From Streptomyces sannanensis (GTDB taxonomy: Bacteria > Actinomycetota > Actinomycetes > Streptomycetales > Streptomycetaceae), in assembly GCF_039536205.1 (NCBI RefSeq), contig NZ_BAAAYL010000001.1, positions 6,510,001-6,574,000 of the forward strand: a stretch of DNA of 64,000 bases, in the 5' to 3' direction. Every line of letters begins with the position of its first letter. Position 1 is the stretch's first letter. Of this stretch, positions 1 to 64,000 are shown piece after piece. A program made the position numbers and the translations under genes. The notes beneath the pieces were generated by a model. That model did not search any database and had not been told where the DNA came from. It worked only from the letters and a program-made list of their open reading frames with translations.

Positions 1-98
1 CTATGCGATTTGAATCACACCCCTGGGGAGAGCTCCGTGGCTGTGTGGCGGCAGCGGGCCGCCGGTGGTGTCACCGGGGCAGTCTCATCGCCGGCCGG

Positions 99-308
99 TT
101 ACTTGTGGTGCCGGCCCTTGATGTGGTCGGCCATGTCCTTCATGGCCTCCGACGCATGCCCGGCTGCCTGCCTGGCCTTGCCCTCGACGCGGTCCGCGGC
201 CCCCTTGGCCCTCAGTCGGTCGTGGCCCGTGGCGCGCCCCGTCTTCTCCTTGGCCTTGCCCAGGGCCTCCTGGGCCTTGCCGCGCAGCGTCCTCGTTCGG
301 TCACCCAT
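99..308 (-). CDS. CsbD family stress-response protein
   Basis: A 69-residue, very hydrophilic, Lys/Ala/Gly-rich protein with the CsbD pattern: repeated G-K-A-x-E helices (GKAQEALGKAKEKTGRATG) and no hydrophobic core or signal peptide. CsbD proteins are small general-stress proteins of unknown biochemical role; the Bacillus founder is controlled by sigma-B. Length is normal for the family. The ATG at 308 follows a GAGGAG ribosome-binding site about nine bases upstream. A sigma-B-like promoter can be proposed about 60-85 bases upstream (see separate entry). It is monocistronic here, transcribed away from the phosphatase gene. The family call is secure; the cellular function is unknown. Confidence 0.9.
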   Translation of the reverse strand: MGDRTRTLRGKAQEALGKAKEKTGRATGHDRLRAKGAADRVEGKARQAAGHASEAMKDMADHIKGRHHK

Positions 309-366
309 GCCGATCAGCTCCTCGGTCCACCACTCCGCTGAGGGGATTTTCGTGTCATGCCATGCG

Positions 367-392
367 GGTACCGCGGTTGCGCGACCGCAAAC
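367..392 (-). promoter_or_regulatory. Candidate sigma-B-type promoter for csbD gene
   Basis: Read on the minus strand, GTTT (392-389) is followed after 15 bases by CGGTAC (373-368), close to the GTTT-N14-16-GGGTA(T/C) pattern of streptomycete sigma-B-like factors. It would start transcription roughly 50 bases before the CsbD start codon. Found by eye; spacing and the first -10 base are imperfect. Confidence 0.35.
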
Positions 393-809
393 ACGTCACC
401 GGATCACGGCTCCGTTTGCCCGCGCAGGGGGCTCGGATAGGGTGATTTGATAGAAAATGCACCCGAAGAGGCTGTGCCGGTGACGCGTCGGGAGTGCTCG
501 GCAGGGAGGGCCCGCAGGCGGAGCACCCCACGTCCCGGGGATAGGTCGTTGCGTTGGACATGCATGAGTCGACGAGTGAGGTGCCGGACCGGTCCCCGCC
601 GGTGGCCGGGTACCGGGGTGTGTTCAGGGACCTGCTGGGGACCTGCGGCAGACCGCCGGGGAAGTGGTGTCGATGCCCCAGCCGGCCGGCTCGGCTGCCG
701 TGTCCACCCACGGCGCGGTCCGTCGTCATCGGGGCTCCGTGAGGACTCGATCCGAGGGGCGCCGCGTGCCCGGTGGCGCTCGGAGCGAGCAAGGGCAACG
801 GTGATAGGG
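393..809. other. Intergenic region, no gene seen
   Basis: About 420 bases between the csbD promoter region and the phosphatase gene. Open frames here are extensions or shadows of the flanking gene without good start signals. There is a short A/T-rich patch near 444-462 that could be promoter DNA, and a repeated GGGACCTGC (about 629 and 640). Nothing else supportable was seen. Confidence 0.5.
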
Positions 810-3257
810 ATGGACACACCGGTGACTGGGTTCGGCGAGGTACCGGACGACCCGTTCGCCGTGCGGCGCGCGGCCTCGGCGGTACTGGACGACCGCGGGT
901 GGGTCGTCGGCTGGAGCAAGCGCGCCGAGGCGCTGCTCGGGTACCCGGCCGAAGAGGCGCTGGGGCGCCCGGCGGCCGGTCTCCTGGTCGATCCCCAGGA
1001 CCACGAGCTCGTGACGGACGCGGTCGAGGCCTGCGTACGCGATCAGGAGTGGTCCGGAGTCGTACCCGTCCGGCACCGCGACGGGCATCGTGTGCAGCTG
1101 GGCTGCCGGGTCCGGGCGATCGCCAGGGGTGGTTCACAGCGCGAGTGGTATCTCGCCGCTGCCCCCGCCGAGGAGGTGACCCAGTGGGAGACGGACCGGT
1201 CGGTCCTGGAAGGGTTGTTCCGCCGCTCCCCGATCGGGCTGTCCGTCCACGCCCCTGACCTCAGCATCCTGCGAGTGAACCGGGCCATGGCGAAGTTCAG
1301 TCACCTTCCGGTCGAGCAGCATCGTGGGCTCCGCATCGGCGACTTCCTGAACCCGCAGGACACCGAGACGGTGGAGGCGCAGTTGCGGGAGGTGCTGGAG
1401 ACGGGCCGGTCCTCGGTCTTCGCCGAGCAGCCCTGCCGGGCGCTGGGGGACACCGGCCCCGGGATGACCGTGTCGGTGTCGGCGTTTCGGATGCAGGACC
1501 CCTACGGACGGGTCCTCGGGGTGACACAGACGATCGAGGACGTTACCGGAAGTCATCGCGTTCGACGCCGTCTCGCGCTGCTCACCGAGGCAGGAGCCCA
1601 CATCGGAACCACGCTGGACGTGGGGAGGACGGCACGCGAGCTGGCCGAGGTGGCCGCCCGCGAGCTCGCCGACTGTGTCTGCGTGGACCTGCTGGAGCCG
1701 GTGACCCGTGGCGAAGGGCCCGTCGAGGGGATGCCCGACACCGTGCGCCGGGCGGCGGCCCACAGTGTCCTGCCGGACGCGGAAGAGGTGATGTATCCGG
1801 TGGGCCACTCGATCCGGATCCCGCCCGAGAGTCTGCAAGCGCGGTGCCTGGCCCAGCGGCGCCCGGTCATAGGCGAGTATCAGCAAGGTCTCACCGGATG
1901 GCTCTCCACGGACCCGGAGCGGGCCGAGCGCGCACGCAGCCTTGGGAACTGGTCGCTGATGGTAGTGCCGCTGCTCGCACGGGGGCTGGTACTCGGCCTT
2001 CTCAGTCTCTGGCGGTGGCGGCGTCCCGAGCCGTTCGAGGAGGACGACCTCACACTCGCCGAGGAGTTCGCCTCCCGTGCCGCGGTCTGCATCGACAACG
2101 CACGCCGCTACACCCAGCAGCACGACGCGGCGCTCACTCTGCAGCACAGCCTGCTTCCGCACGAGGTGCCCACGCACCCCGCGGTCGAAGTCGCCCACCG
2201 GTACCGGCCCGCCGACGCCACGACCGGCGTCGGCGGTGACTGGTTCGATGTCATCCCGCTCTCCGGGCTTCGTGTCGCCCTCGTCGTCGGCGACGTGGTC
2301 GGCCGCGGCATCCACGCGGCAGCCACCATGGGCCGGCTGCGTACCGCCGTGCACACCCTGGCCAACCTCGACCTCACCCCGGACGAGGTCCTCTCCCACC
2401 TCGATGATCTCGTGGACCGCCTGGCCGGCGAGCAGGCGCCGACGGAGGAAGGGTCCCCTCAAGTCGTCGGCGCCACCTGCCTGTACGCGGTCTACGACCC
2501 GGTCACGCGGCATTGCGCCCTCGCCCGCGCCGGTCACCCGCCACCGGCGGTGGTGACCCCGGACGGACAGGTGCGGGTCCTCGACATTCCGGCCGGCCCG
2601 CCACTGGGCCTTGGCGGACTGCCGTTCGAGGCCGCCGAGCTGGAACTGGCCGAAGGAAGCCTCCTGGCCCTCTACACGGACGGCCTCATCCGGACCCACA
2701 AACGGGACGTCGACGAGAGTCTGTCGGGCCTGTGCGAGGTGCTCGGCGCGCCCGCCCGCTCGTTGGAGGAGACGTGCCGGGCGGTGGAGGGCGCGCTGCT
2801 GGACGGCCGGCCGACCGATGACGTCGCCGATGACGTGGCACTGCTTCTCGCCCGTACCCGCGTACTGGTGGGGGAGAAGGTGGCCACATGGGAGCTGCCT
2901 GTGGAGGCCACCGCCGCTGCCCGGGCGCGGACGCTGACGGCGTCCCAGCTGACCGAGTGGGGGCTGGACGAGATGGCCTTCACCACGGAACTGATCGTCA
3001 GTGAGCTGGTGACCAATGCCTTTCGGTACGGTGAGGGGCCGATCGTCCTCCGGCTCATCCGTGACCGCCACCTCATCTGCGAGGTGTCCGACACCGGCAG
3101 CTCCTCGCCGCACCTCCGCCGGGCCCGTACCACCGACGAGGGCGGCCGCGGGCTGTTCCTGGTGGCGCAACTCACCGAGCGGTGGGGCACCAGGTACACG
3201 CGCGACGGCAAGACCATCTGGACCGAGCAACTGCTCCCCGACACGCGGGACCTGTGA
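810..3257 (+). CDS. PAS-PAS-GAF-PP2C-HATPase signalling phosphatase (SpoIIE/RsbU type)
   Basis: About 815 residues. In order: two PAS-like domains (roughly residues 10-120 and 130-245), a GAF domain (about 260-420), a SpoIIE-type PP2C phosphatase (about 440-665; GVGGDWFDV, VGDVVGRG and YTDGL metal-site motifs) and a C-terminal HATPase_c anti-sigma-type kinase (about 690-810; ELVTNAFRYG, GRGLFLV). Such streptomycete proteins are thought to dephosphorylate anti-anti-sigma factors in response to ligand or redox sensing, while the kinase-like domain can phosphorylate or bind partners. No membrane segment, so cytoplasmic. Start taken at ATG 810; GTG 801 is in frame with AAGGGC just upstream and is a fair alternative. 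The frame stays open further 5' but without a ribosome-binding site or domain there. Substrate unknown. Confidence 0.85.
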   Translation: MDTPVTGFGEVPDDPFAVRRAASAVLDDRGWVVGWSKRAEALLGYPAEEALGRPAAGLLVDPQDHELVTDAVEACVRDQEWSGVVPVRHRDGHRVQLGCRVRAIARGGSQREWYLAAAPAEEVTQWETDRSVLEGLFRRSPIGLSVHAPDLSILRVNRAMAKFSHLPVEQHRGLRIGDFLNPQDTETVEAQLREVLETGRSSVFAEQPCRALGDTGPGMTVSVSAFRMQDPYGRVLGVTQTIEDVTGSHRVRRRLALLTEAGAHIGTTLDVGRTARELAEVAARELADCVCVDLLEPVTRGEGPVEGMPDTVRRAAAHSVLPDAEEVMYPVGHSIRIPPESLQARCLAQRRPVIGEYQQGLTGWLSTDPERAERARSLGNWSLMVVPLLARGLVLGLLSLWRWRRPEPFEEDDLTLAEEFASRAAVCIDNARRYTQQHDAALTLQHSLLPHEVPTHPAVEVAHRYRPADATTGVGGDWFDVIPLSGLRVALVVGDVVGRGIHAAATMGRLRTAVHTLANLDLTPDEVLSHLDDLVDRLAGEQAPTEEGSPQVVGATCLYAVYDPVTRHCALARAGHPPPAVVTPDGQVRVLDIPAGPPLGLGGLPFEAAELELAEGSLLALYTDGLIRTHKRDVDESLSGLCEVLGAPARSLEETCRAVEGALLDGRPTDDVADDVALLLARTRVLVGEKVATWELPVEATAAARARTLTASQLTEWGLDEMAFTTELIVSELVTNAFRYGEGPIVLRLIRDRHLICEVSDTGSSSPHLRRARTTDEGGRGLFLVAQLTERWGTRYTRDGKTIWTEQLLPDTRDL

Positions 3258-3297
3258 GCCATGAGAGCCGCGCCCGCGTAAGGAGCACCGCGTGGCC

Positions 3298-4038
3298 TCA
3301 ATAGCCGCCGGAGACCCTCAGAACCGTGCCCGTGGTGTAGGAGGCGTCGGCCGACAGGAGCCAGGCGACGGCGGCGGCGATCTCGGAAGGCTCGCCGGGG
3401 CGCCTCATCGGGATCCGCACGGCTGCCTTGGCCGGGCGGTCGGGATCCCCCATGGCAGCGTGCATATCGGTGTTGGTGATGCCCGGGGCCACCGCATTGA
3501 CCCTGATGCCGTCCGGGCCGAGTTCCTTGGCCAGGCCGATGGTCAGGGCATCGGTGGCTGCCTTGGTCGCGGCGTAGTGGACGTATTCGCCGGGGCTGCC
3601 GAGTGTCGCGGCCGCGGAAGAGATGTTGACGATGGCGCCGGATCCGAGGGCCGCCATGTCCCGGGCGGCTCGCCGACTGCACAACAGATAGCCCAGGAGG
3701 TTCACCTCGACCACCCGTCGCAGGTCCTCGGTGCGGGCGTCGGTGAGTCTGCCGAGCGGGCCGGTCACGCCGGCGTTGTTGACCAGCCCGGTCACTCGCC
3801 CGAGTTCTGCGGTGGCGATGTCGAACAGCTTCTCCACGTCCGCCTCGTCGGAGGTGTCCACCCGCACCGTGACACAGCGCGCCCCCGCCGCACGCACGGC
3901 GGCCGCCGTCTCCTCGGCGGCCGTACTGTTGCTGACGTAACCCAGGGCCAGGTCATGTCCGTCGGCCGCCAACCGGACGCATGTCGCTGCGCCGATACCT
4001 CGACTGCCGCCTGTGACGATGGTGACCGGACGTGACAC
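3298..4038 (-). CDS. SDR family NAD(P)-dependent oxidoreductase (FabG-like)
   Basis: A 246-residue classical short-chain dehydrogenase/reductase. Visible motifs: TGGSRGIG dinucleotide-binding loop at the N terminus, the NNAG motif, the catalytic S plus YAATK (Tyr-x-x-x-Lys), and a C-terminal GTVLRVSGGY ending. The acidic/neutral residues after the second strand (YVSNS) fit NADP preference, as in 3-oxoacyl-ACP reductases. Start is GTG 4038, preceded by GGGAGG at the right spacing; the longer frame upstream is unlikely. It is divergent from the ABC transporter genes, with a TTGTAC palindrome between them. The substrate cannot be predicted. Confidence 0.88.
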   Translation of the reverse strand: MSRPVTIVTGGSRGIGAATCVRLAADGHDLALGYVSNSTAAEETAAAVRAAGARCVTVRVDTSDEADVEKLFDIATAELGRVTGLVNNAGVTGPLGRLTDARTEDLRRVVEVNLLGYLLCSRRAARDMAALGSGAIVNISSAAATLGSPGEYVHYAATKAATDALTIGLAKELGPDGIRVNAVAPGITNTDMHAAMGDPDRPAKAAVRIPMRRPGEPSEIAAAVAWLLSADASYTTGTVLRVSGGY

Positions 4039-4127
4039 GCGCTGCCTCCCGCGACCGCTGGTACGTACATGGTTCGACACCAAGTCGTACCTCGTCAAAG
4101 GCATTTCAGCACGGTGGCTCGTGACAT

Positions 4128-4150
4128 TTGTACTGCCCGACTCCGTACAA
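4128..4150. promoter_or_regulatory. Candidate operator: TTGTAC-N11-GTACAA
   Basis: A perfect six-base inverted repeat, TTGTAC (4128-4133) and GTACAA (4145-4150), lies in the divergent region between the SDR and ABC-exporter genes, about 45-65 bases before the exporter start. A/T-containing palindromes stand out in this sequence. Likely a dimeric repressor site (TetR/GntR-like), but no such regulator gene is adjacent. Confidence 0.4.
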
Positions 4151-4193
4151 GCGGGTCTGCCGTGGCCCGGCTGTGCTCCGTAGCGTGATGTGC

Positions 4194-5120
4194 ATGACGC
4201 AGACACCGGAATCCGCAGTGGCGGTCCACTTCGAAGGGGTCGTGAAGACCTTCGGTGCGGTACGCGCAGTGGCGGGCATCGACCTCGACATCCGACGCGG
4301 CGAGACCGTCGCCCTGCTCGGCCGCAACGGCGCCGGCAAGTCGACCACCATCAACCTGCTGCTCGGCCTGGACGAGCCCGACGCGGGCAGCGTCCGGCTC
4401 TTCGGCACGACGCCCGAACGGGCCGTCGTCGCCGGCCGGGTGGGCGCGATGCTGCAGGAGGGCCGGGCCGTCCCGCGGATCACGGTACGCGAACTGGTCA
4501 CCCTCGTGGCCCGTACCTATCCCCGGCCGATGCCGGTCACCGAGGCGCTGGAGCTCGCCGGGCTCACCGAGCTCGCCGGTCGCCGGGTCGACCGGCTCTC
4601 CGGCGGCCAGGCGCAGCGCGTCCGCTTCGCCGTCGCCCTCGCCGGCAACCCCGAGCTGATCGTCCTCGACGAGCCGACGGTCGCGCTCGACGTGGAGGGC
4701 CGGCGCACGTTCTGGGACTCCATGCGCGCGTACGCCCGGCGCGGCAACACGGTCCTCTTCTCCACCCACTACCTGGAGGAGGCCGACGACAACGCCGACC
4801 GGATCGTCGTCATCGACCGCGGCCGGATAGTCGCCGACGGCAGCAGCGAGAAGCTCAAGCGCTCGGCCGGCGGCAGCCTGGTCTCCTTCGACCTGGCGGG
4901 CCGGTCCACCGAAGGGCTCACCCTCCTCCCCGGAGTCGTCTCGGTCGAGGTGCGCGGGGACCGTGCCCGGCTGCGCACCGAGGACTCGGACGCCACCGTC
5001 ATCGCCCTCGCCGAACTCGGCGCGATCCGAGGCCTCGAAGTCGTCGCGGCCTCGCTCGAGGACGCCTTCCTCGCTCTGACCGCCACCACCGCTTCCGATG
5101 GACTGGAGACCGCCCGATGA
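4194..5120 (+). CDS. ABC transporter ATP-binding protein (ABC-2 type exporter)
   Basis: A 308-residue nucleotide-binding protein. Motifs in order: Walker A GRNGAGKST, Q-loop, signature LSGGQAQR, Walker B LIVLDEPTVALD and the H-loop STHYLEEAD, followed by a C-terminal extension typical of drug/antibiotic exporter ATPases. Works with the permease whose start codon overlaps its stop (ATGA at 5117). ATG 4194 and ATG 4188 are both possible; neither has a strong ribosome-binding site. The module exporter-kinase-regulator resembles bacterial systems where a DesK/DesR-like pair controls an ABC-2 exporter. Substrate unknown; drug, lipid or peptide are options. Confidence 0.9.
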   Translation: MTQTPESAVAVHFEGVVKTFGAVRAVAGIDLDIRRGETVALLGRNGAGKSTTINLLLGLDEPDAGSVRLFGTTPERAVVAGRVGAMLQEGRAVPRITVRELVTLVARTYPRPMPVTEALELAGLTELAGRRVDRLSGGQAQRVRFAVALAGNPELIVLDEPTVALDVEGRRTFWDSMRAYARRGNTVLFSTHYLEEADDNADRIVVIDRGRIVADGSSEKLKRSAGGSLVSFDLAGRSTEGLTLLPGVVSVEVRGDRARLRTEDSDATVIALAELGAIRGLEVVAASLEDAFLALTATTASDGLETAR

Positions 5121-5836
5121 TCACCGAGTACGTGAAGGCGGAAGTCCGCCGCACCCTGCGCGACACCGCATTCGTGGTCTTCGGCATCGGCATGCCGGTG
5201 CTGATGTATCTGCTCTTCACCAACATCGGCAATAACGCCTCCGAGTGGAAGACGGCCTCCATGGTCGCCATGGCCGCGTACGGGGCGCTCGGCGCGGCCC
5301 TCTCCACCGGGACCGGCGTCGCCGAGGACAAGGCGATCGGCTGGCTGCGGCAATTGCGCGTCACTCCGATGAGGCCACGCCAGGTGGTCATAGGCCGTGC
5401 GCTCACCGGCTCGGTGGTCGTCCTGCCCGCCATCGCGGCGGTGCTCGCCGCGGGCGCGTTCGTCAACGGCGTCCGTATGGAGGCCTGGCAGTGGGCGGCC
5501 GTCACGGCCGTGCTCTGGCTCGGTGCGCTGCCCTTCACGCTGCTCGGCATCGGCAACGGCTACCGGCTCTCCGCCCAGACCACGGGTGTGGTGAACGTCG
5601 GCTGCAATCTGGCCCTGTCGATCGCCGGCGGCCTCTGGTTCCCGGTCGAGCTGTTCCCCGGCTGGATGCGCACGCTGTCCGACTACACCCCCACCCATCG
5701 CTTCGCCGAACTGGGCCAGGCCATCACCGAGGGCAGCGCGCCCGGGCTCGCCGCGGTGTCCGTGATCGTGGTGTGGGCCCTGCTGTTCGGCGCGTACGCA
5801 GTGGTCTCGTACCGTCGGTCCGCGAGGACGGTGTGA
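5117..5836 (+). CDS. ABC-2 type transporter permease
   Basis: 239 residues with about six hydrophobic segments (for example near residues 20-40, 53-75, 95-120, 130-150, 160-185 and 210-230) and the ABC-2 family layout: cytoplasmic N terminus, then a charged loop (EDKAIGWLRQLRVTPMRP) that is the coupling-helix region. The start overlaps the ATPase stop codon by four bases, implying translational coupling. It forms the membrane channel of the exporter and probably functions as a homodimer. Confidence 0.88.
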   Translation: MITEYVKAEVRRTLRDTAFVVFGIGMPVLMYLLFTNIGNNASEWKTASMVAMAAYGALGAALSTGTGVAEDKAIGWLRQLRVTPMRPRQVVIGRALTGSVVVLPAIAAVLAAGAFVNGVRMEAWQWAAVTAVLWLGALPFTLLGIGNGYRLSAQTTGVVNVGCNLALSIAGGLWFPVELFPGWMRTLSDYTPTHRFAELGQAITEGSAPGLAAVSVIVVWALLFGAYAVVSYRRSARTV

Positions 5837-5847
5837 CAGGAGTGATC

Positions 5848-7101
5848 ATGCGCGAGAGGCAGCAGGGCCGCACCGGCCGGACGGGCGGCTTCACCTGGGA
5901 GTGGAAGCCCGACTGGCAGGCGCGGAAGGAGGAGTGGCGCGCCATGGAGAAGAAGCGAAAGGCGCGTGCTCCCGAGAACATGGGCCCGCCCAACGGCTTC
6001 GCCCTGTTGCCCTGGCTCCTCATGGGCATGGGCGCCTTCTCCAACCTCCTGAAGGACGAGACCCCCAACCCCTGGATAGGCGGCCTCGGTCTGCTGGTCT
6101 TCAACTCGCTCTACATCACCGTGGTGTTCCGGGCGTTCGACAAGTGCGCCCGGGAGGCGAGGAGCACCCGCTGGATCCTGGTCGCGATGACCGCGGTCAC
6201 CTGTGGTCTGGCCGTCAAGTACGGCGGCAACTGGCTGCTCTTCTTCCCGCTGCTCGCCCTGGCCACCGGCTCCGTCGTACGGGGCCGGGCACTCGGTCCG
6301 GTCGTGCTCGGCCTGAGCGCCCTGGCCGCGGCGATCGCCGCGGCGCGGGACGGCTGGGGAGCGGTGAACGTCGCATACGGGACGTTCATCTCCGGAATGG
6401 TGACCGCCGCGATCCTGGCGCTGTCCGAGACCGTACGGGAACTGCGCGAAACCCGGCAGGAGTTGGCCCGCACCGCAGTGGAGAAGGAGCGGCTGCGCTT
6501 CTCGCGGGATCTGCACGATCTGCTCGGGCACACCCTGTCCGTGATCGTCGTGAAGTCCGAGGCGGCCCGCAGGCTCGCCCCGCGTGACCTGGACGCGGCC
6601 CTGGCCCAGGTCTGCGACATCGAGGCCGTGGGCAGGCAGGCGCTCACCGAGATCCGGGAGGCCGTCACCGGCTATCGCGAGGGCAGCCTGGCCACCGAAC
6701 TCGACCGGGCGAGGGACGCCCTGACCGCTGCGGGTATCGAGCCCGTCGTACGGCAGTCGGGCCCGCCGCTTCCGCCGCAGACCGCGGCTCTGCTCGGCTG
6801 GGTGGTACGGGAGTCCGTCACCAATGCGATCCGGCACAGCGGGGCCTCCCGCTGCGAGATCGAGGTGCGGGTCACGTCCGAGCGGGTACGTCTGGTGATC
6901 ACCGACGACGGTGGCGGCGTAGGCTCGACGACACCCGGCAGCGGGCTCAAGGGCCTGACCGAACGTCTCGCGGCGTCCGGCGGCACCCTGCGCAGCGGTC
7001 CGGGGGACAGGCGTGGATTCCGGGTCACCGCCGAGCTGCCGGTGGAGGCGGCCCCGGAGACCGCGGAGCACGAGGAGCCCGTACCGGAACAGCGGCGCTG
7101 A
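5848..7101 (+). CDS. Sensor histidine kinase (DesK/NarX subfamily)
   Basis: 417 residues. A charged N-terminal tail (about 45 residues, Trp/Lys/Arg-rich) precedes five or six membrane segments (about residues 50-185) without an obvious extracellular domain, so the signal is probably in or at the membrane. Next come a coiled linker, the HisKA_3 dimerisation helix with RDLHDLLGHTLS (phospho-His) and a HATPase_c domain (ESVTNAIRHS, DDGGGV, GSGLKGL). Start ATG 5848, 12 bases after the permease stop; GTG 5842 is an alternative. Partner is the response regulator immediately downstream. Confidence 0.88.
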   Translation: MRERQQGRTGRTGGFTWEWKPDWQARKEEWRAMEKKRKARAPENMGPPNGFALLPWLLMGMGAFSNLLKDETPNPWIGGLGLLVFNSLYITVVFRAFDKCAREARSTRWILVAMTAVTCGLAVKYGGNWLLFFPLLALATGSVVRGRALGPVVLGLSALAAAIAAARDGWGAVNVAYGTFISGMVTAAILALSETVRELRETRQELARTAVEKERLRFSRDLHDLLGHTLSVIVVKSEAARRLAPRDLDAALAQVCDIEAVGRQALTEIREAVTGYREGSLATELDRARDALTAAGIEPVVRQSGPPLPPQTAALLGWVVRESVTNAIRHSGASRCEIEVRVTSERVRLVITDDGGGVGSTTPGSGLKGLTERLAASGGTLRSGPGDRRGFRVTAELPVEAAPETAEHEEPVPEQRR

Positions 7102-7123
7102 GCCGTTGGAACAAGGAGAGCCG

Positions 7124-7729
7124 ATGATCAGAGTCCTGCTCGCCGAGGATCAGGGCATGATGCGCGGAGCCCTCGCCCTGCTGCTCGGTATGGAGGACGA
7201 CATCGAGGTCGTCGCCCAGGTCGCGGTCGGCGACGAGATCGTGGACGCCGCGCTCGTCGCACGCCCGGATGTCGCCCTGCTCGACATCGAACTGCCGGGC
7301 CGCAGCGGTCTCGACGCCGCGGCCGACCTCCGGGAGGAGTGCCCCGACTGCCGGGTGCTCATCCTCACCACGTTCGGCCGGCCAGGCTATCTTCGGCGTG
7401 CGATGGAGGCCGGGGCTGCCGGTTTCCTCGTCAAGGACGGACCGGTGGAGGAGCTGGCCGTCGCGATCCGCCGCGTGCTGACCGGCGAGACGGTCATCGA
7501 CCCGGCGCTGGCCGCGGCCGCGCTCAGCGCGGGTCCGAGTCCGCTGACCGCCCGTGAGCGCGATGTCCTCAACGCCTCTGTGGACGGTGCGACGGTCTCC
7601 GACATCGCGGCGAAGCTGCATCTCTCCGAGTCGACCATCCGGAACTACCTCTCCTCGGCCATCGGCAAGACGGGCACCCGCAACCGCATGGAGGCGGTAC
7701 GGGCCGCACGCCGGCAAGGCTGGCTCTAG
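7124..7729 (+). CDS. NarL/DesR-type response regulator
   Basis: 201 residues: a receiver domain (acidic pocket AEDQ, phospho-Asp in LLDIELPG, Thr in LTTFG, Lys in VKDG) and a LuxR-type helix-turn-helix (LTARERDVLNAS... SESTIRNYLSSAIGK). Start ATG 7124 follows AAGGAG. It completes a four-gene unit (ATPase, permease, kinase, regulator) and most likely activates the exporter promoter upstream of 4194. The family is secure; the signal is unknown. Confidence 0.88.
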   Translation: MIRVLLAEDQGMMRGALALLLGMEDDIEVVAQVAVGDEIVDAALVARPDVALLDIELPGRSGLDAAADLREECPDCRVLILTTFGRPGYLRRAMEAGAAGFLVKDGPVEELAVAIRRVLTGETVIDPALAAAALSAGPSPLTARERDVLNASVDGATVSDIAAKLHLSESTIRNYLSSAIGKTGTRNRMEAVRAARRQGWL

Positions 7730-8165
7730 TGCTGTGACCGGAGAGGTTTGCCGGGAAGCTCGCGGCGTCATACGACTCCGTCTCTCCCCGTAGCCCTTCG
7801 GGCATGGAAGGTGCCCCCACTGCATGCGCACACCAGCCGCTCTGCGGCGGGCGCTCGCTGAGCCGGCCTGATCCGCCGGACACCCCCTGGGGCTTCCCCC
7901 TGACCCCCGTCGCCCGACTGCGGCGTGTGCCTGCGGACCGCGCTCGGTCGTCGCCTTTCGTCTCCGCCTTTACCTGGCCTTTTACTTCCCTTCTCTCCTC
8001 CGTATCCTTCTCGGGCGCCTCACGGATGCATACTGTCCTCCCTGGTCACGGTGTCGGAACGTCCGGTACTGCGGCCATGTCTCGAGGCGGGCGAGTGATC
8101 CACCGCCCCCATGCCGTCCGTCGGTGTGAGGAAACCCTCCCGACCTCCGAAGGGCCGAAGGTTCA
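7730..8165. other. Intergenic region, no gene seen
   Basis: 436 bases without a convincing gene. It contains a small GCCC-TTC-GGGC hairpin (about 7792-7802) followed by a GGTGCCCCC-like string, and a pyrimidine-rich tract around 7945-8010. These could be a terminator and promoter DNA for the acetyltransferase, but nothing firm can be claimed. Confidence 0.4.
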
Positions 8166-8894
8166 GTGCCAGTACCCGTTGTCCTCACCGGCCGCATCGT
8201 GCGGCTGGAGCCCCTCGCCCCGCACCACGCCGAGGCCCTTGCCGAGGCCGGCGCCGAGGACCGTACGAGCTATGCCTACACCCCCGTACCCCACGGCGTG
8301 GTGGCAGCTCATGACTACATCGCCCGCGCCCTGGCCGATCAGGCTGCGGGGCGGTCGCTGCCCTTCGCGACGGTGAGCGTCGCCGACGGCCGGGTCGTCG
8401 GTTCCACCCGGTTCCTGGAGCTCGACTACTGGCAGGGCCCACTTGTGTGGCCCTCCGTCCCCGGTGTGCCGTACGGCGACCCGGCCACCGCCGTGCCCGA
8501 CGCCGCCGAAATCGGCAACACCTGGCTCGCCGCCCGGGCCCGGGGCACCGGTACCAACACCGAGGCGAAGCTGCTGATGCTCCGCCACGCCTTCGAGACC
8601 TGGGGAGTCCGGCGGATCTCGCTGCGTGCCGACGCCCGTAATCTGCCCTCGCGCGCCGCCATCGAACGGCTCGGCGCCACCTGTGAGGGCATCCGCCGTG
8701 CCCACTCCCGTGGCCTGGACGGGGCAGTACGCAACACAGCCTTCTACTCGATCCTGGACGAGGAGTGGCCGGCCGTGCGCGACATCATCGAGATGCGCAT
8801 GGCCGCCGCCACGTCGCCCAGCGCCCTGGACCGTGCGATCAACAGGGAATGCCTCGGACACGACGGCGGCAGCAGCCAGTTGATCCCGGCGTGA
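8166..8894 (+). CDS. GNAT family N-acetyltransferase (RimJ/RimL type)
   Basis: 242 residues with the RimJ/RimL-like GNAT layout: an N-terminal substrate strand (GRIVRLEPLAPHHAEALAEA), the acetyl-CoA region around NTWLAARARGTGTNTEAKLLML and the late motif NLPSRAAIERLGATCEGIRRAH. These enzymes transfer acetyl from acetyl-CoA to N-terminal or side-chain amines of proteins or small molecules. The start is GTG 8166 with AAGG a few bases upstream. A C-terminal tail of about 40 residues follows the usual domain end. The gene stands alone; the substrate is not predictable. Confidence 0.82.
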   Translation: MPVPVVLTGRIVRLEPLAPHHAEALAEAGAEDRTSYAYTPVPHGVVAAHDYIARALADQAAGRSLPFATVSVADGRVVGSTRFLELDYWQGPLVWPSVPGVPYGDPATAVPDAAEIGNTWLAARARGTGTNTEAKLLMLRHAFETWGVRRISLRADARNLPSRAAIERLGATCEGIRRAHSRGLDGAVRNTAFYSILDEEWPAVRDIIEMRMAAATSPSALDRAINRECLGHDGGSSQLIPA

Positions 8895-9670
8895 CCGTCA
8901 CGGTCTCCTCACAGGCGCCGGCGCAGCCTGCGCAGGTTCGGTCGTCGTCTTCGTTCTGGCCGGTCTGATCCGGTCCCATGTGGACCGGATCGCGGCGGAG
9001 GCATCGGCGACGGCGGCTGGAGCGGCGGTCGCCGTGGTTGTCTTCGCCGGGGCGTCGCGCCTGACGTCCGCCGCTGCCTGAGACAAAGCGGACGACCGCG
9101 CTCAGCCGACCCCCATGGCCTCGGCCGCGCGCTTCTCCATCTCCTCCGGCGGAACGTCCTCGAGGTGCGTGGAGGCGGTCCACCAAGCCGACGAGTTCCG
9201 TCGCAAAGCGAAAGGCGGACGCGAAGCGGTCGTCCGGACGTCCCGGGAGTGCTTCCCCGTTGGCGGCGGGTGTGCCCCGCGGACGCTCTCACAGTGTGCG
9301 GTCGAGGGCCAGGGGACGGACCACACTGCCGTGAAGCCGCACGGGTCGGGCACACTGCGGCGGGCCTTGCGTACGCACGGCGGCGGGTCCGGCATCCCCG
9401 TGTGGCGGACATTCGCCGCTCATGGGCCGAGCCCGCTCAGGGGTGGAGTCGTCGATGGCCGACTGCGAGACGCGGGTCAAGGCCCCTGGTTGGAGGGTGC
9501 CGTCCAACGGGTGATGAATGCGGCCCAATACCACTCGAAGAGCCGATCATGCGGTGTTTCCCGCTGGTGCGAAGCCGCGGTCCGGCTGACGGTGGATCAC
9601 GTCGCCACTGCGATCCGATGAGCCGACGAAGTGTCAGCCATCGCAGTCGCGGCGAAAGGAATGCATTCCC
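8895..9670. other. Mostly non-coding stretch with one gene remnant
   Basis: Apart from the frameshifted remnant at 9102-9237, the open frames in this stretch lack ribosome-binding sites and recognisable domains. A short GACCG-TCA-CGGTC hairpin directly after the acetyltransferase stop (8893-8906) may be a weak terminator. The region 9240-9660 holds nothing I can name. Confidence 0.4.
9102..9237 (-). pseudogene. Frameshifted remnant of a small gene
   Basis: On the minus strand one frame reads FATELVGLVDRLH (about 9216-9169) and, one base later, the next frame reads HLEDVPPEEMEKRAAEAMG and then a stop at 9102. Joined, they would make a natural C-terminal segment ending VDRLH-HLEDVPPEEMEKRAAEAMGVG. 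The break is at base 9168 (an extra base or two missing). Helical acidic tails ending in EKRAAEAMG occur in small actinobacterial proteins, but I do not recognise the family. The 5' end cannot be defined because the frame has no clear start. Confidence 0.4.
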
Positions 9671-10465
9671 ATGCGATCTGCTCGCACCCTGCTGGCTTCG
9701 GCCGCAATGACGGCGATCCTCGCCATCTCCGGACCCGTTGCGCATGCCGTCACTGTCGTCGAGGACGGACGTGATTCCTCCAGCAGTGACAACTACGGCA
9801 AGTCCGACACAGGCGACAAGGAGAAGGGCGAGACGAAGGGCGACAAGGAGAAGGGCGAGGAGAAGGGCGACAAGGAGAAGGGCGACAAGGAGAAGGGCGG
9901 CAACGAGGACCGTGACAACCAGGGGGACAAGAGCGACCCTGGCAAGCCGAAGGGCGGTGTGCACACCGGTGGTGGCGCCCTGACGATGAGAGTGGCCTCT
10001 GTCAGTGACGACCGTGGCAATGAGGGTCGTGGCAACGAGGGCGGCGGTAACGAGGGGCGTGGCAACGAGGGGCGTGGCAACGAGGGGCGTGGCAACGAGG
10101 GCCGCGGCAACGAGGGCCGCGGTAATGAGGGCCGCGGTAATGAGGGCGGCGGTAACGAGGGGCGTGGCAACGAGGGCCGCGGCAACGAGGGGCGTGGCAA
10201 TGAGGGCCGCGGCAATGAGGGCCGGGACAACGGAGGCCGGGACAACGGAGGCCGGGGTCAGGGTGACAACGGCGACTACGGCGACGACGAGGGCGATGAC
10301 GAGGGCGGCTCCGGCAAGCCCGACGGCGGCGTCCACGCCGGTGGCGGCGGCCTGGCCACGACCGGCAGCGGCCTGGCGGCGGGGTCGATGCTGATGCTCG
10401 GCGGGCTCGGCGCGGGGGCGTACATGGTGCGCCGTCGCAGGGCCGCAGGTGCCGGCACGGTCTGA
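9671..10465 (+). CDS. Secreted repeat protein with LATTG sortase motif
   Basis: 264 residues. Signal peptide at residues 1-26 (AISGPVAHA cleavage region); a Lys/Glu-rich block built of KGDKEKG-type repeats (about 37-80); an array of 14 GNEG(R/G) pentapeptides and two DNGGR units (about 116-195); an acidic linker; then LATTG, a hydrophobic segment and the positively charged tail VRRRRA. LATTG fits the LAxTG signal of actinobacterial class E sortases. The mature protein would be a disordered, highly charged wall-anchored stalk. AAAGGA precedes the ATG by about ten bases. A sortase gene lies directly downstream. The exact role (adhesion, spacing, water retention) is unknown. Confidence 0.75.
   Translation: MRSARTLLASAAMTAILAISGPVAHAVTVVEDGRDSSSSDNYGKSDTGDKEKGETKGDKEKGEEKGDKEKGDKEKGGNEDRDNQGDKSDPGKPKGGVHTGGGALTMRVASVSDDRGNEGRGNEGGGNEGRGNEGRGNEGRGNEGRGNEGRGNEGRGNEGGGNEGRGNEGRGNEGRGNEGRGNEGRDNGGRDNGGRGQGDNGDYGDDEGDDEGGSGKPDGGVHAGGGGLATTGSGLAAGSMLMLGGLGAGAYMVRRRRAAGAGTV
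10016..10255 (+). repeat. 15-bp tandem coding repeat (GNEGR/DNGGR, 16 units)
   Basis: Sixteen consecutive 15-base units encode 14 GNEG(R/G) and two DNGGR pentapeptides. Third bases vary among units (ggc/ggt, aat/aac, ggg/ggc/ggt), so the array is not freshly duplicated, yet it is likely to expand and contract by slippage. Confidence 0.9.
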
Positions 10466-10626
10466 TGAGTCCAGCCAGCTAGCAGGTCGCCGCAGTGTCG
10501 CGGCCCTCGTCTCTCGGGGACGGTGGCCGCGGCGCCGGCATTTCCGCCCCTTCGGTCCTGTACCGAAGTCCCGTTCCGCCGCCCCCTCGCGCCCCCCGTG
10601 ACGCTCCTAGCGAAAGCCACGTTCCC

Positions 10627-11301
10627 ATGGACGCCCAGCAGCCTCCCGGTTCGAACACACCCGCCTCCCGCAGTCTTGGCCGCGCCCTGCTGTGGCCTGC
10701 CGTAGCGGTCGGGCTGGGCTTCCTCCTGGTCTACAACTCCTTCGACACTTCGGCAGTGGGCAGGCCGATGGCCAGTTCCGCGGCTTCCGCGACCACTGCT
10801 CCCTGGGCTGCCGCCACCGGTCCCGGGCCGGCGCTGCCGCGTTCCGTTCCCAAACGGATCGTGATCCCGGAGATCGCCGTCGACGCGCCCTTCACCGAGC
10901 TGTCCCTCGGGGCGTCCGGACAGCTCGAGGCACCGCCGGCCCACGACAACAACCTGGTCGGCTGGTACAAGGGCGCGGCGACGCCGGGCGAGCGCGGCAC
11001 CTCGATCGTCGCGGGCCATGTCGACACCGCCACGGGCCCGGCGGTGTTCGTGGAGCTCAGCATGCTCAAGTCCGGAAGCAAGGTCGACATCACTCGCGCG
11101 GACGGCACCGTCGCCAAGTTCAAGGTGGACTCCGTCGAGAGCTTCAGCAAAGCGAAGTTCCCCAATGAACGGGTCTACGCCGACACTCCGACAGCACAGC
11201 TGCGTCTGATCACATGCGGAGGTGAGTACGACAAGAAGGCCAAGGACTACAAGGAGAACGTGGTGGTGTTCGCCCATCTGGATTCCGTCAAGCGCGCGTG
11301 A
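10627..11301 (+). CDS. Class F (SrtF-like) sortase
   Basis: 224 residues: a short Pro-rich N terminus, one membrane helix (about residues 20-38, LLWPAVAVGLGFLLVYNSF), a Ser/Ala/Pro linker and the sortase beta-barrel. Catalytic His lies in VAGHVDTA and the catalytic Cys in LRLITCGGEYD; the family Arg would follow near the C terminus. Class F sortases of actinobacteria are poorly characterised transpeptidases. Start ATG 10627 is the first start that leaves a normal N terminus; its ribosome-binding site is weak and upstream in-frame GTG codons exist. Located 162 bases after the LATTG protein, its probable substrate. Confidence 0.82.
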   Translation: MDAQQPPGSNTPASRSLGRALLWPAVAVGLGFLLVYNSFDTSAVGRPMASSAASATTAPWAAATGPGPALPRSVPKRIVIPEIAVDAPFTELSLGASGQLEAPPAHDNNLVGWYKGAATPGERGTSIVAGHVDTATGPAVFVELSMLKSGSKVDITRADGTVAKFKVDSVESFSKAKFPNERVYADTPTAQLRLITCGGEYDKKAKDYKENVVVFAHLDSVKRA

Positions 11302-11308
11302 GCCGTCG

Positions 11309-11331
11309 CGGTGCGGGCCTGGCCCGCACCG
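11309..11331. terminator. Bidirectional terminator hairpin
   Basis: A perfect ten-base-pair stem, CGGTGCGGGC / GCCCGCACCG, with a three-base CTG loop sits between the convergent sortase and lipid-kinase genes. No U-tract follows, as is common for actinobacterial terminators. Confidence 0.75.
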
Positions 11332-11339
11332 ACGGCCCT

Positions 11340-12665
11340 CTACCGCCGTGGCCGGCGCCTCAGCGCCAGCTCGTACAGACGCCGCCAGTCCAGTCGGGGC
11401 CTCGACCGGGGCACTCCGGGGCGCACACGGGGGACGCGGACGCGCAGCGCTCGTGGCCTGATCGTGCAGTGCACGGGGGTGGGGAGCGTGAGCGCCTCAC
11501 CGTCGACGCCGACCTGCACCTCGGGTTCGTCGGCGTCGACGACGACCTCATGAGTGGTGAGCACGGTGAGGCCGGGTGCGTGCTCGCCGGCGAGCAATGC
11601 GGCTGCCTGCGCCGCGTTGTCGACCTTGACACTGAGAAGCCCGAGTTTCCCGGAGTCCAGCCGGTCCCGCCGCCCCAGTCCGGCCCGGTCGCCCAGCCGG
11701 TACGGGTTGTTGCTCACGAGGACGGCCTGAGGGGCCTCGACCGTGATCTCGGAGGCGCGAACGGTCAGCCGGGCGCCACGGTGATGGGTCAACACGTCCG
11801 GGAGCAGCGTGAGGGTGGTGTGGATCTTGTCGTCGCGGTAGGCGGGACTCTGCACCACCTCCGCATAGGCGCCGAACGACACATTGTTGACGAAGTCGCG
11901 TTCTCCGATGCGACCGAGATCGACGACCAGTTCGACGCCGTCGGTGAGTGCTGCCAGGCATGTCGACGGGTCGTCCCGGTCCAGCCCGAGATCCAGGGCG
12001 AAATGGTTCCGTGTGCCGGCCGAGATCACCATGAACGGGATGCCGCGTTCCGCCGCCACTCCGGCGACCAGAGCCTGTGTGCCGTCGCCGCCGGCCACCC
12101 CGAGGAGATCCGCGCCGTCGGCGACGGCGTCGCGGGCGAGGGTGGCGACGTCCTGAGGGTGGGAGGGGTCGAGCAGTACGACGTCTGCGCCCAGTGCCTC
12201 GGCCTTCTCCTTCAGCCGGAACTTCCCCGTCTTCCCGCCCCCGGACCGCGGATTCATGATGAGGAACGGATGTTCGGGCGGAGGTGTGCGGTATTCGGGT
12301 GGTGCGGCATGCGCGGCGTCCGTGCTGAGCGCGGCCCAGCCGGCGGAGGCGGCCAGGGCCCACAACCCGCAGCTGACGAGTACGACCCAGAGCAGTTCAG
12401 CGGTGACATAGAGCGTGATCACCGCAAGCGGTGCCGCGCAGGCCAGCGCGGAGGCGAGCCCTCTGGCCAGTCCTCTGTGGCTCAGGGCCCACCAGATTCC
12501 GGCAACGGTGACGGCCAGCCCGGCCAGCCCGACAGCCACCAGCACGATGCTCTTGAAGCCCGCGATCAGGAGCAGCAGCAGGATCCCCACGGCACCCGCC
12601 GCGATCGCCAGCCGCGCGGTCCAGCTCTGTGCGGTGCCGCTTCCCGTGCCGACAACGCCGCCCAT
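11340..12665 (-). CDS. Membrane-anchored diacylglycerol/sphingoid kinase-like protein
   Basis: 441 residues. Three to four hydrophobic segments at the N terminus (about 18-70 and 75-115) are followed by a DAGK catalytic domain (about 130-440): nucleotide loop MNPRSGGGKTGKF, the diagnostic GGDGT and the NNVSFGAYA region. Members phosphorylate lipids such as diacylglycerol or are uncharacterised YegS-like kinases; the membrane anchor suits a lipid substrate. The ATG at 12665 has a GGGAGG ribosome-binding site. Transcribed divergently from the LuxR regulator. The hydrophobic N-terminal half distinguishes it from soluble YegS. Confidence 0.82.
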   Translation of the reverse strand: MGGVVGTGSGTAQSWTARLAIAAGAVGILLLLLIAGFKSIVLVAVGLAGLAVTVAGIWWALSHRGLARGLASALACAAPLAVITLYVTAELLWVVLVSCGLWALAASAGWAALSTDAAHAAPPEYRTPPPEHPFLIMNPRSGGGKTGKFRLKEKAEALGADVVLLDPSHPQDVATLARDAVADGADLLGVAGGDGTQALVAGVAAERGIPFMVISAGTRNHFALDLGLDRDDPSTCLAALTDGVELVVDLGRIGERDFVNNVSFGAYAEVVQSPAYRDDKIHTTLTLLPDVLTHHRGARLTVRASEITVEAPQAVLVSNNPYRLGDRAGLGRRDRLDSGKLGLLSVKVDNAAQAAALLAGEHAPGLTVLTTHEVVVDADEPEVQVGVDGEALTLPTPVHCTIRPRALRVRVPRVRPGVPRSRPRLDWRRLYELALRRRPRR

Positions 12666-12884
12666 GAAGCCTCCCGTCGCTCGAGTACGGGCCGTTCACC
12701 CCATTGCACAACCATGTGCCGGAACACGCCTCACGGAGCCGGTGCGGGCCCCGCCTGGCGATCACGAACGAGCGCTGTGACGATGGTGGTGTTTGGCCGT
12801 TCCCGACCCGGCCCGACCGGGCGGAACGGCAGCGCATGCACCGCCGCCGGAACGAGGCAGCGGACGCCCCCGACGGTGGTCGCC

Positions 12885-15614
12885 ATGCCAGCCAGCCCAG
12901 CCTTCACAGCAGGAGCAGCAGACGGCGGAGGAGAGCCCCGTGCCCCCCGCCGATCCCGCGCGCGGGCGGACACGCAACTGGATCCGACCGGCGACCCCCT
13001 TGCGGCGGTCAGGTTCTCGGTGCCGGTGCTGCCCCGCACGCTGGTGAGCAGGAAGCGCCTGCTGGAACGCCTCACCGACTCGACGACAGGGCCGTTGACG
13101 TTGATCACGGGCCCCGCGGGAGCGGGCAAGACCGCCCTCACCGCCTCATGGGCGAACGAGGGTCCGGCACCCGGCCCCGTCGTGTGGCTGAACGTCAGGG
13201 ACGACGACAACGCCCCCGGCGTGTTCTGGTCGTACGTCCTCGGGGCGTTCCGCTTCCACCGGGTGCCACTGCCGGACGGAATCGGCAGTCCGGTGCTTGC
13301 GGACGACGTCGACCGCTCTCTCCTGGTCCGGCTCTCCTCCGCAGTGGCGCAGCTGCACCGTCCGGTCGTCCTCGTGCTCGACGGGCTCGAGCGGGTCACC
13401 GCCCGCGATGTGGCCTCGGGCCTGGACTTCGTGCTGGGCCATTCGGGTCCGCAGCTGCGCCTGGTGCTGATCAGCCGAGTGGACCCGCTGCTCCCGCTGC
13501 ACCGTTACCGCGCCGAGGACCGGATCAGCGAGATCCGAGGGGCCGAACTCGCTTTCACCTCCCATGAGGCGGCGAAACTGCTGCGCCGGCACGGACTGTC
13601 GCTGTCGGAGGAAAGCGTCGGCGCGCTCACCGGCCGGACCGAGGGCTGGGCCGCGGGGCTGCGGCTGTGCGCGCTGGCCATGCAGCGGGCCGACGACCCC
13701 GACCGCTTCGCGCGGTCGTTCACCGGCTCACAGCATGTCGTCACCGACTACCTGCTGGCGGAAGTGCTCGATGCGCTGCCGCCGGCCACGCAGAACCTGC
13801 TGCTACGTACAAGCATCCTGGAGCGGATCCACCCACAGCTCGCGAACGTGCTCACCGGACGTGACGACGCCGAGTGGATCCTGGCGCACCTCGCCCGTGC
13901 CAACGCGTTCGTCGAGGTGACCGGAGACCCGCCCTGGTGCCGATGCCACCCGCTGTTCTCCTCGGTCCTCCGTGCCCATCTGCGCAGCCGCCTGCCCGGC
14001 CTCGAGCCGCGGCTGCACCGCCTGGCGGCGCGATGGCTCGCCGACAACGGCCGGCTCACCGAAGGACTCGAACACGCGACCGCGACCGGTGACTGGGCCT
14101 ACGCCGCCACGCTGCTCATCGATCACCTGGCCGTCGGCCGCCTGCTGACCGGCCCGGACACCCACCGGCTGGAGAGGCTCTTCTCCGGCATGCCCACCAC
14201 CTTCCCCGGTGCGGCTCCGGCCCTCGTCGCCGCTGCCTGTGCCCTGGCACGGCACAACGCCCCGGCCGGCTGGGCACAGCTCGACCGGGCCCAGGCCCAC
14301 CTGGGCGGTGCCGCAGCAGCTCCCTCTCTCGGGACACGGCTGGCCCATACGCTTCTCCTGCTCCTGGCCGGCGGTGAGGAGCACGGCAGCACCGCCTGCG
14401 CGACCGCGGAGTCCCTCGCGCACCGGACCCGTGACCTCATGGCTGAGGTCGCACAGCCCTGCCTCGAACAGCACCCCGAGATCGAGGCGTTGCGGCGCTA
14501 CGGGCGGACCGGCGCACTGTTCGAAGCCGGACGTCTCGGGGAGGCCCACGACGCCCTCGAGCACGCCCTGGCCGCCTGCACGACCGAGGTGACCCGGACG
14601 GTCCGGTACGAGTGCCTGGGACGGCTCGCTCTGATCGAGAGCGTCCGCGGTGAGCTGCGCCGGGCCCAGGCACACGCCAGGGAGGGGCTGGAGGCCGCCG
14701 AGGAGTACGGCATCCCCCACCATCGGCGCACCGGTGTCTGCCATCTCGCGCTGGCCGCTGTCGCGTTCGACCGAAGCGATCTGCAGAGCGCCCGGCACCA
14801 TCTCGACCTCGCCGCCGATGTCTCAGGAATGGCACACGACCCGGTCTGCGCGGCCGAAACCGCGGTTTTGCGTGCCCGTCTGGAGCTGGCGTACGGCAAC
14901 ATACAGGCCGCCCTGGCGGTCGTGGACACCGCGGGCGGAGCCCATGCCGAGCAGTCGGCACTGCGGCTGGCCGAGACCCGCTCCGCCATTCATCTCGCTC
15001 GCGGCGACCCGGCGGCAGCGATCGGTGCATTGCGGGACACCGGGGGCATGCCCGCATACGCCGTGTCTCTCGCCGCCGCACACCTGGCCGCCGGGGACAC
15101 CGAACGCGCGGCGCGGCTACTGGCCGGACTCGGCCAGTTCGACCGGGCAGGCGTCACGGACCATGTCCGCATCCTGCTGCTCCGGGCCCAGGCCGCCGTG
15201 CTGGACAAGGACTTCGCCACCGCGGAGGGGCTGCTGGCCCGGGCACTGGACGCCGCGCGCCCGGAACAGTTCCGCCGGCCCTTCACCGAGGCGGGCCCCT
15301 GGCTGAGGCATCTGCTGGCGCGCAGGCCGGACCTCGGGGTGACCCACTCCTGGCTCACCGAGCGGCTCGCGGACGCCGGCACACCGGGCTCGGCCGGCGA
15401 CGACTCCCTTTCGGTCCCCGCCGAAGCGCTCAGTCCACGCGAGCGCGATGTTCTCAGGTGTGCCGCACACATGATGTCGACCGAGGAGATCGCCGCGGAG
15501 CTGTATGTGTCCGTCAACACCGTCAAGACGCATCTGAAGAGCATCTACCGCAAGCTGTCCGTATCCCGCCGCAGTGAAGCAGTCCGGCGCGCGAGAGAGC
15601 GGAAGCTGCTCTGA
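12885..15614 (+). CDS. Large ATP-binding LuxR family regulator (LAL/MalT type)
   Basis: About 909 residues, normal for MalT-like regulators. N-terminal signalling ATPase with Walker A GPAGAGKTAL (about residue 65) and an acidic Walker B-like LVLDGLE; a middle section of TPR-like helical repeats rich in Ala/Leu/Arg; and a C-terminal LuxR helix-turn-helix (LSPRERDVLRC... YVSVNTVKTHLKSIYRKL). Such proteins are ATP-dependent activators of transcription. Start uncertain: ATG 12885 gives the expected length, while GTG 12876 and ATG 12783 are alternatives; none has a strong ribosome-binding site. Target genes are not evident; neighbours are the lipid-kinase-like gene and the 65-residue protein. Confidence 0.85.
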   Translation: MPASPAFTAGAADGGGEPRAPRRSRARADTQLDPTGDPLAAVRFSVPVLPRTLVSRKRLLERLTDSTTGPLTLITGPAGAGKTALTASWANEGPAPGPVVWLNVRDDDNAPGVFWSYVLGAFRFHRVPLPDGIGSPVLADDVDRSLLVRLSSAVAQLHRPVVLVLDGLERVTARDVASGLDFVLGHSGPQLRLVLISRVDPLLPLHRYRAEDRISEIRGAELAFTSHEAAKLLRRHGLSLSEESVGALTGRTEGWAAGLRLCALAMQRADDPDRFARSFTGSQHVVTDYLLAEVLDALPPATQNLLLRTSILERIHPQLANVLTGRDDAEWILAHLARANAFVEVTGDPPWCRCHPLFSSVLRAHLRSRLPGLEPRLHRLAARWLADNGRLTEGLEHATATGDWAYAATLLIDHLAVGRLLTGPDTHRLERLFSGMPTTFPGAAPALVAAACALARHNAPAGWAQLDRAQAHLGGAAAAPSLGTRLAHTLLLLLAGGEEHGSTACATAESLAHRTRDLMAEVAQPCLEQHPEIEALRRYGRTGALFEAGRLGEAHDALEHALAACTTEVTRTVRYECLGRLALIESVRGELRRAQAHAREGLEAAEEYGIPHHRRTGVCHLALAAVAFDRSDLQSARHHLDLAADVSGMAHDPVCAAETAVLRARLELAYGNIQAALAVVDTAGGAHAEQSALRLAETRSAIHLARGDPAAAIGALRDTGGMPAYAVSLAAAHLAAGDTERAARLLAGLGQFDRAGVTDHVRILLLRAQAAVLDKDFATAEGLLARALDAARPEQFRRPFTEAGPWLRHLLARRPDLGVTHSWLTERLADAGTPGSAGDDSLSVPAEALSPRERDVLRCAAHMMSTEEIAAELYVSVNTVKTHLKSIYRKLSVSRRSEAVRRARERKLL

Positions 15615-15717
15615 CACGGGCGCGATGGCTTCGGTTCACCTCATCCGGGTGATGCCTCCGGGCCGCCGGGGGACCACCATGCGAGGAGATGCCCCGAACC
15701 CAGGGGAGTACTCACAC

Positions 15718-15915
15718 ATGCGTTACGAGTTCCGCGTCACCGGAAGCGTCTCCAGGGCCGTCGCCGATGAATTCCCCGAATTGGAGAAGGCGACCGTCCC
15801 CCCGCTGACCCTGCTCTTCGGCACGGTCACCGACGAGGCGCACCTGTACGGGCTGCTTGTCCGCTTCCAGGACCTGGGCCTGCATGTCCTCGAGATGCGT
15901 CGGCTACCGGACTGA
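15718..15915 (+). CDS. Small conserved-looking protein, function unknown
   Basis: 65 residues from ATG 15718, preceded by GGGAG at eight bases. The sequence looks like a compact alpha/beta domain (MRYEFRVTGSVSRAVADEF at the start; a central strand LTLLFGTV; LYGLLVRFQDLGLHVLEMRR at the end), without cysteines, signal or membrane segment. It is reminiscent of ACT-like half-domains, but I cannot assign a family. It lies about 100 bases after the LuxR gene and upstream of the first dormancy-type palindrome. Confidence 0.65.
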   Translation: MRYEFRVTGSVSRAVADEFPELEKATVPPLTLLFGTVTDEAHLYGLLVRFQDLGLHVLEMRRLPD

Positions 15916-15952
15916 TCGGCACGTCGTCCGCGATTCACCCCTCACGGGTGAG

Positions 15953-15968
15953 GGGGCCCTCGGGACCC
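15953..15968. promoter_or_regulatory. Box A: OsdR/DosR-type palindrome
   Basis: GGGGCC-CTCG-GGACCC. One of a set of related palindromes in this window with five-base half sites separated by four bases. Centre lies about 92 bases before the DUF7144 gene start. Proposed binding site for the NarL-type regulator encoded at 28730-29425. Confidence 0.55.
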
Positions 15969-16052
15969 GAGCGGAGGCTTGACATGAGCGGACATCCGAG
16001 GTCCGAGGAGCTCCGCTGCCCCGGCGGGGCCGATGAGAATTGAGGAATCGTC

Positions 16053-16493
16053 ATGACGCACACCACCCAATCCGTCCCCGGGAAGACGGCCATCGCGGCC
16101 GGCGGGCTGGTGATCTTCGCCGCCACGATGCTGGTCATCGTCGGTATCCTGGACGTCTTCCGCGGAATCATGGCCATCGCCGATGACGACATCTTTCTCG
16201 CCACGCCGCGTTACGTCTTCAGGTTCGACCTGGCCGGATGGGGCTGGATTCACCTGACCCTCGGAGCGCTGGCGGTCCTGGTGGGTGTCTTCCTGTTCCG
16301 TGCCGTGCTGTGGGCCCGGGTCACGGGTATCGTGATCGCCGCTCTGCTGATCATGGCCAACTTCCTGTCCCTGCCGTACTACCCGTTGTGGTCTCTGGTG
16401 GCGATCGCGCTGAACGCGTTCGTCATCTGGGCGCTGTGCCTCGTGAATCCGGACGAACTTCCGACGGCGCCGCCCGCCCGTGGGAAGCGGTGA
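16053..16493 (+). CDS. DUF7144 family membrane protein
   Basis: 146 residues with four membrane helices (about 15-38, 58-80, 85-105 and 110-132) and the characteristic signature [12 protein letters not shown], then [20 protein letters not shown] and a late [14 protein letters not shown]. This actinobacterial family has no known biochemical role and is frequently seen near stress genes. A weak GAGG-type site precedes ATG 16053. Box A upstream suggests membership of the dormancy regulon. The family name is from memory; membrane topology is clear. Confidence 0.75.
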
Positions 16494-16629
16494 GCCGGCG
16501 GCGGGCCCTGTCCTGCTGCGGACCCCGGCCTGACGACCCCCGGCCGGTCCGCCCTGCTCCCGGCTCCACGCGGATGGCCCTTGACTGGCAAGGCCACCGT
16601 CGCAGGGAGGAGGCGGACCACCGCACAAC

Positions 16630-16645
16630 GGGGCCGAATGGCCTC
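16630..16645. promoter_or_regulatory. Box B: OsdR/DosR-type palindrome
   Basis: GGGGCC-GAAT-GGCCTC. The first 14 bases are identical to box E at 30715. Centre is about 92 bases before the phosphoketolase start codon, in the 236-base gap after the DUF7144 gene. Confidence 0.65.
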
Positions 16646-16729
16646 TCCTGGTCGGCGTGCCATCGGTGCGATGGTGGGAAACCCGTAATGCTGGGATTGA
16701 GCCGGCTCCGGTCGACCACGGAGGAATCC

Positions 16730-19114
16730 ATGAGGAAAGCCAAGCGTCAGGGACGAACGGCACCGACCCCGGAGGAGCTGCAGGGCCTCGACGCCCACTG
16801 GCGGGCCGCCAACTATCTCGCCGCCGGGCAGATCTACCTCATGAGCAACCCGCTGCTGAAGGAACCACTGCAGCCGGAGCACATCAAGCCGCGGCTCCTC
16901 GGACACTGGGGCACCTCACCCGGACTCAACTTCGTCCACACCCATCTCAACCGGGTGGTCAAGGCGCGTGACCTCTCCGCGCTGTGCATCTGGGGGCCCG
17001 GCCACGGCGGACCCGCCGTGCTCGCCAACTCCTGGCTGGAGGGAAGCTACAGCGAGACGTATCCGGACGTGAGCCGGGACGAGGCCGGCATGGCGCGGCT
17101 CTTCCGGCAGTTCTCCTTCCCCGGCGGGGTACCCAGCCATGTCGCCCCCGAGACCCCCGGCTCCATTCACGAGGGCGGCGAACTGGGCTACTCACTGGCG
17201 CACGCGTACGGCGCCGCACTCGACAACCCCGGCCTCCTCGTCGCCTGCGTCATCGGGGACGGTGAGGCGGAGACCGGTCCGCTCGCCGCCTCCTGGCACT
17301 CCAACAAGTTCCTGGACCCGGTCCACGACGGCGCGGTGCTGCCGATCCTCCACCTCAACGGCTACAAGATCGCCAACCCCACCGTGCTGGCCCGGCTCCC
17401 CGCACCGGAGCTGGACGAACTGCTGCGCGGCTACGGGCACGATCCCCTGCACGTCGAGGGCGACAACCCGCACAGCGTGCACCTCGCCATGGCGGAGGCC
17501 ATGGACACCGCGCTGGACCGTATCGCGCACATCCAGGACGAGGCCCGCACCTCCGGTGTGCGGGGACGCCCCCGCTGGCCGGTGATCGTGCTGCGCACCC
17601 CCAAGGGCTGGACCGGTCCCGCCGAGGTCGACGGCGAACCCGTCGAGGGGACCTGGCGATCCCATCAGGTTCCGCTCGCGGAAGTACGCGAGAACCCCGA
17701 GCATCTGCGTCAGTTGGAGGCCTGGCTGCGGTCCTACCGCCCGGAGGAACTCTTCGGTACGGACGGCCGGCCGGTGCCCGAAGTACTGGCCTGCGTGCCG
17801 GACGGCACGCGGCGGCTCGGTGCCACTCCGCACGCCAACGGCGGACTGCTGCTGCGCTCGCTGCCGATCCCGCCACTGGAGGAGTACGCCGTTCCCGTGG
17901 TCAAGCCCGGCACCAGCCTGCACGAGCCCACCCGGGTCCTCGGCGGCCTGCTCGCCCGGATCATGGCAGATACCGCGGACCGCCGGGACTTCCGGGTCGT
18001 GGGCCCCGACGAGACCGCCTCCAACCGGCTGGACGCCCTGTACGGCAGTACGGACAAGGTCTGGCAGGAGGCGATCCTGCCCACCGACGAACATCTCGCC
18101 ACCGACGGCCGGGTGATGGAGGTTCTCTCCGAACACCTCTGCCAGGGCTGGCTGGAGGGCTACCTCCTCACCGGCCGGCACGGGTTCTTCTCCAGCTACG
18201 AGGCCTTCGTCCACATCGTCGACTCCATGGTCAACCAGCACATCAAATGGCTGAAGACATCACGGCAGCTGTCCTGGCGCGCGCCCGTCGCCTCTCTCAA
18301 CTACCTGCTCACCTCGCATGTCTGGCGTCAGGACCACAACGGCTTCTCCCACCAGGATCCCGGCTTCGTCGACCACATTCTCAACAAGAGCCCCGAGGTC
18401 GTGCGCGTCTACCTGCCGCCGGACGCCAACACCCTGCTCTCCGTCGCCGACCACGTCCTGCGCTCCCGCGACTACGTCAACGTCGTCGTCGCCGGCAAGC
18501 AGCCCTGCTTCGACTGGCTCTCCATGGCCGACGCCCGCGCCCATTGCGCCCGCGGGGCCGGAATCTGGGAATGGGCGGGCACCGACGACGGCACCCGCGA
18601 ACCCGACGTGGTTCTCGGCTGTGCGGGTGACGTCCCCACCATGGAAGTCCTCGCCGCAGCCGCCCTTCTGCGTGCTCACCTCCCCGACCTGGCCGTCCGT
18701 GTTGTCAACGTCGTCGACATGACCAGGCTGATGCCCCGCGAGGCACATCCGCACGGCATGACCGACCCCGAGTACGACGCCCTCTTCACCCGTGACAAGC
18801 CGGTGATCTTCGCCTACCACGGCTACCCCTGGCTGATCCACCGTCTCGCCTACCGCCGCACCGGCCATGCCGACATGCACGTCCGCGGCTACAAGGAATC
18901 CGGCACCACGACGACGCCCTTCGACATGGTCGTACGCAACGACCTCGACCGTTACCGCCTGGTCATGGACGTCATCGACCGCGTCCCCGGTCTTGCCGTC
19001 CGCGCGGGCTCCGTCCGCCAGGCCATGGCCGACGTCCGTACCCGCCACCACGCCTGGATCCGCGAGCACGGCACCGACCTGCCCGAGGTCGCGGACTGGT
19101 CCTGGCCCTACTGA
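16730..19114 (+). CDS. xfp: Phosphoketolase (xylulose-5-P / fructose-6-P)
   Basis: 794 residues, the usual family length. Thiamine-diphosphate enzyme that splits xylulose 5-phosphate (and often fructose 6-phosphate) with phosphate into acetyl phosphate plus glyceraldehyde 3-phosphate (or erythrose 4-phosphate). Seen: [19 protein letters not shown] near the N terminus, the [21 protein letters not shown] stretch in two parts, the ThDP motif [12 protein letters not shown], and the [14 protein letters not shown]-terminal signature. ATG 16730 follows GGAGGA. It yields acetyl phosphate, hence ATP through acetate kinase, without respiration, which fits the hypoxia island; Box B lies just upstream. 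Confidence 0.95.
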
Positions 19115-19138
19115 ACGACCGCCGCGTACGGCCCCGGC

Positions 19139-19813
19139 TCATTCGGGCGGCGGGCCGGTGAGATCGCACTTCACGCCGACGACTCCTTCGACGGTCTGCG
19201 CGAGGCGGGCGGCGACGGGTATGAGCCCGCTGTCGCGGACGCTGCCGGTGAGCGTGACCACTCCGTCGGTGACCTCGACCCGGACACCCCGTCGGGACAC
19301 CGTGAAGAGCCGGTCGACGACATCGCGCCGTATCTCCACCGCGATGTCGTCGTCCGGGCGGAGGAAGACCTTCAACAGGTCGGCGCGGCTGACGATGCCC
19401 TGGAGGTTTCCTGCCGCGTCGACCACGGGAAGGCGCTTGACCTGCTGACGGGCCATGACACGGGCGGCCTGGGGGAGCGTGGCATCGGCGTGGATCGTGA
19501 TCGCCGGGGCCGTCATGAGCTCCTCGGCGCTGACTCCGGCGGCCTTGGCCGTGTCGCCGAGGCGTTGCATCTGCTCGATCAGACCCGGTTCGGTGTCGTG
19601 GAACTCCTCCTTGGTGAGGAGATCCGCCTCGGAGATCACCCCGACCACCCGGCCCTCGCCTTCCAGGACGGGCATGGCGGTGACCTTCCACTGCTCCATG
19701 GCGGCGACGATCTCCTTGAACTGCGCGTCGCGCGTGACGGCCACGACGGTCTTCGTCATCACGTCGTTCACGGTGTACGGGGTGGGGGCCATGACGAAGT
19801 CCTCATCAGACAT
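19139..19813 (-). CDS. CBS-domain pair plus BON domain protein (Hrp1-like)
   Basis: 224 residues. Two CBS motifs (about residues 15-75 and 100-155; VNDVMTKTVVAV, EGEGRVVGVISEADLL and VKRLPVVDAAGNLQGIVSRADLL) form a nucleotide-sensing Bateman module, followed by a BON domain (about 165-215; VRVEVTDGVVTLTGSVRD). CBS pairs bind adenine nucleotides; the M. tuberculosis CBS protein Hrp1 belongs to the DosR regulon. Paralogue of 29436-30089. Convergent with phosphoketolase and divergent from the alcohol dehydrogenase, with Box C between. Confidence 0.88.
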   Translation of the reverse strand: MSDEDFVMAPTPYTVNDVMTKTVVAVTRDAQFKEIVAAMEQWKVTAMPVLEGEGRVVGVISEADLLTKEEFHDTEPGLIEQMQRLGDTAKAAGVSAEELMTAPAITIHADATLPQAARVMARQQVKRLPVVDAAGNLQGIVSRADLLKVFLRPDDDIAVEIRRDVVDRLFTVSRRGVRVEVTDGVVTLTGSVRDSGLIPVAARLAQTVEGVVGVKCDLTGPPPE

Positions 19814-19898
19814 GGGCCGGCCTGGACCGTCGGCCGAGCCTCACCCCCAGGGTGGAACGACGGCCGCGAGGCCGGACAGGGTCTGGCGGGCATACCGG

Positions 19899-19914
19899 AG
19901 GGCCGTCCGGCCCA
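19899..19914. promoter_or_regulatory. Box C: OsdR/DosR-type palindrome (divergent)
   Basis: AGGGCC-GTCC-GGCCCA, a perfect GGGCC-N4-GGCCC. Centre is about 75 bases from the alcohol dehydrogenase start and about 93 from the CBS-BON start, so one site could serve both directions. A weaker GGCC-GCGA-GGCC lies nearby at 19862-19873. Confidence 0.6.
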
Positions 19915-19981
19915 AGCGCCCGCGACGCCCGCCGGGAGAACCTGGCAGTGGTGACCACACGTGACCAGGAAGGACGACGTC

Positions 19982-21055
19982 ATGAAGGCACTCGTCTTCC
20001 ACGGACCGGAGCAGACGTCGTGGCAGGACGTCCCGGACCCGGACATCAAGGACGCGGCGGACGCGGTCGTCCGCGTCGACGCCGTGACAATCTGCGGCAC
20101 GGACCTGCACATCATCAAGGGCGACGTGCCCGAGGTGACCCCGGGGCGGATCCTGGGACACGAGGCCGTCGGAGAGGTCATGGAGGCCGGCGCCGACGTG
20201 CGAACGGTCCGCCCCGGCGACCGGGTGCTGGTGTCCTGCATCTCGGCCTGCGGCCGCTGCCGCTTCTGCCGCGAGAACAGGTACGGGCAGTGCCGTGGAG
20301 GGGGCGGCTGGGTCCTCGGACATCTGATCGACGGCACGCAGGCCGAATACGTACGCGTGCCTTTTGCCGACCTGTCCCTCCATCCGCTGCCCCACACGGT
20401 CGACAGCAAGGACGCCGTCCTGTTGGCCGACATCTTCCCCACCGCCTACGAGGTGGGTGTGCTGAACGGGAAGGTCCAGCCGGGCGACACCGTCGTCGTG
20501 GTCGGAGCCGGACCGATCGGACTCGCCACGATCGCGACCGCCCGCTTCTTCAGCCCCGGGCGGATCATCGCCGTCGACCTCGCCGAATCCCGGCTGGCCG
20601 CGGCCCGGGCCATCGGTGCGGACGCCGTGGCCCACGCGGAGGAAGGTCCGGAGCTGCTGGTCGAGGACCTGACGGACGGTCTCGGCGCGGACGTGGTCGT
20701 CGAAGCGGTGGGCGCACCCGAGACATTCCAGATGTGCACCCGCATGGTGCGCCCCGGCGGCCGGGTGGCCAACGTCGGCGTCCACGGCAAGCCCGCTGCC
20801 CTGCATCTCGAACACCTGTGGATCAAGGATGTGACGATCACGACAGGACTGGTCGACACCTACTCCACACCGCTGCTGCTGCAGATGATGGCCGCGGGCA
20901 GGCTCCCCTCCTCCTCGCTGGTCACGCACCACTTCGAGCTGGGCCGGATGGAGGAGGCGTACGACGTGTTCTCCCGCGCGGCCGGCACCGGTGCGATCAA
21001 AGTGGTCCTCGGCAGCCCCCAGCACGACGCTCTCAGCGTCCCCGAGGGGCCGTGA
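19982..21055 (+). CDS. Zinc-dependent alcohol dehydrogenase (medium-chain)
   Basis: 357 residues of the MDR superfamily. Catalytic-zinc region CGTDLHIIKGD and GHEAVGEV; structural zinc loop CISACGRCRFCRENRYGQC; Rossmann motif VVVGAGPIGLATI followed by VDLAESR, whose Asp suggests NAD. Length and motifs resemble streptomycete Zn-ADHs of the IDP-like/threonine dehydrogenase branch, so ethanol, isopropanol or another short alcohol/aldehyde is possible. Start ATG 19982 after AAGGA. First gene of a probable operon with the HAD and GH65 genes (21-base gap, then four-base overlap), under Box C. Could reoxidise NADH when oxygen is short. Confidence 0.88.
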   Translation: MKALVFHGPEQTSWQDVPDPDIKDAADAVVRVDAVTICGTDLHIIKGDVPEVTPGRILGHEAVGEVMEAGADVRTVRPGDRVLVSCISACGRCRFCRENRYGQCRGGGGWVLGHLIDGTQAEYVRVPFADLSLHPLPHTVDSKDAVLLADIFPTAYEVGVLNGKVQPGDTVVVVGAGPIGLATIATARFFSPGRIIAVDLAESRLAAARAIGADAVAHAEEGPELLVEDLTDGLGADVVVEAVGAPETFQMCTRMVRPGGRVANVGVHGKPAALHLEHLWIKDVTITTGLVDTYSTPLLLQMMAAGRLPSSSLVTHHFELGRMEEAYDVFSRAAGTGAIKVVLGSPQHDALSVPEGP

Positions 21056-21076
21056 CCCGGACGGGAGGCGAGGAGC

Positions 21077-21841
21077 ATGTGCGGACCGAGGCTCCGGGCG
21101 GTGGTGTTCGACACCGATGGTGTCCTCACCGACTCGGCCCGGGTCCACGCGGCCGCCTGGAAGCTCGCCTTCGACGGCTGTCTCGACGTCCTGCCTGCCG
21201 CGGACCGGGAGCAGTGCCGCCCGTTCGACCAGGTGGAGGAGTACCGGCGGCTCGTGGACGGGAAGTCCCGGTTCGACGGCGCCCTGGCCTTCCTCACGGC
21301 ACGCGGTATCCACCTGCCCACGGGCGATCCGCAGGACCCGCCGGGATGCGGCAGCGTATGGGCGATCGCCGCCCGCAAGGACCAGGAATTCGTCACCGCG
21401 CTGCGCGAGCGGCCCCCCGAAGCGTTCCCTGACGTGCTTCCTCTGCTGCGCACGCTGCGGGAGGCGGGAGTCCTGTGCGCCGCGGCGTCGGCATCCCGTC
21501 ACGCCCGGGACGTGCTCACCGCGGCCGGAATCGTCGGTCTGTGCGAGACGGTGGTGGACGGCGTGGAGGCGGCCCGCCTGGGACTGCCGGGCAAACCTGA
21601 TCCCGCGCTGTTCGTGGAGGCAGCTCGCAGGCTGGGCATGCCGCCCGCGGCTGCGGCGGTCGTCGAGGACGCTTCGGTCGGTGTGGAGGCGGCCCGGCGT
21701 GGCGGCTTCGGCCTGGTGGTCGGCCTCGACCGCGGAGCGAGCCCGGCCGCCGCGGCGGACCTGCGGGCGCACGGCGCCGACCTGGTCGTCGGCGACCTCT
21801 CCGGCCTGCCGGAGGACATCGCCCGGAGGAACCGGCCATGA
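21077..21841 (+). CDS. HAD phosphatase, beta-phosphoglucomutase type
   Basis: 254 residues. HAD motif I VVFDTDGVLTDS with both aspartates of the phosphotransfer nucleophile/acid pair, a helical cap that is longer than usual (about residues 20-110, including the FDQVEEYRRLVDGKSR substrate segment typical of beta-PGM), motif II around ASASRH, motif III GKPDPALF and motif IV VEDASVGVEAA. Adjacent to a GH65 phosphorylase, it most likely converts beta-glucose 1-phosphate to glucose 6-phosphate. The stop overlaps the GH65 start (ATGA). Confidence 0.88.
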   Translation: MCGPRLRAVVFDTDGVLTDSARVHAAAWKLAFDGCLDVLPAADREQCRPFDQVEEYRRLVDGKSRFDGALAFLTARGIHLPTGDPQDPPGCGSVWAIAARKDQEFVTALRERPPEAFPDVLPLLRTLREAGVLCAAASASRHARDVLTAAGIVGLCETVVDGVEAARLGLPGKPDPALFVEAARRLGMPPAAAAVVEDASVGVEAARRGGFGLVVGLDRGASPAAAADLRAHGADLVVGDLSGLPEDIARRNRP

Positions 21842-24237
21842 CCTCCGAATGGACATGGGAGTACGCCGGGTACGACCCCAAGCAGCAGCGCCTGAGGGAA
21901 GCCCTGTGCACGCTGGGCAACGGCTGCTTCGCCACCCGGGGAGCCGTACCCGAGACCGGTGCCGGGCCGGTGCACTATCCCGGCACGTACGCCGCCGGTG
22001 TCTACAACCGGCTGGAATCCACGGTGGCCGGACGGCGCGTGTCGAACGAGGACATGGTAAACCTGCCGAACTGGCTGCCGCTGCGCTACCGCTGCCATCC
22101 GGACGACGGTCCGCTGGGCGACTGGCTCACCCCCGACCACCGGACCCTCCGGCACTTCCATCTGTCGCTCGACCTGCGAGCCGGAGTGCTCACCCACCGG
22201 ATGCTGTTCCAGGACGGACACGGCCGGCGCCTGACCGTCACCCACACCCGGATCGTGCACATGGGCGATCCGCACCTCGCCGCCCAGCGGACCACCCTGC
22301 GGGCCCACGGATGGAGCGGCACCGTCGAGGTGGAGTCGGCGCTCGACGGCGACGTCTCCAATGCCGGTGTCGACCGCTACCGTGACCTCAACGGCCATCA
22401 TCTGACGGGGCGGCACACCGGCGTGACACCGGACGGGGCCCAGTGGCTGTCCTGCCACACCATCACCTCGCACATCCGGGTCGGTCTGGCCGTACGGACC
22501 ACCACGCGGCCCGAGGTCGTACCCCGCACACACATCAGGGAGAGCAGCAGCGCCCAGGCGTTCACCGTGCCGATCTCCAGGAGCCGGCCGGTCACCGTGG
22601 TGAAGACCGTCGCGCTCCACACCTCCCTGGACCGGCCCGCCGAAGATCCCCCGCAGGCCGCACTCAACCGCGTGGCGCGGGCACCGGCCTTCCAGCAACT
22701 GCTCGTCTCGCACCGGGCTGCATGGGCACACCTGTGGAGCCGGGCAGAGCTGACCGTCCCCGGAGAAGCCGGCCGCATCCTCCATCTGCACATGTTTCAT
22801 GTGCTGCAGACCCTGTCCCCGCACACGGCGGACCTTGATGCCGGGGTGCCGGCCCGAGGCCTGCACGGTGAGGCCTACCGCGGCCATGTGTTCTGGGACG
22901 AGCTGTTCGTCCTGCCGTATCTGAACCTGCACTTCCCGGAAGTGGCACGGGCGCTGCTCACCTACCGTCACCGGAGGCTCGGCGAGGCCTGCGCGGCGGC
23001 CCGGGCCGCGGGACAGCAGGGCGCGATGTACCCGTGGCAGAGCGGCAGCGAGGGCCGTGAGGAGACCCAGGAACTCCATATGAACCCCCGGTCGGGCCGC
23101 TGGATGCCCGATCATTCACGGCTTCAGCGCCATGTCGGCTCCGCGATCGCCCACAATGTGTGGCGTTACGGGCAAGCGACCGGCGACATCGGCTTCCTGC
23201 ACGGCCAGGGCGCCGAGATGCTGCTCCAGATCGCCCGTTTCTGGGCCGGGGCCGCACGATACGACACCTCCGTGGGCCGCTACCGCATCTGCGGGGTCCT
23301 CGGCCCGGACGAGTACCACGACGCGTATCCGGGCGCCACTGCCCCGGGACTGGACGACAACGCGTACACCAACGTGACCGCCGCCTGGGTCATCGCCCGC
23401 GCCCTCGAACTGGTGGACGAGCTGCTCCCTGAGCGCCGGGAGGAACTGCTCGATCAGCTCGCGGTGGACGCCGAGGTCCTGGAGGGCTGGGACGACATCT
23501 CCCGGCGGCTACGGGTGCCGTTCCATGCGGGCGTGGTGAGCCAGTTCGAGGGATACGGCGAACTCGCCGAGCTGAACTGGGACGCGTACCGGGCCCGGTA
23601 CGTGGACATCCGCAGGCTCGACCGGATCCTGGAGGCCGAGGGCGACACGGTCAACCGCTACCAGGCGTCCAAGCAGGCGGACACGCTCATGCTGGGCTAT
23701 CTGTTCTCCCCGGCCGAGCTGACCGGGCTCTTCGCGCGCCTCGGCTACCGCCTGGACGACGAGTTGTGGCGCGCCACGGTCGAGTACTACCTGCACCGGA
23801 CCAGCCATGGCTCGACGCTCAGCAGTCTGGTCCACGGCTGGGTTCTGACCAGACTCAAGGGGGCGGGCGCCTGGCGGTACTGCGAGGAAGCCCTCCTCAG
23901 CGACGTGGCCGACGTCCAGGGCGGCACGACGGGGGAAGGCATTCACCTCGGTGCGATGGCGGGTTCCCTGGACCTCGTGCAGCGCGGGCTGACCGGTCTG
24001 GAGGCCGGTCCCGACGGGCTGCGGCTGGACCCCGTACCCCTCGACGAGATCTCCCGCTTCTCCTTCTCGCTCTGCTACCGCGGCCATGAGGGGGTCCGCG
24101 TCCGGATACTGCCGGGACGGCTGGGCATCGGGGTGCCCGTTTCGCAACAGGGCCCGCTCACCGTGGTCCTTGCGGGCGAACGCCGTGTCACCTTCCCGCC
24201 CGGCGCGCAGCATTGGCTCCGTCTGCCCGGTGCGTGA
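21838..24237 (+). CDS. Glycoside hydrolase family 65 phosphorylase (trehalose/maltose/kojibiose type)
   Basis: 799 residues, full length. N-terminal beta-sandwich (EWTWEYAGYDPKQQRLREAL, TLGNGCFATRGA), helical (alpha/alpha)6 barrel containing GHVFWDELFVLPYLNLHFPE and the catalytic segment CGVLGPDEYHDA with the general-acid Glu, and a C-terminal sandwich. Inverting phosphorylases of this family cleave alpha-glucobioses such as trehalose or maltose with phosphate, giving beta-glucose 1-phosphate and glucose. The coupled beta-PGM gene supports phosphorolysis rather than hydrolysis. Substrate cannot be decided by eye. In mycobacteria a comparable pair (HAD plus GH65) exists. The route saves one ATP per disaccharide, sensible under hypoxia. 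Confidence 0.9.
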   Translation: MTSEWTWEYAGYDPKQQRLREALCTLGNGCFATRGAVPETGAGPVHYPGTYAAGVYNRLESTVAGRRVSNEDMVNLPNWLPLRYRCHPDDGPLGDWLTPDHRTLRHFHLSLDLRAGVLTHRMLFQDGHGRRLTVTHTRIVHMGDPHLAAQRTTLRAHGWSGTVEVESALDGDVSNAGVDRYRDLNGHHLTGRHTGVTPDGAQWLSCHTITSHIRVGLAVRTTTRPEVVPRTHIRESSSAQAFTVPISRSRPVTVVKTVALHTSLDRPAEDPPQAALNRVARAPAFQQLLVSHRAAWAHLWSRAELTVPGEAGRILHLHMFHVLQTLSPHTADLDAGVPARGLHGEAYRGHVFWDELFVLPYLNLHFPEVARALLTYRHRRLGEACAAARAAGQQGAMYPWQSGSEGREETQELHMNPRSGRWMPDHSRLQRHVGSAIAHNVWRYGQATGDIGFLHGQGAEMLLQIARFWAGAARYDTSVGRYRICGVLGPDEYHDAYPGATAPGLDDNAYTNVTAAWVIARALELVDELLPERREELLDQLAVDAEVLEGWDDISRRLRVPFHAGVVSQFEGYGELAELNWDAYRARYVDIRRLDRILEAEGDTVNRYQASKQADTLMLGYLFSPAELTGLFARLGYRLDDELWRATVEYYLHRTSHGSTLSSLVHGWVLTRLKGAGAWRYCEEALLSDVADVQGGTTGEGIHLGAMAGSLDLVQRGLTGLEAGPDGLRLDPVPLDEISRFSFSLCYRGHEGVRVRILPGRLGIGVPVSQQGPLTVVLAGERRVTFPPGAQHWLRLPGA

Positions 24238-24260
24238 CCCGGCGGACGGCTGTCCCACAG

Positions 24261-24300
24261 GGTGTCCTCACGAGCAGGGTGTCCTGAGAGGCGGTGTCCT
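24261..24300. repeat. Three GGTGTCCT direct repeats at convergent gene ends
   Basis: GGTGTCCT occurs at 24261, 24278 and 24293 (periods 17 and 15), with flanking CACG shared by the first and third. They lie between the GH65 stop and the nitroreductase stop. No strong terminator hairpin was seen here; function unknown. Confidence 0.6.
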
Positions 24301-25289
24301 CACGCGATGTCGAGGACTTCGGGCACCGGCCGACGCGGGGTCGCCGGACCCGCCGGGCCGTATCCGAGGCGGATCACCATCTGCACATGGCCCATCGACG
24401 ATGCCGGGTCACGCACCGCCCATCGCAGTTCGGGCCATTCCAGGGCGTGGGACGTGAGGGAGGTGGCCAGTCCGTCCGAGGTGGCCTGGAGCAGTACCCG
24501 TTCCATGGCCTGACCGGCTCGCAGCCAGTCCTCCGGCCGGTCCTCGGTCGTGCCCAGCAGGGCGAGCCGGGGGGTCTTCTCGAAGGTGGCCGAGCCACGG
24601 CCGGGAACGGCGCGCCGACCGGCGAAGTCGCGGACCGGAGCGGTGACGTCGTGCTGTCGGGGACCGAGGGCATGAGCAGGGATTCCCTCCGGCCTGGAAG
24701 GGCCCTCCTCGGTACCCGTTCGCGTCCAGTGGGCGATCTCCTGCTGGATTTCGGGGGCGAGGGCCTCGCGGCCTTCGGCGTCGTGCACGAGGTCCAGCAC
24801 GGATTGCACGTGCCATGTGTCGGGGAAGAACAGGCGGGCGCCTTCGAGCAACGCCGCGCCGCACAGCCCGTCCACGATGTCCGACGGGATCTCCTCGTCG
24901 GTGAAGGGGAAGCGGCTGGTGCGCCGTCGGCTGATCGCGGGGTGGAGGACGGCGAGATCGTCGTCCGGGCCCACGGGTCCGGCAAGGCCGACCTCGGCGA
25001 GCAGCAGGGGGTCGGCGGGGTCGGGGAGGAGCCTGACGTCCGCTTCCCGGCCCGCGTGGGCGGCCGCGACACGCAGGTTGAAGAGCGCGGCTCCGCAGCC
25101 GATGTGCAGGGCACGGGTCGTCGGGTCGGCCTTGGGCATTGTGCGCTCCGGATCGGCGCGCATCTCCAGGGAGGCGGTGTCGCGCAGGAAGCGGAACTTC
25201 CACGGCTGGGCGTTGTGCATCGACGGAGCCGCCGTGGCGTCCTCGACGAGGTGCGTCACGGAGGTTGAGTCGAGTGGTCGTGTAGGCAC
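24300..25289 (-). CDS. Acg family FMN-binding nitroreductase-like protein
   Basis: 329 residues. N-terminal flavin-binding signature APSMHNAQPWKFRF, the GCGAALFNLRVA segment, and the C-terminal LTSHALEWPELR... MVIRLGYGP region mark it as the Acg (Rv2032/Rv3131) subgroup of nitroreductase folds: two half-domains fused in one chain. In mycobacteria these are among the most strongly DosR-controlled proteins, possibly storing or sequestering flavin. Start GTG 25289 has GGAGG at ideal spacing. Upstream the frame is open without a stop into the DUF4389 gene, so a read-through fusion of 496 residues is possible (see finding). Box D lies 76-91 bases upstream. Confidence 0.85.
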   Translation of the reverse strand: MPTRPLDSTSVTHLVEDATAAPSMHNAQPWKFRFLRDTASLEMRADPERTMPKADPTTRALHIGCGAALFNLRVAAAHAGREADVRLLPDPADPLLLAEVGLAGPVGPDDDLAVLHPAISRRRTSRFPFTDEEIPSDIVDGLCGAALLEGARLFFPDTWHVQSVLDLVHDAEGREALAPEIQQEIAHWTRTGTEEGPSRPEGIPAHALGPRQHDVTAPVRDFAGRRAVPGRGSATFEKTPRLALLGTTEDRPEDWLRAGQAMERVLLQATSDGLATSLTSHALEWPELRWAVRDPASSMGHVQMVIRLGYGPAGPATPRRPVPEVLDIA

Positions 25290-25790
25290 TGGGGGTCTCC
25301 CTCCGGGAGCGGGCCGCCCGCGCGGCCACGGTTCCAGCGTCACGGCCCGGCAGCCGGGGCAGGAGGGGCCGAGGGTCCCCGTGGGGTCGCCGAACGGCCC
25401 TGGTCCTTCGCCGCACGGACGCCGGGGCCAGGTCCGGGCGACGCGCTCGGTCCCGCCCATGTCGAGCCGGAACGGCGGGTAGGCGTCCGCCATCAGGGTC
25501 GCGTAGGCCACCACGCGCAGCACCCACCGGTCGAGCCCGATGATCAAGTCGAACAGGTCCTGCGGGTACTTCCCGGTGAGGGCCGGAACGACGGCGGCGA
25601 TGAGGACCAGGACGCAGATCAGGCCGCCGGCCCACCAGTCGTCCCGGTAGCCGTTCAGGAAGAAGGCGGTCACGATGTAGTGCGGGATGGCCGGCAGCCA
25701 CCACTTCACCGGCCACGGCCGGCGCGACTGGGGCGTGTCGAGCGCCGCCTCCACGCTGACCGGCCGGTGTTCCGCCGGAGTCGTCGTCAT
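25290..25790 (-). CDS. DUF4389-type membrane protein, no stop before nitroreductase gene
   Basis: Starts at ATG 25790 with a near-perfect GAAGGAGGTGA ribosome-binding site. Residues 1-105 match the DUF4389 pattern: RRPWPVKWWLPAIPHYIV, one or two membrane helices (about 55-80), TGKYPQDLFDLIIG, then ADAYPPFRLDMGG, which is normally close to the end of short members. Here the frame runs on for about 60 low-complexity Pro/Gly/Arg residues and enters the nitroreductase in frame. The tail is compositionally unlike a domain and contains Box D, so it looks like promoter DNA read through after loss of a stop codon. Function of DUF4389 is unknown. Confidence 0.75.
25365..25380. promoter_or_regulatory. 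Box D: OsdR/DosR-type palindrome
   Basis: GGGGCC-GAGG-GTCCCC; the right half GTCCC equals the mycobacterial DosR half site. Centre is about 83 bases before the nitroreductase GTG start, yet the site lies within the open frame linking DUF4389 to the nitroreductase. Confidence 0.55.
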
Positions 25791-25860
25791 GCCGGTCACC
25801 TCCTTCGAGGTCCCCATGACCAGGCTGACCATGGCCGGCCCACGCGTTCACCGCGGACCG

Positions 25861-25876
25861 GGGACCTTCGGTCCGG
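25861..25876. promoter_or_regulatory. Box F: weaker OsdR/DosR-type palindrome (divergent)
   Basis: GGGACC-TTCG-GTCCGG, containing the exact palindrome GGACC-TTC-GGTCC. The spacer is one base shorter than in the other boxes if scored as a palindrome. It lies about 78 bases from the DUF4389 start and 94 from the USP start, the same distance range as boxes A-E. Confidence 0.4.
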
Positions 25877-25962
25877 CGACGGCCCCCTGTGGCCCTCGTT
25901 CCGGCACGGTCCCCCGTGACACGGTGAGTGGTGACGCCGCTGGGACGCCACAAGGAGGAACC

Positions 25963-26832
25963 ATGGGCGACAGCAGAACCGGCGGCCCGGAACTCGGGTG
26001 GGTCGTGGCGGGCGTCGACGGTTCGGCCGACGCGATGACAGCCGCACTGTGGGCGGCGGCCGAGGCCGACCGGCGAGGGCAGCCCCTGAACCTCGTGCAC
26101 GCCATGGACACCGAAGGCCGGGACCTGTACGTGTCCGCCGAGATGATGCGGAACATCCGGAGAACGGGGAACGCGCTGCTTGAGGACGCCGCCGCGCAGG
26201 TGGCACAACGCTTTCCCGGCTTGCGGGTCACCACGGAACTCAGCCCGCTGGAACCGTCGGCCGGCCTTCACGACGTGGCCGGCGGGCACGGCACGATCGT
26301 CATCGGGAACCGCGGTCTCGGAGGGTTCACCGCACTGCTGCTCGGCTCGGTCGGGCTACGTGTGGCTGCCGGTGCGCAAGGACCCGTCGTCGTGGTGAGG
26401 GCCGCCGGTGAAGGCGTGGACAAGGGCGTGGTGCTGGCCGCAGTACGGGACCGGGCCGACCTCGAGTGCGTCCGCCACGCCGCGCGCGCCGCGCAGCTGC
26501 GCACGGCGTCGCTGCGGCTGCTGAGCGTCCGGAACGTACTCCATCTGGGCGAGATCGCCCAGGAACACGAGCAACAGCTGCGGGAGGTCGCCGGCCGGAT
26601 CCACGAAGAGTTCCCCGGCCTCACCGTGACCGAGGACATCGACAAGGGCAGCTCGGTCGCCGGGGCACTCGTCGAAGCATCCCGCCGCGCGGATCTGCTG
26701 GTCATGGGCGGCCGCCGGGCCCCTCACGGCATCTCTCCGACGCTGGGCCGGGTGACCCACGCGGTGCTGCATCACGCCCACTGCCCGGTCGAACTCATCC
26801 CCCGCGTCGCGAAACCGGCCCCTACCGGGTGA
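25963..26832 (+). CDS. Universal stress protein, two Usp domains
   Basis: 289 residues: two tandem Usp folds (about 10-150 and 155-285). The first has VAGVDGSADAMTAALWAA and the ATP-loop pattern IGNRGLGGFTALLLGSVGLRV; the second ends MGGRRAPHGISPTLGRVTHAVLHHAHCPVELI. These cytoplasmic ATP-binding proteins are hallmark members of DosR-type regulons. ATG 25963 follows AAGGAGG. Divergent from the DUF4389 gene, with Box F between. It precedes the sensor kinase by about 166 bases, same strand. Confidence 0.92.
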   Translation: MGDSRTGGPELGWVVAGVDGSADAMTAALWAAAEADRRGQPLNLVHAMDTEGRDLYVSAEMMRNIRRTGNALLEDAAAQVAQRFPGLRVTTELSPLEPSAGLHDVAGGHGTIVIGNRGLGGFTALLLGSVGLRVAAGAQGPVVVVRAAGEGVDKGVVLAAVRDRADLECVRHAARAAQLRTASLRLLSVRNVLHLGEIAQEHEQQLREVAGRIHEEFPGLTVTEDIDKGSSVAGALVEASRRADLLVMGGRRAPHGISPTLGRVTHAVLHHAHCPVELIPRVAKPAPTG

Positions 26833-26998
26833 TGTGCCACCGTCGTGGCCTGGTGGGACCGTGCGTCGGGTGCTTCCATGGAACTGGCGGAAAGGGCCCC
26901 TAGGGAGACGCGGAGAAGCGGCACTCGTACCGCGCACCGCGCAATCAGGATCCGCGAGAAGCGGGTGGCCCTTTCCGTTCATCACCGTCGGAGGGCCC

Positions 26999-28717
26999 AT
27001 GGCCGAAAGAGACCGGTGGGGCGCAGGCCGGATCCCACGGCTGCGGCTCGACGAGCTCCTCGACGAGCTCCAGGTGCGCATCGACGAGATGCGTGGTGCC
27101 AGGGACAAGCTGAACGGTCTGCTGGAGGCCGTGCTCTCCGTGGGGCGCGAGCTGGATCTGCCTCAGGTGCTCCAGGGGATCGTGGAGGCCGCGGTGGTCC
27201 TGGTGGATGCCGAATACGGGGCGCTCGGGATCATCGGCGACGACAAGAAGCTCGCTCGGTTCCTGCCGGTGGGCATCAGCGACGATCTGCGCGCCCGGAT
27301 CGGCGACCTGCCCTCCGGGCACGGACTTCTCGGAGAGCTCATCCGGCATCCCCAGCCGCTGAGGCTGGCGGAGCTCTCCGAACACCCGGCCTCGTCGGGT
27401 TTCCCGGCGCACCATCCGCCGATGCACTCGTTCCTGGGAGTGCCCGTCAGGGTGCGTGACGAGGTGTTCGGAAACCTCTATCTGACGCAGAAGCGCGGCG
27501 AGGCGGAGTTCGACGCCGAGGACGAAGCGGTGCTGTCGACACTGGCCGTGGCCGCCGGCATCGCCATCGACAACGCCCGCCTCTTCGAGGAGGTCAGGCT
27601 CAGGGAGCGCTGGCTGGCGGCGAGCGCGGAATGCACCAGTGCCCTGCTGTCCGGTTCCTCGGAGCTCGAGGTGCTCGAGATGATGGTCGAACGGGCCCGC
27701 CGGATCACCGCGGCGGAGCTGGGTGTCGTCTATCTCGCGGAAGCGGGCGGATGCCTGCGCGGGGCGCTGGCGCTCGGCGAGAGGGCCGAGGCGCACCGCG
27801 GCCTGACGCTGCCTCGCGAAGGCACCCTGGCGGCTGCCGCGTTCGCCGCGGGCAGGCCCGTCACCACACCGGATGTGACGAGCGATGCGCGGGTGACGTT
27901 CGAACCGGGCCGGTGGAAGGGCTTCGGCCCTGCCGTGGCGGTCCCGGTGGGGACGAAGGACGGTGTAAGGGGCGTGCTCATGCTGGCGCGTCGCGCCGGG
28001 AGTCCGCCGTTCAACGAGTCGGAGACGGAACCGCTGTCCGGGTTCGCCGGGCAGGCCGCGCTGGCTCTCGAGCTGGCCGACCGGCGGCGGGACGCCGAAC
28101 AGATGAGCCTGCTGGCAGACCACGACAGAATCGCCCGTGACCTGCACGATCTTGCCATTCAGCGCTTGTTCGCGACCGGTATGACGTTGCAGAGCGCCCA
28201 GCGTTTCGTCGAGCACCCCGAGGCGTCCGAGCGGCTCGGACGGGCGATCGACGACCTCGATGCCACCATCAAGATCATCCGGTCGACCATCTTCGGACTG
28301 CGTGAGCACGAGACGCGGGAGGGCATGCCGGGGCTGAGGGTCCGCGCCGTACGGACCGTCGAGGAGGCGGCCCGGGCGCTGGGCTTCGCACCGGCGCTGC
28401 GTATGGAGGGCCTGATCGACACGGATGTCCCGCACCCGGTCGCAGACGAGGTGGTCGCCGTCCTCGGCGAGGCGCTGACCAATGTGGCGCGCCATGCGCG
28501 GGCCTCGAAGGTGGAGGTGTCGCTCGTGGTGCGCGGCGGGACGCTGACGGTGGCCGTGTCCGACGACGGCATCGGCATCGCCGACAACGGCCCCCGCAGC
28601 GGTCTGCGCAATCTGGCGGAACGTGCCGAGAGGCAGGGCGGTGAGCTGACCGTGGTCCGCGGCGCCTCGGGCGGCACTCGCCTGGAGTGGCGGGTTCCGC
28701 TGACCCGGCGGCCATGA
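26999..28717 (+). CDS. osdK: GAF-GAF sensor histidine kinase, DosS/DevS/OsdK type
   Basis: 572 residues, the same length and layout as M. tuberculosis DosS: an N-terminal helix, GAF-A (about 55-200), GAF-B (about 220-360), HisKA_3 with RDLHDLAIQRLFATGM (phospho-His at about 383) and HATPase_c (EALTNVARHARAS, DDGIGI, SGLRNLAERAE). In DosS the haem ligand His149 sits in a HPPM segment of GAF-A; here FPAHHPPMHSFLGVPVRV aligns, with His139 as counterpart. This suggests a haem-based oxygen/NO/CO or redox sensor. ATG 26999 follows GGAGGG. It is convergent with the cognate-looking regulator, only 12 bases apart. Symbol given by resemblance to S. coelicolor OsdK. Confidence 0.85.
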   Translation: MAERDRWGAGRIPRLRLDELLDELQVRIDEMRGARDKLNGLLEAVLSVGRELDLPQVLQGIVEAAVVLVDAEYGALGIIGDDKKLARFLPVGISDDLRARIGDLPSGHGLLGELIRHPQPLRLAELSEHPASSGFPAHHPPMHSFLGVPVRVRDEVFGNLYLTQKRGEAEFDAEDEAVLSTLAVAAGIAIDNARLFEEVRLRERWLAASAECTSALLSGSSELEVLEMMVERARRITAAELGVVYLAEAGGCLRGALALGERAEAHRGLTLPREGTLAAAAFAAGRPVTTPDVTSDARVTFEPGRWKGFGPAVAVPVGTKDGVRGVLMLARRAGSPPFNESETEPLSGFAGQAALALELADRRRDAEQMSLLADHDRIARDLHDLAIQRLFATGMTLQSAQRFVEHPEASERLGRAIDDLDATIKIIRSTIFGLREHETREGMPGLRVRAVRTVEEAARALGFAPALRMEGLIDTDVPHPVADEVVAVLGEALTNVARHARASKVEVSLVVRGGTLTVAVSDDGIGIADNGPRSGLRNLAERAERQGGELTVVRGASGGTRLEWRVPLTRRP

Positions 28718-28729
28718 GGAGTCCGACGG

Positions 28730-29425
28730 TCAGTGCTGCCGCTGCTCGTGCTCGTGGATCTGGGCCGCGATGACCGCGGCCTGGACGCGCCGTTCCACGC
28801 CCAGCTTCGACAGCAGCCGGGAGATGTGATTCTTGACGGTCTTCTCCGACAGATAGAGCTTCTTGCCGATCTGACGGTTGGTCAACCCCTCTCCGATCAG
28901 GTCCAGGACGGCCCGCTCTCGCTCGGAGAGCACGGCCAGTCGTACGTCCTCGGGCGGCGGCTGCTCGGTCACGGGATCGCGCAGCGAGCGCATCAGGCGT
29001 GTGGTCGTGGCGGGGTCGAGCATCGACTGCCCGGTCGCCACCGTGCGTACCGCGGAGACCAGGTCCGATCCCTTGATCTGCTTGAGGACGTATCCGGCGG
29101 CGCCTGCCATGATCGCGTCCAGCAGGGCGTCCTCGTCGTCGAACGAGGTCAGCATCAGACAGGCGAGTTCCGGCATGCGCGAGCGCAGCTCACGGCAGAC
29201 GGTGATGCCGTCACTGTCGGGAAGACGGACATCGAGGACCGCGACGTGCGGGCGCAGCGCGGGTCCCCGGGCCAGCGCCTGCTCGGCGGTCGAGGCATCG
29301 CCCACCACCTCGATGTCCGGTTCGGCGTCGAGCAGGTCGTGCAGTCCGCGGCGGACGACTTCATGGTCGTCGAGGACGAAGACCCGGATGGGCTTCTCCG
29401 CCGAGAAGACAGGTGCCTCGGGCAT
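28730..29425 (-). CDS. osdR: NarL-type response regulator, DosR/DevR/OsdR type
   Basis: 231 residues. Receiver domain with FVLDDHEVVRRGLHDLLDAEPD, phospho-Asp65 in AVLDVRLPDSDGI, LTSFDDED and an alanine-rich AGAAGYVLKQIKG; then a linker and a LuxR helix-turn-helix with LTNRQIGKKLYLSEKTVKNHISRLLSKLGVERR, residue for residue very like DosR ([21 protein letters not shown]). Start ATG 29425 follows GAGGGG and lies ten bases after the CBS-BON stop. It is the last gene of a flavodoxin-CBS-regulator operon behind Box E, so probably self-regulated. It would bind the GGGCC-N4-GGCCC boxes in this window. Confidence 0.88.
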   Translation of the reverse strand: MPEAPVFSAEKPIRVFVLDDHEVVRRGLHDLLDAEPDIEVVGDASTAEQALARGPALRPHVAVLDVRLPDSDGITVCRELRSRMPELACLMLTSFDDEDALLDAIMAGAAGYVLKQIKGSDLVSAVRTVATGQSMLDPATTTRLMRSLRDPVTEQPPPEDVRLAVLSERERAVLDLIGEGLTNRQIGKKLYLSEKTVKNHISRLLSKLGVERRVQAAVIAAQIHEHEQRQH

Positions 29426-29435
29426 CTCAGCCCCC

Positions 29436-30089
29436 TCACGGCCGGGTGCCGTCGCCCACCGGGGCGCCGAGATCCACACGGATGTCGACGACGCCCTCGA
29501 CCGCGCGCACGGCCCGGGCCAGCAGGGGGACCAGAGCCCGGTCCCGGAGGCTGCCGCCGAGGGTGACCACGCCCTCCTCCACGGACACCTCCACCTGCGC
29601 CGCGGGTGGCAGGTCAGCGACCACGGTGCGCCGGATCTCCTCGGCGATGTCCTCGTCCGGCCGGAGAAACACCTTCAGCAGGTCGCTGCGGCTGACGACA
29701 CCCTCCAGCATGCCGATGTCGTCGACCACCGGAAGCCGTTTCACATGGCGACGCGCCATGATCCTGGCCGCTTCGGCGACGGTTGCGTCCGCGTGGACGG
29801 TGACGGCCGGGCTGGACATCAGTTCCTCGGCGAACACCGCGCCGGCTTTCGCCGCGTCCGACAGCGGTCGGTCCGCCTGCGTCGGGTCGTCCACGCGGAG
29901 CTCCTCCTTGGGGAGCAGGTCGGCCTCGGAGACGACGCCGATCACGCGGCCCTCACCCTCCAGCACCGGCACGGCGCTGACCTTCCACTGCTCCATCAGC
30001 GCGACGATCTCCTTGTAGGTCGCACGGCGCCCCACGGCGACGGCGGTGTGCGTCATGACATCGCTCACGGTGTGTGGAGAATCAGGCAT
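29436..30089 (-). CDS. CBS-domain pair plus BON domain protein (Hrp1-like)
   Basis: 217 residues, same architecture as 19139-19813: CBS1 (VSDVMTHTAVAV, EGEGRVIGVVSEADLL), CBS2 (VKRLPVVDDIGMLEGVVSRSDLLKVF) and BON (VEVSVEEGVVTLGGSLRDRAL). ATG 30089 has GGAGG at good spacing and overlaps the flavodoxin stop by eight bases, indicating coupling. Such proteins probably sense adenylate charge; the BON domain usually binds membranes or partner proteins. Presence of two paralogues in one island suggests either heteromers or division of targets. Confidence 0.88.
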   Translation of the reverse strand: MPDSPHTVSDVMTHTAVAVGRRATYKEIVALMEQWKVSAVPVLEGEGRVIGVVSEADLLPKEELRVDDPTQADRPLSDAAKAGAVFAEELMSSPAVTVHADATVAEAARIMARRHVKRLPVVDDIGMLEGVVSRSDLLKVFLRPDEDIAEEIRRTVVADLPPAAQVEVSVEEGVVTLGGSLRDRALVPLLARAVRAVEGVVDIRVDLGAPVGDGTRP

Positions 30090-30633
30090 CGCGGCCCTCC
30101 TTGACCGAGCTGATGTGCTCTTCCCGGTGATGTGCGGGTTCCGCCGCCACGGCGGCGGCGATGCTCTCGGCCCACGCGGCGATCCGGTCGAAGTCACGGA
30201 AGTCCCCTCCGCGCCCCTCGTCGAGGATCATGCGGGCGACCCGGCCCCGCGCTCCCTCCGTCAGCCGTCCCCCGAAGGTGACATGCTCCTCGGCACCCAG
30301 ACTGCGCTCCGCGCGATGGGCGGTGCGCACCGGAGGGATGTTCCGCTGCGATGCCGAGGCGTCGAGAGGGCCGCTGCTGAACAGCCACACCAGACGTCCG
30401 GCCAGGTGATGGCGGTGACGGCGGGCGAAGCGCCGGGCGTCCCGGTGCCAGCGGCCCATGTAGAGCGCACCGCCGAGCACGATGGCGTCGTACGGACCGA
30501 CATCGCGGACCCCGGCGGCGGGGCGCGCCTCCGCTTCGAGCCCGTGGCTGCGCAGGACGTCGGCGATGAAGTCGGCGATCTCCGCCGTCGAGCCGTTCTT
30601 GGTGCCGTAGGCCACAAGTGCTATACGCGTCAT
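30082..30633 (-). CDS. Flavodoxin-domain protein (protoporphyrinogen oxidase-like fold)
   Basis: 183 residues. N-terminal flavodoxin fold: ALVAYGTKNGSTAEIADFIAD is the FMN phosphate loop; next DAIVLGGALYMGRWHRDARRF and LVWLFSSGPLD carry the HemG-like flavodoxin pattern. No membrane anchor. Expected to be an FMN redox partner in low-oxygen metabolism. ATG 30633 has AAGGG nine bases upstream; ATG 30642, three codons earlier, is too close to that site. First gene of the operon that ends with the OsdR-like regulator. Box E is about 90 bases upstream. Confidence 0.82.
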   Translation of the reverse strand: MTRIALVAYGTKNGSTAEIADFIADVLRSHGLEAEARPAAGVRDVGPYDAIVLGGALYMGRWHRDARRFARRHRHHLAGRLVWLFSSGPLDASASQRNIPPVRTAHRAERSLGAEEHVTFGGRLTEGARGRVARMILDEGRGGDFRDFDRIAAWAESIAAAVAAEPAHHREEHISSVKEGRDA

Positions 30634-30714
30634 CGTGATCATGCCCTTCCCGGGACCCGGCGCACGTCACATCGATCTGATTACCACGCTCGCCGACCGG
30701 CCCGCGACCGCACA

Positions 30715-30730
30715 GGGGCCGAATGGCCCC
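30715..30730. promoter_or_regulatory. Box E: OsdR/DosR-type palindrome (divergent)
   Basis: GGGGCC-GAAT-GGCCCC. Half sites are perfect over six bases. Its first 14 bases are identical to Box B. Centre lies about 90 bases from the flavodoxin start and 97 from the USP start, so it may control both the regulator's own operon and the stress gene. Confidence 0.7.
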
Positions 30731-30819
30731 GTCCATGGGCCGCCCTGCCCATCGCCGCCGCACGCGGCCCGGTGGGAGCGTCATAGCAGACAACCGTGGA
30801 CACACCCAAGAGGTGCGTC

Positions 30820-31716
30820 ATGCGCCAGACCCTCACCGCAGGCATCGACGGTTCCGCCGAAAGCCTCGACGCCGCCCAGTGGGCGGCCCGCGAAGCGCTT
30901 CTGCGCGACCTGCCGCTGACCCTGCTGCACGCCGGGTACGCACCTGCTTTCCGTACCCGCCCGCCGGAAGCCGGCGCAACGGCCGAGCGCGAGGACCATG
31001 CCCTCGACACGGCCGTGCGGAAGCTGCTCGCCGGCCACCCGACGCTGAAGCTCGTTCCGCTCCGCGTTCCCGAGGCGCCGGTCGAGGCCCTGCTGGCGGC
31101 GGCGGAGTCCTCGCAGATGCTGGTCCTCGGCTCCCACGGATTCAGCGGCTTCGCCGGCTTCGTGGTCGGGTCCGTCGCCTTGGACGTCACCGCCCGCGCC
31201 CGGTGCCCGGTCGTCCTGGTCCGTGCGGGTGAACGCCCCGAGGACGAACACCTGCTCACTCTCCTCGGCGCCCCGTCGGCACGAACGCCGTACCGCCCGG
31301 TGGTCCTCGGCCTCGACCTGGCGCAGTCCGGTGACGAGCTCCTGGCGTATGCCTTCGCCGCGGCCGCGGCCCGGAGCGCACCCCTGCGGGTCCTGCACGT
31401 CTGGCGGCTTCCGCTGCTGTACGCGCACGGCAGGGTCCATGAGCCGTTGTCGACGCCCGATGTGCAGGCCGTACAGGCCGAGCTGGAACGTGCGCTCACC
31501 GACGCGCTGGACGGCTGGCGGGACAAGTACCCCGGCATCGAGGTGACCGAGCACCTCGTCGACGGCAGGGCCGCCCACCATCTGCTGTTGGCCTCCACCG
31601 GGGCGAGTCTTGTCGTCGTCGGCCGCCGCGACTCCGCCGGCCCCCGCCTGGGCCCGGTGACACACTCGGTGATCCACCATGTCACCTGCCCCGTTGCGGT
31701 GGTGCCGCACGCCTGA
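30820..31716 (+). CDS. Universal stress protein, two Usp domains
   Basis: 298 residues with two Usp domains (about 1-145 and 150-295). First domain: TAGIDGSAESLDAAQWAAREA and LGSHGFSGFAGFVVGSVALDV (ATP loop G-x2-G-x9-G-S). Second: VVLGLDLAQSGDELLAYAFAAAA and VGRRDSAGPRLGPVTHSVIHHVTCPVAVV. Start ATG 30820 after AGAGGTG; ATG 30803? is not used and an upstream in-frame GTG at 30796 has no ribosome-binding site. Divergent from the flavodoxin-CBS-osdR operon across Box E. The pair of USPs flanks the kinase/regulator genes. Confidence 0.92.
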   Translation: MRQTLTAGIDGSAESLDAAQWAAREALLRDLPLTLLHAGYAPAFRTRPPEAGATAEREDHALDTAVRKLLAGHPTLKLVPLRVPEAPVEALLAAAESSQMLVLGSHGFSGFAGFVVGSVALDVTARARCPVVLVRAGERPEDEHLLTLLGAPSARTPYRPVVLGLDLAQSGDELLAYAFAAAAARSAPLRVLHVWRLPLLYAHGRVHEPLSTPDVQAVQAELERALTDALDGWRDKYPGIEVTEHLVDGRAAHHLLLASTGASLVVVGRRDSAGPRLGPVTHSVIHHVTCPVAVVPHA

Positions 31717-31812
31717 CGTCCTGGTGATGCTCGCATCCGCTTCTCCGGGCTGGTTGTGACGGATGATCGACCTGGCAGTCGGTCAGCGAGGCACGTGGCG
31801 GAGGAGTTCGCG

Positions 31813-32049
31813 GTGGCAGAGCATCCAGTGATCGGGTATCTCGTCTGGGCGGTGCTGTTCGGCGCGGTGTTCGCCTGGGAGGGCATCGCCCTGCTCCAGC
31901 CCGGTGACGCCTTTCCCACCCTCAGCGATGCCATGCGCGCCGTCATGCGCTATCCGGCGGGACGCTGGGCGCTGTTCGCTTTCTGGCTGTGGTTCGGCTG
32001 GCACGCCTTCGTCCGTGGCTGGCACTTCCTGCTCCGGGATGCCCAGTGA
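31813..32049 (+). CDS. Small two-helix membrane protein (DUF6186-like)
   Basis: 78 residues with two membrane helices (about 5-25 and 50-70) rich in Trp: GYLVWAVLFGAVFAWEG and RWALFAFWLWFGWHAFVRGWHFL. The GTG at 31813 has GGAGGAG seven bases upstream and gives a compact protein; an earlier GTG at 31756 would add a charged leader without a good site. Likely DUF6186 (family name from memory). It forms a pair with the next membrane protein, 28 bases downstream. Confidence 0.7.
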   Translation: MAEHPVIGYLVWAVLFGAVFAWEGIALLQPGDAFPTLSDAMRAVMRYPAGRWALFAFWLWFGWHAFVRGWHFLLRDAQ

Positions 32050-32077
32050 CGGTGTACCGCTACGGAGGGCCCGTACG

Positions 32078-32473
32078 GTGCTTCCGGTCTCGCTGAACGT
32101 CGGGATCATGCTGACCGGCTATCTGCTGGTCATGGGATACCTCGCCTTCGGCCTGCGGATCCTGCGCCGGTACGGGGCCGGACCCGGCCGGCGGGCGGAA
32201 CTGCCTGCCCCGGTTACCGGCAGGCGCGGGTGGTCCGGCCTGATCCGCCAGGTGGCGGGCACCGCAGTCGGCGGATATCTGCTGCTGATGGCCGTGGTGG
32301 TCGGCTACTACCACGGGGTGGCCCGGGTGGGCGGCCGGTTTCTGATGAGCGCGGCCACCGGTGCCGCGCTGCTGGTGGGGATCGCGCTGCCGGTGTTCCT
32401 CATCATCTCGTGGCTGGTGGAGCGGCGTCGGCACCGGCGGGCTTCACGGGCGGCCGGGAAGAGGCCCGCCTGA
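32078..32473 (+). CDS. Small membrane protein (DUF6256-like)
   Basis: 131 residues. Three membrane segments: about 4-25 (SLNVGIMLTGYLLVMGYLA), 62-82 (GGYLLLMAVVVGYY) and 95-118 (GAALLVGIALPVFLIISWLV), ending in a basic tail. GTG 32078 is preceded by GGAGGG at eight bases. Pairs with the 78-residue membrane protein in what looks like a two-gene unit closed by a strong terminator. No function known; such pairs recur in streptomycete stress islands. Confidence 0.7.
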   Translation: MLPVSLNVGIMLTGYLLVMGYLAFGLRILRRYGAGPGRRAELPAPVTGRRGWSGLIRQVAGTAVGGYLLLMAVVVGYYHGVARVGGRFLMSAATGAALLVGIALPVFLIISWLVERRRHRRASRAAGKRPA

Positions 32474-32499
32474 ACGGCACTGGACACGTCCTGTGCCCA

Positions 32500-32543
32500 G
32501 GGGGCGGTCGCGGTGCGACGCGGCCGCCCCCGTCCGCGTTTTA
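32500..32543 (+). terminator. Stem-loop terminator with T-run
   Basis: GGGGGCGG (32500-32507) pairs with CCGCCCCC (32524-32531), and an inner GTCGC-GGT-GCGAC hairpin strengthens it. A TTTT run follows at 32539-32542. It ends the two-gene membrane-protein unit. Confidence 0.75.
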
Positions 32544-32823
32544 CCCGGGCGGCGACACGGTGGAGCATGGGCCCCGCACGCCAACGCCGCACCCGGCGTC
32601 CCGGATCGCACCGGCAACGCTACCCCCGCCCCCGCGCGGCTCCGCAAGCCAGAAGGTCGACCATCACACGATCGAGCCAAACCTCCACGATCGAGTCAAA
32701 CCTCCACGACGGAGATCGTCCTCCCGGTCGACAGATCCGGACGGGCGGCGGAGCATGGCGGAGGAGAACGCTCTTGAACTCTCCCTGATCGTTCCGACCG
32801 GATGAGCTGGCGGAGGGCGATGG
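32532..32823. other. Intergenic region upstream of SARP-like gene
   Basis: Apart from the terminator and the TCGAG direct repeats described separately, no gene was found in this stretch. It is expected to hold the promoter of the SARP-like gene, downstream of the repeats. Confidence 0.5.
32667..32704 (+). repeat. 19-bp direct repeat with TCGAG heptamers, candidate SARP site
   Basis: Two consecutive 19-base units (CACGATCGAGCCAAACCTC and CACGATCGAGTCAAACCTC) differ at one base; a third partial copy (CACGACGGAG) follows. Each contains a TCGAGYC heptamer, the core recognised by SARP-type regulators. The gene beginning 120 bases downstream encodes such a regulator, so autoregulation is plausible. 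The 19-base period differs from the usual 11 or 22. Confidence 0.6.
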
Positions 32824-33645
32824 ATGGCTCAGAGACCGAGAGGCGACCGCGACGCCGCCGAGCGGCAGGCGAAGCGGAGCACCCCACGTGACCGTACGGC
32901 CGGTGCCCCGAGCGAGGGCCCGGAAGCGCGCGTACGCATCGCAGTCCTCGGCGGCTTCGACCTGTGGGTCGGGGACGAACCGGCGGAGATCCCGCTGAGT
33001 TCCGGGCGTCTGCTCGCGTTCGTCGCTCTGTGCAGTCGGGCGGCCGTTCCCCGGGCCCTGATCGCGGGGACTCTCTGGCCGGACGCGCCCGACCGCTGTG
33101 CCCACGCGAACCTCAGATCGGCCTTGTCCCGCCTGCGGGAGACGGGAAAGCAGGCCCTCGACATCGGCGCGTCCGAAGTGCGCCTGGCCCGCGGCGCCGC
33201 CGTCGATTTCCAGCACGCCCGCTCGCTGGCCCACCGCATCCTGGATCCCGCGCAGAACGGGAAGCACGACCCCGGCATCGCCACGGTCGAGGCCCTCGCC
33301 GCCGATCTGCTCCCCGGCTGGTACGACGACTGGGCACAACTGGAGGCGGAGCGCTGGCGGCAACTGCGTCTCCACGCCCTGGAGTCCCTTGCGGACACCT
33401 TCACCGCTGCCGGGCGCTACGCCGAGGCCGTGGCGGCGGCCCGTACGGCCGTACACGCGGACCCCCTGCGCGAAAGCAGCCGGATCTGCCTGGTCCGTGC
33501 GCACCTTGCGGAAGGCAATCCGTCCGAGGCGCTGCACGACTTCAACGACTACGCGCAACGCCTCGGCGCCGAACTCGGACTCCTCCCCACAGAACGTCTG
33601 CGCGAGCTGGTCGCGGGCCTCTGCACCACGGTCGCGCCGCGGTGA
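32824..33645 (+). CDS. Small SARP-like regulator (winged helix plus BTAD)
   Basis: 273 residues. After a charged 33-residue leader, an OmpR-like DNA-binding domain (about 36-130; RIAVLGGFDLWVGDEPAEIP, ALIAGTLWPDA, LRSALSRLRE) and a bacterial transcriptional activation domain (about 130-270; YDDWAQLEAERWRQLRLHAL, AARTAVHADPLRESS, RLGAELGLLPTERL). This is the classical SARP layout of antibiotic-cluster activators. No biosynthetic cluster is visible nearby, so its target may be itself or a distant locus. ATG 32824 has GGAGG eight bases upstream. Confidence 0.85.
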   Translation: MAQRPRGDRDAAERQAKRSTPRDRTAGAPSEGPEARVRIAVLGGFDLWVGDEPAEIPLSSGRLLAFVALCSRAAVPRALIAGTLWPDAPDRCAHANLRSALSRLRETGKQALDIGASEVRLARGAAVDFQHARSLAHRILDPAQNGKHDPGIATVEALAADLLPGWYDDWAQLEAERWRQLRLHALESLADTFTAAGRYAEAVAAARTAVHADPLRESSRICLVRAHLAEGNPSEALHDFNDYAQRLGAELGLLPTERLRELVAGLCTTVAPR

Positions 33646-33676
33646 CCCGCGCGAGCACCGCTGTGCAGAGGCGGCG

Positions 33677-34240
33677 TCACGCGGGGGAGCCGCGGAACGC
33701 GGTGGCCCGGACCGTCGTGCCGCAGAGCGCGACGTCACCACCGTCCTCGAGCCCCAACTGCAGCTTTCCGCCGGCGACACCCAGCACGATCGAGGGCGCG
33801 ACGGTAGGCGTGGCACCGGAGGCGCAGTAGCCCTCCGCCTCACCGAGAACCGGGGTGAACGTGATCTGTGTCGCGGCGCGGCCGCCGACCATCAGCTGCA
33901 CCAGGCGTGCGTCGCCCTGGTGACCGACGGTGAGGGGCTTGTTCTTCTCCGGGGACCCCAGGCCCGCGACGGCCACGGTGGGGAATCCCCGCAGTGTGCA
34001 GGGTTTGGGGCCCTCGTTGACGACAGTGATCCTCAGCCGGTCGGCCCCCACCCGCTGAGCGCCGTCCGGGATGAGCTGGGAGTACGTGCAGGCGGCAACC
34101 TGGGTGCGCGCGGCGTGAGCCGGTACGGCACGGGACGGGGGACCGCCTGCCGCCGCGTCACCCGCGGCCGACAGCAGTCCGCCCGTCGCCAGCAGCAGGG
34201 CCGAGGCCAGGACCGCACCGGCTCTGTCCGTTCGCTTCAT
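33677..34240 (-). CDS. Secreted DUF4232 domain protein
   Basis: 187 residues. Twin-basic signal peptide (MKRTDRAGAVLASALLLATGG..., cleavage near the AAGDAAAG region), then a DUF4232-type beta-sandwich: ACTYSQLIPDGAQRV, LRITVVNEGPKPCTLRGFPTVAV with a probable disulphide between the first two cysteines, and FTPVLGEAEGYCASG... VALCG. Such exported domains are common in actinobacteria; role unknown. ATG 34240 has GGGAGGAG at optimal spacing. Convergent with the SARP-like gene. Confidence 0.8.
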   Translation of the reverse strand: MKRTDRAGAVLASALLLATGGLLSAAGDAAAGGPPSRAVPAHAARTQVAACTYSQLIPDGAQRVGADRLRITVVNEGPKPCTLRGFPTVAVAGLGSPEKNKPLTVGHQGDARLVQLMVGGRAATQITFTPVLGEAEGYCASGATPTVAPSIVLGVAGGKLQLGLEDGGDVALCGTTVRATAFRGSPA

Positions 34241-34392
34241 GGCGTCTCCTCCCTGAGTGTGAGCCTCTGGCACCAGCCTGCCGGGCCCCCCGTGGCGGAA
34301 GCGTGACCGGGGCGTGGCCGTCGCAGGATGCGTAGGACCTCGCATTCCGGGCACCCGCATGCCGGGACATGCCGAGAGGAGGAGGTGCCGAC

Positions 34393-34563
34393 ATGATCCC
34401 GCTGCTTCTGGTCCTTCTTCTGATCCTGATTCTCTTCGGGGCCGGATTCGCCCTGGACGTGCTGTGGTGGATCGCCCTGGTCGTACTCGTCGTCTGGCTG
34501 GTGGGATTCCTGATGCGCGGGCCGGCTCCCGGTGGCGGCAGGGCCCGCTGGTACCGCTGGTAG
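34393..34563 (+). CDS. Tiny hydrophobic membrane protein
   Basis: 56 residues almost entirely hydrophobic for the first 45: two adjoining helices (MIPLLLVLLLILILFGAGFA and WWIALVVLVVWLVGFLMRG), then a short Gly/Arg/Trp tail. ATG 34393 is preceded by an excellent GAGGAGGAGGTG. Streptomycetes carry many such 'hydrophobic protein' genes in stress regions. Function unknown; PMP3-like or stress-lipid roles would be guesses. Confidence 0.75.
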   Translation: MIPLLLVLLLILILFGAGFALDVLWWIALVVLVVWLVGFLMRGPAPGGGRARWYRW

Positions 34564-34793
34564 GTCCGGCGGTACCCACGCCCGCGGTCCGCACGGCGCA
34601 CACCGCGCCGGAGACGCAATGCGACGCCGTCCGGCGCGGACGCCACTCCGGCGGTGCCCGTCGACTCACCGCAGGATGCGCCCCGCACGGCCGACACGCG
34701 GTGCTGTGGCCCCACTTGGGCATGCTGACGCCTCGATGGGGCGCGACGTAGGCTGTGATCGCTTCAGCGCGTCCACCGAGGAGAGGCGAGGCG

Positions 34794-35627
34794 ATGAGCC
34801 TGCTCGCCATCAGCGACCTGCATGTCCGCCACGCCGAGAACCGCGGGATCGTCGAAGGGCTGCGGCCCGTGTCGGACGACGACTGGCTGGTGGTCGCCGG
34901 GGACGTCGGGGAACGCATCGCCGACATCCTCTGGGCGATGAAGCTGTTGCGTGACCGCTTCCGGGTCGTCGTCTGGGCGCCCGGCAACCACGAACTGTGG
35001 ACCACCTCCGACGATGCGCACCAGCTGCGCGGCGAGGCCCGCTACCGGCACATTGTGGGCGCCCTGCGTGAACTGGGGGTGGTCACTCCCGAGGACCCCT
35101 ACCCGCGGTGGCAGGGATCCGACGGACCGGTCGTCGTCGCCCCGCTGTTCGTCCTGTACGACTACACGTTCCGGCCGGCCGGCGCGAGCACCAAGGAGGA
35201 GGCGCTGGCCGTCGCCTACGAATCGGGAGTGATCGGCGCCGACGAGCGACTGCTGCACCCCGATCCGTACCCCAGCCGTGACGCGTGGTGCCGCGCCCGG
35301 CTGGCCTATACACGGTCGCGGCTGGACGCGATCGACCCCACGTTGCCCACCGTGCTGGTCAACCACTTCCCGCTGGTCCGGGAACCCACCCGGGTCCTGC
35401 GCTATCCGGAGTTCGCCCAGTGGTGCGGCACGGAGGCCACCGCGGACTGGCATGTGCGCTACCGGGCCGCCGCCGTCGTCTACGGGCATCTGCACATTCC
35501 GCGCACCATCGAGTGCGACGGCGTGCCGCATCACGAAGTCTCGCTGGGCTACCCCCGCGAGTGGCGCAACCGTTCCGTCCCTCCCTCGGGCCCCCGCCGC
35601 ATCCTGCCCGTGCAGGCCCCGGTGTAG
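34794..35627 (+). CDS. Metallophosphoesterase (calcineurin-like)
   Basis: 277 residues of the calcineurin-like fold. Metal-binding motifs in order: SDLH near the N terminus, VVAGDVGE (GD), WAPGNHELW (GNHE), LVNHFPL and YGHLH near residue 230. All five conserved blocks are present, so it should be active on phosphomonoesters, phosphodiesters or nucleotides; specificity cannot be read. ATG 34794 follows GAGAGG. Cytoplasmic. A stem-loop closes the gene. Confidence 0.88.
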   Translation: MSLLAISDLHVRHAENRGIVEGLRPVSDDDWLVVAGDVGERIADILWAMKLLRDRFRVVVWAPGNHELWTTSDDAHQLRGEARYRHIVGALRELGVVTPEDPYPRWQGSDGPVVVAPLFVLYDYTFRPAGASTKEEALAVAYESGVIGADERLLHPDPYPSRDAWCRARLAYTRSRLDAIDPTLPTVLVNHFPLVREPTRVLRYPEFAQWCGTEATADWHVRYRAAAVVYGHLHIPRTIECDGVPHHEVSLGYPREWRNRSVPPSGPRRILPVQAPV

Positions 35628-35645
35628 GCGGCCGTCAACGGCCTA
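35628..35645. terminator. Stem-loop between convergent genes
   Basis: GGCCG-TCAA-CGGCC (35630-35643), flanked by TAG and CTA, lies exactly between the stop codons of the metallophosphoesterase and the convergent pentapeptide-repeat gene. Short but well placed for both directions. Confidence 0.5.
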
Positions 35646-36539
35646 CCAGTGTGCCGGCCTGGTGAGTGTGGGGGGCAGCTTCGTTGTGGCATCCCCCTTG
35701 GCCGCGTTGAGCTGGGACTGGGTGAGGAAGATACTTCCGGTGAGATCGGCGCCGCTCAGGTCGGCGTCCCGGAAGTCAACGCCGATCAGATCGGCGGTGC
35801 GCAGATCGGCATTCCTGAGGTCGGCGGCGATGAGGCAGGCGCCGCGGAGGTTGGCGCCCCGCAGGCCGGCACCTTTGAGTCTCGCCCCGATGAGGTCGGC
35901 TCCCCGGTGGTTCCTCTTACGGCCCGGGACCTCGGCGCGTACCAGTTCGCTGGTCTTCAACAGCAGGGCGTTGATGTCATGACGGAGCGCCGGGACATCC
36001 AGCTCGGCGATTTCTTCGGCACTGCCGAGGGTGAGGCGCTCGGTGCCGTCCAGCGCACGGCGCAGCTCGCCGTGGATGGGGCGGGCCGGCGGCAGGGCGA
36101 TCGCTTCGGCCAAGTACCAGAGCAGCTCGTGGAGTTGCCGCATGACGGGAAACACGTCGAACATCTGCCGCGCGGTCCCGGCGGCCTTCCGCCAGTCCTG
36201 TCCGCCGAAGGTGATCCGGGATACCTTCTGCCCCGCGCCGAAGCAGTCGAAGACGGTGCAGCCGGAGAAGCCCCGCTCGCGCAGGCGCGTGTGGATGCCG
36301 CAGCGGAAGTCCGCCCGCAGGTTCGCACAGGGCTGCCCGGCGTCCTTGTCGACCGCGAAATCGGCCGAGCGGGCGAAGGGAAGTGCGACACAGCACAGCC
36401 CGAAGCAGTTACTGCAGTCGGCCTGCAGGCCGAGGCGGTCTTCGTCGTCGGTGGACGCTTCGCGTTTCTGGGACAACGTGCGTGATCTCCTGCCGGAAGG
36501 TGAGCGCCGCTTCCTGCCGCGCTCCGGACGAGGCTTCAT
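35643..36539 (-). CDS. Cys-cluster plus pentapeptide-repeat protein
   Basis: 298 residues. A basic start (KPRPERGRKRRS) precedes a cysteine-rich block (about residues 35-105: DCSNCFGLCC, CANLRADFRCGIH, GFSGCTVFDCFG) resembling the metal-binding YkgJ-type CxxCxxxCC...C...C pattern. A helical middle (about 115-210) follows, then about ten pentapeptide repeats of A(D/N)LxxADL type (about 215-285; GADLIGARLKGAGLRGANL). Pentapeptide repeats form a right-handed square helix; some mimic DNA and bind gyrase. ATG 36539 chosen although its ribosome-binding site is weak; GTG 36605 is alternative. The combination is uncommon. Confidence 0.8.
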   Translation of the reverse strand: MKPRPERGRKRRSPSGRRSRTLSQKREASTDDEDRLGLQADCSNCFGLCCVALPFARSADFAVDKDAGQPCANLRADFRCGIHTRLRERGFSGCTVFDCFGAGQKVSRITFGGQDWRKAAGTARQMFDVFPVMRQLHELLWYLAEAIALPPARPIHGELRRALDGTERLTLGSAEEIAELDVPALRHDINALLLKTSELVRAEVPGRKRNHRGADLIGARLKGAGLRGANLRGACLIAADLRNADLRTADLIGVDFRDADLSGADLTGSIFLTQSQLNAAKGDATTKLPPTLTRPAHW

Positions 36540-36921
36540 GTTCTCAGACGGGTGTGAGCGGAGAACGCCGCGCCCCTCCGGTCCGGAACGCCGGCCGCTG
36601 CTCACGCGGCGACGCGCTGCCGCGTGAGCGCCGCTGCCGGTTCGTCGAGGACGCCTCGGCCGCGCCGGTGCATTCGGGGGTGGCCATGAACCTGATCATT
36701 TCGGCGGCGGATGGGCCTCCCGAAGCGCCACTGCTGCGCACCAGGCCGACGGGCTTCCCCCGCCACTCGAGGGAGGAAGTCGAGGGCATGCGCCCCGACG
36801 GCGTGGCCGCGGTACGTGCCGCGGCGTGTTTGCGTCCCGGGCCGCGGCGCCGGACGCTGGAGGTGAGCACGGGGTATGGCTCGGCCGACACCTCGATCCG
36901 GTTGAGAGGAGGCGGGCCGTC
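36540..36921. other. Intergenic region between divergent genes
   Basis: About 380 bases between the pentapeptide gene and htpX. A frame starting at ATG 36687 exists but has a poor start and runs into htpX, so I do not call it. It should contain both promoters; no clear motif was found. Confidence 0.45.
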
Positions 36922-37833
36922 ATGGCGATGCACAGCCGCTTCCGGCCCGACCGGCAGCTGACCGCCAGGATGGTGGTCACGATGTTTCTGCTCGGTCTGC
37001 TGTACGTGGCGTTCACCGCCGCGCTGATCGTGCTGCTCAAGTCCGTCGTACTCGTGGTCGTGATCGCCGGCGGGCTGCTGGGCGTCCAGTACTGGTTCTC
37101 GGACCGGATCGCCCTGTACGCCATGCACGGACGCCTGGTCACGCCGGAGGAGCAGCCCCGCCTGCACGGCGTCGTCGACCGGCTGTGCGCCGCCGCGGAC
37201 ATGCCCAAGCCGAAGGTGGCCGTCTCCCACATGGACCTGCCCAACGCCTTCGCCACAGGCCGCAACGCCGACAACGCCGTGGTGTGTGTCACGACCGGTC
37301 TGATGCGGCGACTGGAGCCGGAAGAGCTCGAAGGGGTCCTGGCCCACGAGCTCTCCCATGTGGCGCACCGCGATGTCACCGTGATCACCATCGCCTCGTT
37401 CCTGGGCGTGATCGCCGGGCTCATGGTCCGCTTCGCCTTCTACTCCCAGCTCTTGGGTGGACGCCAGCGCGACCAGAACACGGCAGTTCTGCTCGTGATG
37501 GTCATGGCGGTCTCCGCCCTGGTCTACGCGGTCAGCTTCCTGCTCATCCGGGCGCTGTCCCGCTACCGCGAACTGGCCGCCGACCGCGCCGCGGCCATGC
37601 TCACCGCGCGGCCCTCGGCCCTGGCCTCGGCGCTGACCAAGGTCAGCGGCGACATCGCCCGTATCCCCACCGAGGATCTGCGCACGGCACAGGCGTTCAA
37701 CGCGTTCTTCTTCACCCCCGCTCTCGGGCCCGGCACGGTGGTGGCCAATCTGTTCTCCACCCACCCCACGCTGGAGCGCCGCCTCAAGGCGCTCGAAGCG
37801 ATCTCGGCCGAGCTGAGCGGCGAGGCGCCGTGA
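36922..37833 (+). CDS. htpX: M48 metalloprotease HtpX
   Basis: 303 residues. Two N-terminal membrane helices (about 20-40 and 42-60), then the zinc motif HELSH (about residue 140; HExxH class), a second hydrophobic pair (about 160-215) and the third zinc ligand region YRELAADRAAA. Membrane-bound zinc protease that degrades misfolded membrane proteins in the cytoplasmic-face quality-control pathway. ATG 36922 follows GAGAGGAGG. Followed 18 bases later by pspAB, a frequent actinobacterial pairing that links it to the phage-shock/envelope stress response. Confidence 0.93.
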   Translation: MAMHSRFRPDRQLTARMVVTMFLLGLLYVAFTAALIVLLKSVVLVVVIAGGLLGVQYWFSDRIALYAMHGRLVTPEEQPRLHGVVDRLCAAADMPKPKVAVSHMDLPNAFATGRNADNAVVCVTTGLMRRLEPEELEGVLAHELSHVAHRDVTVITIASFLGVIAGLMVRFAFYSQLLGGRQRDQNTAVLLVMVMAVSALVYAVSFLLIRALSRYRELAADRAAAMLTARPSALASALTKVSGDIARIPTEDLRTAQAFNAFFFTPALGPGTVVANLFSTHPTLERRLKALEAISAELSGEAP

Positions 37834-37851
37834 GAAGGAGCTGATGACCGC

Positions 37852-38439
37852 GTGGGTTTCTGGGATGCGCTGTTCGGCAGGACCAAGCAGGTCAAGCCGG
37901 ACCTCGACCAGCTCTTCGGGCTGCCCTCGGCCGCGATCACGCTCCAGGCGGCGATGGGCTTCACCCCGACCGGCCTCGGCTCGGTGTGCTTCGCGTCCAT
38001 CGAGGGCGGGGCGTTCGCCCAGGTCCGTCAGGACATGCAGGACCTGCTGGACGCGGACCCCGAACGCGGCGGCATGCCGGTGGAACTGAGCCGGGACGCG
38101 TACGGATACTCGTGGCTGCTCGTCCACCGCGCCCCCGACGACCTGATCTCCCTCGTCAACGACCTGCACGCGGTGAACACCGCCCTCGAGGAGAGCGGCT
38201 TCGGCCCGCAACTGCTCTGTTCCCTGGTCGGCTTCCACGATGCCGAGCTGCGCACGCTCGCGCTGGTCTACCTCTACAAGCGCGGCACCTTCTATCCGCT
38301 GTGTATACGGCCTGGCCAGCAGAAACGTGACAACCCTCTGGAGATGCAGATCTCCACCCTGCTTCGAAACGACCTGCGGATCGAGCAGGACCTGTCTCGT
38401 TGGTTCCCTCTGTGGGATGCGCCTGGCATGGTGGGCTGA
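37852..38439 (+). CDS. pspAB: PspA-associated protein PspAB
   Basis: 195 residues starting at GTG 37852 (GFWDALFGRTKQVKPDLDQLFGLPSA...). The N terminus GFWDALFGR and the following LDQLFGLPSAAITLQAAMGF are typical of PspAB, a protein usually encoded beside htpX or pspA in actinobacteria. No membrane segment. Role: presumed partner in the envelope stress response together with PspA; mechanism unknown. AAGGAG lies 11 bases upstream of the GTG. Probable operon with htpX. Confidence 0.85.
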   Translation: MGFWDALFGRTKQVKPDLDQLFGLPSAAITLQAAMGFTPTGLGSVCFASIEGGAFAQVRQDMQDLLDADPERGGMPVELSRDAYGYSWLLVHRAPDDLISLVNDLHAVNTALEESGFGPQLLCSLVGFHDAELRTLALVYLYKRGTFYPLCIRPGQQKRDNPLEMQISTLLRNDLRIEQDLSRWFPLWDAPGMVG

Positions 38440-38809
38440 TGTCGTGACAGCGAGCTCGTTGAGAGCTGCGAGCGGGGCAAGCTGTACCGGGTAAAAGAGA
38501 GAATGCGCGGTACGTTCCACCCCTTCGCCCCCGGCCCGGCGAGAAGCGCGACCCACGATCCATCCGTCGGCGGTGCTGCGCGCGGACGACCGCGAGGCGG
38601 CGTTCGCGGGCCTGGTGGCGGATCTGCGGGTGGCGGCGGCCGCGCTCGGCTGACCGGGAAGGCCGGCCGGGCGGTCCGGCTGACCCGGCCGAGCGTCACC
38701 GCCCGCCTCGCGCTGGGCCGTATGGAGGGATCGCGGCGGGTCGCGCGGGCGGGTGGCGGATCGGCGGCATACCGCTTCCTACCGTGGCTGATGGCCGGAG
38801 GGAGCGCGG
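38440..38809. other. Intergenic region before hydrogenase cluster
   Basis: 370 bases holding the UdgX-like remnant (38552-38653). A weak dormancy-type match, CGGCC-GGGC-GGTCC, lies at 38664-38677, about 140 bases before hypA, outside the distance range of boxes A-F. No intact gene; the hypA promoter should lie here. Confidence 0.4.
38552..38653 (+). pseudogene. C-terminal remnant resembling UdgX-type uracil-DNA glycosylase
   Basis: One frame reads PTIHPSAVLRADDREAAF followed by AGLVADLRVAAAALG and a stop at 38651. The HPSAVLRA block and the helix ending in VADLRVAA look like the last 35 residues of UdgX/family-4-like uracil-DNA glycosylases. Upstream in this frame there is no glycosylase sequence (no FeS cysteines or N-terminal motif), so the gene is truncated, apparently by whatever joined this region to the hydrogenase locus. 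The identification rests on a short segment. Confidence 0.5.
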
Positions 38810-39202
38810 ATGCATGAGCTTTCCATCGCGATCGCCGTTGTCGAAGCGGTCGACGAACTTGCCCGGCGGCACGATGCGGATGCGGTCGACGAGGTCCGTC
38901 TGCGCGTCGGTGAACTCGCCGGCGTCGAACCGGACGCGCTGGATTTCGCCTTCGAGGTGGCCAGGGAAGGCACCCTGCTCTCCACGGCGCGGTTCACGGT
39001 CGAGCGGGTGGCGGCCGTGGTTCGGTGCGCGCCCTGCGCGGTGGAGTTCCACCCGGGGACCCCACCGAATCTGCTCTGCCCGCAGTGTGACGGAGGGTCG
39101 GTGGAAGTGCTGGCCGGGCGGGAACTCGAGCTCGCGGGAGTCGGCTTCCCGGCCCCGGATCACCACGACGAGGAGGTGACGGCCGATGTGCCAGGTCGTT
39201 GA
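38810..39202 (+). CDS. hypA: Hydrogenase nickel-insertion protein HypA
   Basis: 130 residues. Starts MHELSIA with the nickel-binding Met1-His2-Glu3, and has a zinc site of two CxxC pairs (CAPC and CPQC, about residues 74-95). A C-terminal extension after VEVLAGREL carries DHHDEE. HypA works with HypB to deliver nickel to the hydrogenase large subunit after the Fe(CN)2CO group is in place. ATG 38810 follows GGAGGG. The end overlaps hypB by 17 bases. First gene of the hypABFCDE operon. Confidence 0.95.
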   Translation: MHELSIAIAVVEAVDELARRHDADAVDEVRLRVGELAGVEPDALDFAFEVAREGTLLSTARFTVERVAAVVRCAPCAVEFHPGTPPNLLCPQCDGGSVEVLAGRELELAGVGFPAPDHHDEEVTADVPGR

Positions 39203-39938
39203 TGTGAGACAGGCCGTGCTGGCCAGGAACGACGGTCTCGCGGAGACGCTGCGCACCGAACTGCGCGCCCGCGGCACCACCATGGTGAATCTGCTCTCCA
39301 GCCCCGGCAGCGGCAAGACGGCGCTGCTGGAAGTGGTGCTGGCCAGGGCGACGGCGGAGGCGGTGCCCGCTGCGGCCGTCACCGCCGACCTCGCCACCGA
39401 GAACGACGCCGCGCGCCTCTCCCGCTCGGGAGCGCCGGTCAAACAGGTGCACACCGGTGGCCTGTGCCATCTGGAGGCCGCCCAACTGCGGGGCCATCTG
39501 GAGGGCTGGCTGCCCGATGACACCCGGGTGCTGTTCATCGAGAACGTCGGCAATCTGGTCTGCCCCGCCTCGTACGACCTGGGGGAGACCCTCCGGGTCG
39601 CGCTGATGTCGGTGACGGAGGGCGAGGACAAACCGCTCAAGTATCCGAGCGCCTTCGGACTGGCCAACCTGGTGGTGCTGACCAAGGCCGATCTCGCCGA
39701 GGCCGTCGGCTTCGACGAGCCGGCCTTCCTCGCGGCGGTGCGGCAGGTGAACCCCGGAGTCGACGTGCTGCGGACGTCCGCTCGCACCGGCCTCGGTGTC
39801 GCCGCCCTGTGGGAACGGGTCCTGGAGGTCTGCGACGGCGGCCCGGTGCACCGCCCGCCCCTCGCGGGACACCGCGACCGGGCACACTCCCATCCGCATA
39901 CGGAGAGCGCGGACCGGCATGGCGTCGACGCCCACTAG
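39186..39938 (+). CDS. hypB: Hydrogenase nickel-incorporation GTPase HypB
   Basis: 250 residues. P-loop SSPGSGKTALL, the switch region IENVGNLVCPASYDLGE and the base-recognition LTKADLAE identify the SIMIBI GTPase HypB. The N terminus begins MCQVVDVRQ, lacking the high-affinity CxxCxxC nickel motif of E. coli HypB; instead histidines are concentrated in the C-terminal tail (HRDRAHSHPHTESADRHGVDAH region), which may store nickel. Overlaps hypA (17 bases) and hypF (20 bases), so translation is coupled. Confidence 0.95.
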   Translation: MCQVVDVRQAVLARNDGLAETLRTELRARGTTMVNLLSSPGSGKTALLEVVLARATAEAVPAAAVTADLATENDAARLSRSGAPVKQVHTGGLCHLEAAQLRGHLEGWLPDDTRVLFIENVGNLVCPASYDLGETLRVALMSVTEGEDKPLKYPSAFGLANLVVLTKADLAEAVGFDEPAFLAAVRQVNPGVDVLRTSARTGLGVAALWERVLEVCDGGPVHRPPLAGHRDRAHSHPHTESADRHGVDAH

Positions 39939-42255
39939 TCTCCGGCCGGCCGGCAGCGTGCTCCGTCGCCGGCTGACCGTCACCGGCGTGGTCCAGGGCG
40001 TGGGCTTCCGGCCGTTTGTGCACGTCCTCGCGACGCGGTTCGGGCTCGCCGGGCATGTGGCCAACGGCCCGTCCGGTGTGCTGGTCGAGGTCGAGGGGTC
40101 GGCCGGTTCGGTGGAAGGGTTCTGCCACCGGCTGGAGTCCGACGCGCCGCCGCTCGCGGAGATCACCACCGTCACCGCCGAGGACGTCCCCGCGGTCGGT
40201 GGCACCGGATTCGTCATCCGCCCCTCCGCACCGGGCCGGGGCCGTACGCTCGTCCCACCGGACATCGCCACCTGCGACGCCTGCCTCGCCGAGTTCGCGG
40301 CTCCGGCCGACCGCCGCTACCGCCATCCCTTCATCACCTGCACCCACTGCGGCCCGCGGTACACGATCACCACCGGGCTGCCGTACGACCGTGCGACCAC
40401 GAGCATGTCGCCCTTCCCGATGTGCGCCCCCTGTGCCGACGAGTACACCGACCCCGCCGACCGCCGGTTCCACGCCCAGCCCATCGCCTGCTGGTCCTGC
40501 GGACCCCGCCTGCGGCTGACCTGCCCACCGGATGCGCCACTGGAGGCCGAGGCGGCGCTGTCCGAGGCCCGCCGGCTCCTGGCCGCCGGGGCGATCCTGG
40601 CGGTCAAGGGCATCGGCGGCTACCACCTGGTCTGCGACGCCGCCGACCGGTCGGCCGTCGGCGAGCTGCGGCGCCGCAAGGCACGCGGTGACAAACCGTT
40701 CGCCGTGATGGCCGCCGACGTGGCGACGGCGAGCCGGTTGGGGCGACTGGGCCCGGCCGAACGCGCACTGCTCACCGGGCCCGCCCGCCCGATCGTGCTG
40801 CTGCGCCGCCATCGCGTCGCCGCCCTGCTTCTGGCAGAGGCAGTCTGCCCGGGAAGCCCCGACGTCGGTGTGATGCTGCCCTATACGCCGTTGCACCGGT
40901 TGCTGTTCGGCCTCCCGGGAGACATCCCGGGACCCGGAGCGCTGGTGGTGACCAGCGGCAACCGCTCCGGCGAGCCGCTGGTCACGGACGACCAGGAGGC
41001 GCTGCGCCGGCTGGACGGACTGGCCGATGCCTGGCTCGGCCACGACCGGGAGATCGTCGTGGCCTGTGACGACTCGGTGGTACGGGCACGTGCCGACGGT
41101 ACGCTCATGCCGGTCCGCCGCTCCCGCGGCTTCGCCCCGGCCCGGATCGACCTGCCGGTGCGGGTGCGGCCGGTGCTCGCCGTGGGCGGGGACCTGAAGA
41201 ACACCCTCTGCCTGGCCGAGGGCCGCTCCGCCTGGTTGTCCGCGCACATCGGAGACATGGACGACCTGGCGGCCCAGGCAGCCTTCGAACGCGCCGAGCG
41301 TCATCTGCGCACCCTCACCGGCGTCCGGCCGGAGTGGCTCGCCGCGGACCGCCACCCGGCCTACCGTTCCGCCCAGTGGGCCGGCCGCCATGCCGGCGGG
41401 CGGCCGCTCGTCACGGTCCAGCACCACCATGCGCACATCGCGGCCGTCATGGCCGAGAACGGACTCGACGGCAGTGCCCCGGTCATCGGTGTGGCCTTCG
41501 ACGGCACCGGTTACGGTGACGACGGCGCCATCTGGGGCGGTGAAGTGCTCCTGGCCGACTATCGGGGATACCGCCGGGTGGCTCACCTCGCCTATGTCCC
41601 GCTCCCCGGCGGTGACGCGGCGGTGCGCAATCCGTACCGGACCGCACTGTCGCACCTTCGTGCCGCCGGGCTGGACTGGACACCCGACGTGCCGAGCACG
41701 GCCGCCTGCCGGCCCCATGAACTCGGCCTTCTCGCCCGTCAGCTGGATCGGGGCCTGGCCTGTCCGTCGACCTCCAGCATGGGCCGGTTGTTCGATGCGG
41801 TCTCCTCGCTCGCCGGGATCTGCCATCGCTCGCGGTACGAGGCTCAGGCCGCCGTCGAACTGGAGGCCGCAGCCGTCGACGCCGGTCCGCAGCGGGGCGG
41901 TTACGCCTTCGAACTGCGCCGGACCCCGGAACGCCTGATGCTGCTCGATCCGGCCCCGGTCATCCGCGCCGCCGTCGCCGACGTGCGTGCGGGCGCCGAC
42001 GCCGCCTTGATCGCCGCATGCTTCCATGTCGCCGTGTCGGATGCCGTACGAGCGGCCTGCCGGGCGGCCCGGACGGACACCCGCATCGGCACGGTCGCAC
42101 TGTCCGGCGGGGTGTTCGGCAACGCACTGCTGGACGAACTGTGCACAGCCGGCCTTGCCGAGGACGGCTTCACGGTGCTGCGGCACACCCTTGTCCCGCC
42201 CGGTGACGGCGGTCTTGCCCTGGGGCAGGCGGTCGTCGCCGCGCACATCGACTGA
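39919..42255 (+). CDS. hypF: Carbamoyltransferase HypF
   Basis: 778 residues. Domains in order: acylphosphatase-like (TGVVQGVGFRPFVHVLA), two zinc fingers (CDACLAEF... CTHCGP and CAPCADEY... CWSCGP), YrdC-like (KGIGGYHLVCDAADR) and a Kae1-like carbamoyltransferase with the metal motif HHHAHIAAVMAENG. It activates carbamoyl phosphate with ATP and transfers the carbamoyl group to HypE, the first step of cyanide-ligand synthesis. Start ATG 39919 overlaps the hypB end; no stop-free alternative is needed. Full length. Confidence 0.95.
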   Translation: MASTPTSLRPAGSVLRRRLTVTGVVQGVGFRPFVHVLATRFGLAGHVANGPSGVLVEVEGSAGSVEGFCHRLESDAPPLAEITTVTAEDVPAVGGTGFVIRPSAPGRGRTLVPPDIATCDACLAEFAAPADRRYRHPFITCTHCGPRYTITTGLPYDRATTSMSPFPMCAPCADEYTDPADRRFHAQPIACWSCGPRLRLTCPPDAPLEAEAALSEARRLLAAGAILAVKGIGGYHLVCDAADRSAVGELRRRKARGDKPFAVMAADVATASRLGRLGPAERALLTGPARPIVLLRRHRVAALLLAEAVCPGSPDVGVMLPYTPLHRLLFGLPGDIPGPGALVVTSGNRSGEPLVTDDQEALRRLDGLADAWLGHDREIVVACDDSVVRARADGTLMPVRRSRGFAPARIDLPVRVRPVLAVGGDLKNTLCLAEGRSAWLSAHIGDMDDLAAQAAFERAERHLRTLTGVRPEWLAADRHPAYRSAQWAGRHAGGRPLVTVQHHHAHIAAVMAENGLDGSAPVIGVAFDGTGYGDDGAIWGGEVLLADYRGYRRVAHLAYVPLPGGDAAVRNPYRTALSHLRAAGLDWTPDVPSTAACRPHELGLLARQLDRGLACPSTSSMGRLFDAVSSLAGICHRSRYEAQAAVELEAAAVDAGPQRGGYAFELRRTPERLMLLDPAPVIRAAVADVRAGADAALIAACFHVAVSDAVRAACRAARTDTRIGTVALSGGVFGNALLDELCTAGLAEDGFTVLRHTLVPPGDGGLALGQAVVAAHID

Positions 42256-42279
42256 CGGCTCCGAGAAAGGGAGGAACCC

Positions 42280-42582
42280 ATGTGCCTGGCGGTGCCCGGC
42301 AGAGTGGTGGCCATCGAGGAACGGGACGGCACTCGCATGGCCCAGGTCGACTTCGGTGGTGTGGTCAAGGACGTCTGCCTCGCCTACCTGCCCGAAATCG
42401 AGACCGGCGACTATGCGATCGTCCACGTCGGCTTCGCCCTGCAGCGGCTGGATGAGGAGTCGGCCCGCTCGACACTGGAGCTGTTCGAGCAACTGGGCGT
42501 GCTGGAGGAGGAGTTCGGTGACGCCTGGGGCCGGGCCGCGGCCGAGGCCGGCGTCGCCGCCGCGCCGGAGGAGGACCGGTGA
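42280..42582 (+). CDS. hypC: Hydrogenase assembly chaperone HypC
   Basis: 100 residues beginning [10 protein letters not shown], with the essential Cys2 exposed after Met removal. HypC with HypD forms the scaffold for Fe(CN)2CO assembly and also binds the large subunit precursor. A C-terminal Ala/Glu-rich extension (about residues 75-100) is longer than in E. coli HypC. Its stop overlaps the hypD GTG start (GTGA). Confidence 0.95.
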
Positions 42583-43706
42583 AGTACATCGACGAGTTCA
42601 ACGATCCCGCGCTGGCACGCCGTCTGCTCGACGACATCCACGCGACGGCCACCCGGCCGTGGGCGATGATGGAGGTCTGCGGAGGCCAGACCCACTCGAT
42701 CATCAGGCATGGCATCGACCAACTTCTCCCCGAGGGCATCGAGCTGATCCACGGCCCCGGCTGCCCGGTCTGTGTGACCCCGCTGGAGATGATCGACAAG
42801 GCCCTGGAGATCGCCTCCCGCCCCGGCGTGATCTTCTGCTCCTTCGGTGACATGCTGCGCGTCCCCGGTACCGATCGCGACCTCTTCCAGGTCAAGAGCA
42901 CGGGCGGTGATGTGCGGGTGGTGTACTCACCGCTGGACGCCCTCCGGATCGCCCAGCAGAACCCGGACCGGCAGGTCGTGTTCTTCGGTATCGGATTCGA
43001 GACCACCGCACCCGCCAACGCCATGACGGTCCATCAGGCCCGGCGCCGGGGCATCGGGAACTTCAGCCTCCTGGTCTCCCACGTCCGGGTGCCCCCGGCG
43101 ATCGAGGCGATCATGCAGTCGCCCGACTGCCGGGTGCAGGCCTTCCTAGCCGCCGGCCATGTCTGCAGTGTCATGGGCACCGCCGAGTACCCCGAGCTGG
43201 CCGCCCGCCACCGGGTCCCGATCGTCGTCACCGGCTTCGAACCGCTCGACATTCTCGAAGGCATCCGCCGGACGGTCCGTCAGCTGGAGTGCGGCGAGCA
43301 CCGGGTGGAGAACGCCTATCCACGGGCCGTGCAGGACGGCGGCAACCGCGCCGCGCTGCGCATGCTCGAAGAGGTCTTCACGGTCACCGACCGTGCCTGG
43401 CGGGGGATCGGCACCATCCCCGCGAGCGGCTGGCGGCTCTCCGACGCGTACCGCGACCACGACGCCGAACACCGCTTCGATGTCGGCGGCCTGACCACCC
43501 GGGAGTCCTCGCTCTGCCGCAGCGGCGAGGTGCTCCAGGGCCTGATCAAGCCGCACCAGTGCGAGGCCTTCGGCACGACCTGCACCCCGCGCACCCCGCT
43601 CGGCGCCACGATGGTCTCCAGCGAGGGTGCCTGCGCCGCCTACTTCCTCTACCGCCGCCTGGATGCCACCGCACCCCGTCCCGAGGAGGCGACCCCCGTT
43701 GGCTGA
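42579..43706 (+). CDS. hypD: Hydrogenase cofactor assembly protein HypD
   Basis: 375 residues starting at GTG 42579. Motifs: [25 protein letters not shown] (thiol/iron-binding cysteines), the central [14 protein letters not shown] and a C-terminal set of cysteines ([31 protein letters not shown]) that ligate the 4Fe-4S cluster. It reduces and holds the iron while cyanide ligands are attached. Coupled to hypC (four-base overlap) and hypE (eight-base overlap). Confidence 0.96.
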
Positions 43707-44769
43707 CGCCCCCGACCTCGCACCGGACTTCAACGCCTGGTCCTGCCCGCTGCCCCTGCGCGACCACCCGTTCGTCGTGATGGGTCACGGCGGCGGCGGT
43801 GCCCTCTCCGCCGAGCTGGTGCGGCACCTCTTCATGCCCGCGTACGGCGGCGAGACGCTCGCCGGGCTCGGCGATTCCGCCGCGGTGTCCCTCGGCGGGG
43901 CACGGCTCGCCTTCTCCACCGACTCGTACGTGGTGCGTCCGCTGTTCTTCCCCGGCGGATCGATCGGCGACCTGGCGGTCAACGGCACGGTCAACGACCT
44001 CGCCATGAGCGGAGCCGCCCCGGCGTACCTCTCCTGCGCCTTCATCCTGGAGGAAGGCACCGAGGTGAGCACGGTGGGCCGGGTGGCCCGGGCGATCGGC
44101 GAGGCCGCCGAGCGGGCCGGGGTCGCCGTGGTCACGGGAGACACCAAGGTGGTGGACTCCGGCCATGGCGACGAGGTGTACGTCAACACCTCCGGGATCG
44201 GCCTGATTCCGGAAGGCGTGGACATCCGGCCGCAGCGTGCCCGCCCCGGCGACGTCGTGATCGTCAGCGGCCCGATCGGACTGCACGGCATCGCGATCCT
44301 CAGCGTCCGGGAGGGCCTGGAGTTCGGGGTCGAGCTGGAGAGCGACACCGCCCCGCTGGCCGGGCTGGTGCAGGCGATGCTCGCGGTCACCCCCGATCTG
44401 CACGTCCTGCGCGATCCCACCCGGGGCGGACTGGCGGCGGCGCTGAACGAGATCGCCGCCGCCTCCGGAACGGGTGTGGTCCTCGAAGAGCGGGCCGTAC
44501 CGGTGCCTGAGCCGGTCGCGAACGCCTGTGCCTTCCTGGGTCTCGATCCGCTGTACGTCGCCAATGAGGGCCGGCTCGTAGCCTTCGTTCCCGAGCGCCA
44601 CGCGGAGCCGGTGCTGGAGGCGATGCGCACTCACCCGAACGGCCCAGAGGCCGCGGTCATCGGCAGATGCGTCTCCGAGCACCCCGGAATGGTGGTGGCG
44701 CGCACCGGGCTGGGCGGCACCCGCATCGTGGATCTCCCCCTGGGCGAACAGCTGCCGCGGATCTGCTGA
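43699..44769 (+). CDS. hypE: Carbamoyl dehydratase HypE
   Basis: 356 residues. AIRS-like ATP-binding fold ([43 protein letters not shown] in the usual order) and the hallmark C terminus LPRIC, whose Cys carries the thiocarboxamide and then the thiocyanate. Start inferred as TTG 43699 because GAGGAG lies ten bases upstream and the protein then matches family length; an earlier ATG has no support. Ends 122 bases before the hydrogenase small subunit gene, where an A/T-rich patch (CAAATACGGATAGAA) suggests a separate promoter. Confidence 0.94.
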
Positions 44770-44891
44770 CCGGTCCTGCGGGGGCCCGTCCGGGTGGATC
44801 CCGGAAGCGGTGACTGCCAAATACGGATAGAACGGGCAATGATCCCGAGATTCGGTGCGCTCACCGCGAGGCGCTGCGCAGGAGGAACACC

Positions 44892-45938
44892 ATGAGCTTC
44901 GAACCGACGACAACGGGCTTCGAGGAGATCCACATCCTCTGGACCTCAGAGGGTATGAGCTGCGACGGCGACTCGGTTTCCGTCACCGCGGCCTCCCTGC
45001 CGAGCCTGGAGGACGTGCTTCTCGGTGCGATTCCCGGCCTGCCGAAGGTGCATCTGCACAACAAGGTGCTCGCCTACGAGACCGGTGACGCCTTCATGGA
45101 GGCGTTCCACCAGGCGGCTCGTGGAGAGCTGGCGCCGTTCATCTTCGTCGTCGAGGGGTCCGTTCCCAACGAGAACATCAACGGCGACGGCTACTGGACC
45201 TCGATGGGCAACGACCCCGAGACGGGTGAGCCGATCACCCTGAACCAGTGGATCGACCGGCTGGCCCCCAGGGCCTGGGCGGTGGTCGCGGCAGGCACCT
45301 GCGCCACCTACGGCGGCATCCACGCGATGGCGGGCAACCCGACCGGCTGCATGGGTCTGGCCGACTACCTCGGCTGGGACTTCCGATCCGCCGGGGGCCT
45401 GCCGATCGTCAACATTCCCGGCTGTCCGGTACAGCCGGACAACTTCATGGAGACCCTGCTCTGGGTCCTCCACCAGGCCGCGGGGCTGGCTCCGACCATT
45501 CCGCTGGACGAGCAGCTGCGCCCCACCTGGCTGTTCGGCAAGACCGTGCACGAGGGCTGCGACCGCGGCTCGTACTACGAGCAGGGCGACTTCGCCAGGG
45601 ACTACAACTCGCCCAAGTGCCTGGTGAAGGCGGGCTGCTGGGGTCCGGTGGTGAACTGCAACGTCACCAAGCGCGGCTGGATGGACGGCATCGGCGGCTG
45701 CCCCAACGTCGGCGGCATCTGCATCGGCTGCACCATGCCGGGCTTCCCCGACAAGTTCATGCCGTTCATGGACGAGCCGCCCGGCGCCGGCCTCTCCTCC
45801 GGACTGATGGGCGTGTACGGCCCGTTCATCAGGACCATGCGCTCGATCACCAACCGCAGCGCCAACAAGGAACCCAAGTGGCGCCACAACCGCTCCGAGC
45901 TGACCAGCGGCTTCCAGCCGCACTGGCCCGGCCGCTGA
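44892..45938 (+). CDS. hhyS: [NiFe] hydrogenase small subunit, group 1h type
   Basis: 348 residues, no twin-arginine signal, as in the actinobacterial group 1h (high-affinity) enzymes. The N-terminal proximal-cluster motif is EGMSCDGDSVS: Cys24-x-x-Asp27 in place of the usual Cys-x-x-Cys. That predicts a 3Cys/1Asp 4Fe-4S cluster, as described for the Ralstonia actinobacterial-type hydrogenase. Further cluster ligands: GTCATYGG, IPGCPVQP, then HEGCDRG, CLVKAGCWGP, CNVTKRG and GGCPNVGGICIGCTMPGFP for distal and medial clusters. ATG 44892 has AGGAGG. It transfers electrons from H2 to an unidentified acceptor, probably the respiratory quinone pool. Confidence 0.95.
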   Translation: MSFEPTTTGFEEIHILWTSEGMSCDGDSVSVTAASLPSLEDVLLGAIPGLPKVHLHNKVLAYETGDAFMEAFHQAARGELAPFIFVVEGSVPNENINGDGYWTSMGNDPETGEPITLNQWIDRLAPRAWAVVAAGTCATYGGIHAMAGNPTGCMGLADYLGWDFRSAGGLPIVNIPGCPVQPDNFMETLLWVLHQAAGLAPTIPLDEQLRPTWLFGKTVHEGCDRGSYYEQGDFARDYNSPKCLVKAGCWGPVVNCNVTKRGWMDGIGGCPNVGGICIGCTMPGFPDKFMPFMDEPPGAGLSSGLMGVYGPFIRTMRSITNRSANKEPKWRHNRSELTSGFQPHWPGR

Positions 45939-45960
45939 ATCCCGCCGAGAGGAAAGACTC

Positions 45961-47736
45961 TTGACCACGACCGAGCCGGGCCGCCAGCTGACCGAGGTGG
46001 CCTTCGACCCGATCACCCGAATCGTCGGCAACCTGGGCATCTACACCAAGGTGGACTTCGCCAACAGCGAGGTCGTCGAGTGCCGCTCCACGTCGTCGAT
46101 CTTCCGTGGCTACAGCGTGTTCATGAAGGGCAAGGACCCTCGTGACGCGCACTTCATCACCAGCCGGATCTGCGGCATCTGCGGCGACAACCACGCGACC
46201 TGTTCGGTGTACGCCCAGAACATGGCCTACGGCGTCAAGCCGCCGCCCCTCGCCGAATGGATCATCAATCTCGGCGAAGCCGCGGAGTACATCTTCGACC
46301 ACACGATCTTCCAGGACAATCTGGTCTTCGTCGACTACTGCGAACGCATGGTCAAGGAGACCAACCCCAGCGTCCTGGACCGCGCCGAGCGGACCGAGGC
46401 CCAGCGCGGTCAGGTGCACGGCTACAAGACCGTCGCCGACATCATGCGGGCCTTCAACCCGTTCGAAGGGGAGATGTACAAGGCCGCGCTGCAGATGAGC
46501 CGGCTGACCCGGGAGATGTGCTGCCTGATGGAGGGCCGGCACGTCCATCCGTCCACGCTCTACCCCGGCGGTGTGGGCACGGTGGCGACCCCTCAGCTGT
46601 TCACCGACTACCTGGTGCGGCTGATGCGCTGCATCGACTTCATCAAGAAGGTCGTCGCCATGAACGACGACGTCTTCGACTTCTTCTACGAGGCGCTGCC
46701 CGGCTACGAGGAGGTCGGTCGCCGTCGCACCATGCTGGCCTGCTGGGGCGCCTTCCAGGACCCGGAGGTCGTCGACTACGACTACCGGAACATGAACGCC
46801 TGGGGGAACGCCATGTTCGTCACCCCCGGCATCATCGTCGACAACCAGCTGCTCACCACCGATCTCGTCGACATCAACCTCGGTATGCGCATTCTGCTCG
46901 GCAGCTCCTACTACAAGGACTGGGTCAACGAGCAGACCTTCGTCACCCACGACCCGCTCGGCAACCCGGTCGACCAGCGCCACCCCTGGAACCAGACCAC
47001 CCTTCCCGCACCCCAGAAGCGCGATCTGGACGGCGGCAAGTACAGCTGGGTGGTCAGCCCCCGCTGGTACGACAAGCGGAGCGGCGACCATCTCGCGCTG
47101 GACACCGGCGGCGGGCCGATCGCCCGCCTCTGGGCCACCGCGTTGGCCGGCAAGGTGCGTACGCCCTATGTCAGCTCCACCGGGAGTTCTGTCCGGATCG
47201 ACCTGCCCAGGACCCCGGAGACACCCGAGGCCAACCTGGAATGGAGCCCGCCGCCGTTCCCCAACACCATCGAACGCAACCGGGCCCGGATGTACTTCGT
47301 CGCCTACGCCGCCGGCATGGCCCTGTACTTCTGTGAACAGGCACTGGCCGAGGTGCGCTCCGGACACACCAAGGTCTTCGAGGACTTCGAGGTGCCCGAC
47401 GAGGCGATCGGCGTCGGCTTCCACGAAGCCGTCCGCGGAGTCCTCTCCCACCATGTGGTCATCAAGGACCGCAAGATCGCCAACTACCAGCCCTATCCGC
47501 CGACCCCCTGGAACGCGAGCCCACGCGACTCCTACGGCACCCCGGGACCGTACGAGGACGCCGTCCAGGGAAGCCCGATCTTCGAGGAGAACGGGCCGGA
47601 CGACTTCAAGGGCATCGACATCATGCGCACCGTGCGCAGCTTCGACCCCTGCCTGCCGTGCGGCGTGCACATGTATCTCGGCGGCGGACGCACCCTGAAA
47701 CAGTTCCACTCGCCGACCTTCGGCTCGGTCGGGTAG
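45961..47736 (+). CDS. hhyL: [NiFe] hydrogenase large subunit, group 1h type
   Basis: 591 residues from TTG 45961 (GAGAGG upstream). The L1 motif RICGICGDNH places Cys71 and Cys74; the L2 motif DPCLPCGVH places Cys564, Cys567 and His570. These four cysteines bind the Ni-Fe(CN)2CO centre. A 21-residue tail after His570 (MYLGGGRTLKQFHSPTFGSVG region) is the peptide removed by the maturation protease at 50768-51565. The long insertion before the L2 motif (DSYGTPGPYEDAVQGSP) suits group 1h. It would oxidise hydrogen at trace concentrations. Confidence 0.95.
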   Translation: MTTTEPGRQLTEVAFDPITRIVGNLGIYTKVDFANSEVVECRSTSSIFRGYSVFMKGKDPRDAHFITSRICGICGDNHATCSVYAQNMAYGVKPPPLAEWIINLGEAAEYIFDHTIFQDNLVFVDYCERMVKETNPSVLDRAERTEAQRGQVHGYKTVADIMRAFNPFEGEMYKAALQMSRLTREMCCLMEGRHVHPSTLYPGGVGTVATPQLFTDYLVRLMRCIDFIKKVVAMNDDVFDFFYEALPGYEEVGRRRTMLACWGAFQDPEVVDYDYRNMNAWGNAMFVTPGIIVDNQLLTTDLVDINLGMRILLGSSYYKDWVNEQTFVTHDPLGNPVDQRHPWNQTTLPAPQKRDLDGGKYSWVVSPRWYDKRSGDHLALDTGGGPIARLWATALAGKVRTPYVSSTGSSVRIDLPRTPETPEANLEWSPPPFPNTIERNRARMYFVAYAAGMALYFCEQALAEVRSGHTKVFEDFEVPDEAIGVGFHEAVRGVLSHHVVIKDRKIANYQPYPPTPWNASPRDSYGTPGPYEDAVQGSPIFEENGPDDFKGIDIMRTVRSFDPCLPCGVHMYLGGGRTLKQFHSPTFGSVG

Positions 47737-47745
47737 GGGGCGGCG

Positions 47746-48276
47746 ATGCCCTGGAGCGACGAGGACGCCCGAGAGCAGGTGGCCAGGGTCGAGGCCCTGC
47801 TCGGCTCCCTGGAACACCTCCCCGACGACGCCGCCCGCACCCGCGCCACCGAGAGCGTACGGGCGCTGGTCGATCTCTACGGGGACTGCCTGGCCAGGAT
47901 CATGGGCCGGGCCGACGCCGGCCTCCGTGCGGCGCTGGCCGAGGACGAACTGGTCTGCCAGCTGCTGCTGGTGCACGACCTCCACCCGCTGCCGGCCGAG
48001 GAACGCGTCCGCCGGGCCCTCGACGAGGCGCGGCCGGTGCTGCACGAGCAGGGCGGTGACGCCGAGTTCCTCGGCGTCGACCAGGCAGTGGCCCGCGTCC
48101 GGCTGAGCACCACCGGCCAGGGCTGCGGCTCCACGGCGGCGGCGCTCGCGGCGGCCGTCAGGGACGTCGTGAGCCGTGCCGCCCCCGAGCTGGACGGTGT
48201 GGAGACCGAACAGGACAGGCGGACGCTGATCCCGGTCACGGACGTCCTGCTGAGGCGCCCGGCGGTGGCCGGATGA
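47746..48276 (+). CDS. NifU C-terminal-domain-like protein
   Basis: 176 residues. An N-terminal helical half (about 1-105) rich in Arg/Ala/Leu precedes a NifU-like domain (about 108-160: VDQAVARVRLSTTGQGCGSTAAALAAAVRDVV). The classical CxxC cluster-binding pair of NifU/Nfu is reduced to a single Cys here (GQGCGST), so FeS delivery is uncertain. Genes of this type follow hhySL in actinobacteria. Nine-base gap after hhyL; the stop overlaps the next start by four bases. Confidence 0.78.
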   Translation: MPWSDEDAREQVARVEALLGSLEHLPDDAARTRATESVRALVDLYGDCLARIMGRADAGLRAALAEDELVCQLLLVHDLHPLPAEERVRRALDEARPVLHEQGGDAEFLGVDQAVARVRLSTTGQGCGSTAAALAAAVRDVVSRAAPELDGVETEQDRRTLIPVTDVLLRRPAVAG

Positions 48277-48908
48277 GCGCCTTCACGGCGTCGCGTCTGC
48301 GGCAGCTGGTCCGGGCCCGCCCCGCGGCAGCGCCACCGGGCAGACCCGGACCGGCGGGGGAGCGCTGCGAACTGTGCAGCGAACCGCTGCCGGAGTCCCA
48401 CCGCCATCTGCTCGACATCCCCGCCGACGAGATCCGCTGCGCCTGCCGGGCCTGCTCCCTGCTCTTCGACCGGCAGGCCGCGGGCGGCGGCCACTACCGG
48501 CTGCTGCCGGACCGCCGTATGCGGCTGGACGGCCTCCACCTCGACGACCTCGTCTGGGCCGCCCTCGGCATCCCGGTCGACCTGGCCTTCTTCGTGCGCG
48601 GCAGCGCCGACGGGAAGGTGCTGGCCCGCTACCCGAGCCCCCTCGGCACCCTGCGGGCCGACATCGACCGGCGCGCCTGGGCGTCCGTCGAGCGGGACAA
48701 CCCCGCACTGGCCACCATGGAAGAGGACGTCGAGGCCCTGCTCGTCGACCGTACCGGCGGCGCCTTGCGCTCCTGGCTGCTGCCGCTGGACGACTGCTAC
48801 CGGCTCTCGGCCGTGGTCCGCACCCACTGGCAGGGCCTGAGCGGAGGGGACGAGGTCCGCCGGCGCATCGAGGACTTCTTCACCCAACTGCCCGAGGAGA
48901 AGAAATGA
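48273..48908 (+). CDS. DUF5947 family hydrogenase-associated protein
   Basis: 211 residues. Contains GERCELCSEPLPESHRHLLD and CACRACSLLFDRQAAGGG: four cysteines in CxxC and CxCxxC arrangement, likely a zinc- or iron-binding module, followed by a mixed alpha/beta region and an acidic tail. The family (name from memory) occurs in group 1h hydrogenase operons. Overlaps its neighbours by four bases at both ends. A rubredoxin-like electron carrier role is possible but not shown. Confidence 0.78.
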   Translation: MSAFTASRLRQLVRARPAAAPPGRPGPAGERCELCSEPLPESHRHLLDIPADEIRCACRACSLLFDRQAAGGGHYRLLPDRRMRLDGLHLDDLVWAALGIPVDLAFFVRGSADGKVLARYPSPLGTLRADIDRRAWASVERDNPALATMEEDVEALLVDRTGGALRSWLLPLDDCYRLSAVVRTHWQGLSGGDEVRRRIEDFFTQLPEEKK

Positions 48909-49114
48909 GCACCATCAGAGTCGGCAAACCCAACGTCGCCGTCGACCGGGCCGCACACACCCGGGGGGTGCGCGAGGGCAATCACGAGGGCAACTACGCG
49001 TGCCAGCCAGGTCACCGCAAGGACGGCAGCTCCACCGCGCGCCGGTCCACCGGCATCAACTCGAGGAAGCGCGACCCGCTGCTGCCCGAAATGCCGAACC
49101 TGTCGCCGGCATGA
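48905..49114 (+). CDS. 69-residue hydrogenase-operon protein, unknown
   Basis: Begins MSTIRVGKPNVAVDRAAH and continues with Gly/Asn/His-rich turns (EGNHEGNYACQPGHRKDG), a basic centre and a Pro-rich end. One Cys, several His and no hydrophobic core suggest a peptide that folds on a partner. Start and stop overlap the flanking genes by four bases, so it is certainly translated with the operon. I recognise no domain. It could be a structural linker of the hydrogenase complex. Confidence 0.75.
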   Translation: MSTIRVGKPNVAVDRAAHTRGVREGNHEGNYACQPGHRKDGSSTARRSTGINSRKRDPLLPEMPNLSPA

Positions 49115-49767
49115 CCGTCCCGGAGCTGGCCTTCACCGTCACCGCTGTCCGCCCCGCCCGGCTGACGGCCGTGCCCACCCTCGAATTCGGGCTCGCCGTC
49201 ACCCGGGAGGGCGGCGGCCCCGTGCGCTCCGTCCTGCTGACCACCCTCATCCGGATCGCACCGGCCCGGCGCCGCTACGACCACGTCCACCGGCTGCGGC
49301 TGGCCGAGCTCTTCGGCACCCCCGACCGCTGGGCCGAGACCCTGCGTCCGCTCGTCTGGACCCGGCTCACCACCGTCGTTCCGCCCTTCGACGACCGTAC
49401 GGAGGTCACGCTCGCGGTGCCGTGCACCACCGACATCCAGCTGGCCGTGGCCAAGTACTTCCGTGCCGTGGACCACGGCGAGGTGCCGCTCGACTTCCTG
49501 TTCAGCGGCACCGTCTTCCACAGCGCCCCGGGCAGCGGACTGAACACCGCCCAGATCTCCTGGGATTCACATACGGACTTCGACCTCCCCGCCGCCCTCT
49601 GGCGGGAGGCGACCGGCCGCACCGGCTGGATCCCGCTGTCGGCGGACAGCTACGACCGCCTCGACGACTTCCGCGCCCGGCACACCCTGAGCAGCTGGGA
49701 CGAGACCGCCAACGCCCTGCTGGACAGGGCCGGAGCCGACATCACAGGAGCGCCATGGACGCCGTAG
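49111..49767 (+). CDS. DUF6084 family hydrogenase-associated protein
   Basis: 218 residues, predominantly beta (LAFTVTAVRPARLTAVPTLEF, LLTTLIRIAPARRRYDHV, VTLAVPCTTDIQLAVAKYF, DFLFSGTVFHS). No cysteines in the central region and no membrane segment. This family (number from memory) is found in the same position of actinobacterial group 1h hydrogenase operons, so an assembly or structural role in the complex is likely. Overlaps the 69-residue protein by four bases and the next gene by 13. Confidence 0.72.
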   Translation: MTVPELAFTVTAVRPARLTAVPTLEFGLAVTREGGGPVRSVLLTTLIRIAPARRRYDHVHRLRLAELFGTPDRWAETLRPLVWTRLTTVVPPFDDRTEVTLAVPCTTDIQLAVAKYFRAVDHGEVPLDFLFSGTVFHSAPGSGLNTAQISWDSHTDFDLPAALWREATGRTGWIPLSADSYDRLDDFRARHTLSSWDETANALLDRAGADITGAPWTP

Positions 49768-50771
49768 AGCAGATTGCCCGCACCTGTCTCTACGAGGGGT
49801 ACCTGCTCTGGCCCTACCGCCGGTCCGCCCTCAAGAACACCTGTCGCTGGACCTTCGGGGCTCTCCATCCGCACACCGTCGCCCCGGTGCTCGGCGAGCC
49901 CGCACACCTGCGGACCGAGTGCCTCCTGCGCGCCGACACGGGCACCGACCTGTCCGTGCGGGTGAGATTCCTGCACCTCGTCGACCGCAAGGTCCTGCGG
50001 GACGGGCACGCCGTCGATTCGCTGACCGTGGACGGCCGCTGTCATCTCGCATGGCAGGAGGCCACCGAACGGGACCTCCGGCTGCCGCCCACCACGGTCG
50101 GAGCACTGCTCGACGCACCCCTCGAGGTACCGCTGTTGGTGCCGGGCGGCACCCATCGCGAGGAACTGGCCGACCGTCAGGGACAGTCGGCGGGCGAGCT
50201 GCTGCGTACCTGGGAGCCGCTGACCGGAACGACGGAGCTGGCCGCCTCCCGCGTGGACGCCGGCACGGTGCGGATCAGCGTACGCATCACCAACACCACG
50301 GACTGCCCCCGGCCTGACCCGGAGAACCGGCAGGCCCGGGAACTCGCCGTCCGCCACGCCCTGCTCTCCACCCACACCGTGCTGCGCAGCGAGCGAGGCA
50401 CGTTCGTGTCGCTGGCCGACCCTCCCGAGGAGCTCCGCGACGCGGCCCGTTCCTGCGACAACCAGGGCTGCTGGCCCGCGCTCGTCGGTGAAGGAGACGA
50501 ACGGGGCCACACCGTGCTCTCCTCGCCGATCACGCTCCCGGACTACCCGCAGGTCGCCCCGGAGAGCCCGGGCGACCTATTCGACGGCACCGAGATCGAC
50601 CAGCTGCTCATCCTGAGCGTGCTCAGCATGAGCGAGCAGGAACGCGAGGAGATGGCCGCCACCGACCCGCGGGCCCGGGACATCCTGGAACGCTGCGCAG
50701 CGCTCGGCGAACGCGAACTGGGCGCGCTCCACGGAGCCATCCGCTCCTTCCGGCCCTTGGAGGACGCATGA
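49755..50771 (+). CDS. Hydrogenase-operon protein of 338 residues, unknown
   Basis: Starts MDAVEQIARTCLYEGYLLWPYRRSALKN in two overlapping parts; the segment CLYEGYLLWPYRRSA is the most distinctive. The rest is beta-rich with scattered Cys (C11, C30, C57-like positions, and RSCDNQGCWPALVG), and a Glu/Arg-rich helical C terminus. Conserved next to group 1h hydrogenases as I recall, but without a named domain. Perhaps a component of the hydrogenase complex. ATG 49755 after AGGAG. Confidence 0.75.
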   Translation: MDAVEQIARTCLYEGYLLWPYRRSALKNTCRWTFGALHPHTVAPVLGEPAHLRTECLLRADTGTDLSVRVRFLHLVDRKVLRDGHAVDSLTVDGRCHLAWQEATERDLRLPPTTVGALLDAPLEVPLLVPGGTHREELADRQGQSAGELLRTWEPLTGTTELAASRVDAGTVRISVRITNTTDCPRPDPENRQARELAVRHALLSTHTVLRSERGTFVSLADPPEELRDAARSCDNQGCWPALVGEGDERGHTVLSSPITLPDYPQVAPESPGDLFDGTEIDQLLILSVLSMSEQEREEMAATDPRARDILERCAALGERELGALHGAIRSFRPLEDA

Positions 50772-51565
50772 CCGAGCAGCTCTCCGGAACGACCCGGACC
50801 GTGTCCGTGGGCGGAGTCCTGCTGGGGCGCGGAAGCCGTGTCACGGTACGTCCCCGGCAGAGTGCCGACATCCTGGACCTGGCCCTCGACGGGCGGACCG
50901 CCCAGGTCACGTCGGTGGAGGAGGACTACGACGGCCGTGTGCTCGTGGCCGTCGCCCTCGAGGGCGACCCGGGCAGGGAACTCGGCACCGGCGCCCAGAT
51001 CGGCCACCGTTTCTACTTCACTCCCGAGGAGCTGGAGCCCCTCGCGGCCTCGGCCGCCACGGCCCGGCCGAAAGTGCTCGTCGCCGGTATCGGCAATGTC
51101 TTCCTCGGCGACGACGCCTTCGGCCCGGAAGTCGCCGCTGCCTTGCTGCGCAGGCCCCAGCCCGACGAGGTGCATGTGACCGACTTCGGGATCCGCGGGA
51201 TGGACCTGGCCTATGCGCTCACCGACGGCTACGACGCCGCCGTGCTGATCGACGCCGCACCGCGCGGCGGGGCGCCCGGCACGCTGTACGTCATCGAACC
51301 GGACGTCCCGGACGATGCCGCCCCCGAGGCCCATGGCATGGACCCGGTCCGGGTGCTTGCCCTCGCCCGCCGCCTCGGCGGCGAGCCGCCGCGCACCCTG
51401 GTCATCGGCTGCGAACCCGGAGCCGTACCCACCGGCGACAGCCCCGATCTGACCGCGGGCCTCAGCGAGTCCGTCCGGCCGGCGGTCGACAGTGCCGTGG
51501 CGCTGGTCGAGGAGACCGTGGCGGAACTGATCGACGAACTCCGTCAGAAGGAGAACACGCCATGA
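50768..51565 (+). CDS. Hydrogenase maturation protease (HupD/HyaD-like) with N-terminal HypC-like extension
   Basis: 265 residues. The C-terminal 165 residues form the peptidase: VLVAGIGNVFLGDDAFGPEVA with the nickel-sensing Glu replaced or shifted (DDAFG), DFGIRGMDLAYAL, and VLIDAAPRGG, with AHGMDPVRVL supplying the conserved His. It removes the C-terminal tail of HhyL once nickel is bound. The N-terminal 95 residues (SVGGVLLGRGSRVTVRPRQSAD and DGRTAQVTSVEEDYDGRVLVAVAL) form a small beta-barrel reminiscent of regulatory or HypC-like modules; a fusion of this kind is noteworthy. Confidence 0.85.
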   Translation: MTEQLSGTTRTVSVGGVLLGRGSRVTVRPRQSADILDLALDGRTAQVTSVEEDYDGRVLVAVALEGDPGRELGTGAQIGHRFYFTPEELEPLAASAATARPKVLVAGIGNVFLGDDAFGPEVAAALLRRPQPDEVHVTDFGIRGMDLAYALTDGYDAAVLIDAAPRGGAPGTLYVIEPDVPDDAAPEAHGMDPVRVLALARRLGGEPPRTLVIGCEPGAVPTGDSPDLTAGLSESVRPAVDSAVALVEETVAELIDELRQKENTP

Positions 51566-51693
51566 ACAACGGCATCTACATCCCCGCGAGCACCGTGCGT
51601 TTCGCCGTCGGCGTCATCTCCGCGGCCGCGGTCACGGCCCTGATCAGTCAGCTCCCCGCCATTCGGCGCTATTTCAGGCTCGCGAGGATGTGA
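51562..51693 (+). CDS. DUF6893-like single-helix small protein
   Basis: 43 residues: one membrane helix (about 10-30, STVRFAVGVISAAAVTALIS) and the basic tail QLPAIRRYFRLARM. Too short for many annotation pipelines. ATG 51562 overlaps the protease stop by four bases. The tail LPxIRRYxRxxRM is recurrent in tiny streptomycete proteins (DUF6893 from memory). It could anchor the otherwise soluble hydrogenase to the membrane. Its 3' end overlaps the convergent hypX by 20 bases. Confidence 0.75.
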   Translation: MNNGIYIPASTVRFAVGVISAAAVTALISQLPAIRRYFRLARM

Positions 51694-53368
51694 GGTCCGG
51701 GCCGCCGGAGGCGAGAAGGTGGCCCGGGGTCCCGGTCGGCTCGACCTTGCGTACGAACGCCGATCGCAGCGCATGGTACGGCTCGTCGGGATCGAAGAAA
51801 TTCCGCCGCATCCGGGCGAGTTCCCGTTCTCGATGGGCGACGAGTTGTACGGCCGCCGACGCCGCCTTCTTGTCCGCGATCCGTGATGCCAGTGCGGGCA
51901 GTGCCGCGAGCCGGGCGGCCAGCCGGAGGATCTCACCGGCGAACTCGGACGGCCCGGCCGGTACGACCCTGTCGATCAGCCCCATCCGCTCGGCGGCGGC
52001 GGCGCTCACCGGCAGGGCCCTTTCCAGCAGTCGAGCCGCCTGCCGTGCGCCGACCCGCCGGGGCAGCGAGTACGTCCAGAACTCCGACCCGTACAGCCCC
52101 ATCAGCCGGTAGTGCGGATTGAGCACCACGCCCTCTCTGCACCACACCTCGTCCGCCGCCAGGGCCAGCATCACCCCGCCCGCGGACGCGTTGCCGCCGA
52201 GTGCGGAGACGGTGATCCGGTCGGTGGTGCGGAGCACCGCCTCCACCAGGTCGTCCATGGCGTTGATGTTCGCCCAGGACTCGGCGGCCGGGTCCGCGGC
52301 GGCCTCGATCACGTTCAGATGGATGCCGTTGGAGAAGAAGTCCCGCGTGCCTCCCAGCACCAGGACACCGGTGGGACGTGAGCAGGCGAACCGGTACGCC
52401 GACAACAGGCGCCGGCAATGATCCGTGCTCATCGCACCGCCCGGGAAGGAGAACTGGAGCAGGCCGACCGAGCCCTCCTCCCGGTACCGGACGTCGCTCC
52501 AGGTACGCCGCCCGTCCGGCAGCCGCAGGGGAACCGGCACCTCGGGCACATCGGGGAGGCGGCTCCCGAGCGCCTGCACGGCCGGCAGCTTGAAGGTCGC
52601 GGGGCCGCCCGGTCGACGCCGCGGCCGCAGCTCCGGAATCCACACGGCACCGTCGACCGTGCCGCGGCAGACGGCCCCCGTCCTCGTCGCCACCAGCTCG
52701 CCGGGCAGCCCGCGCAGATCGTCCTCCGGGTGACCGCCGTGCAGGAACCACTCGCCGCCGAGAAGGTCGTCGAGCACGCCCGGCTGCGAATCGGCCGCAC
52801 GCAGCTTGCACAGCACCGTGGAGGTGTCGTCCGCAGCCCAGTCGATCCGCCGCTCCGGCTGCGCCAGATAGGGCCGGCTCCGCCCCGACGACTGCGGACG
52901 CGGGACGAAGGAGCCGGACGCGAAGCGTTCAACGGCCAGCAGTACGGCGGTCAGGGCGGCATCCGACACCTCGCTGCGGTAGACGTCGCTCTTCCCGGCC
53001 GGTGGCAGCACGCACTCCGCGAAGGCCCAGACATCGCCGGCGTCCATCACTCCTGATGCCTGAAGTACCGTCACTCCCCAGCGCTGCTCGCCGTCGGTGA
53101 TGGCCCGGTCGAGCGAGGACGGGCCGCGGTCGCCCACCGGGCCCGGATGCACGATCAGGCAGGTGTGGGCCGACCACACCTCCTCGGGGATCGCCGTCCT
53201 CAGCATCGGCGCGATCACCAGATCCGGCCTGTGGCGGTAGACCGCCTGTCCGAACGAGCCCTCCTCCAGCGCCAGTTCGACCGCCACTCGATGTCCGCGA
53301 TCGCCGAGCTCCGCGTACACCCGCTGAGTGAGACTGTTGAAGGCACTCGAGATCAGCAGGATGCGCAC
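51674..53368 (-). CDS. hypX: HypX/HoxX: aerobic CO-ligand synthesis for [NiFe] hydrogenase
   Basis: 564 residues. N-terminal formyltransferase-like domain (about 1-260; RILLISSAFNSLTQRVYAEL, VHPGPVGDRGPSSLDRAI, the tetrahydrofolate-site HPGP loop) and a C-terminal enoyl-CoA hydratase/crotonase domain (about 285-545; LGGNASAGGVMLALAADEVW). HypX makes CO from N10-formyl-tetrahydrofolate via formyl-CoA, supplying the CO ligand of the active site in air. GTG 53368 has GGAG upstream. Its presence fits an enzyme matured and working aerobically. Opposite strand to the hhy operon. Confidence 0.92.
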   Translation of the reverse strand: MRILLISSAFNSLTQRVYAELGDRGHRVAVELALEEGSFGQAVYRHRPDLVIAPMLRTAIPEEVWSAHTCLIVHPGPVGDRGPSSLDRAITDGEQRWGVTVLQASGVMDAGDVWAFAECVLPPAGKSDVYRSEVSDAALTAVLLAVERFASGSFVPRPQSSGRSRPYLAQPERRIDWAADDTSTVLCKLRAADSQPGVLDDLLGGEWFLHGGHPEDDLRGLPGELVATRTGAVCRGTVDGAVWIPELRPRRRPGGPATFKLPAVQALGSRLPDVPEVPVPLRLPDGRRTWSDVRYREEGSVGLLQFSFPGGAMSTDHCRRLLSAYRFACSRPTGVLVLGGTRDFFSNGIHLNVIEAAADPAAESWANINAMDDLVEAVLRTTDRITVSALGGNASAGGVMLALAADEVWCREGVVLNPHYRLMGLYGSEFWTYSLPRRVGARQAARLLERALPVSAAAAERMGLIDRVVPAGPSEFAGEILRLAARLAALPALASRIADKKAASAAVQLVAHRERELARMRRNFFDPDEPYHALRSAFVRKVEPTGTPGHLLASGGPDLTSSRA

Positions 53369-53506
53369 GGCGACTCCACGGGCTCGGGGTGAACACCAGG
53401 CCTTCACGGCCCCTTGAGCCGAGTAGCCTCCCGCGGCTCCTGGCCGGGCCGGAGCCGCCACGGCGGCCGGGTCACCCGAAAGCAGGTCCCGTGCCGGGCG
53501 AGCCGG

Positions 53507-53974
53507 TCATCGGCGCAGACCACTGCTGCCGTGCGGGGCGTAGAGATCCAGCAGCCGGACACGGGCCGCCTGCAGCCGGTGGGCGAGGATCCGCCCCACC
53601 CACTGCCCGACCGCCGAGCCGAATGCCGGGTCCGCGTCCATCATCATCCGCACCGTCTGTGCTTCGAACTCATAGGCCCGGACCGGTGTCATCGCCTCGG
53701 CCCCCAGCTGCCACAGGTAGGGCGGGAACAGCCAGGACCAGCCGACGAGCTCGCCGAATCCGAGGCTCTCGATCACCGCGGGACGCCGTCCCGGAAGCGG
53801 CATGTCGAGGGTGACGGTGCCTGTACGCACGATCCAGAAGCGGTCGGCGGGTCGGCCTTCCTCGAAGATCCGCGTTCCTTCTTCGAAATTGACCTCGCGG
53901 GCGATCGCCATCAACCGACTGCGGTACTCGGTCGACAGCACGGCCGCCATACGGGTGGGGGAGTGGGTGGTCAT
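53507..53974 (-). CDS. Cyclic-nucleotide-binding (Crp-like) domain protein without HTH
   Basis: 155 residues. A single cNMP beta-barrel: [25 protein letters not shown] in two parts, then [22 protein letters not shown] and a C-helix. There is no DNA-binding helix-turn-helix after residue 130. The usual phosphate-binding Arg position reads SWLFPPY, so nucleotide binding is doubtful; the pocket could bind another ligand or serve as a dimer module. ATG 53974 follows GGAGG. Lies 138 bases upstream of hypX on the same strand, probably co-transcribed. Confidence 0.85.
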
Positions 53975-54070
53975 CGCTGGGCCTCCGTTTCGAGTGTCCG
54001 CGACTTCCTCACCGCTGTCGATCCGGGCCGCCCGCAACAGCAGGAGCACGGTCCGGACGAGACTGGGGGT

Positions 54071-55957
54071 GTGGACCGGAGCGGCGATTCAGGGACCGGC
54101 CGCGCGAGGAACAGGCGTCGGCTCGAGCTCCCTGGTGTCTTCGACATTCCGCCGACGGCCCGGACCGCGGTGGCGTGGATCCCGCCCCGGGAGCTGTGGC
54201 CGCCGATCCAGGAGATCCGGCGCGAGCACGATCCGCAGATCCGTCGCTGGCCGCCGCATGTCAATGTGCTGTTCGGTTTCGTGCCCGAGTCGGACTTCGA
54301 GCGGGCGGCCCCGCTGCTCGCCGCCGCGGCGGCCTCGACGGCCCCCTTCACCGCCCGGCTGGGCGGGGTGCGCAGTTTCAGGCACCGGAACTACGCGACC
54401 GTGTGGCTCGACCCTGCGGCGGCCGACGAGGCGCCGTGGGCGGGGCTGTATCACACGCTGGAGGAGTGCTTCCCGCGCTGCCGGGGGCGGCATCAGCTCT
54501 TCACCCCGCACCTGTCCCTGGGGCGGACACAGGATCCGCACGGGCTCGCCGCCGAGTGTGCGGCCCGGCTGGGCGGTATGTCGGCGCGGGTCGGGGAGCT
54601 GGTGCTGCTGTCCCGCCGGGGCGAGGAGCCCATGCGGGCGCGGGCGACGGTGGCGCTGGGCACGGGTGAGGTGCGGTGGCTGCCCGAGACGGGCGCGGCA
54701 TCCTGGCCGGCCGCGGGCGACGTGGAGGACGTGGCACAGGACGCGGGGCCGGGGCAGACTGCGCGCGCCTGGGAATCGGACCGCGTGGGCGGGGCTCCCT
54801 GGCCGGCCGCGAGCGCGGTGGAGGGCGTGGCGCGGGAGGCGTGGGCGCGGCAGGTGGCGCAGCGGGTGTCGGAGGCGTTGGGCGACGGGGTGGTGTATGT
54901 CGTCGGGTCGCGGCGGATGGGCTGTGCGCCGGCCGGGGCGGATTTGGACCTGGTGGCCGCGCTGCCGGGGGCGGTGGACATGGTGGAGGTCCGGGCGCGG
55001 GTGGTGGCGGCGGTGCCGGAGGCCGTGGCGGTGCGGGAGGTGGTGGGCGCGCGGGTGCCGGGGTTGCGGCTGCGGGTCGACGGTCTGGACGTCGATGTGG
55101 TCGTGGTCGCCACGGGTGCGATCGCTCCCGCGGAGGCGGTGGCCCGCCGGAGCGAGCTGGGCGGGGCCGCGGCGGTCGCGTTGAGCGCGGTCAGTGACGC
55201 GGACGCGGTGCTCGCGGCGGCCGGCGGGCGTACTGCCGCGTTCGTCCGGCTGGCCCGGGAGGTGAAGGCCTGGGCGAGGGCGCGCGGGCTGGACGCGGCC
55301 CCGTTCGGCGGGCTGCCGGGCCTGGCCTGGTCCGTACTGGCCGCGCGTACGGTGCGTGAAGCGGGCGATGGGCCGGACGACGACCTGCTGCGGCTCTTCT
55401 TCGGCACCTGGGCCGCCTGGGACTGGCGAGAACCGGTCGGCGGGCCGGAAGGGGCCGTGCCGGTGTCGTCGCCGGTGACGGTCATGACCCCGTCGGCGCC
55501 GGTGCGTTCCTGCACCGAACAGGTCGGTCCCGGCGGCCGGGACCTGCTGGTTCAGGAGCTGTACCGGGCCTGGGAGATCGTGGAGGCCGCGGCGGAGAGC
55601 GGTACCGATCCCCGGCCCGAACTGCCGGCGCCCCCGCCGATGCACCGCCGGCACGCGGCCTGGGCCGTGGTGACCGTACGCCCGGACCGGGCCGAGGACT
55701 TCGAGGTCGCCCTGGACCGTTTCCGGGAGCGGCTGCCGGTTCTGCTCGCCGCACTGGAGAACGCCGGGGCGACCGACGCGCACGCCTGGCCCCGCCCGTT
55801 CGGGCCCGGCCCGGACACGGCGCGGTACGCGATCGGCCTCGGCCGGAGCCCACCGGACGCGGACCGACTGGCAGACATCGCCGGCCGGTGGGCCGAGAGC
55901 CTTTCCGGGGTGGATGTCGACTGGGCGGAGGGCGGAGCCGTGCCGACGCTGTACTGA
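54071..55957 (+). CDS. 2H-phosphoesterase / nucleotidyltransferase (poly(A) polymerase-like) fusion
   Basis: About 628 residues. N-terminal 2'-5' RNA ligase-like 2H domain (about 30-200) with HVNVLFGF and HLSLGRT, the two H-x-(S/T/N) catalytic motifs. Then a pol-beta-type nucleotidyltransferase (about 255-460) with [20 protein letters not shown] (GS...DxD) and [10 protein letters not shown], and a PAP-like central helical region ([31 protein letters not shown]). The C-terminal region (about 530-625) looks like a further RRM-like fold. Such fusions suggest RNA end repair or tailing. Start GTG 54071 is tentative: weak ribosome-binding site. Confidence 0.78.
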
Positions 55958-56064
55958 CCGGCGCGGGCGTTGAGCTGCGAAAAGCGCGAGATGTTACAGA
56001 ATGGACAGTCGGTGCTGTGCGCCGGACGCGGCGCGCGGCTTCGCGGCAGAGGAGGTGGTCGTCA

Positions 56065-56304
56065 GTGGGTCGGGCCGACGCATATGAACTGGTGTTCACC
56101 GATGCAGTCCAGGAAGCACCGGGGACCGAGGACATCGTGGTGGTGCACCGCACCGACCGCAGCGGACCGGGGGGGCACCCGATTTACGCCGATGACACCG
56201 GCATCGTGCAGGCGGAGATCAGCGACCGCGGCGAAGTGCGGATGATCGCCAGCAGCGGCCACCAGCAGCCCTCCACGGTCGTGCAGGCCCGGCCCTTGGC
56301 GTAG
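56065..56304 (+). CDS. Small protein of DUF6296 type
   Basis: 79 residues from GTG 56065, with GGAGG nine bases upstream. Compact beta-rich sequence: YELVFTDAVQEAPGTEDIVV, VVHRTDRSGPGGHPIYADDT, GIVQAEISDRGEVRMIASSG. Pattern and length fit the streptomycete DUF6296 family (number from memory). No signal or membrane segment. Function unknown; monocistronic between the RNA-processing fusion and polX. Confidence 0.72.
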   Translation: MGRADAYELVFTDAVQEAPGTEDIVVVHRTDRSGPGGHPIYADDTGIVQAEISDRGEVRMIASSGHQQPSTVVQARPLA

Positions 56305-56445
56305 GGGGCCCTGGCCCGTCACCGCGCCAGGTCGTCGTCGAACAGCTCCCCCTCGTACCGGGATCACCGTGGTCGCACGGGACAGCGGATGGGAGCAGGA
56401 TGAAACGAGGGGTGCAACGGACCCGTCGGCCTTACGGGAGAACGA

Positions 56446-58173
56446 ATGGTCCGAGCCAACGAAGAGGTCGAGACGCTGCTTCAGGAGTACGCCGACCTCG
56501 TCGCCATCGCCGGCGGTGACGCCTTCAAGGCGCGCGCCTACGAAAAGGCCGCGCGCGCGATCGGCGGCTACCCCGCCGATGTGTCGAAGCTCGACGCCAA
56601 GGGCCTGCGGGACATCCCCAACGTGGGGAAGTCGATCGCCGACAAGGTCCTCGAGTACCTGCGCTCCGGCCATGTCTCCGCCGTCGAGGAGACCAGGGCG
56701 TCGATCCCGGCCGGGGTCCGAGAGCTGCTGACCATCCCGACCCTCGGCCCCAAGAAGGCCATGGTCCTCCACGAAGAACTGGGCGTCTCCTCCGTCGACC
56801 AGCTGCTCGACGCCATCCATGAGGAGCGGCTGCGCGATCTGAAGGGCTTCGGCGAGAAGACCGAGGAGAACATCCTCCACGGCATCGAGCTCATGCAGAA
56901 GGCCGGTGGCGGCGGCCGCATTCTCATCGGCGCCGCGATGGACGCGGCCGAGCAGATCGTCTCCGAGCTGTCCCGGGTGACCGGGTGCGAGGGCTGCACC
57001 TACGCCGGGTCACTGCGCCGTATGAGGGAGACCATCGGCGACATCGACATCCTGGTGGCCGCGGACAGGTCGGCCCCGTTCATGGAGGCCCTCGTCGGCC
57101 TTCCGTACACGGCCGAGGTCATCGCGCAGGGGGAGAAGAAGACCTCTGTCCGCACCACCAAGGGACTCCAGGTCGATCTGCGTGTCCTCCCGCCCGACTC
57201 CTGGGGAGCCGGTCTCCAGTACTTCACCGGCTCCAAGGCGCACAACATCCGCACCCGCGAGATCGCGGTGCACCACAAGCTGAAGCTGTCCGAGTACGGG
57301 CTCTTCCACGCCGGGAGCGGCAAGAAGATCACCTCGGAGACCGAGGAGGAGATCTACGCCCGGCTCGGCCTGCCCTGGATCCCGCCGCCCCTGCGGGAGG
57401 ACCGCGGGGAGATCGCGGCCGGGCTGCGCGACGAGCTGCCCGAACTGCTGGCCGAGAGCGACATCCGGGGCGACCTGCACACGCACACCGATCTCACCGA
57501 CGGCCTTGCTCCACTCGAGGACATGGTCGCCGCCGCAGCCGCCCGCGGATACTCCTACTACGCGGTCACCGACCACGCACCGAACCTCTCCATGCAGCGC
57601 ATGACCGACGAGAAGATGCTCGCGCAGCGTGAACGCGTGCGAGAACTCGACAGAAAACACCACGGGATGCGGCTGCTGCACGGCACCGAACTCAACATCG
57701 GTCCGGAGGGCGAGGTGGACTGGCCCGACGAGTTCCTCGCCGGTTTCGACATCTGCGTGGCCTCCGTCCACTCTCACTTCAACCAGAGCCGGCAGGCACT
57801 GACCCGCCGTCTGGTGCGTGCCTGTGAGAACCCGCATGTCGCCGTCATCGGCCACCCCACCACCCGGCTGATCGGCAAACGCCCGGGCATCGACGCCGAC
57901 TTCGACGCGGTGTTCGAGGCCTGCGCCAGGACGGGCACCGCCCTGGAGATCAACGCCCATCCGGAGCGGCTCGACCTGTGCGACGAGGAGATCCTGCGTG
58001 CCAAGCGGTACGGAGTGAAGTTCGCGGTGAACTCCGACGCGCACTCCACCACACATCTGCCGTATATGCGCTACGGCGTGGGCACGGCACAGCGCGGATG
58101 GCTGACGAAGGACGACGTCATCAACACCTGGCCATTGACCAGGCTGCGCCGCTTCCTGAGCAGCCGTCCGTGA
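56446..58173 (+). CDS. polX: DNA polymerase/3'-5' exonuclease PolX
   Basis: 575 residues, normal length. N-terminal helix-hairpin-helix 8-kDa domain (LLQEYADLVAIAGGDAFKAR, RDIPNVGKSIADKVLEYL), family X polymerase palm (IGDIDILVAADRSAPFMEA with the two metal Asp; LRVLPPDSWGAGLQYFTGS) and a C-terminal PHP exonuclease (GDLHTHTDLTDG, DHAPNLSMQRM, HSHFNQSRQ, IGHPTTRL, NSDAHS). It fills gaps in base-excision repair. ATG 56446 follows GGGAG. Complete catalytic residues are visible. Confidence 0.95.
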   Translation: MVRANEEVETLLQEYADLVAIAGGDAFKARAYEKAARAIGGYPADVSKLDAKGLRDIPNVGKSIADKVLEYLRSGHVSAVEETRASIPAGVRELLTIPTLGPKKAMVLHEELGVSSVDQLLDAIHEERLRDLKGFGEKTEENILHGIELMQKAGGGGRILIGAAMDAAEQIVSELSRVTGCEGCTYAGSLRRMRETIGDIDILVAADRSAPFMEALVGLPYTAEVIAQGEKKTSVRTTKGLQVDLRVLPPDSWGAGLQYFTGSKAHNIRTREIAVHHKLKLSEYGLFHAGSGKKITSETEEEIYARLGLPWIPPPLREDRGEIAAGLRDELPELLAESDIRGDLHTHTDLTDGLAPLEDMVAAAAARGYSYYAVTDHAPNLSMQRMTDEKMLAQRERVRELDRKHHGMRLLHGTELNIGPEGEVDWPDEFLAGFDICVASVHSHFNQSRQALTRRLVRACENPHVAVIGHPTTRLIGKRPGIDADFDAVFEACARTGTALEINAHPERLDLCDEEILRAKRYGVKFAVNSDAHSTTHLPYMRYGVGTAQRGWLTKDDVINTWPLTRLRRFLSSRP

Positions 58174-58218
58174 GGACGGCTACCGGTGCCCTCCGGTGGC
58201 GGGATGGGTGCATTCCAC

Positions 58219-58256
58219 GTTTCAGTGGGGGGACATATGTCTCGTTTGTCTGAAAC
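58219..58256 (+). promoter_or_regulatory. Nested inverted repeats over a translation start
   Basis: GTTTCAG (58219-58225) pairs with CTGAAAC (58250-58256), enclosing the ribosome-binding G-run and a perfect GACATATGTC palindrome (58232-58241) whose centre contains the ATG of the following gene. Folded in mRNA it could hide the start; in DNA it could be an operator. Confidence 0.5.
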
Positions 58257-59748
58257 AGGGCCCATCATGCACGACGCACAGCTGCTGAACCCACTGGCAG
58301 CCCCCGCCGCCCGGAGCGCGCGCTCCCGGCCGTTCCTCTGGTCGGCACTGGTCGCGGTGGCGTTCGTCACCGCCCAACTGGTGCTGGTCGCTCCGGGGTC
58401 CGGGCTGGGCTGGGACGAGACCGTCTACGTCAGCCAGGTCGGAGGGAACGCCCCGCCCGCGTTCTTCAGCGCCCCGCGGGCACGCGGGATCACCTATCTC
58501 GTCGCGCCGGTGGCCGCCGTGACCGCCTCCACGACCGCCATCCGCGTCCATCTCGCCCTGCTGTCCGGGGGAGCCCTGTTCGGTGTCCTGTGGATCTGGC
58601 GCAGACTGCTGCCCACCCCGGTGCTCGCCTGCGCCGGCGCCCTGTTCTGTGGACTGTGGATCACCCTCTACTACGGCCCGGCGGCGATGCCCAATCTGTG
58701 GTGTGCGTTCGGGGCCCTGGCCGCCGTGGGCTGGTTCCTCCGTGCGGTGACGGCGGCCCGGGACCGCGTCGCGCTTGCCGGAGCGGGGGCGGCTGTCGCC
58801 TTCGTCGCGCTCATGCGGCCCTCCGACGGACTGTGGCTGGCGCTTCCGCTGGCCGCTTCGGCGCTGCTGGTGCCCGCGTGGCGCCGACCGGCCGTGGCCG
58901 CCGTGATCACGGCCGGGCTGCTGGCCGGCGCGGGCCCCTGGGTCTACGAGGCATACGCGCACTACGGCGGCCTGGCTGCCCGGCTGCGCCGGGCCGACGA
59001 GATCCAGGGCGGTCTGGGATGGCACCTGGCCGTGGACGACCACGTCCGCGCGCTCGCCGGACGAACGCTCTGCCGGCCGTGCGACGTGCCCTGGAAGTAC
59101 CCCGTCACCGCCGTCTGGTGGTTCGCACTGCCGGCGCTCGTCATCGGCGGCATCATGGCCGCGATCCGGGTGTGTCGCGGCTCCGTGGCCCTGCTGGCGA
59201 CCGTGACCGCCGCGTTTCTGGCGGGCCAGTACCTCTTCCTGATCGACTACGCCGCGCCCCGCTTTCTGCTGCCCGCCTACGCACTGCTGGCCGTCCCGGT
59301 GGCCGAGTGCGTCGTCCGCCTGTTCACACAGGTACGACCCGCGCTGCGGCCGGTGACCGTCACCGTGCTCACCCTGGCCCTTGCCGGCCACCTCGCCGTC
59401 CAGTACTGGGTGCTCCAGCGCGTCGTGGCGAACAATCACACCATGCGCGAGAGATACACCGCGATCGCGGCCGGGCTGCACCGGCTGGGTGTTCGCCCGC
59501 CCTGCCTGGTCACCGGCTATGACGCCGTACCGATCGCCTATTACGCGGGGTGCTCCTCACGCCAGCCCTCCGGCCATGACGCCTCCATCACCCCCGACGG
59601 CATCGTCGCCGCCGTGCGCCGCATGCCGGTGGCCGTCTTGGTGACCGCCTCCCAGGCGCCGCCCGGATACGCGCGCACCTGGCGGCCGGCGGCGCTGCCG
59701 CAGGTGCGCGGTTACACGGTCTACCTTCCGCCGGGCGCCGGAACGTAA
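58237..59748 (+). CDS. Polytopic membrane protein, glycosyltransferase-39-like
   Basis: About 503 residues with eleven or so membrane helices, the first near residue 25 (FLWSALVAVAFVTAQLVLVA). GLGWDETVYVSQV in the first loop carries the D/E dipeptide typical of GT-C mannosyltransferase-type proteins (PMT/ArnT-like), and RLRRADEIQG... and a soluble C-terminal segment follow. Likely a membrane glycosyltransferase that uses a polyprenyl-phosphate sugar, but the donor and acceptor are unknown. ATG 58237 lies five bases after a G-run; ATG 58267 is alternative. Confidence 0.65.
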   Translation: MSRLSETGPIMHDAQLLNPLAAPAARSARSRPFLWSALVAVAFVTAQLVLVAPGSGLGWDETVYVSQVGGNAPPAFFSAPRARGITYLVAPVAAVTASTTAIRVHLALLSGGALFGVLWIWRRLLPTPVLACAGALFCGLWITLYYGPAAMPNLWCAFGALAAVGWFLRAVTAARDRVALAGAGAAVAFVALMRPSDGLWLALPLAASALLVPAWRRPAVAAVITAGLLAGAGPWVYEAYAHYGGLAARLRRADEIQGGLGWHLAVDDHVRALAGRTLCRPCDVPWKYPVTAVWWFALPALVIGGIMAAIRVCRGSVALLATVTAAFLAGQYLFLIDYAAPRFLLPAYALLAVPVAECVVRLFTQVRPALRPVTVTVLTLALAGHLAVQYWVLQRVVANNHTMRERYTAIAAGLHRLGVRPPCLVTGYDAVPIAYYAGCSSRQPSGHDASITPDGIVAAVRRMPVAVLVTASQAPPGYARTWRPAALPQVRGYTVYLPPGAGT

Positions 59749-60144
59749 TCGGCTTGTGGTGGTTGTGGGCTGTTGCACTGATAGATCACTCTCGCCTACG
59801 ACACGGTCCGGGACCGCTGGTACCTCACCGCCTCCTGGCACTACCAACCCGCACCCGTGCAGTTGGAGAACATCTCCGCCGCCGCCGATGTCCGCACCGG
59901 GCGGCCGCTGGTGGGCGCTCTGGTCCGGTGCTGCACCTCCGACGGCCGTGATGCGCTCGTCCGGCCGGACCCGTGTGGCAGTCGTCCAGGCGGCGGAGGC
60001 CTGGCCCGCCGCAGGCTCCCTCGGTCTGCGGTGCCGGGACGGGCGTTCCGGGTGCCGTTGTCCGTCCTGGGGTGCGCGGTCGCACCGGGTGCCGGATCGG
60101 GGCAGGATGAAGGACAGGGACGAACCGGGACGAAAGGTGTGGGC
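59749..60144. other. Intergenic region with possible transposase scrap
   Basis: 396 bases. Apart from the fragment at 59785-59910, the open frame that continues into the VOC gene has no start signal of its own. The promoter of the VOC gene should lie near 60060-60120; no clear consensus was seen. Confidence 0.4.
59785..59910 (+). pseudogene. Possible remnant of an IS605/TnpB-type transposase
   Basis: The frame reads [20 protein letters not shown] and then about 20 further residues before losing similarity. The [16 protein letters not shown] pattern resembles a strand of TnpB/OrfB transposases just before their catalytic DLN motif, which is not present here. There is no start, no inverted repeat and no downstream transposase domain. 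Only a fragment, and the identification is tentative. Confidence 0.35.
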
Positions 60145-60519
60145 ATGTTCAGGAACACCAAGGCGTTCAGCGGCTTCTCGGTCGACGACCTCGGGAAGGC
60201 CAGGACCTTCTACGGCGACACGCTCGGGCTGGACGTGTCGGAGGAGCTCGGCGTGCTGAAGCTGAGCATCGCCGGTGGCACCAGCATCCTGATCTACCCC
60301 AAGGAGAACCACACCCCCGCGACCTTCACCATCCTCAACTTCCCCGTCGCCGACATCGACAAGGCCGTCGACCAGCTGGCCGGGCGCGGGGTGCACTTCG
60401 AGCGCTACCAGGGCTTCGACCACGACGAGAAGGGCATCGCCCGAGGCCAGGAGGGCCCGGCCATCGCCTGGTTCAAGGACCCGGCCGGCAACATCCTGTC
60501 GGTGCTCGAGGCGATGTGA
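60145..60519 (+). CDS. VOC family (glyoxalase-like) protein
   Basis: 124 residues with the paired beta-alpha-beta-beta-beta units of the vicinal oxygen chelate fold: [22 protein letters not shown] at the start and the second half [23 protein letters not shown]... [13 protein letters not shown]. The metal-ligand Glu near the end (LSVLE) is present. Enzymatic or resistance role not predictable. ATG 60145 preceded by AAAGGTG. Convergent with the SnoaL-like gene 13 bases away. Confidence 0.88.
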
Positions 60520-60532
60520 TCCGGTCCGCGGC

Positions 60533-60919
60533 TCACCCCACTGCGTGGTGCCCCGGGGCGGTGTGCCAGTAGTCGCGGGTTTCGACGGCGAGTCCGTCCG
60601 CGCCGAAGCGTACGAAGACACAGCCCGCGAGCGTCGTCGGCGCATCCCCTTCGAAGGCCAGGACCCGGAACTCCGCGACCGCCAGCCCGTCCTGGCCGAT
60701 CACCGGCGGCCCGAAGCGCACATCGGCCACCTTCTCGTCCGCGAACGACCAGCGCAGGTAATCCGCCAGCTCGTCCCGCCCCCGATGCGGCGGACGGAAG
60801 GGCATCGACCGGTGGACACAGTCGTCCGCATAGAGCTCCAGGATGGCGTCGACATCATGACGCGCCCACGCCCTCTCCCAGACCTCGACGAACCTGTGTG
60901 CTGCCTCAGTTGTCTCCAT
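60533..60919 (-). CDS. SnoaL-like / nuclear transport factor 2 family protein
   Basis: 128 residues of the NTF2/SnoaL cone fold: AHRFVEVWERAWARHDVDAILELYADDCVHRSMPF in two stretches, then GRDELADYLRWSFAD and a C-terminal strand VETRDYWHT. Small polar pocket likely; some members are isomerases or cyclases, many are of unknown role. ATG 60919 is the natural N terminus. Separated by 28 bases from the membrane phosphatase upstream on the same strand, possibly co-transcribed. Confidence 0.85.
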   Translation of the reverse strand: METTEAAHRFVEVWERAWARHDVDAILELYADDCVHRSMPFRPPHRGRDELADYLRWSFADEKVADVRFGPPVIGQDGLAVAEFRVLAFEGDAPTTLAGCVFVRFGADGLAVETRDYWHTAPGHHAVG

Positions 60920-60947
60920 GCGGCAGTGAACACGCGGGCATCGGGCG

Positions 60948-62117
60948 TTAATCCGGAACCGTCATTGACGGGGTGGCCGGCAGCGTTCCGGCAGACGTCG
61001 ATGGCGCAGGGCCGGACAGGCTCAGCGCGAGCAGCGCCTGGTCGTCGTTGTCGGACAGTGCCGACCAGCGTTCCGCGTCGGCCTGGACGAAGGACGCGAC
61101 CGCTTCGGGGTCCGCTGTGCGGCGAGCGCCGAAGTGTTCCGCGAGCCGCTCCAGGACCGGGTAGAAGACGCCCTCCGCGTTACGGGCCTCGCTCACGCCG
61201 TCCGTGAAGACGACGAGAATCTCCCCCGGGTGCAGCGGATGCGCCGTTGTCTCGGCACGGCCCGGGGCGAGTTCGCCCAGTCCCAGGGGCAGCGCGGGAG
61301 ACGTACGGATCCGTCGTGCGCCCTTCGGTCCGATCACGACGGGCGGCGGATGGCCGCGGTCGACGATCCTCACCTCGTTCCCCGCGGGCGGGAACTTCAG
61401 GACGAGTGCCGTGACGAACAGTTCTGCGTCGGACGCTCCGTTCCCGGGTTTGTTGAGGGCGATGCTGAGTTCGAGACGTTCCGCCAGGCCGGCCAGGTCC
61501 GCCGATTCATGAGCGTACACCCGGAAGCTGCCCAGCACCGCCGATACCGTCTGCACGGCGTCCAGTCCCTTGCCGCGCACATCGCCGATGATCACCCGTA
61601 CGCCGAAGGGCGTCTCACGCAGGTCGTACAGATCGCCGCCGACAAGCATGCCGCCCTCCCCGGCCGAGTAGAAGCCTGCGGCCCGCACCGGGCCGAGTTG
61701 GTACGGAACGGGGCGCAACAGCGTCAGCTGCATCGCTTCGGCGACCGAGCGCGCGATGATCAGGTGCTCCTTGGCCCGCTCCCGCTGCCACGACAGTGCG
61801 GTGCCGGCGATTCCGATCAGCAGTGTGGCCGCAAGGAGCACCACGTAGTACTGCTCGGTGATGTGCGCGGACCGCCGGGAGGCCATCCAGAATTCCAGCA
61901 GCAGGCACATCACGGTGGACGCCGCGGTGCCCCGGGGGCCCCGGGTCGCCGCGGCCAGCGGTGGAACTCCGATGAGCAGGAAACTCACCGGCTGCGCGCC
62001 GTGCAGGAGCAGTTCCAGGGCCACAGCGGCCACCGTCGCGACGAAGGGGAGCCACCAGGTCCAGCTCCGGTGAAGAATGAGGGGCCGCTGCGTGCGCTCC
62101 TTACTCCCATGAGGCAT
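60948..62117 (-). CDS. Membrane PP2C/SpoIIE-type serine phosphatase
   Basis: 389 residues. Three to four N-terminal membrane helices (about 18-110; WWLPFVATVAAVALELLL, LLIGIAGTALSW), a short linker helix, then a SpoIIE phosphatase domain (about 145-370): MLVGGDLYDL, VIIGDVRGKGLDA, VDRGHPPPVV, VFTDGVSEARN and DDQALLAL metal-site motifs. Probably dephosphorylates an anti-anti-sigma partner at the membrane. ATG 62117 overlaps the FUSC stop codon by 17 bases, so the two genes are coupled. Confidence 0.9.
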   Translation of the reverse strand: MPHGSKERTQRPLILHRSWTWWLPFVATVAAVALELLLHGAQPVSFLLIGVPPLAAATRGPRGTAASTVMCLLLEFWMASRRSAHITEQYYVVLLAATLLIGIAGTALSWQRERAKEHLIIARSVAEAMQLTLLRPVPYQLGPVRAAGFYSAGEGGMLVGGDLYDLRETPFGVRVIIGDVRGKGLDAVQTVSAVLGSFRVYAHESADLAGLAERLELSIALNKPGNGASDAELFVTALVLKFPPAGNEVRIVDRGHPPPVVIGPKGARRIRTSPALPLGLGELAPGRAETTAHPLHPGEILVVFTDGVSEARNAEGVFYPVLERLAEHFGARRTADPEAVASFVQADAERWSALSDNDDQALLALSLSGPAPSTSAGTLPATPSMTVPD

Positions 62118-64000
62118 CAGGTGCCTCCCTTCCCGTACCGCGAGGCACCGTTGCCGCGATGTGCTCGAGGTCCGTGGCGAGAGTGGTCAGCCAGTGTTCG
62201 AGGTCGATCCGCACGGGGAGCGTCGGGTCCCTCGTGGCGGTGGCGGCCGGAGGCGCGGGGAGGGGCGGCGGTTGCGGCGGAGGCCTGCCACCGGCGCACT
62301 GGTCACCGAGGCGGCCGGCGGCGAGGGCCAGTTGGCGGGCCGCCGAGCGCGCCCAGGCAGCGGTGTCCGGCGCGCCGGCGGCGCCGGGCCGGTCGTACCG
62401 TGGGAGCCGTTGGGAGCCGACCAGGGTGTGGCTCGTGGTGGCCAGTACGGCTTGCCAGTCCGGCCGTGGTCTCCGCGGACCGCGGGGCTCGTTCAGGTAC
62501 TGGGCATGGGCCGCCTCGGCCAGCCGCAGGAAGCGCAGCGCGGGCACGGCGGACGGCGGCGGGGCCCCCGGTGGTCCGGTGACCATGAAGGAGACCGTCC
62601 CGGTGATCACCGGACCGAGCGAGTGGAGCAGCTCTCCCATGACCCGTTGCACTTCGCGCCTGGCCCCGGCGGGCCAGGCGAGCAGTCCGCACAGCAGTCC
62701 GATGACGCTGCCGGTGACCACGTCCACCATCCTGACCTGGGCGAGCTGCCAGGTGACAGGGGCGAGCTGGGCGAAGGCGGCGGAGACCACCAAGGTGAAC
62801 AGCCCCTGCGTCCAGGCGACCCCGAGCAGCGGGCCGAGAGTGAACGCGGCCAGCATCGCCGGTGCCAGCAGGGCCGCGTAGGCATCGGTGTGCTGTCCCG
62901 CCGCGTACAGCAGTCCGCCCGCCGTCACCGTACCGGCCAGGGTGCCGAACAGCGCCGCACGCACGGAGGACCACGTCTGTACGGCGGTGGTGCGGACCAG
63001 TGTGAGTACGGCGAGCAGTACCCAGAATCCATGAGAGAGGCCGAGTGCGCCGGCCACGAGCCGGGCGGTGCCGAGAGCGAGAGCGGTTCGTACGGCGTTC
63101 TGGAAATGGACCGACCGGAGCGTCAGGTTCCCCTGCAGTCGCCGCCACCACAGAACCGGCACGGGGACGTCGGTGTACCAGAAGAGCTCCCGGGGCGGGA
63201 TCGGCCGGGTACGCCGCCCGTCGATCCCCACCCGCACGGCGGCCTCCAGGATCCGGGCGGACTCCGCCGCGGCGAGAACCGCGGCCTGCCGCCACAGCGT
63301 CTCGGGGCGCAGCATCCTGGCCTCGGGTCCGGTGACCTGGCGGATCCGCTGTTGCTGGAAGGCCCGCATCGATGTCTCCGGGGAGGAATCCGGCGGCGGT
63401 ACCCCGCTGCGCAGGGCTGCCGCGGTCTCGTCGCAGACGCCTGCGACCCGGCCCAGCAGTACGGACGATGGCACGTCCTGTTCCGAGGCCGTCGGGGGGT
63501 GGCCCATGTGCTCCAGCTGGTACAGCAGTCTGCGGGCCGCGCTGCCGGCCTGGGCCAGGGCCCGGTCCTTGCGGCCGGGCGCGGTGGGCCGCTCGGCGGG
63601 CGGCAGCCGGGACGGGCGCAGCTGCTCCCCGACCGTACGCAACCGGTCGGCGGACGCGCTGGGCACGGCGGGGTGCGGTGCGGCCAGGCCGGAGGCGGCG
63701 CGGCCCGCGAGGGCGACGGCGTCCGCGAGAACCCGGCGGTAGGGGGTGGCCCCCGCGGCGGGCAGCAGGAAGCGTTCGCAGGCGGCGAGGAGCACGACCC
63801 CCACGCTGAGGCCGGCCAGCCGGTCGCCCAGGGCTTCGGGGGCGTACGGCGGGAAGCAGGGCAGGATGTAGAAGAGCTGCAATCCCGGTGCGGCTCCGGC
63901 CGGTCGTGGGCCGGCGACCGCCGCGAAGGCGAGGACGAAGCCGACGGTCAGCATGCCGGCGACCGCTGCCCAGGTCCGTACGGCCAGGGCGGTCCCCAGG
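62101..64000 (-). CDS. FUSC family membrane protein, 5' end outside the window
   Basis: At least 632 residues are visible; the frame is open to the edge at 64000 (LGTALAVRTWAAVAG reads into the gene), so the N terminus is missing. Two clusters of membrane helices: one at the visible start (MLTVGFVLAFAAVAGP, LSVGVVLLAACERFLLP) and one in the middle (LALGTARLVAGALGLSHGFW through GLLCGLLAWPAG) with the FUSC signature GFWVLLAVLTLVRTTAVQTW in the centre. A soluble Pro-rich C-terminal domain follows. Related proteins are aromatic-acid exporters or fusaric acid resistance proteins. Translationally coupled to the membrane phosphatase. Confidence 0.85.
   Translation of the reverse strand, partial: LGTALAVRTWAAVAGMLTVGFVLAFAAVAGPRPAGAAPGLQLFYILPCFPPYAPEALGDRLAGLSVGVVLLAACERFLLPAAGATPYRRVLADAVALAGRAASGLAAPHPAVPSASADRLRTVGEQLRPSRLPPAERPTAPGRKDRALAQAGSAARRLLYQLEHMGHPPTASEQDVPSSVLLGRVAGVCDETAAALRSGVPPPDSSPETSMRAFQQQRIRQVTGPEARMLRPETLWRQAAVLAAAESARILEAAVRVGIDGRRTRPIPPRELFWYTDVPVPVLWWRRLQGNLTLRSVHFQNAVRTALALGTARLVAGALGLSHGFWVLLAVLTLVRTTAVQTWSSVRAALFGTLAGTVTAGGLLYAAGQHTDAYAALLAPAMLAAFTLGPLLGVAWTQGLFTLVVSAAFAQLAPVTWQLAQVRMVDVVTGSVIGLLCGLLAWPAGARREVQRVMGELLHSLGPVITGTVSFMVTGPPGAPPPSAVPALRFLRLAEAAHAQYLNEPRGPRRPRPDWQAVLATTSHTLVGSQRLPRYDRPGAAGAPDTAAWARSAARQLALAAGRLGDQCAGGRPPPQPPPLPAPPAATATRDPTLPVRIDLEHWLTTLATDLEHIAATVPRGTGREAPDASWE

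Follow-up and report, generated by a model that had tools for sequence, protein, structure and literature searches.

A probable OsdKR regulon in a Streptomyces gene island, with palindromic boxes at a regular distance from start codons

Genes and boxes of the island

The window (the whole stretch of 64,000 nucleotides that was analysed) contains an island in which genes for universal stress proteins (USPs), an alcohol dehydrogenase (ADH) and a nitroreductase, all of them target kinds of the OsdR regulon, were found together with a regulator and a kinase. A sequence-only reading had pointed to USPs, an Acg nitroreductase and CBS proteins as targets like those of DosR, and such genes were indeed identified:

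16053..16493, forward strand: DUF7144 protein (Pfam PF23636; hydrophobic stretches seen by eye)
16730..19114, forward strand: Xfp phosphoketolase (xfp), the sole copy found in the genome (E <= 1e-30)
19139..19813, reverse strand: CBS-CBS-BON protein
19982..21055, forward strand: zinc alcohol dehydrogenase family protein, frame open from a GTG at 19961
21077..21841, forward strand: HAD hydrolase resembling beta-phosphoglucomutase, under that family's curated cut-off
21838..24237, forward strand: glycoside hydrolase family 65 (GH65) protein, possibly a disaccharide phosphorylase (PF03632, 432.6 bits; NCBIfam cut-offs not reached)
24300..25289, reverse strand: Acg (Rv3131-like) FMN oxidoreductase, the nitroreductase (NF047509, 335.5 bits, cut-off 199)
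25455..25790, reverse strand: DUF4389 domain stretch, its frame continuing into the nitroreductase without a stop
25963..26832, forward strand: USP, two domains
26834..28717, forward strand: OsdK kinase (GAF-GAF-HisKA_3-HATPase), start probably near 26999
28730..29425, reverse strand: OsdR response regulator
29436..30089, reverse strand: CBS-CBS-BON protein, directly upstream of osdR
30082..30633, reverse strand: flavodoxin-like protein (PF12724), probably heading a flav-cbs-osdR unit
30820..31716, forward strand: USP, two domains (PF00582, E 4.1e-45)

The nitroreductase and DUF4389 starts (25289 and 25790) were picked by eye, because the gene caller gave a single frame, 24300-25832. A conserved fusion of the two was rejected: none of the 34 matches listed for relatives (20 genomes) covers query residues 1-102, and at none of the three loci with a DUF4389 match does a nitroreductase adjoin. 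The codon usage of the linker is non-coding-like (two blocks within the nitroreductase are also negative) and, with no fusion in relatives, we therefore treated the frame as holding two genes. For the ADH and the flavodoxin the caller prefers starts at 19961 and 30642, which would make the centre-to-start distances -54 and -80.

The palindromes were scored with two matrices, W0 and W1, of which W1 was built from the sites of relatives and has no window sequence in it:

15953-15968: box A, GGGGCCCTCGGGACCC, centre at -92 from the DUF7144 start; weak (W1 7.4, W0 5.35)
16630-16645: box B, GGGGCCGAATGGCCTC, centre at -92 from the phosphoketolase start; good (W1 10.7)
16749-16764: further matrix match, centred at about +27 within the frame of the phosphoketolase; of uncertain function (W1 14.0)
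19899-19914: box C, AGGGCCGTCCGGCCCA, divergent, -93 from CBS and -75 from ADH; strong (W1 18.1)
25365-25380: box D, GGGGCCGAGGGTCCCC, -83 from the nitroreductase start picked by eye; moderate (W1 8.6)
25386-25401: second box, GTCGCCGAACGGCCCT, 21 bp from D (W0 9.1; background rate 1e-4 per position)
25860-25875: box E, GGGGACCTTCGGTCCG, divergent, -77 from DUF4389 and -95 from USP; moderate (W1 9.1)
30715-30730: box F, GGGGCCGAATGGCCCC, divergent, -89 from flavodoxin and -97 from USP; strong (W1 16.6)
30736-30751: weak second box, TGGGCCGCCCTGCCCA, 21 bp from F (W0 3.6, W1 6.2; 0.15% of background positions reach its score)

All six palindromes claimed earlier are present, their centres lie -75 to -97 from nine start codons as had been stated, and C, E and F each sit between divergent starts. 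They fit, to the degrees listed, the OsdR consensus AGGGCCGATCGGCCCT upstream of target genes. Box C is the top site of the window with both matrices, and with the S. coelicolor matrix box A falls just under the top 40. Box D lies within the non-coding-like linker of the joint frame. The sequence GGGACCTTCGGYCC of box E occurs a single time in the whole 7.83-Mb genome, namely at box E itself, and its asymmetric core has also been printed for three S. coelicolor targets (PMC5069765).

Position and conservation of the boxes

The exact pattern occurs seven times in the window against 3.05 expected (4 of 100 shuffles), and with up to one mismatch there are 75 occurrences against 67.5, a number reached in 24 of 100 shuffles. 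Since these counts are near chance, the number of motifs proves little, and motif counting alone was rejected as evidence, being near chance in the genome too. Position is another matter, as the sequence-only reading had argued: a site of W1 at least 7.4 in the zone from -60 to -110 is found at 9/9 of the island starts under discussion (six independent boxes) versus 4/264 other called starts, which come from the part of the window beyond the island and from 12 stretches of 20 kb elsewhere in this genome. The remaining island starts, left out of the 264 and scored separately, gave 0/6, and five of the six are probably inside operons.

The check proposed earlier, a genome-wide enrichment upstream of genes, came out partly for and partly against. 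The exact core showed no excess in the genome (28 sites versus 25 for the reversed pattern). After box C and four mirror copies in an inverted repeat were dropped, 23 of the 28 were scored, and the five best outside the island (the cut at W1 18.5 was chosen after the scores were seen) are all intergenic, preceding a USP gene, a CBS-BON gene, a flavohaemoglobin gene, a unit with VKOR and osdR2, and a YkuD gene. Just one of these five has a called start 60-110 bases away; the others stand at -41 to -185. Of the next five outside sites, four (W1 16.1-18.0) fall within genes and one (W1 16.0) stands at -251.

The relatives were the best 80 out of 522 osdR loci; 77 carry Streptomyces in their title, and some genomes supplied two. 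Before counting we discarded tblastn hits with under 40% query coverage, the weaker of overlapping hits, and any start no more than 260 bp from either edge of its locus. Of the 520 starts examined in this set, 192 have a site scoring at least 11 within 250 bp, which in 87 cases stands at -75 to -100, and the boxes cluster at -80 to -100. Gene by gene, ten families carry a site in 17-62% of cases versus 0.7-2.6% with column-permuted matrices. The HAD and GH65 genes, which stand behind the ADH gene in the island and so inside an operon, had a box in 0/17 cases; DUF4389, a unit head in the island, had one in 0/4 in relatives. The window, where osdR has a cbs gene immediately upstream and lacks its own box, follows the relatives: 21/22 osdR genes so placed have none, and 27/58 of the others have one. 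In 49 of the 80 loci osdK and osdR are neighbours on opposite strands, as they are in the island, where the two are convergent.

For individual boxes the picture varies. A zone site of at least 7.4 precedes 7/29 nitroreductase genes of relatives (box D; one scoring took 28 of these loci, a later one all 29) and 1/29 DUF7144 genes, so that box A is hardly conserved and found no support as a conserved feature. Eight of 24 xfp genes have a box of W0 at least 13 at -79 to -95, seven of these eight with a second box (W0 at least 8) at 21 bp, and 15/24 have none. A conserved site within xfp was rejected, as the match at 16749-16764 has a counterpart in one of the 24 relatives (locus L038).

Pairing was counted over 117 sites of relatives: sites outside -130 to -60 or under W0 11 were left out, and near-identical flanks were then removed, which took 133 sites to 117. 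A second box stands 20-23 bp away at 42 of these versus 0.5 expected, with one each at 25-28 bp and at 30-33 bp. The window has such a partner at D and, weakly, at F; boxes A, B, C and E have none at 19-24 bp. No conserved -10 hexamer was seen at a fixed distance from the box, with at most one TANNNT per offset among the 117 sites. Neither the clustering at -80 to -100 nor the pairing at 20-23 bp in the 80 loci was found in print.

The regulator, its paralogues and rival readings

The island regulator has a NarL-type receiver and a GerE helix-turn-helix with the phospho-Asp and an EKTVKN recognition helix, in which K179 and N183 presumably have the roles they take in DevR-type proteins. Its best PDB sequence match is 3c3w, DevR (E 1.1e-70), with EKTVKN and the phospho-Asp aligned; the roles of K182 and Asp54 in this type of regulator are taken from the literature. 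By sequence match the kinase has a DosT/DevS-type GAF domain (2vzw, E 1.5e-50), with an aligned HPPM histidine that we take to be the haem ligand. The genome encodes two further OsdR-like regulators at 68% (two copies) and 62% identity, OsdR2 (C1:501704 and a mirror copy) and OsdR3 (C1:3541198), so that the boxes may have readers other than the one encoded at 28730-29425. The earlier view of a DosR/OsdR-type regulon thus stands as to the type of regulator, the kinase, the targets and the consensus, while which paralogue binds was presumed rather than seen.

What we observe here are the boxes, their positions, their conservation and the gene content, and the island is very probably the core OsdKR regulon of a Streptomyces-like genome. 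Binding, activation, oxygen as the signal, the operon structure and the dimer pairs are the parts that we infer. OsdK, through its DosT/DosS-type GAF domain, would sense low oxygen or redox state and phosphorylate OsdR, and OsdR~P dimers would bind the 16-bp palindromes, at some promoters perhaps in adjacent pairs of dimers with a spacing of 21 bp, or two helical turns. Bound OsdR would activate promoters whose start codons follow about 90 bases further on. The outputs would be universal stress proteins, CBS-BON proteins, the Acg-type flavoenzyme and an energy branch made of the phosphoketolase, alcohol dehydrogenase, GH65 and HAD enzymes. Box F would drive flavodoxin-cbs-osdR and box E usp-osdK; as these boxes head the probable osdR and osdK operons, we propose that both genes are autoregulated, from two convergent operons.

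It is quite possible, although we lean slightly against it, that just some of the boxes are functional. In that case C, F and B, probably along with E and D, would be OsdR sites, and A and the match within the phosphoketolase gene would be chance occurrences. The low scores of box A, its zone site in 1/29 relatives and the single counterpart of the other match favour this, but A lies at -92 exactly like B and just 4/264 other starts score as high. This partial set is compatible with the OsdKR regulon. That the sites are real but another paralogue (OsdR2, OsdR3) or a mixture mainly controls the island we consider rather unlikely: both paralogues retain EKT[V/I]KN, OsdR2 lies near a box scoring W1 20.3 and has a convergent kinase of its own, OsdK2, and in S. 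coelicolor the orphan regulator SCO3818 is reported to be a further partner of OsdK; however, OsdR1 and OsdK1 are inside the island with boxes heading their probable operons, and in S. coelicolor a box has been published upstream of osdR itself (PMC5069765). That no regulator reads the palindromes, and that they arose by chance or as structural inverted repeats rich in G+C (terminators, extragenic repeats), is hardly credible. Counts in window and genome near expectation would suit it, but the permuted matrices fall far below the real one, second copies favour 20-23 bp (42 of 117) over 25-28 bp and 30-33 bp (1 of 117 each), and three boxes lie between divergent starts, away from gene ends.

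An extension of the OsdKR reading would make the regulon self-feeding. Acetyl phosphate is an in vitro phosphodonor for OsdR (PMC5069765), and OsdR might induce the sole phosphoketolase, whose acetyl phosphate would yield OsdR~P without the kinase and latch a fermentative energy state. We hold this to be very improbable; if true, the switch would be sharper wherever boxes are paired at 21 bp.

Comparison with known systems

The mycobacterial DosR box is GGGAC-N4-GTCCC. The island shares with M. tuberculosis DevR/DosR-DevS/DosT the regulator and sensor families by sequence, the 5-4-5 palindrome and the USP and Acg targets, and differs in its half-site (GGGCC versus mainly GGGAC) and in gene content. 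This difference is not new, because the S. coelicolor consensus is already GGGCC-N4-GGCCC (PMC5069765). A DosR-box consensus with GGGHC has been quoted (PMC2947987). In M. tuberculosis adjacent high- and low-affinity sites are bound cooperatively (PMC3029386), for which the box pairs of the island would be a counterpart.

S. coelicolor OsdKR (SCO0203/SCO0204, island SCO0167-SCO0219) has the EMSA-tested consensus given above and resembles our island in the box, the type of regulator and kinase and the USP, alcohol dehydrogenase and nitroreductase targets; several of its printed box positions are near -80 to -100 (-81, -88, -99, -100, -102), within a range of -391 to +36 (PMC5069765). Unlike it, the genes examined here (15.9-31.7 kb) include no nitrate reductase or pyruvate phosphate dikinase, and they do include a phosphoketolase and the GH65/HAD pair, the word "phosphoketolase" being absent from the main text of PMC5069765. 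That paper states an osdR-osdK operon, whereas the island genes are convergent; the operon is a matter of arrangement and no functional requirement. In the S. lividans OsdR co-expression group, genes of the island rise along with osdR by RNA-seq (PMC6302529), and the main text of that paper names pentose-phosphate enzymes and not phosphoketolase.

In many Streptomyces the OsdR system keeps the box, the box position and the gene set. The analysis adds three testable points: the pairing of boxes at 21 bp, phosphoketolase and a GH65 branch among the likely targets of OsdR, and a genome with several OsdR paralogues, which may have sites in common. It is a well-supported conclusion that the island is a further example of the known OsdR system rather than a new one.

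Box positions and strength

Six palindromes had been proposed by the sequence-only reading at a near-constant distance from start codons, and all six are present with centres 75 to 97 bp upstream of the genes concerned. As it had warned, the motif alone is uninformative, with counts near chance: 7 exact matches in the window (contig C1, 6510001-6574000) against 3.05 expected, 75 near-matches against 67.5, and 28 occurrences of the exact core GGGCCGNNCGGCCC in the whole 7.83-Mb genome against 25 for a reversed control pattern. We therefore scored the boxes with two matrices, W0 from the 25 distinct sites in Table 1 of the S. coelicolor OsdR paper (PMC5069765) and W1 from 95 distinct sites in 80 related loci (best 80 of 522), which were built without window sequence and so provide a fair test.

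Palindromes of the window (box and position; target; centre relative to start; W1/W0)
C, 19899; CBS protein and alcohol dehydrogenase (ADH); -93/-75; 18.1/16.6
F, 30715; flavodoxin and USP; -89/-97; 16.6/14.3
B, 16630; phosphoketolase (xfp); -92; 10.7/11.3
E, 25860; DUF4389 and USP; -77/-95; 9.1/8.0
D, 25365; nitroreductase; -83; 8.6/7.6
A, 15953; DUF7144; -92; 7.4/5.4

A site with W1 of at least 7.4 in the zone -60 to -110 preceded 9 of 9 island starts, which were chosen by the earlier reader, have six boxes between them and are not nine independent draws, against 4 of 264 other called starts; the six further island starts had none. Alternative starts are possible for ADH (box at -54) and flavodoxin (box at -80). 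The third-best W1 match of the window (16749-16764) lies within the phosphoketolase coding sequence. Apart from its position, little supports box A (zone site in 1/29 relatives). Box E is the single genome occurrence of GGGACCTTCGGYCC, the asymmetric sequence that PMC5069765 gives for three S. coelicolor targets.

Box D falls inside a 510-aa open frame (24300-25832, minus strand) that unites DUF4389 with the Acg nitroreductase with no stop between them. Codon usage around the box is non-coding-like, and no joint DUF4389-nitroreductase match occurs among the 34 relatives' matches listed in 20 genomes. The box is strengthened by a partner at +21 (25386, W0 9.1) and by zone sites before the gene in 7 of 29 nitroreductase relatives.

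Paired boxes and conservation in related loci

Such pairing is recurrent. A second site (W0 at least 6) lies 20-23 bp to either side of 42 of 117 non-redundant sites (0.48 expected), against one each at 25-28 and 30-33 bp. In relatives it accompanies 6 of 7 xfp sites and is absent from all 27 osdR sites and all 4 flavodoxin sites. In the window, box F has a weak partner (30736, W0 3.6), and A, B, C and E are unpaired. DevR is described as binding neighbouring high- and low-affinity sites cooperatively (PMC3029386). The main text of PMC5069765 does not use the word "tandem", and the open-paper matches listed, from queries not worded for that spacing, included no 21-bp rule for Streptomyces.

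Island homologues and their starts were located in the 80 nearest loci of the response regulator OsdR (best 80 of 522; Streptomyces in the title for 77). A site with W0 of at least 11 was found within 250 bp of 192 of 520 starts, 87 of these sites being at -75 to -100.

Starts with such a site/starts examined, 80 related loci (column-permuted control matrices: 0.7-2.6%)
usp1, 25/40
adh, 16/27
cbs2, 34/72
flav, 5/12
cbs1, 20/49
osdR, 33/83
usp2, 33/88
xfp, 8/24
ntr, 7/38
osdK, 11/66
gh65, 0/9; had, 0/8; duf4389, 0/4

Of 22 loci with a cbs gene directly upstream of osdR, the arrangement also seen in the window, 21 have no box for osdR itself; of the other 58, 27 have one.

Sites and paralogues elsewhere in the genome

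The genome-wide check was borne out in part: the five top exact-core sites outside the island are all intergenic, but the core shows no excess and only one of the five is in the 60-110 zone. With a cut of W1 at least 18.5, chosen after seeing the scores of the 23 sites with an exact core beyond the island (counted without mirror copies), 5/5 above it were intergenic against 4/18 of the remainder. For these five, gene function fits better than position.

Sites outside the island with W1 of at least 18.5
-73 from a USP gene (the one in the zone)
-133 from the first gene (no Pfam match) of a unit with VKOR and osdR2
-41 from a YkuD protein gene
-141 from a flavohaemoglobin gene; a second box follows after 22 bp
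-185 from a CBS-BON gene

The flavohaemoglobin gene (L111:3909-5355, a stretch of contig C1; C1:3752909 on) has as its first OsdR-type box the top W1 (21.1) of 24 distinct exact-core sites.

Further OsdR-like regulators are encoded at C1:501704 (68% identity, plus a mirror copy) and C1:3541198 (62%), and their recognition helices match that of the window OsdR. OsdR2 (L002:9683-10387, another stretch of C1) carries a 7-residue insertion immediately after the phospho-Asp loop motif DVRL. A box lies between osdK2 and a COX1-type oxidase subunit gene (L002:7915; C1:499915). Near this second OsdK-OsdR pair, a DosT/DosS-like GAF domain is fused to a SpoIIE/PP2C phosphatase (L002:2799-4046; C1:494799-496046, minus), possibly an oxygen-sensing phosphatase. 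Mirror-coordinate matches recur on the 7,409,353-bp contig, from the ends to at least ~526 kb (e.g., 501704/6906990, 526759/6882581), which implies inverted repeats of >0.5 Mb at the contig's termini or a duplication in the assembly.

Proposed energy branch and the known OsdR system

The island phosphoketolase is the sole copy found in the genome. The main texts of PMC5069765, PMC6302529 and PMC11472566 do not contain the word, no title or abstract start among the matches listed ties the enzyme to DosR or OsdR, and passages of PMC2947987, on the R. equi genome, mention it apart from DosR. Pentose-phosphate enzymes, reported to rise together with the OsdR group in S. lividans (PMC6302529), would supply its substrate. 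Taken together with this rise, the phosphoketolase, the alcohol dehydrogenase and the predicted GH65 and HAD enzymes suggest substrate-level ATP formation at low oxygen.

28730-29425, minus strand: OsdR, DevR/DosR-like response regulator (best structure match 3c3w, E 1.1e-70)
26834-28717, plus strand: OsdK, kinase with a DosT/DevS-like GAF domain (2vzw, E 1.5e-50)

The two genes are convergent and not one operon; each is probably in its own unit with a box at its head. The points of interest are the box-pairing rule, the OsdR paralogues and the energy branch. An OsdKR pair is known from S. coelicolor, where OsdR binds predicted sites with the consensus AGGGCCGATCGGCCCT in vitro (PMC5069765), so that the half-site GGGCC is the form already known from Streptomyces. 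Box positions, the regulator and kinase matches and the gene set all support the proposed DosR/OsdR-type regulon, and the island is a well-supported, real new member of this known class: its USPs, CBS-BON proteins, Acg-family flavoenzyme and alcohol dehydrogenase fit the OsdR system.
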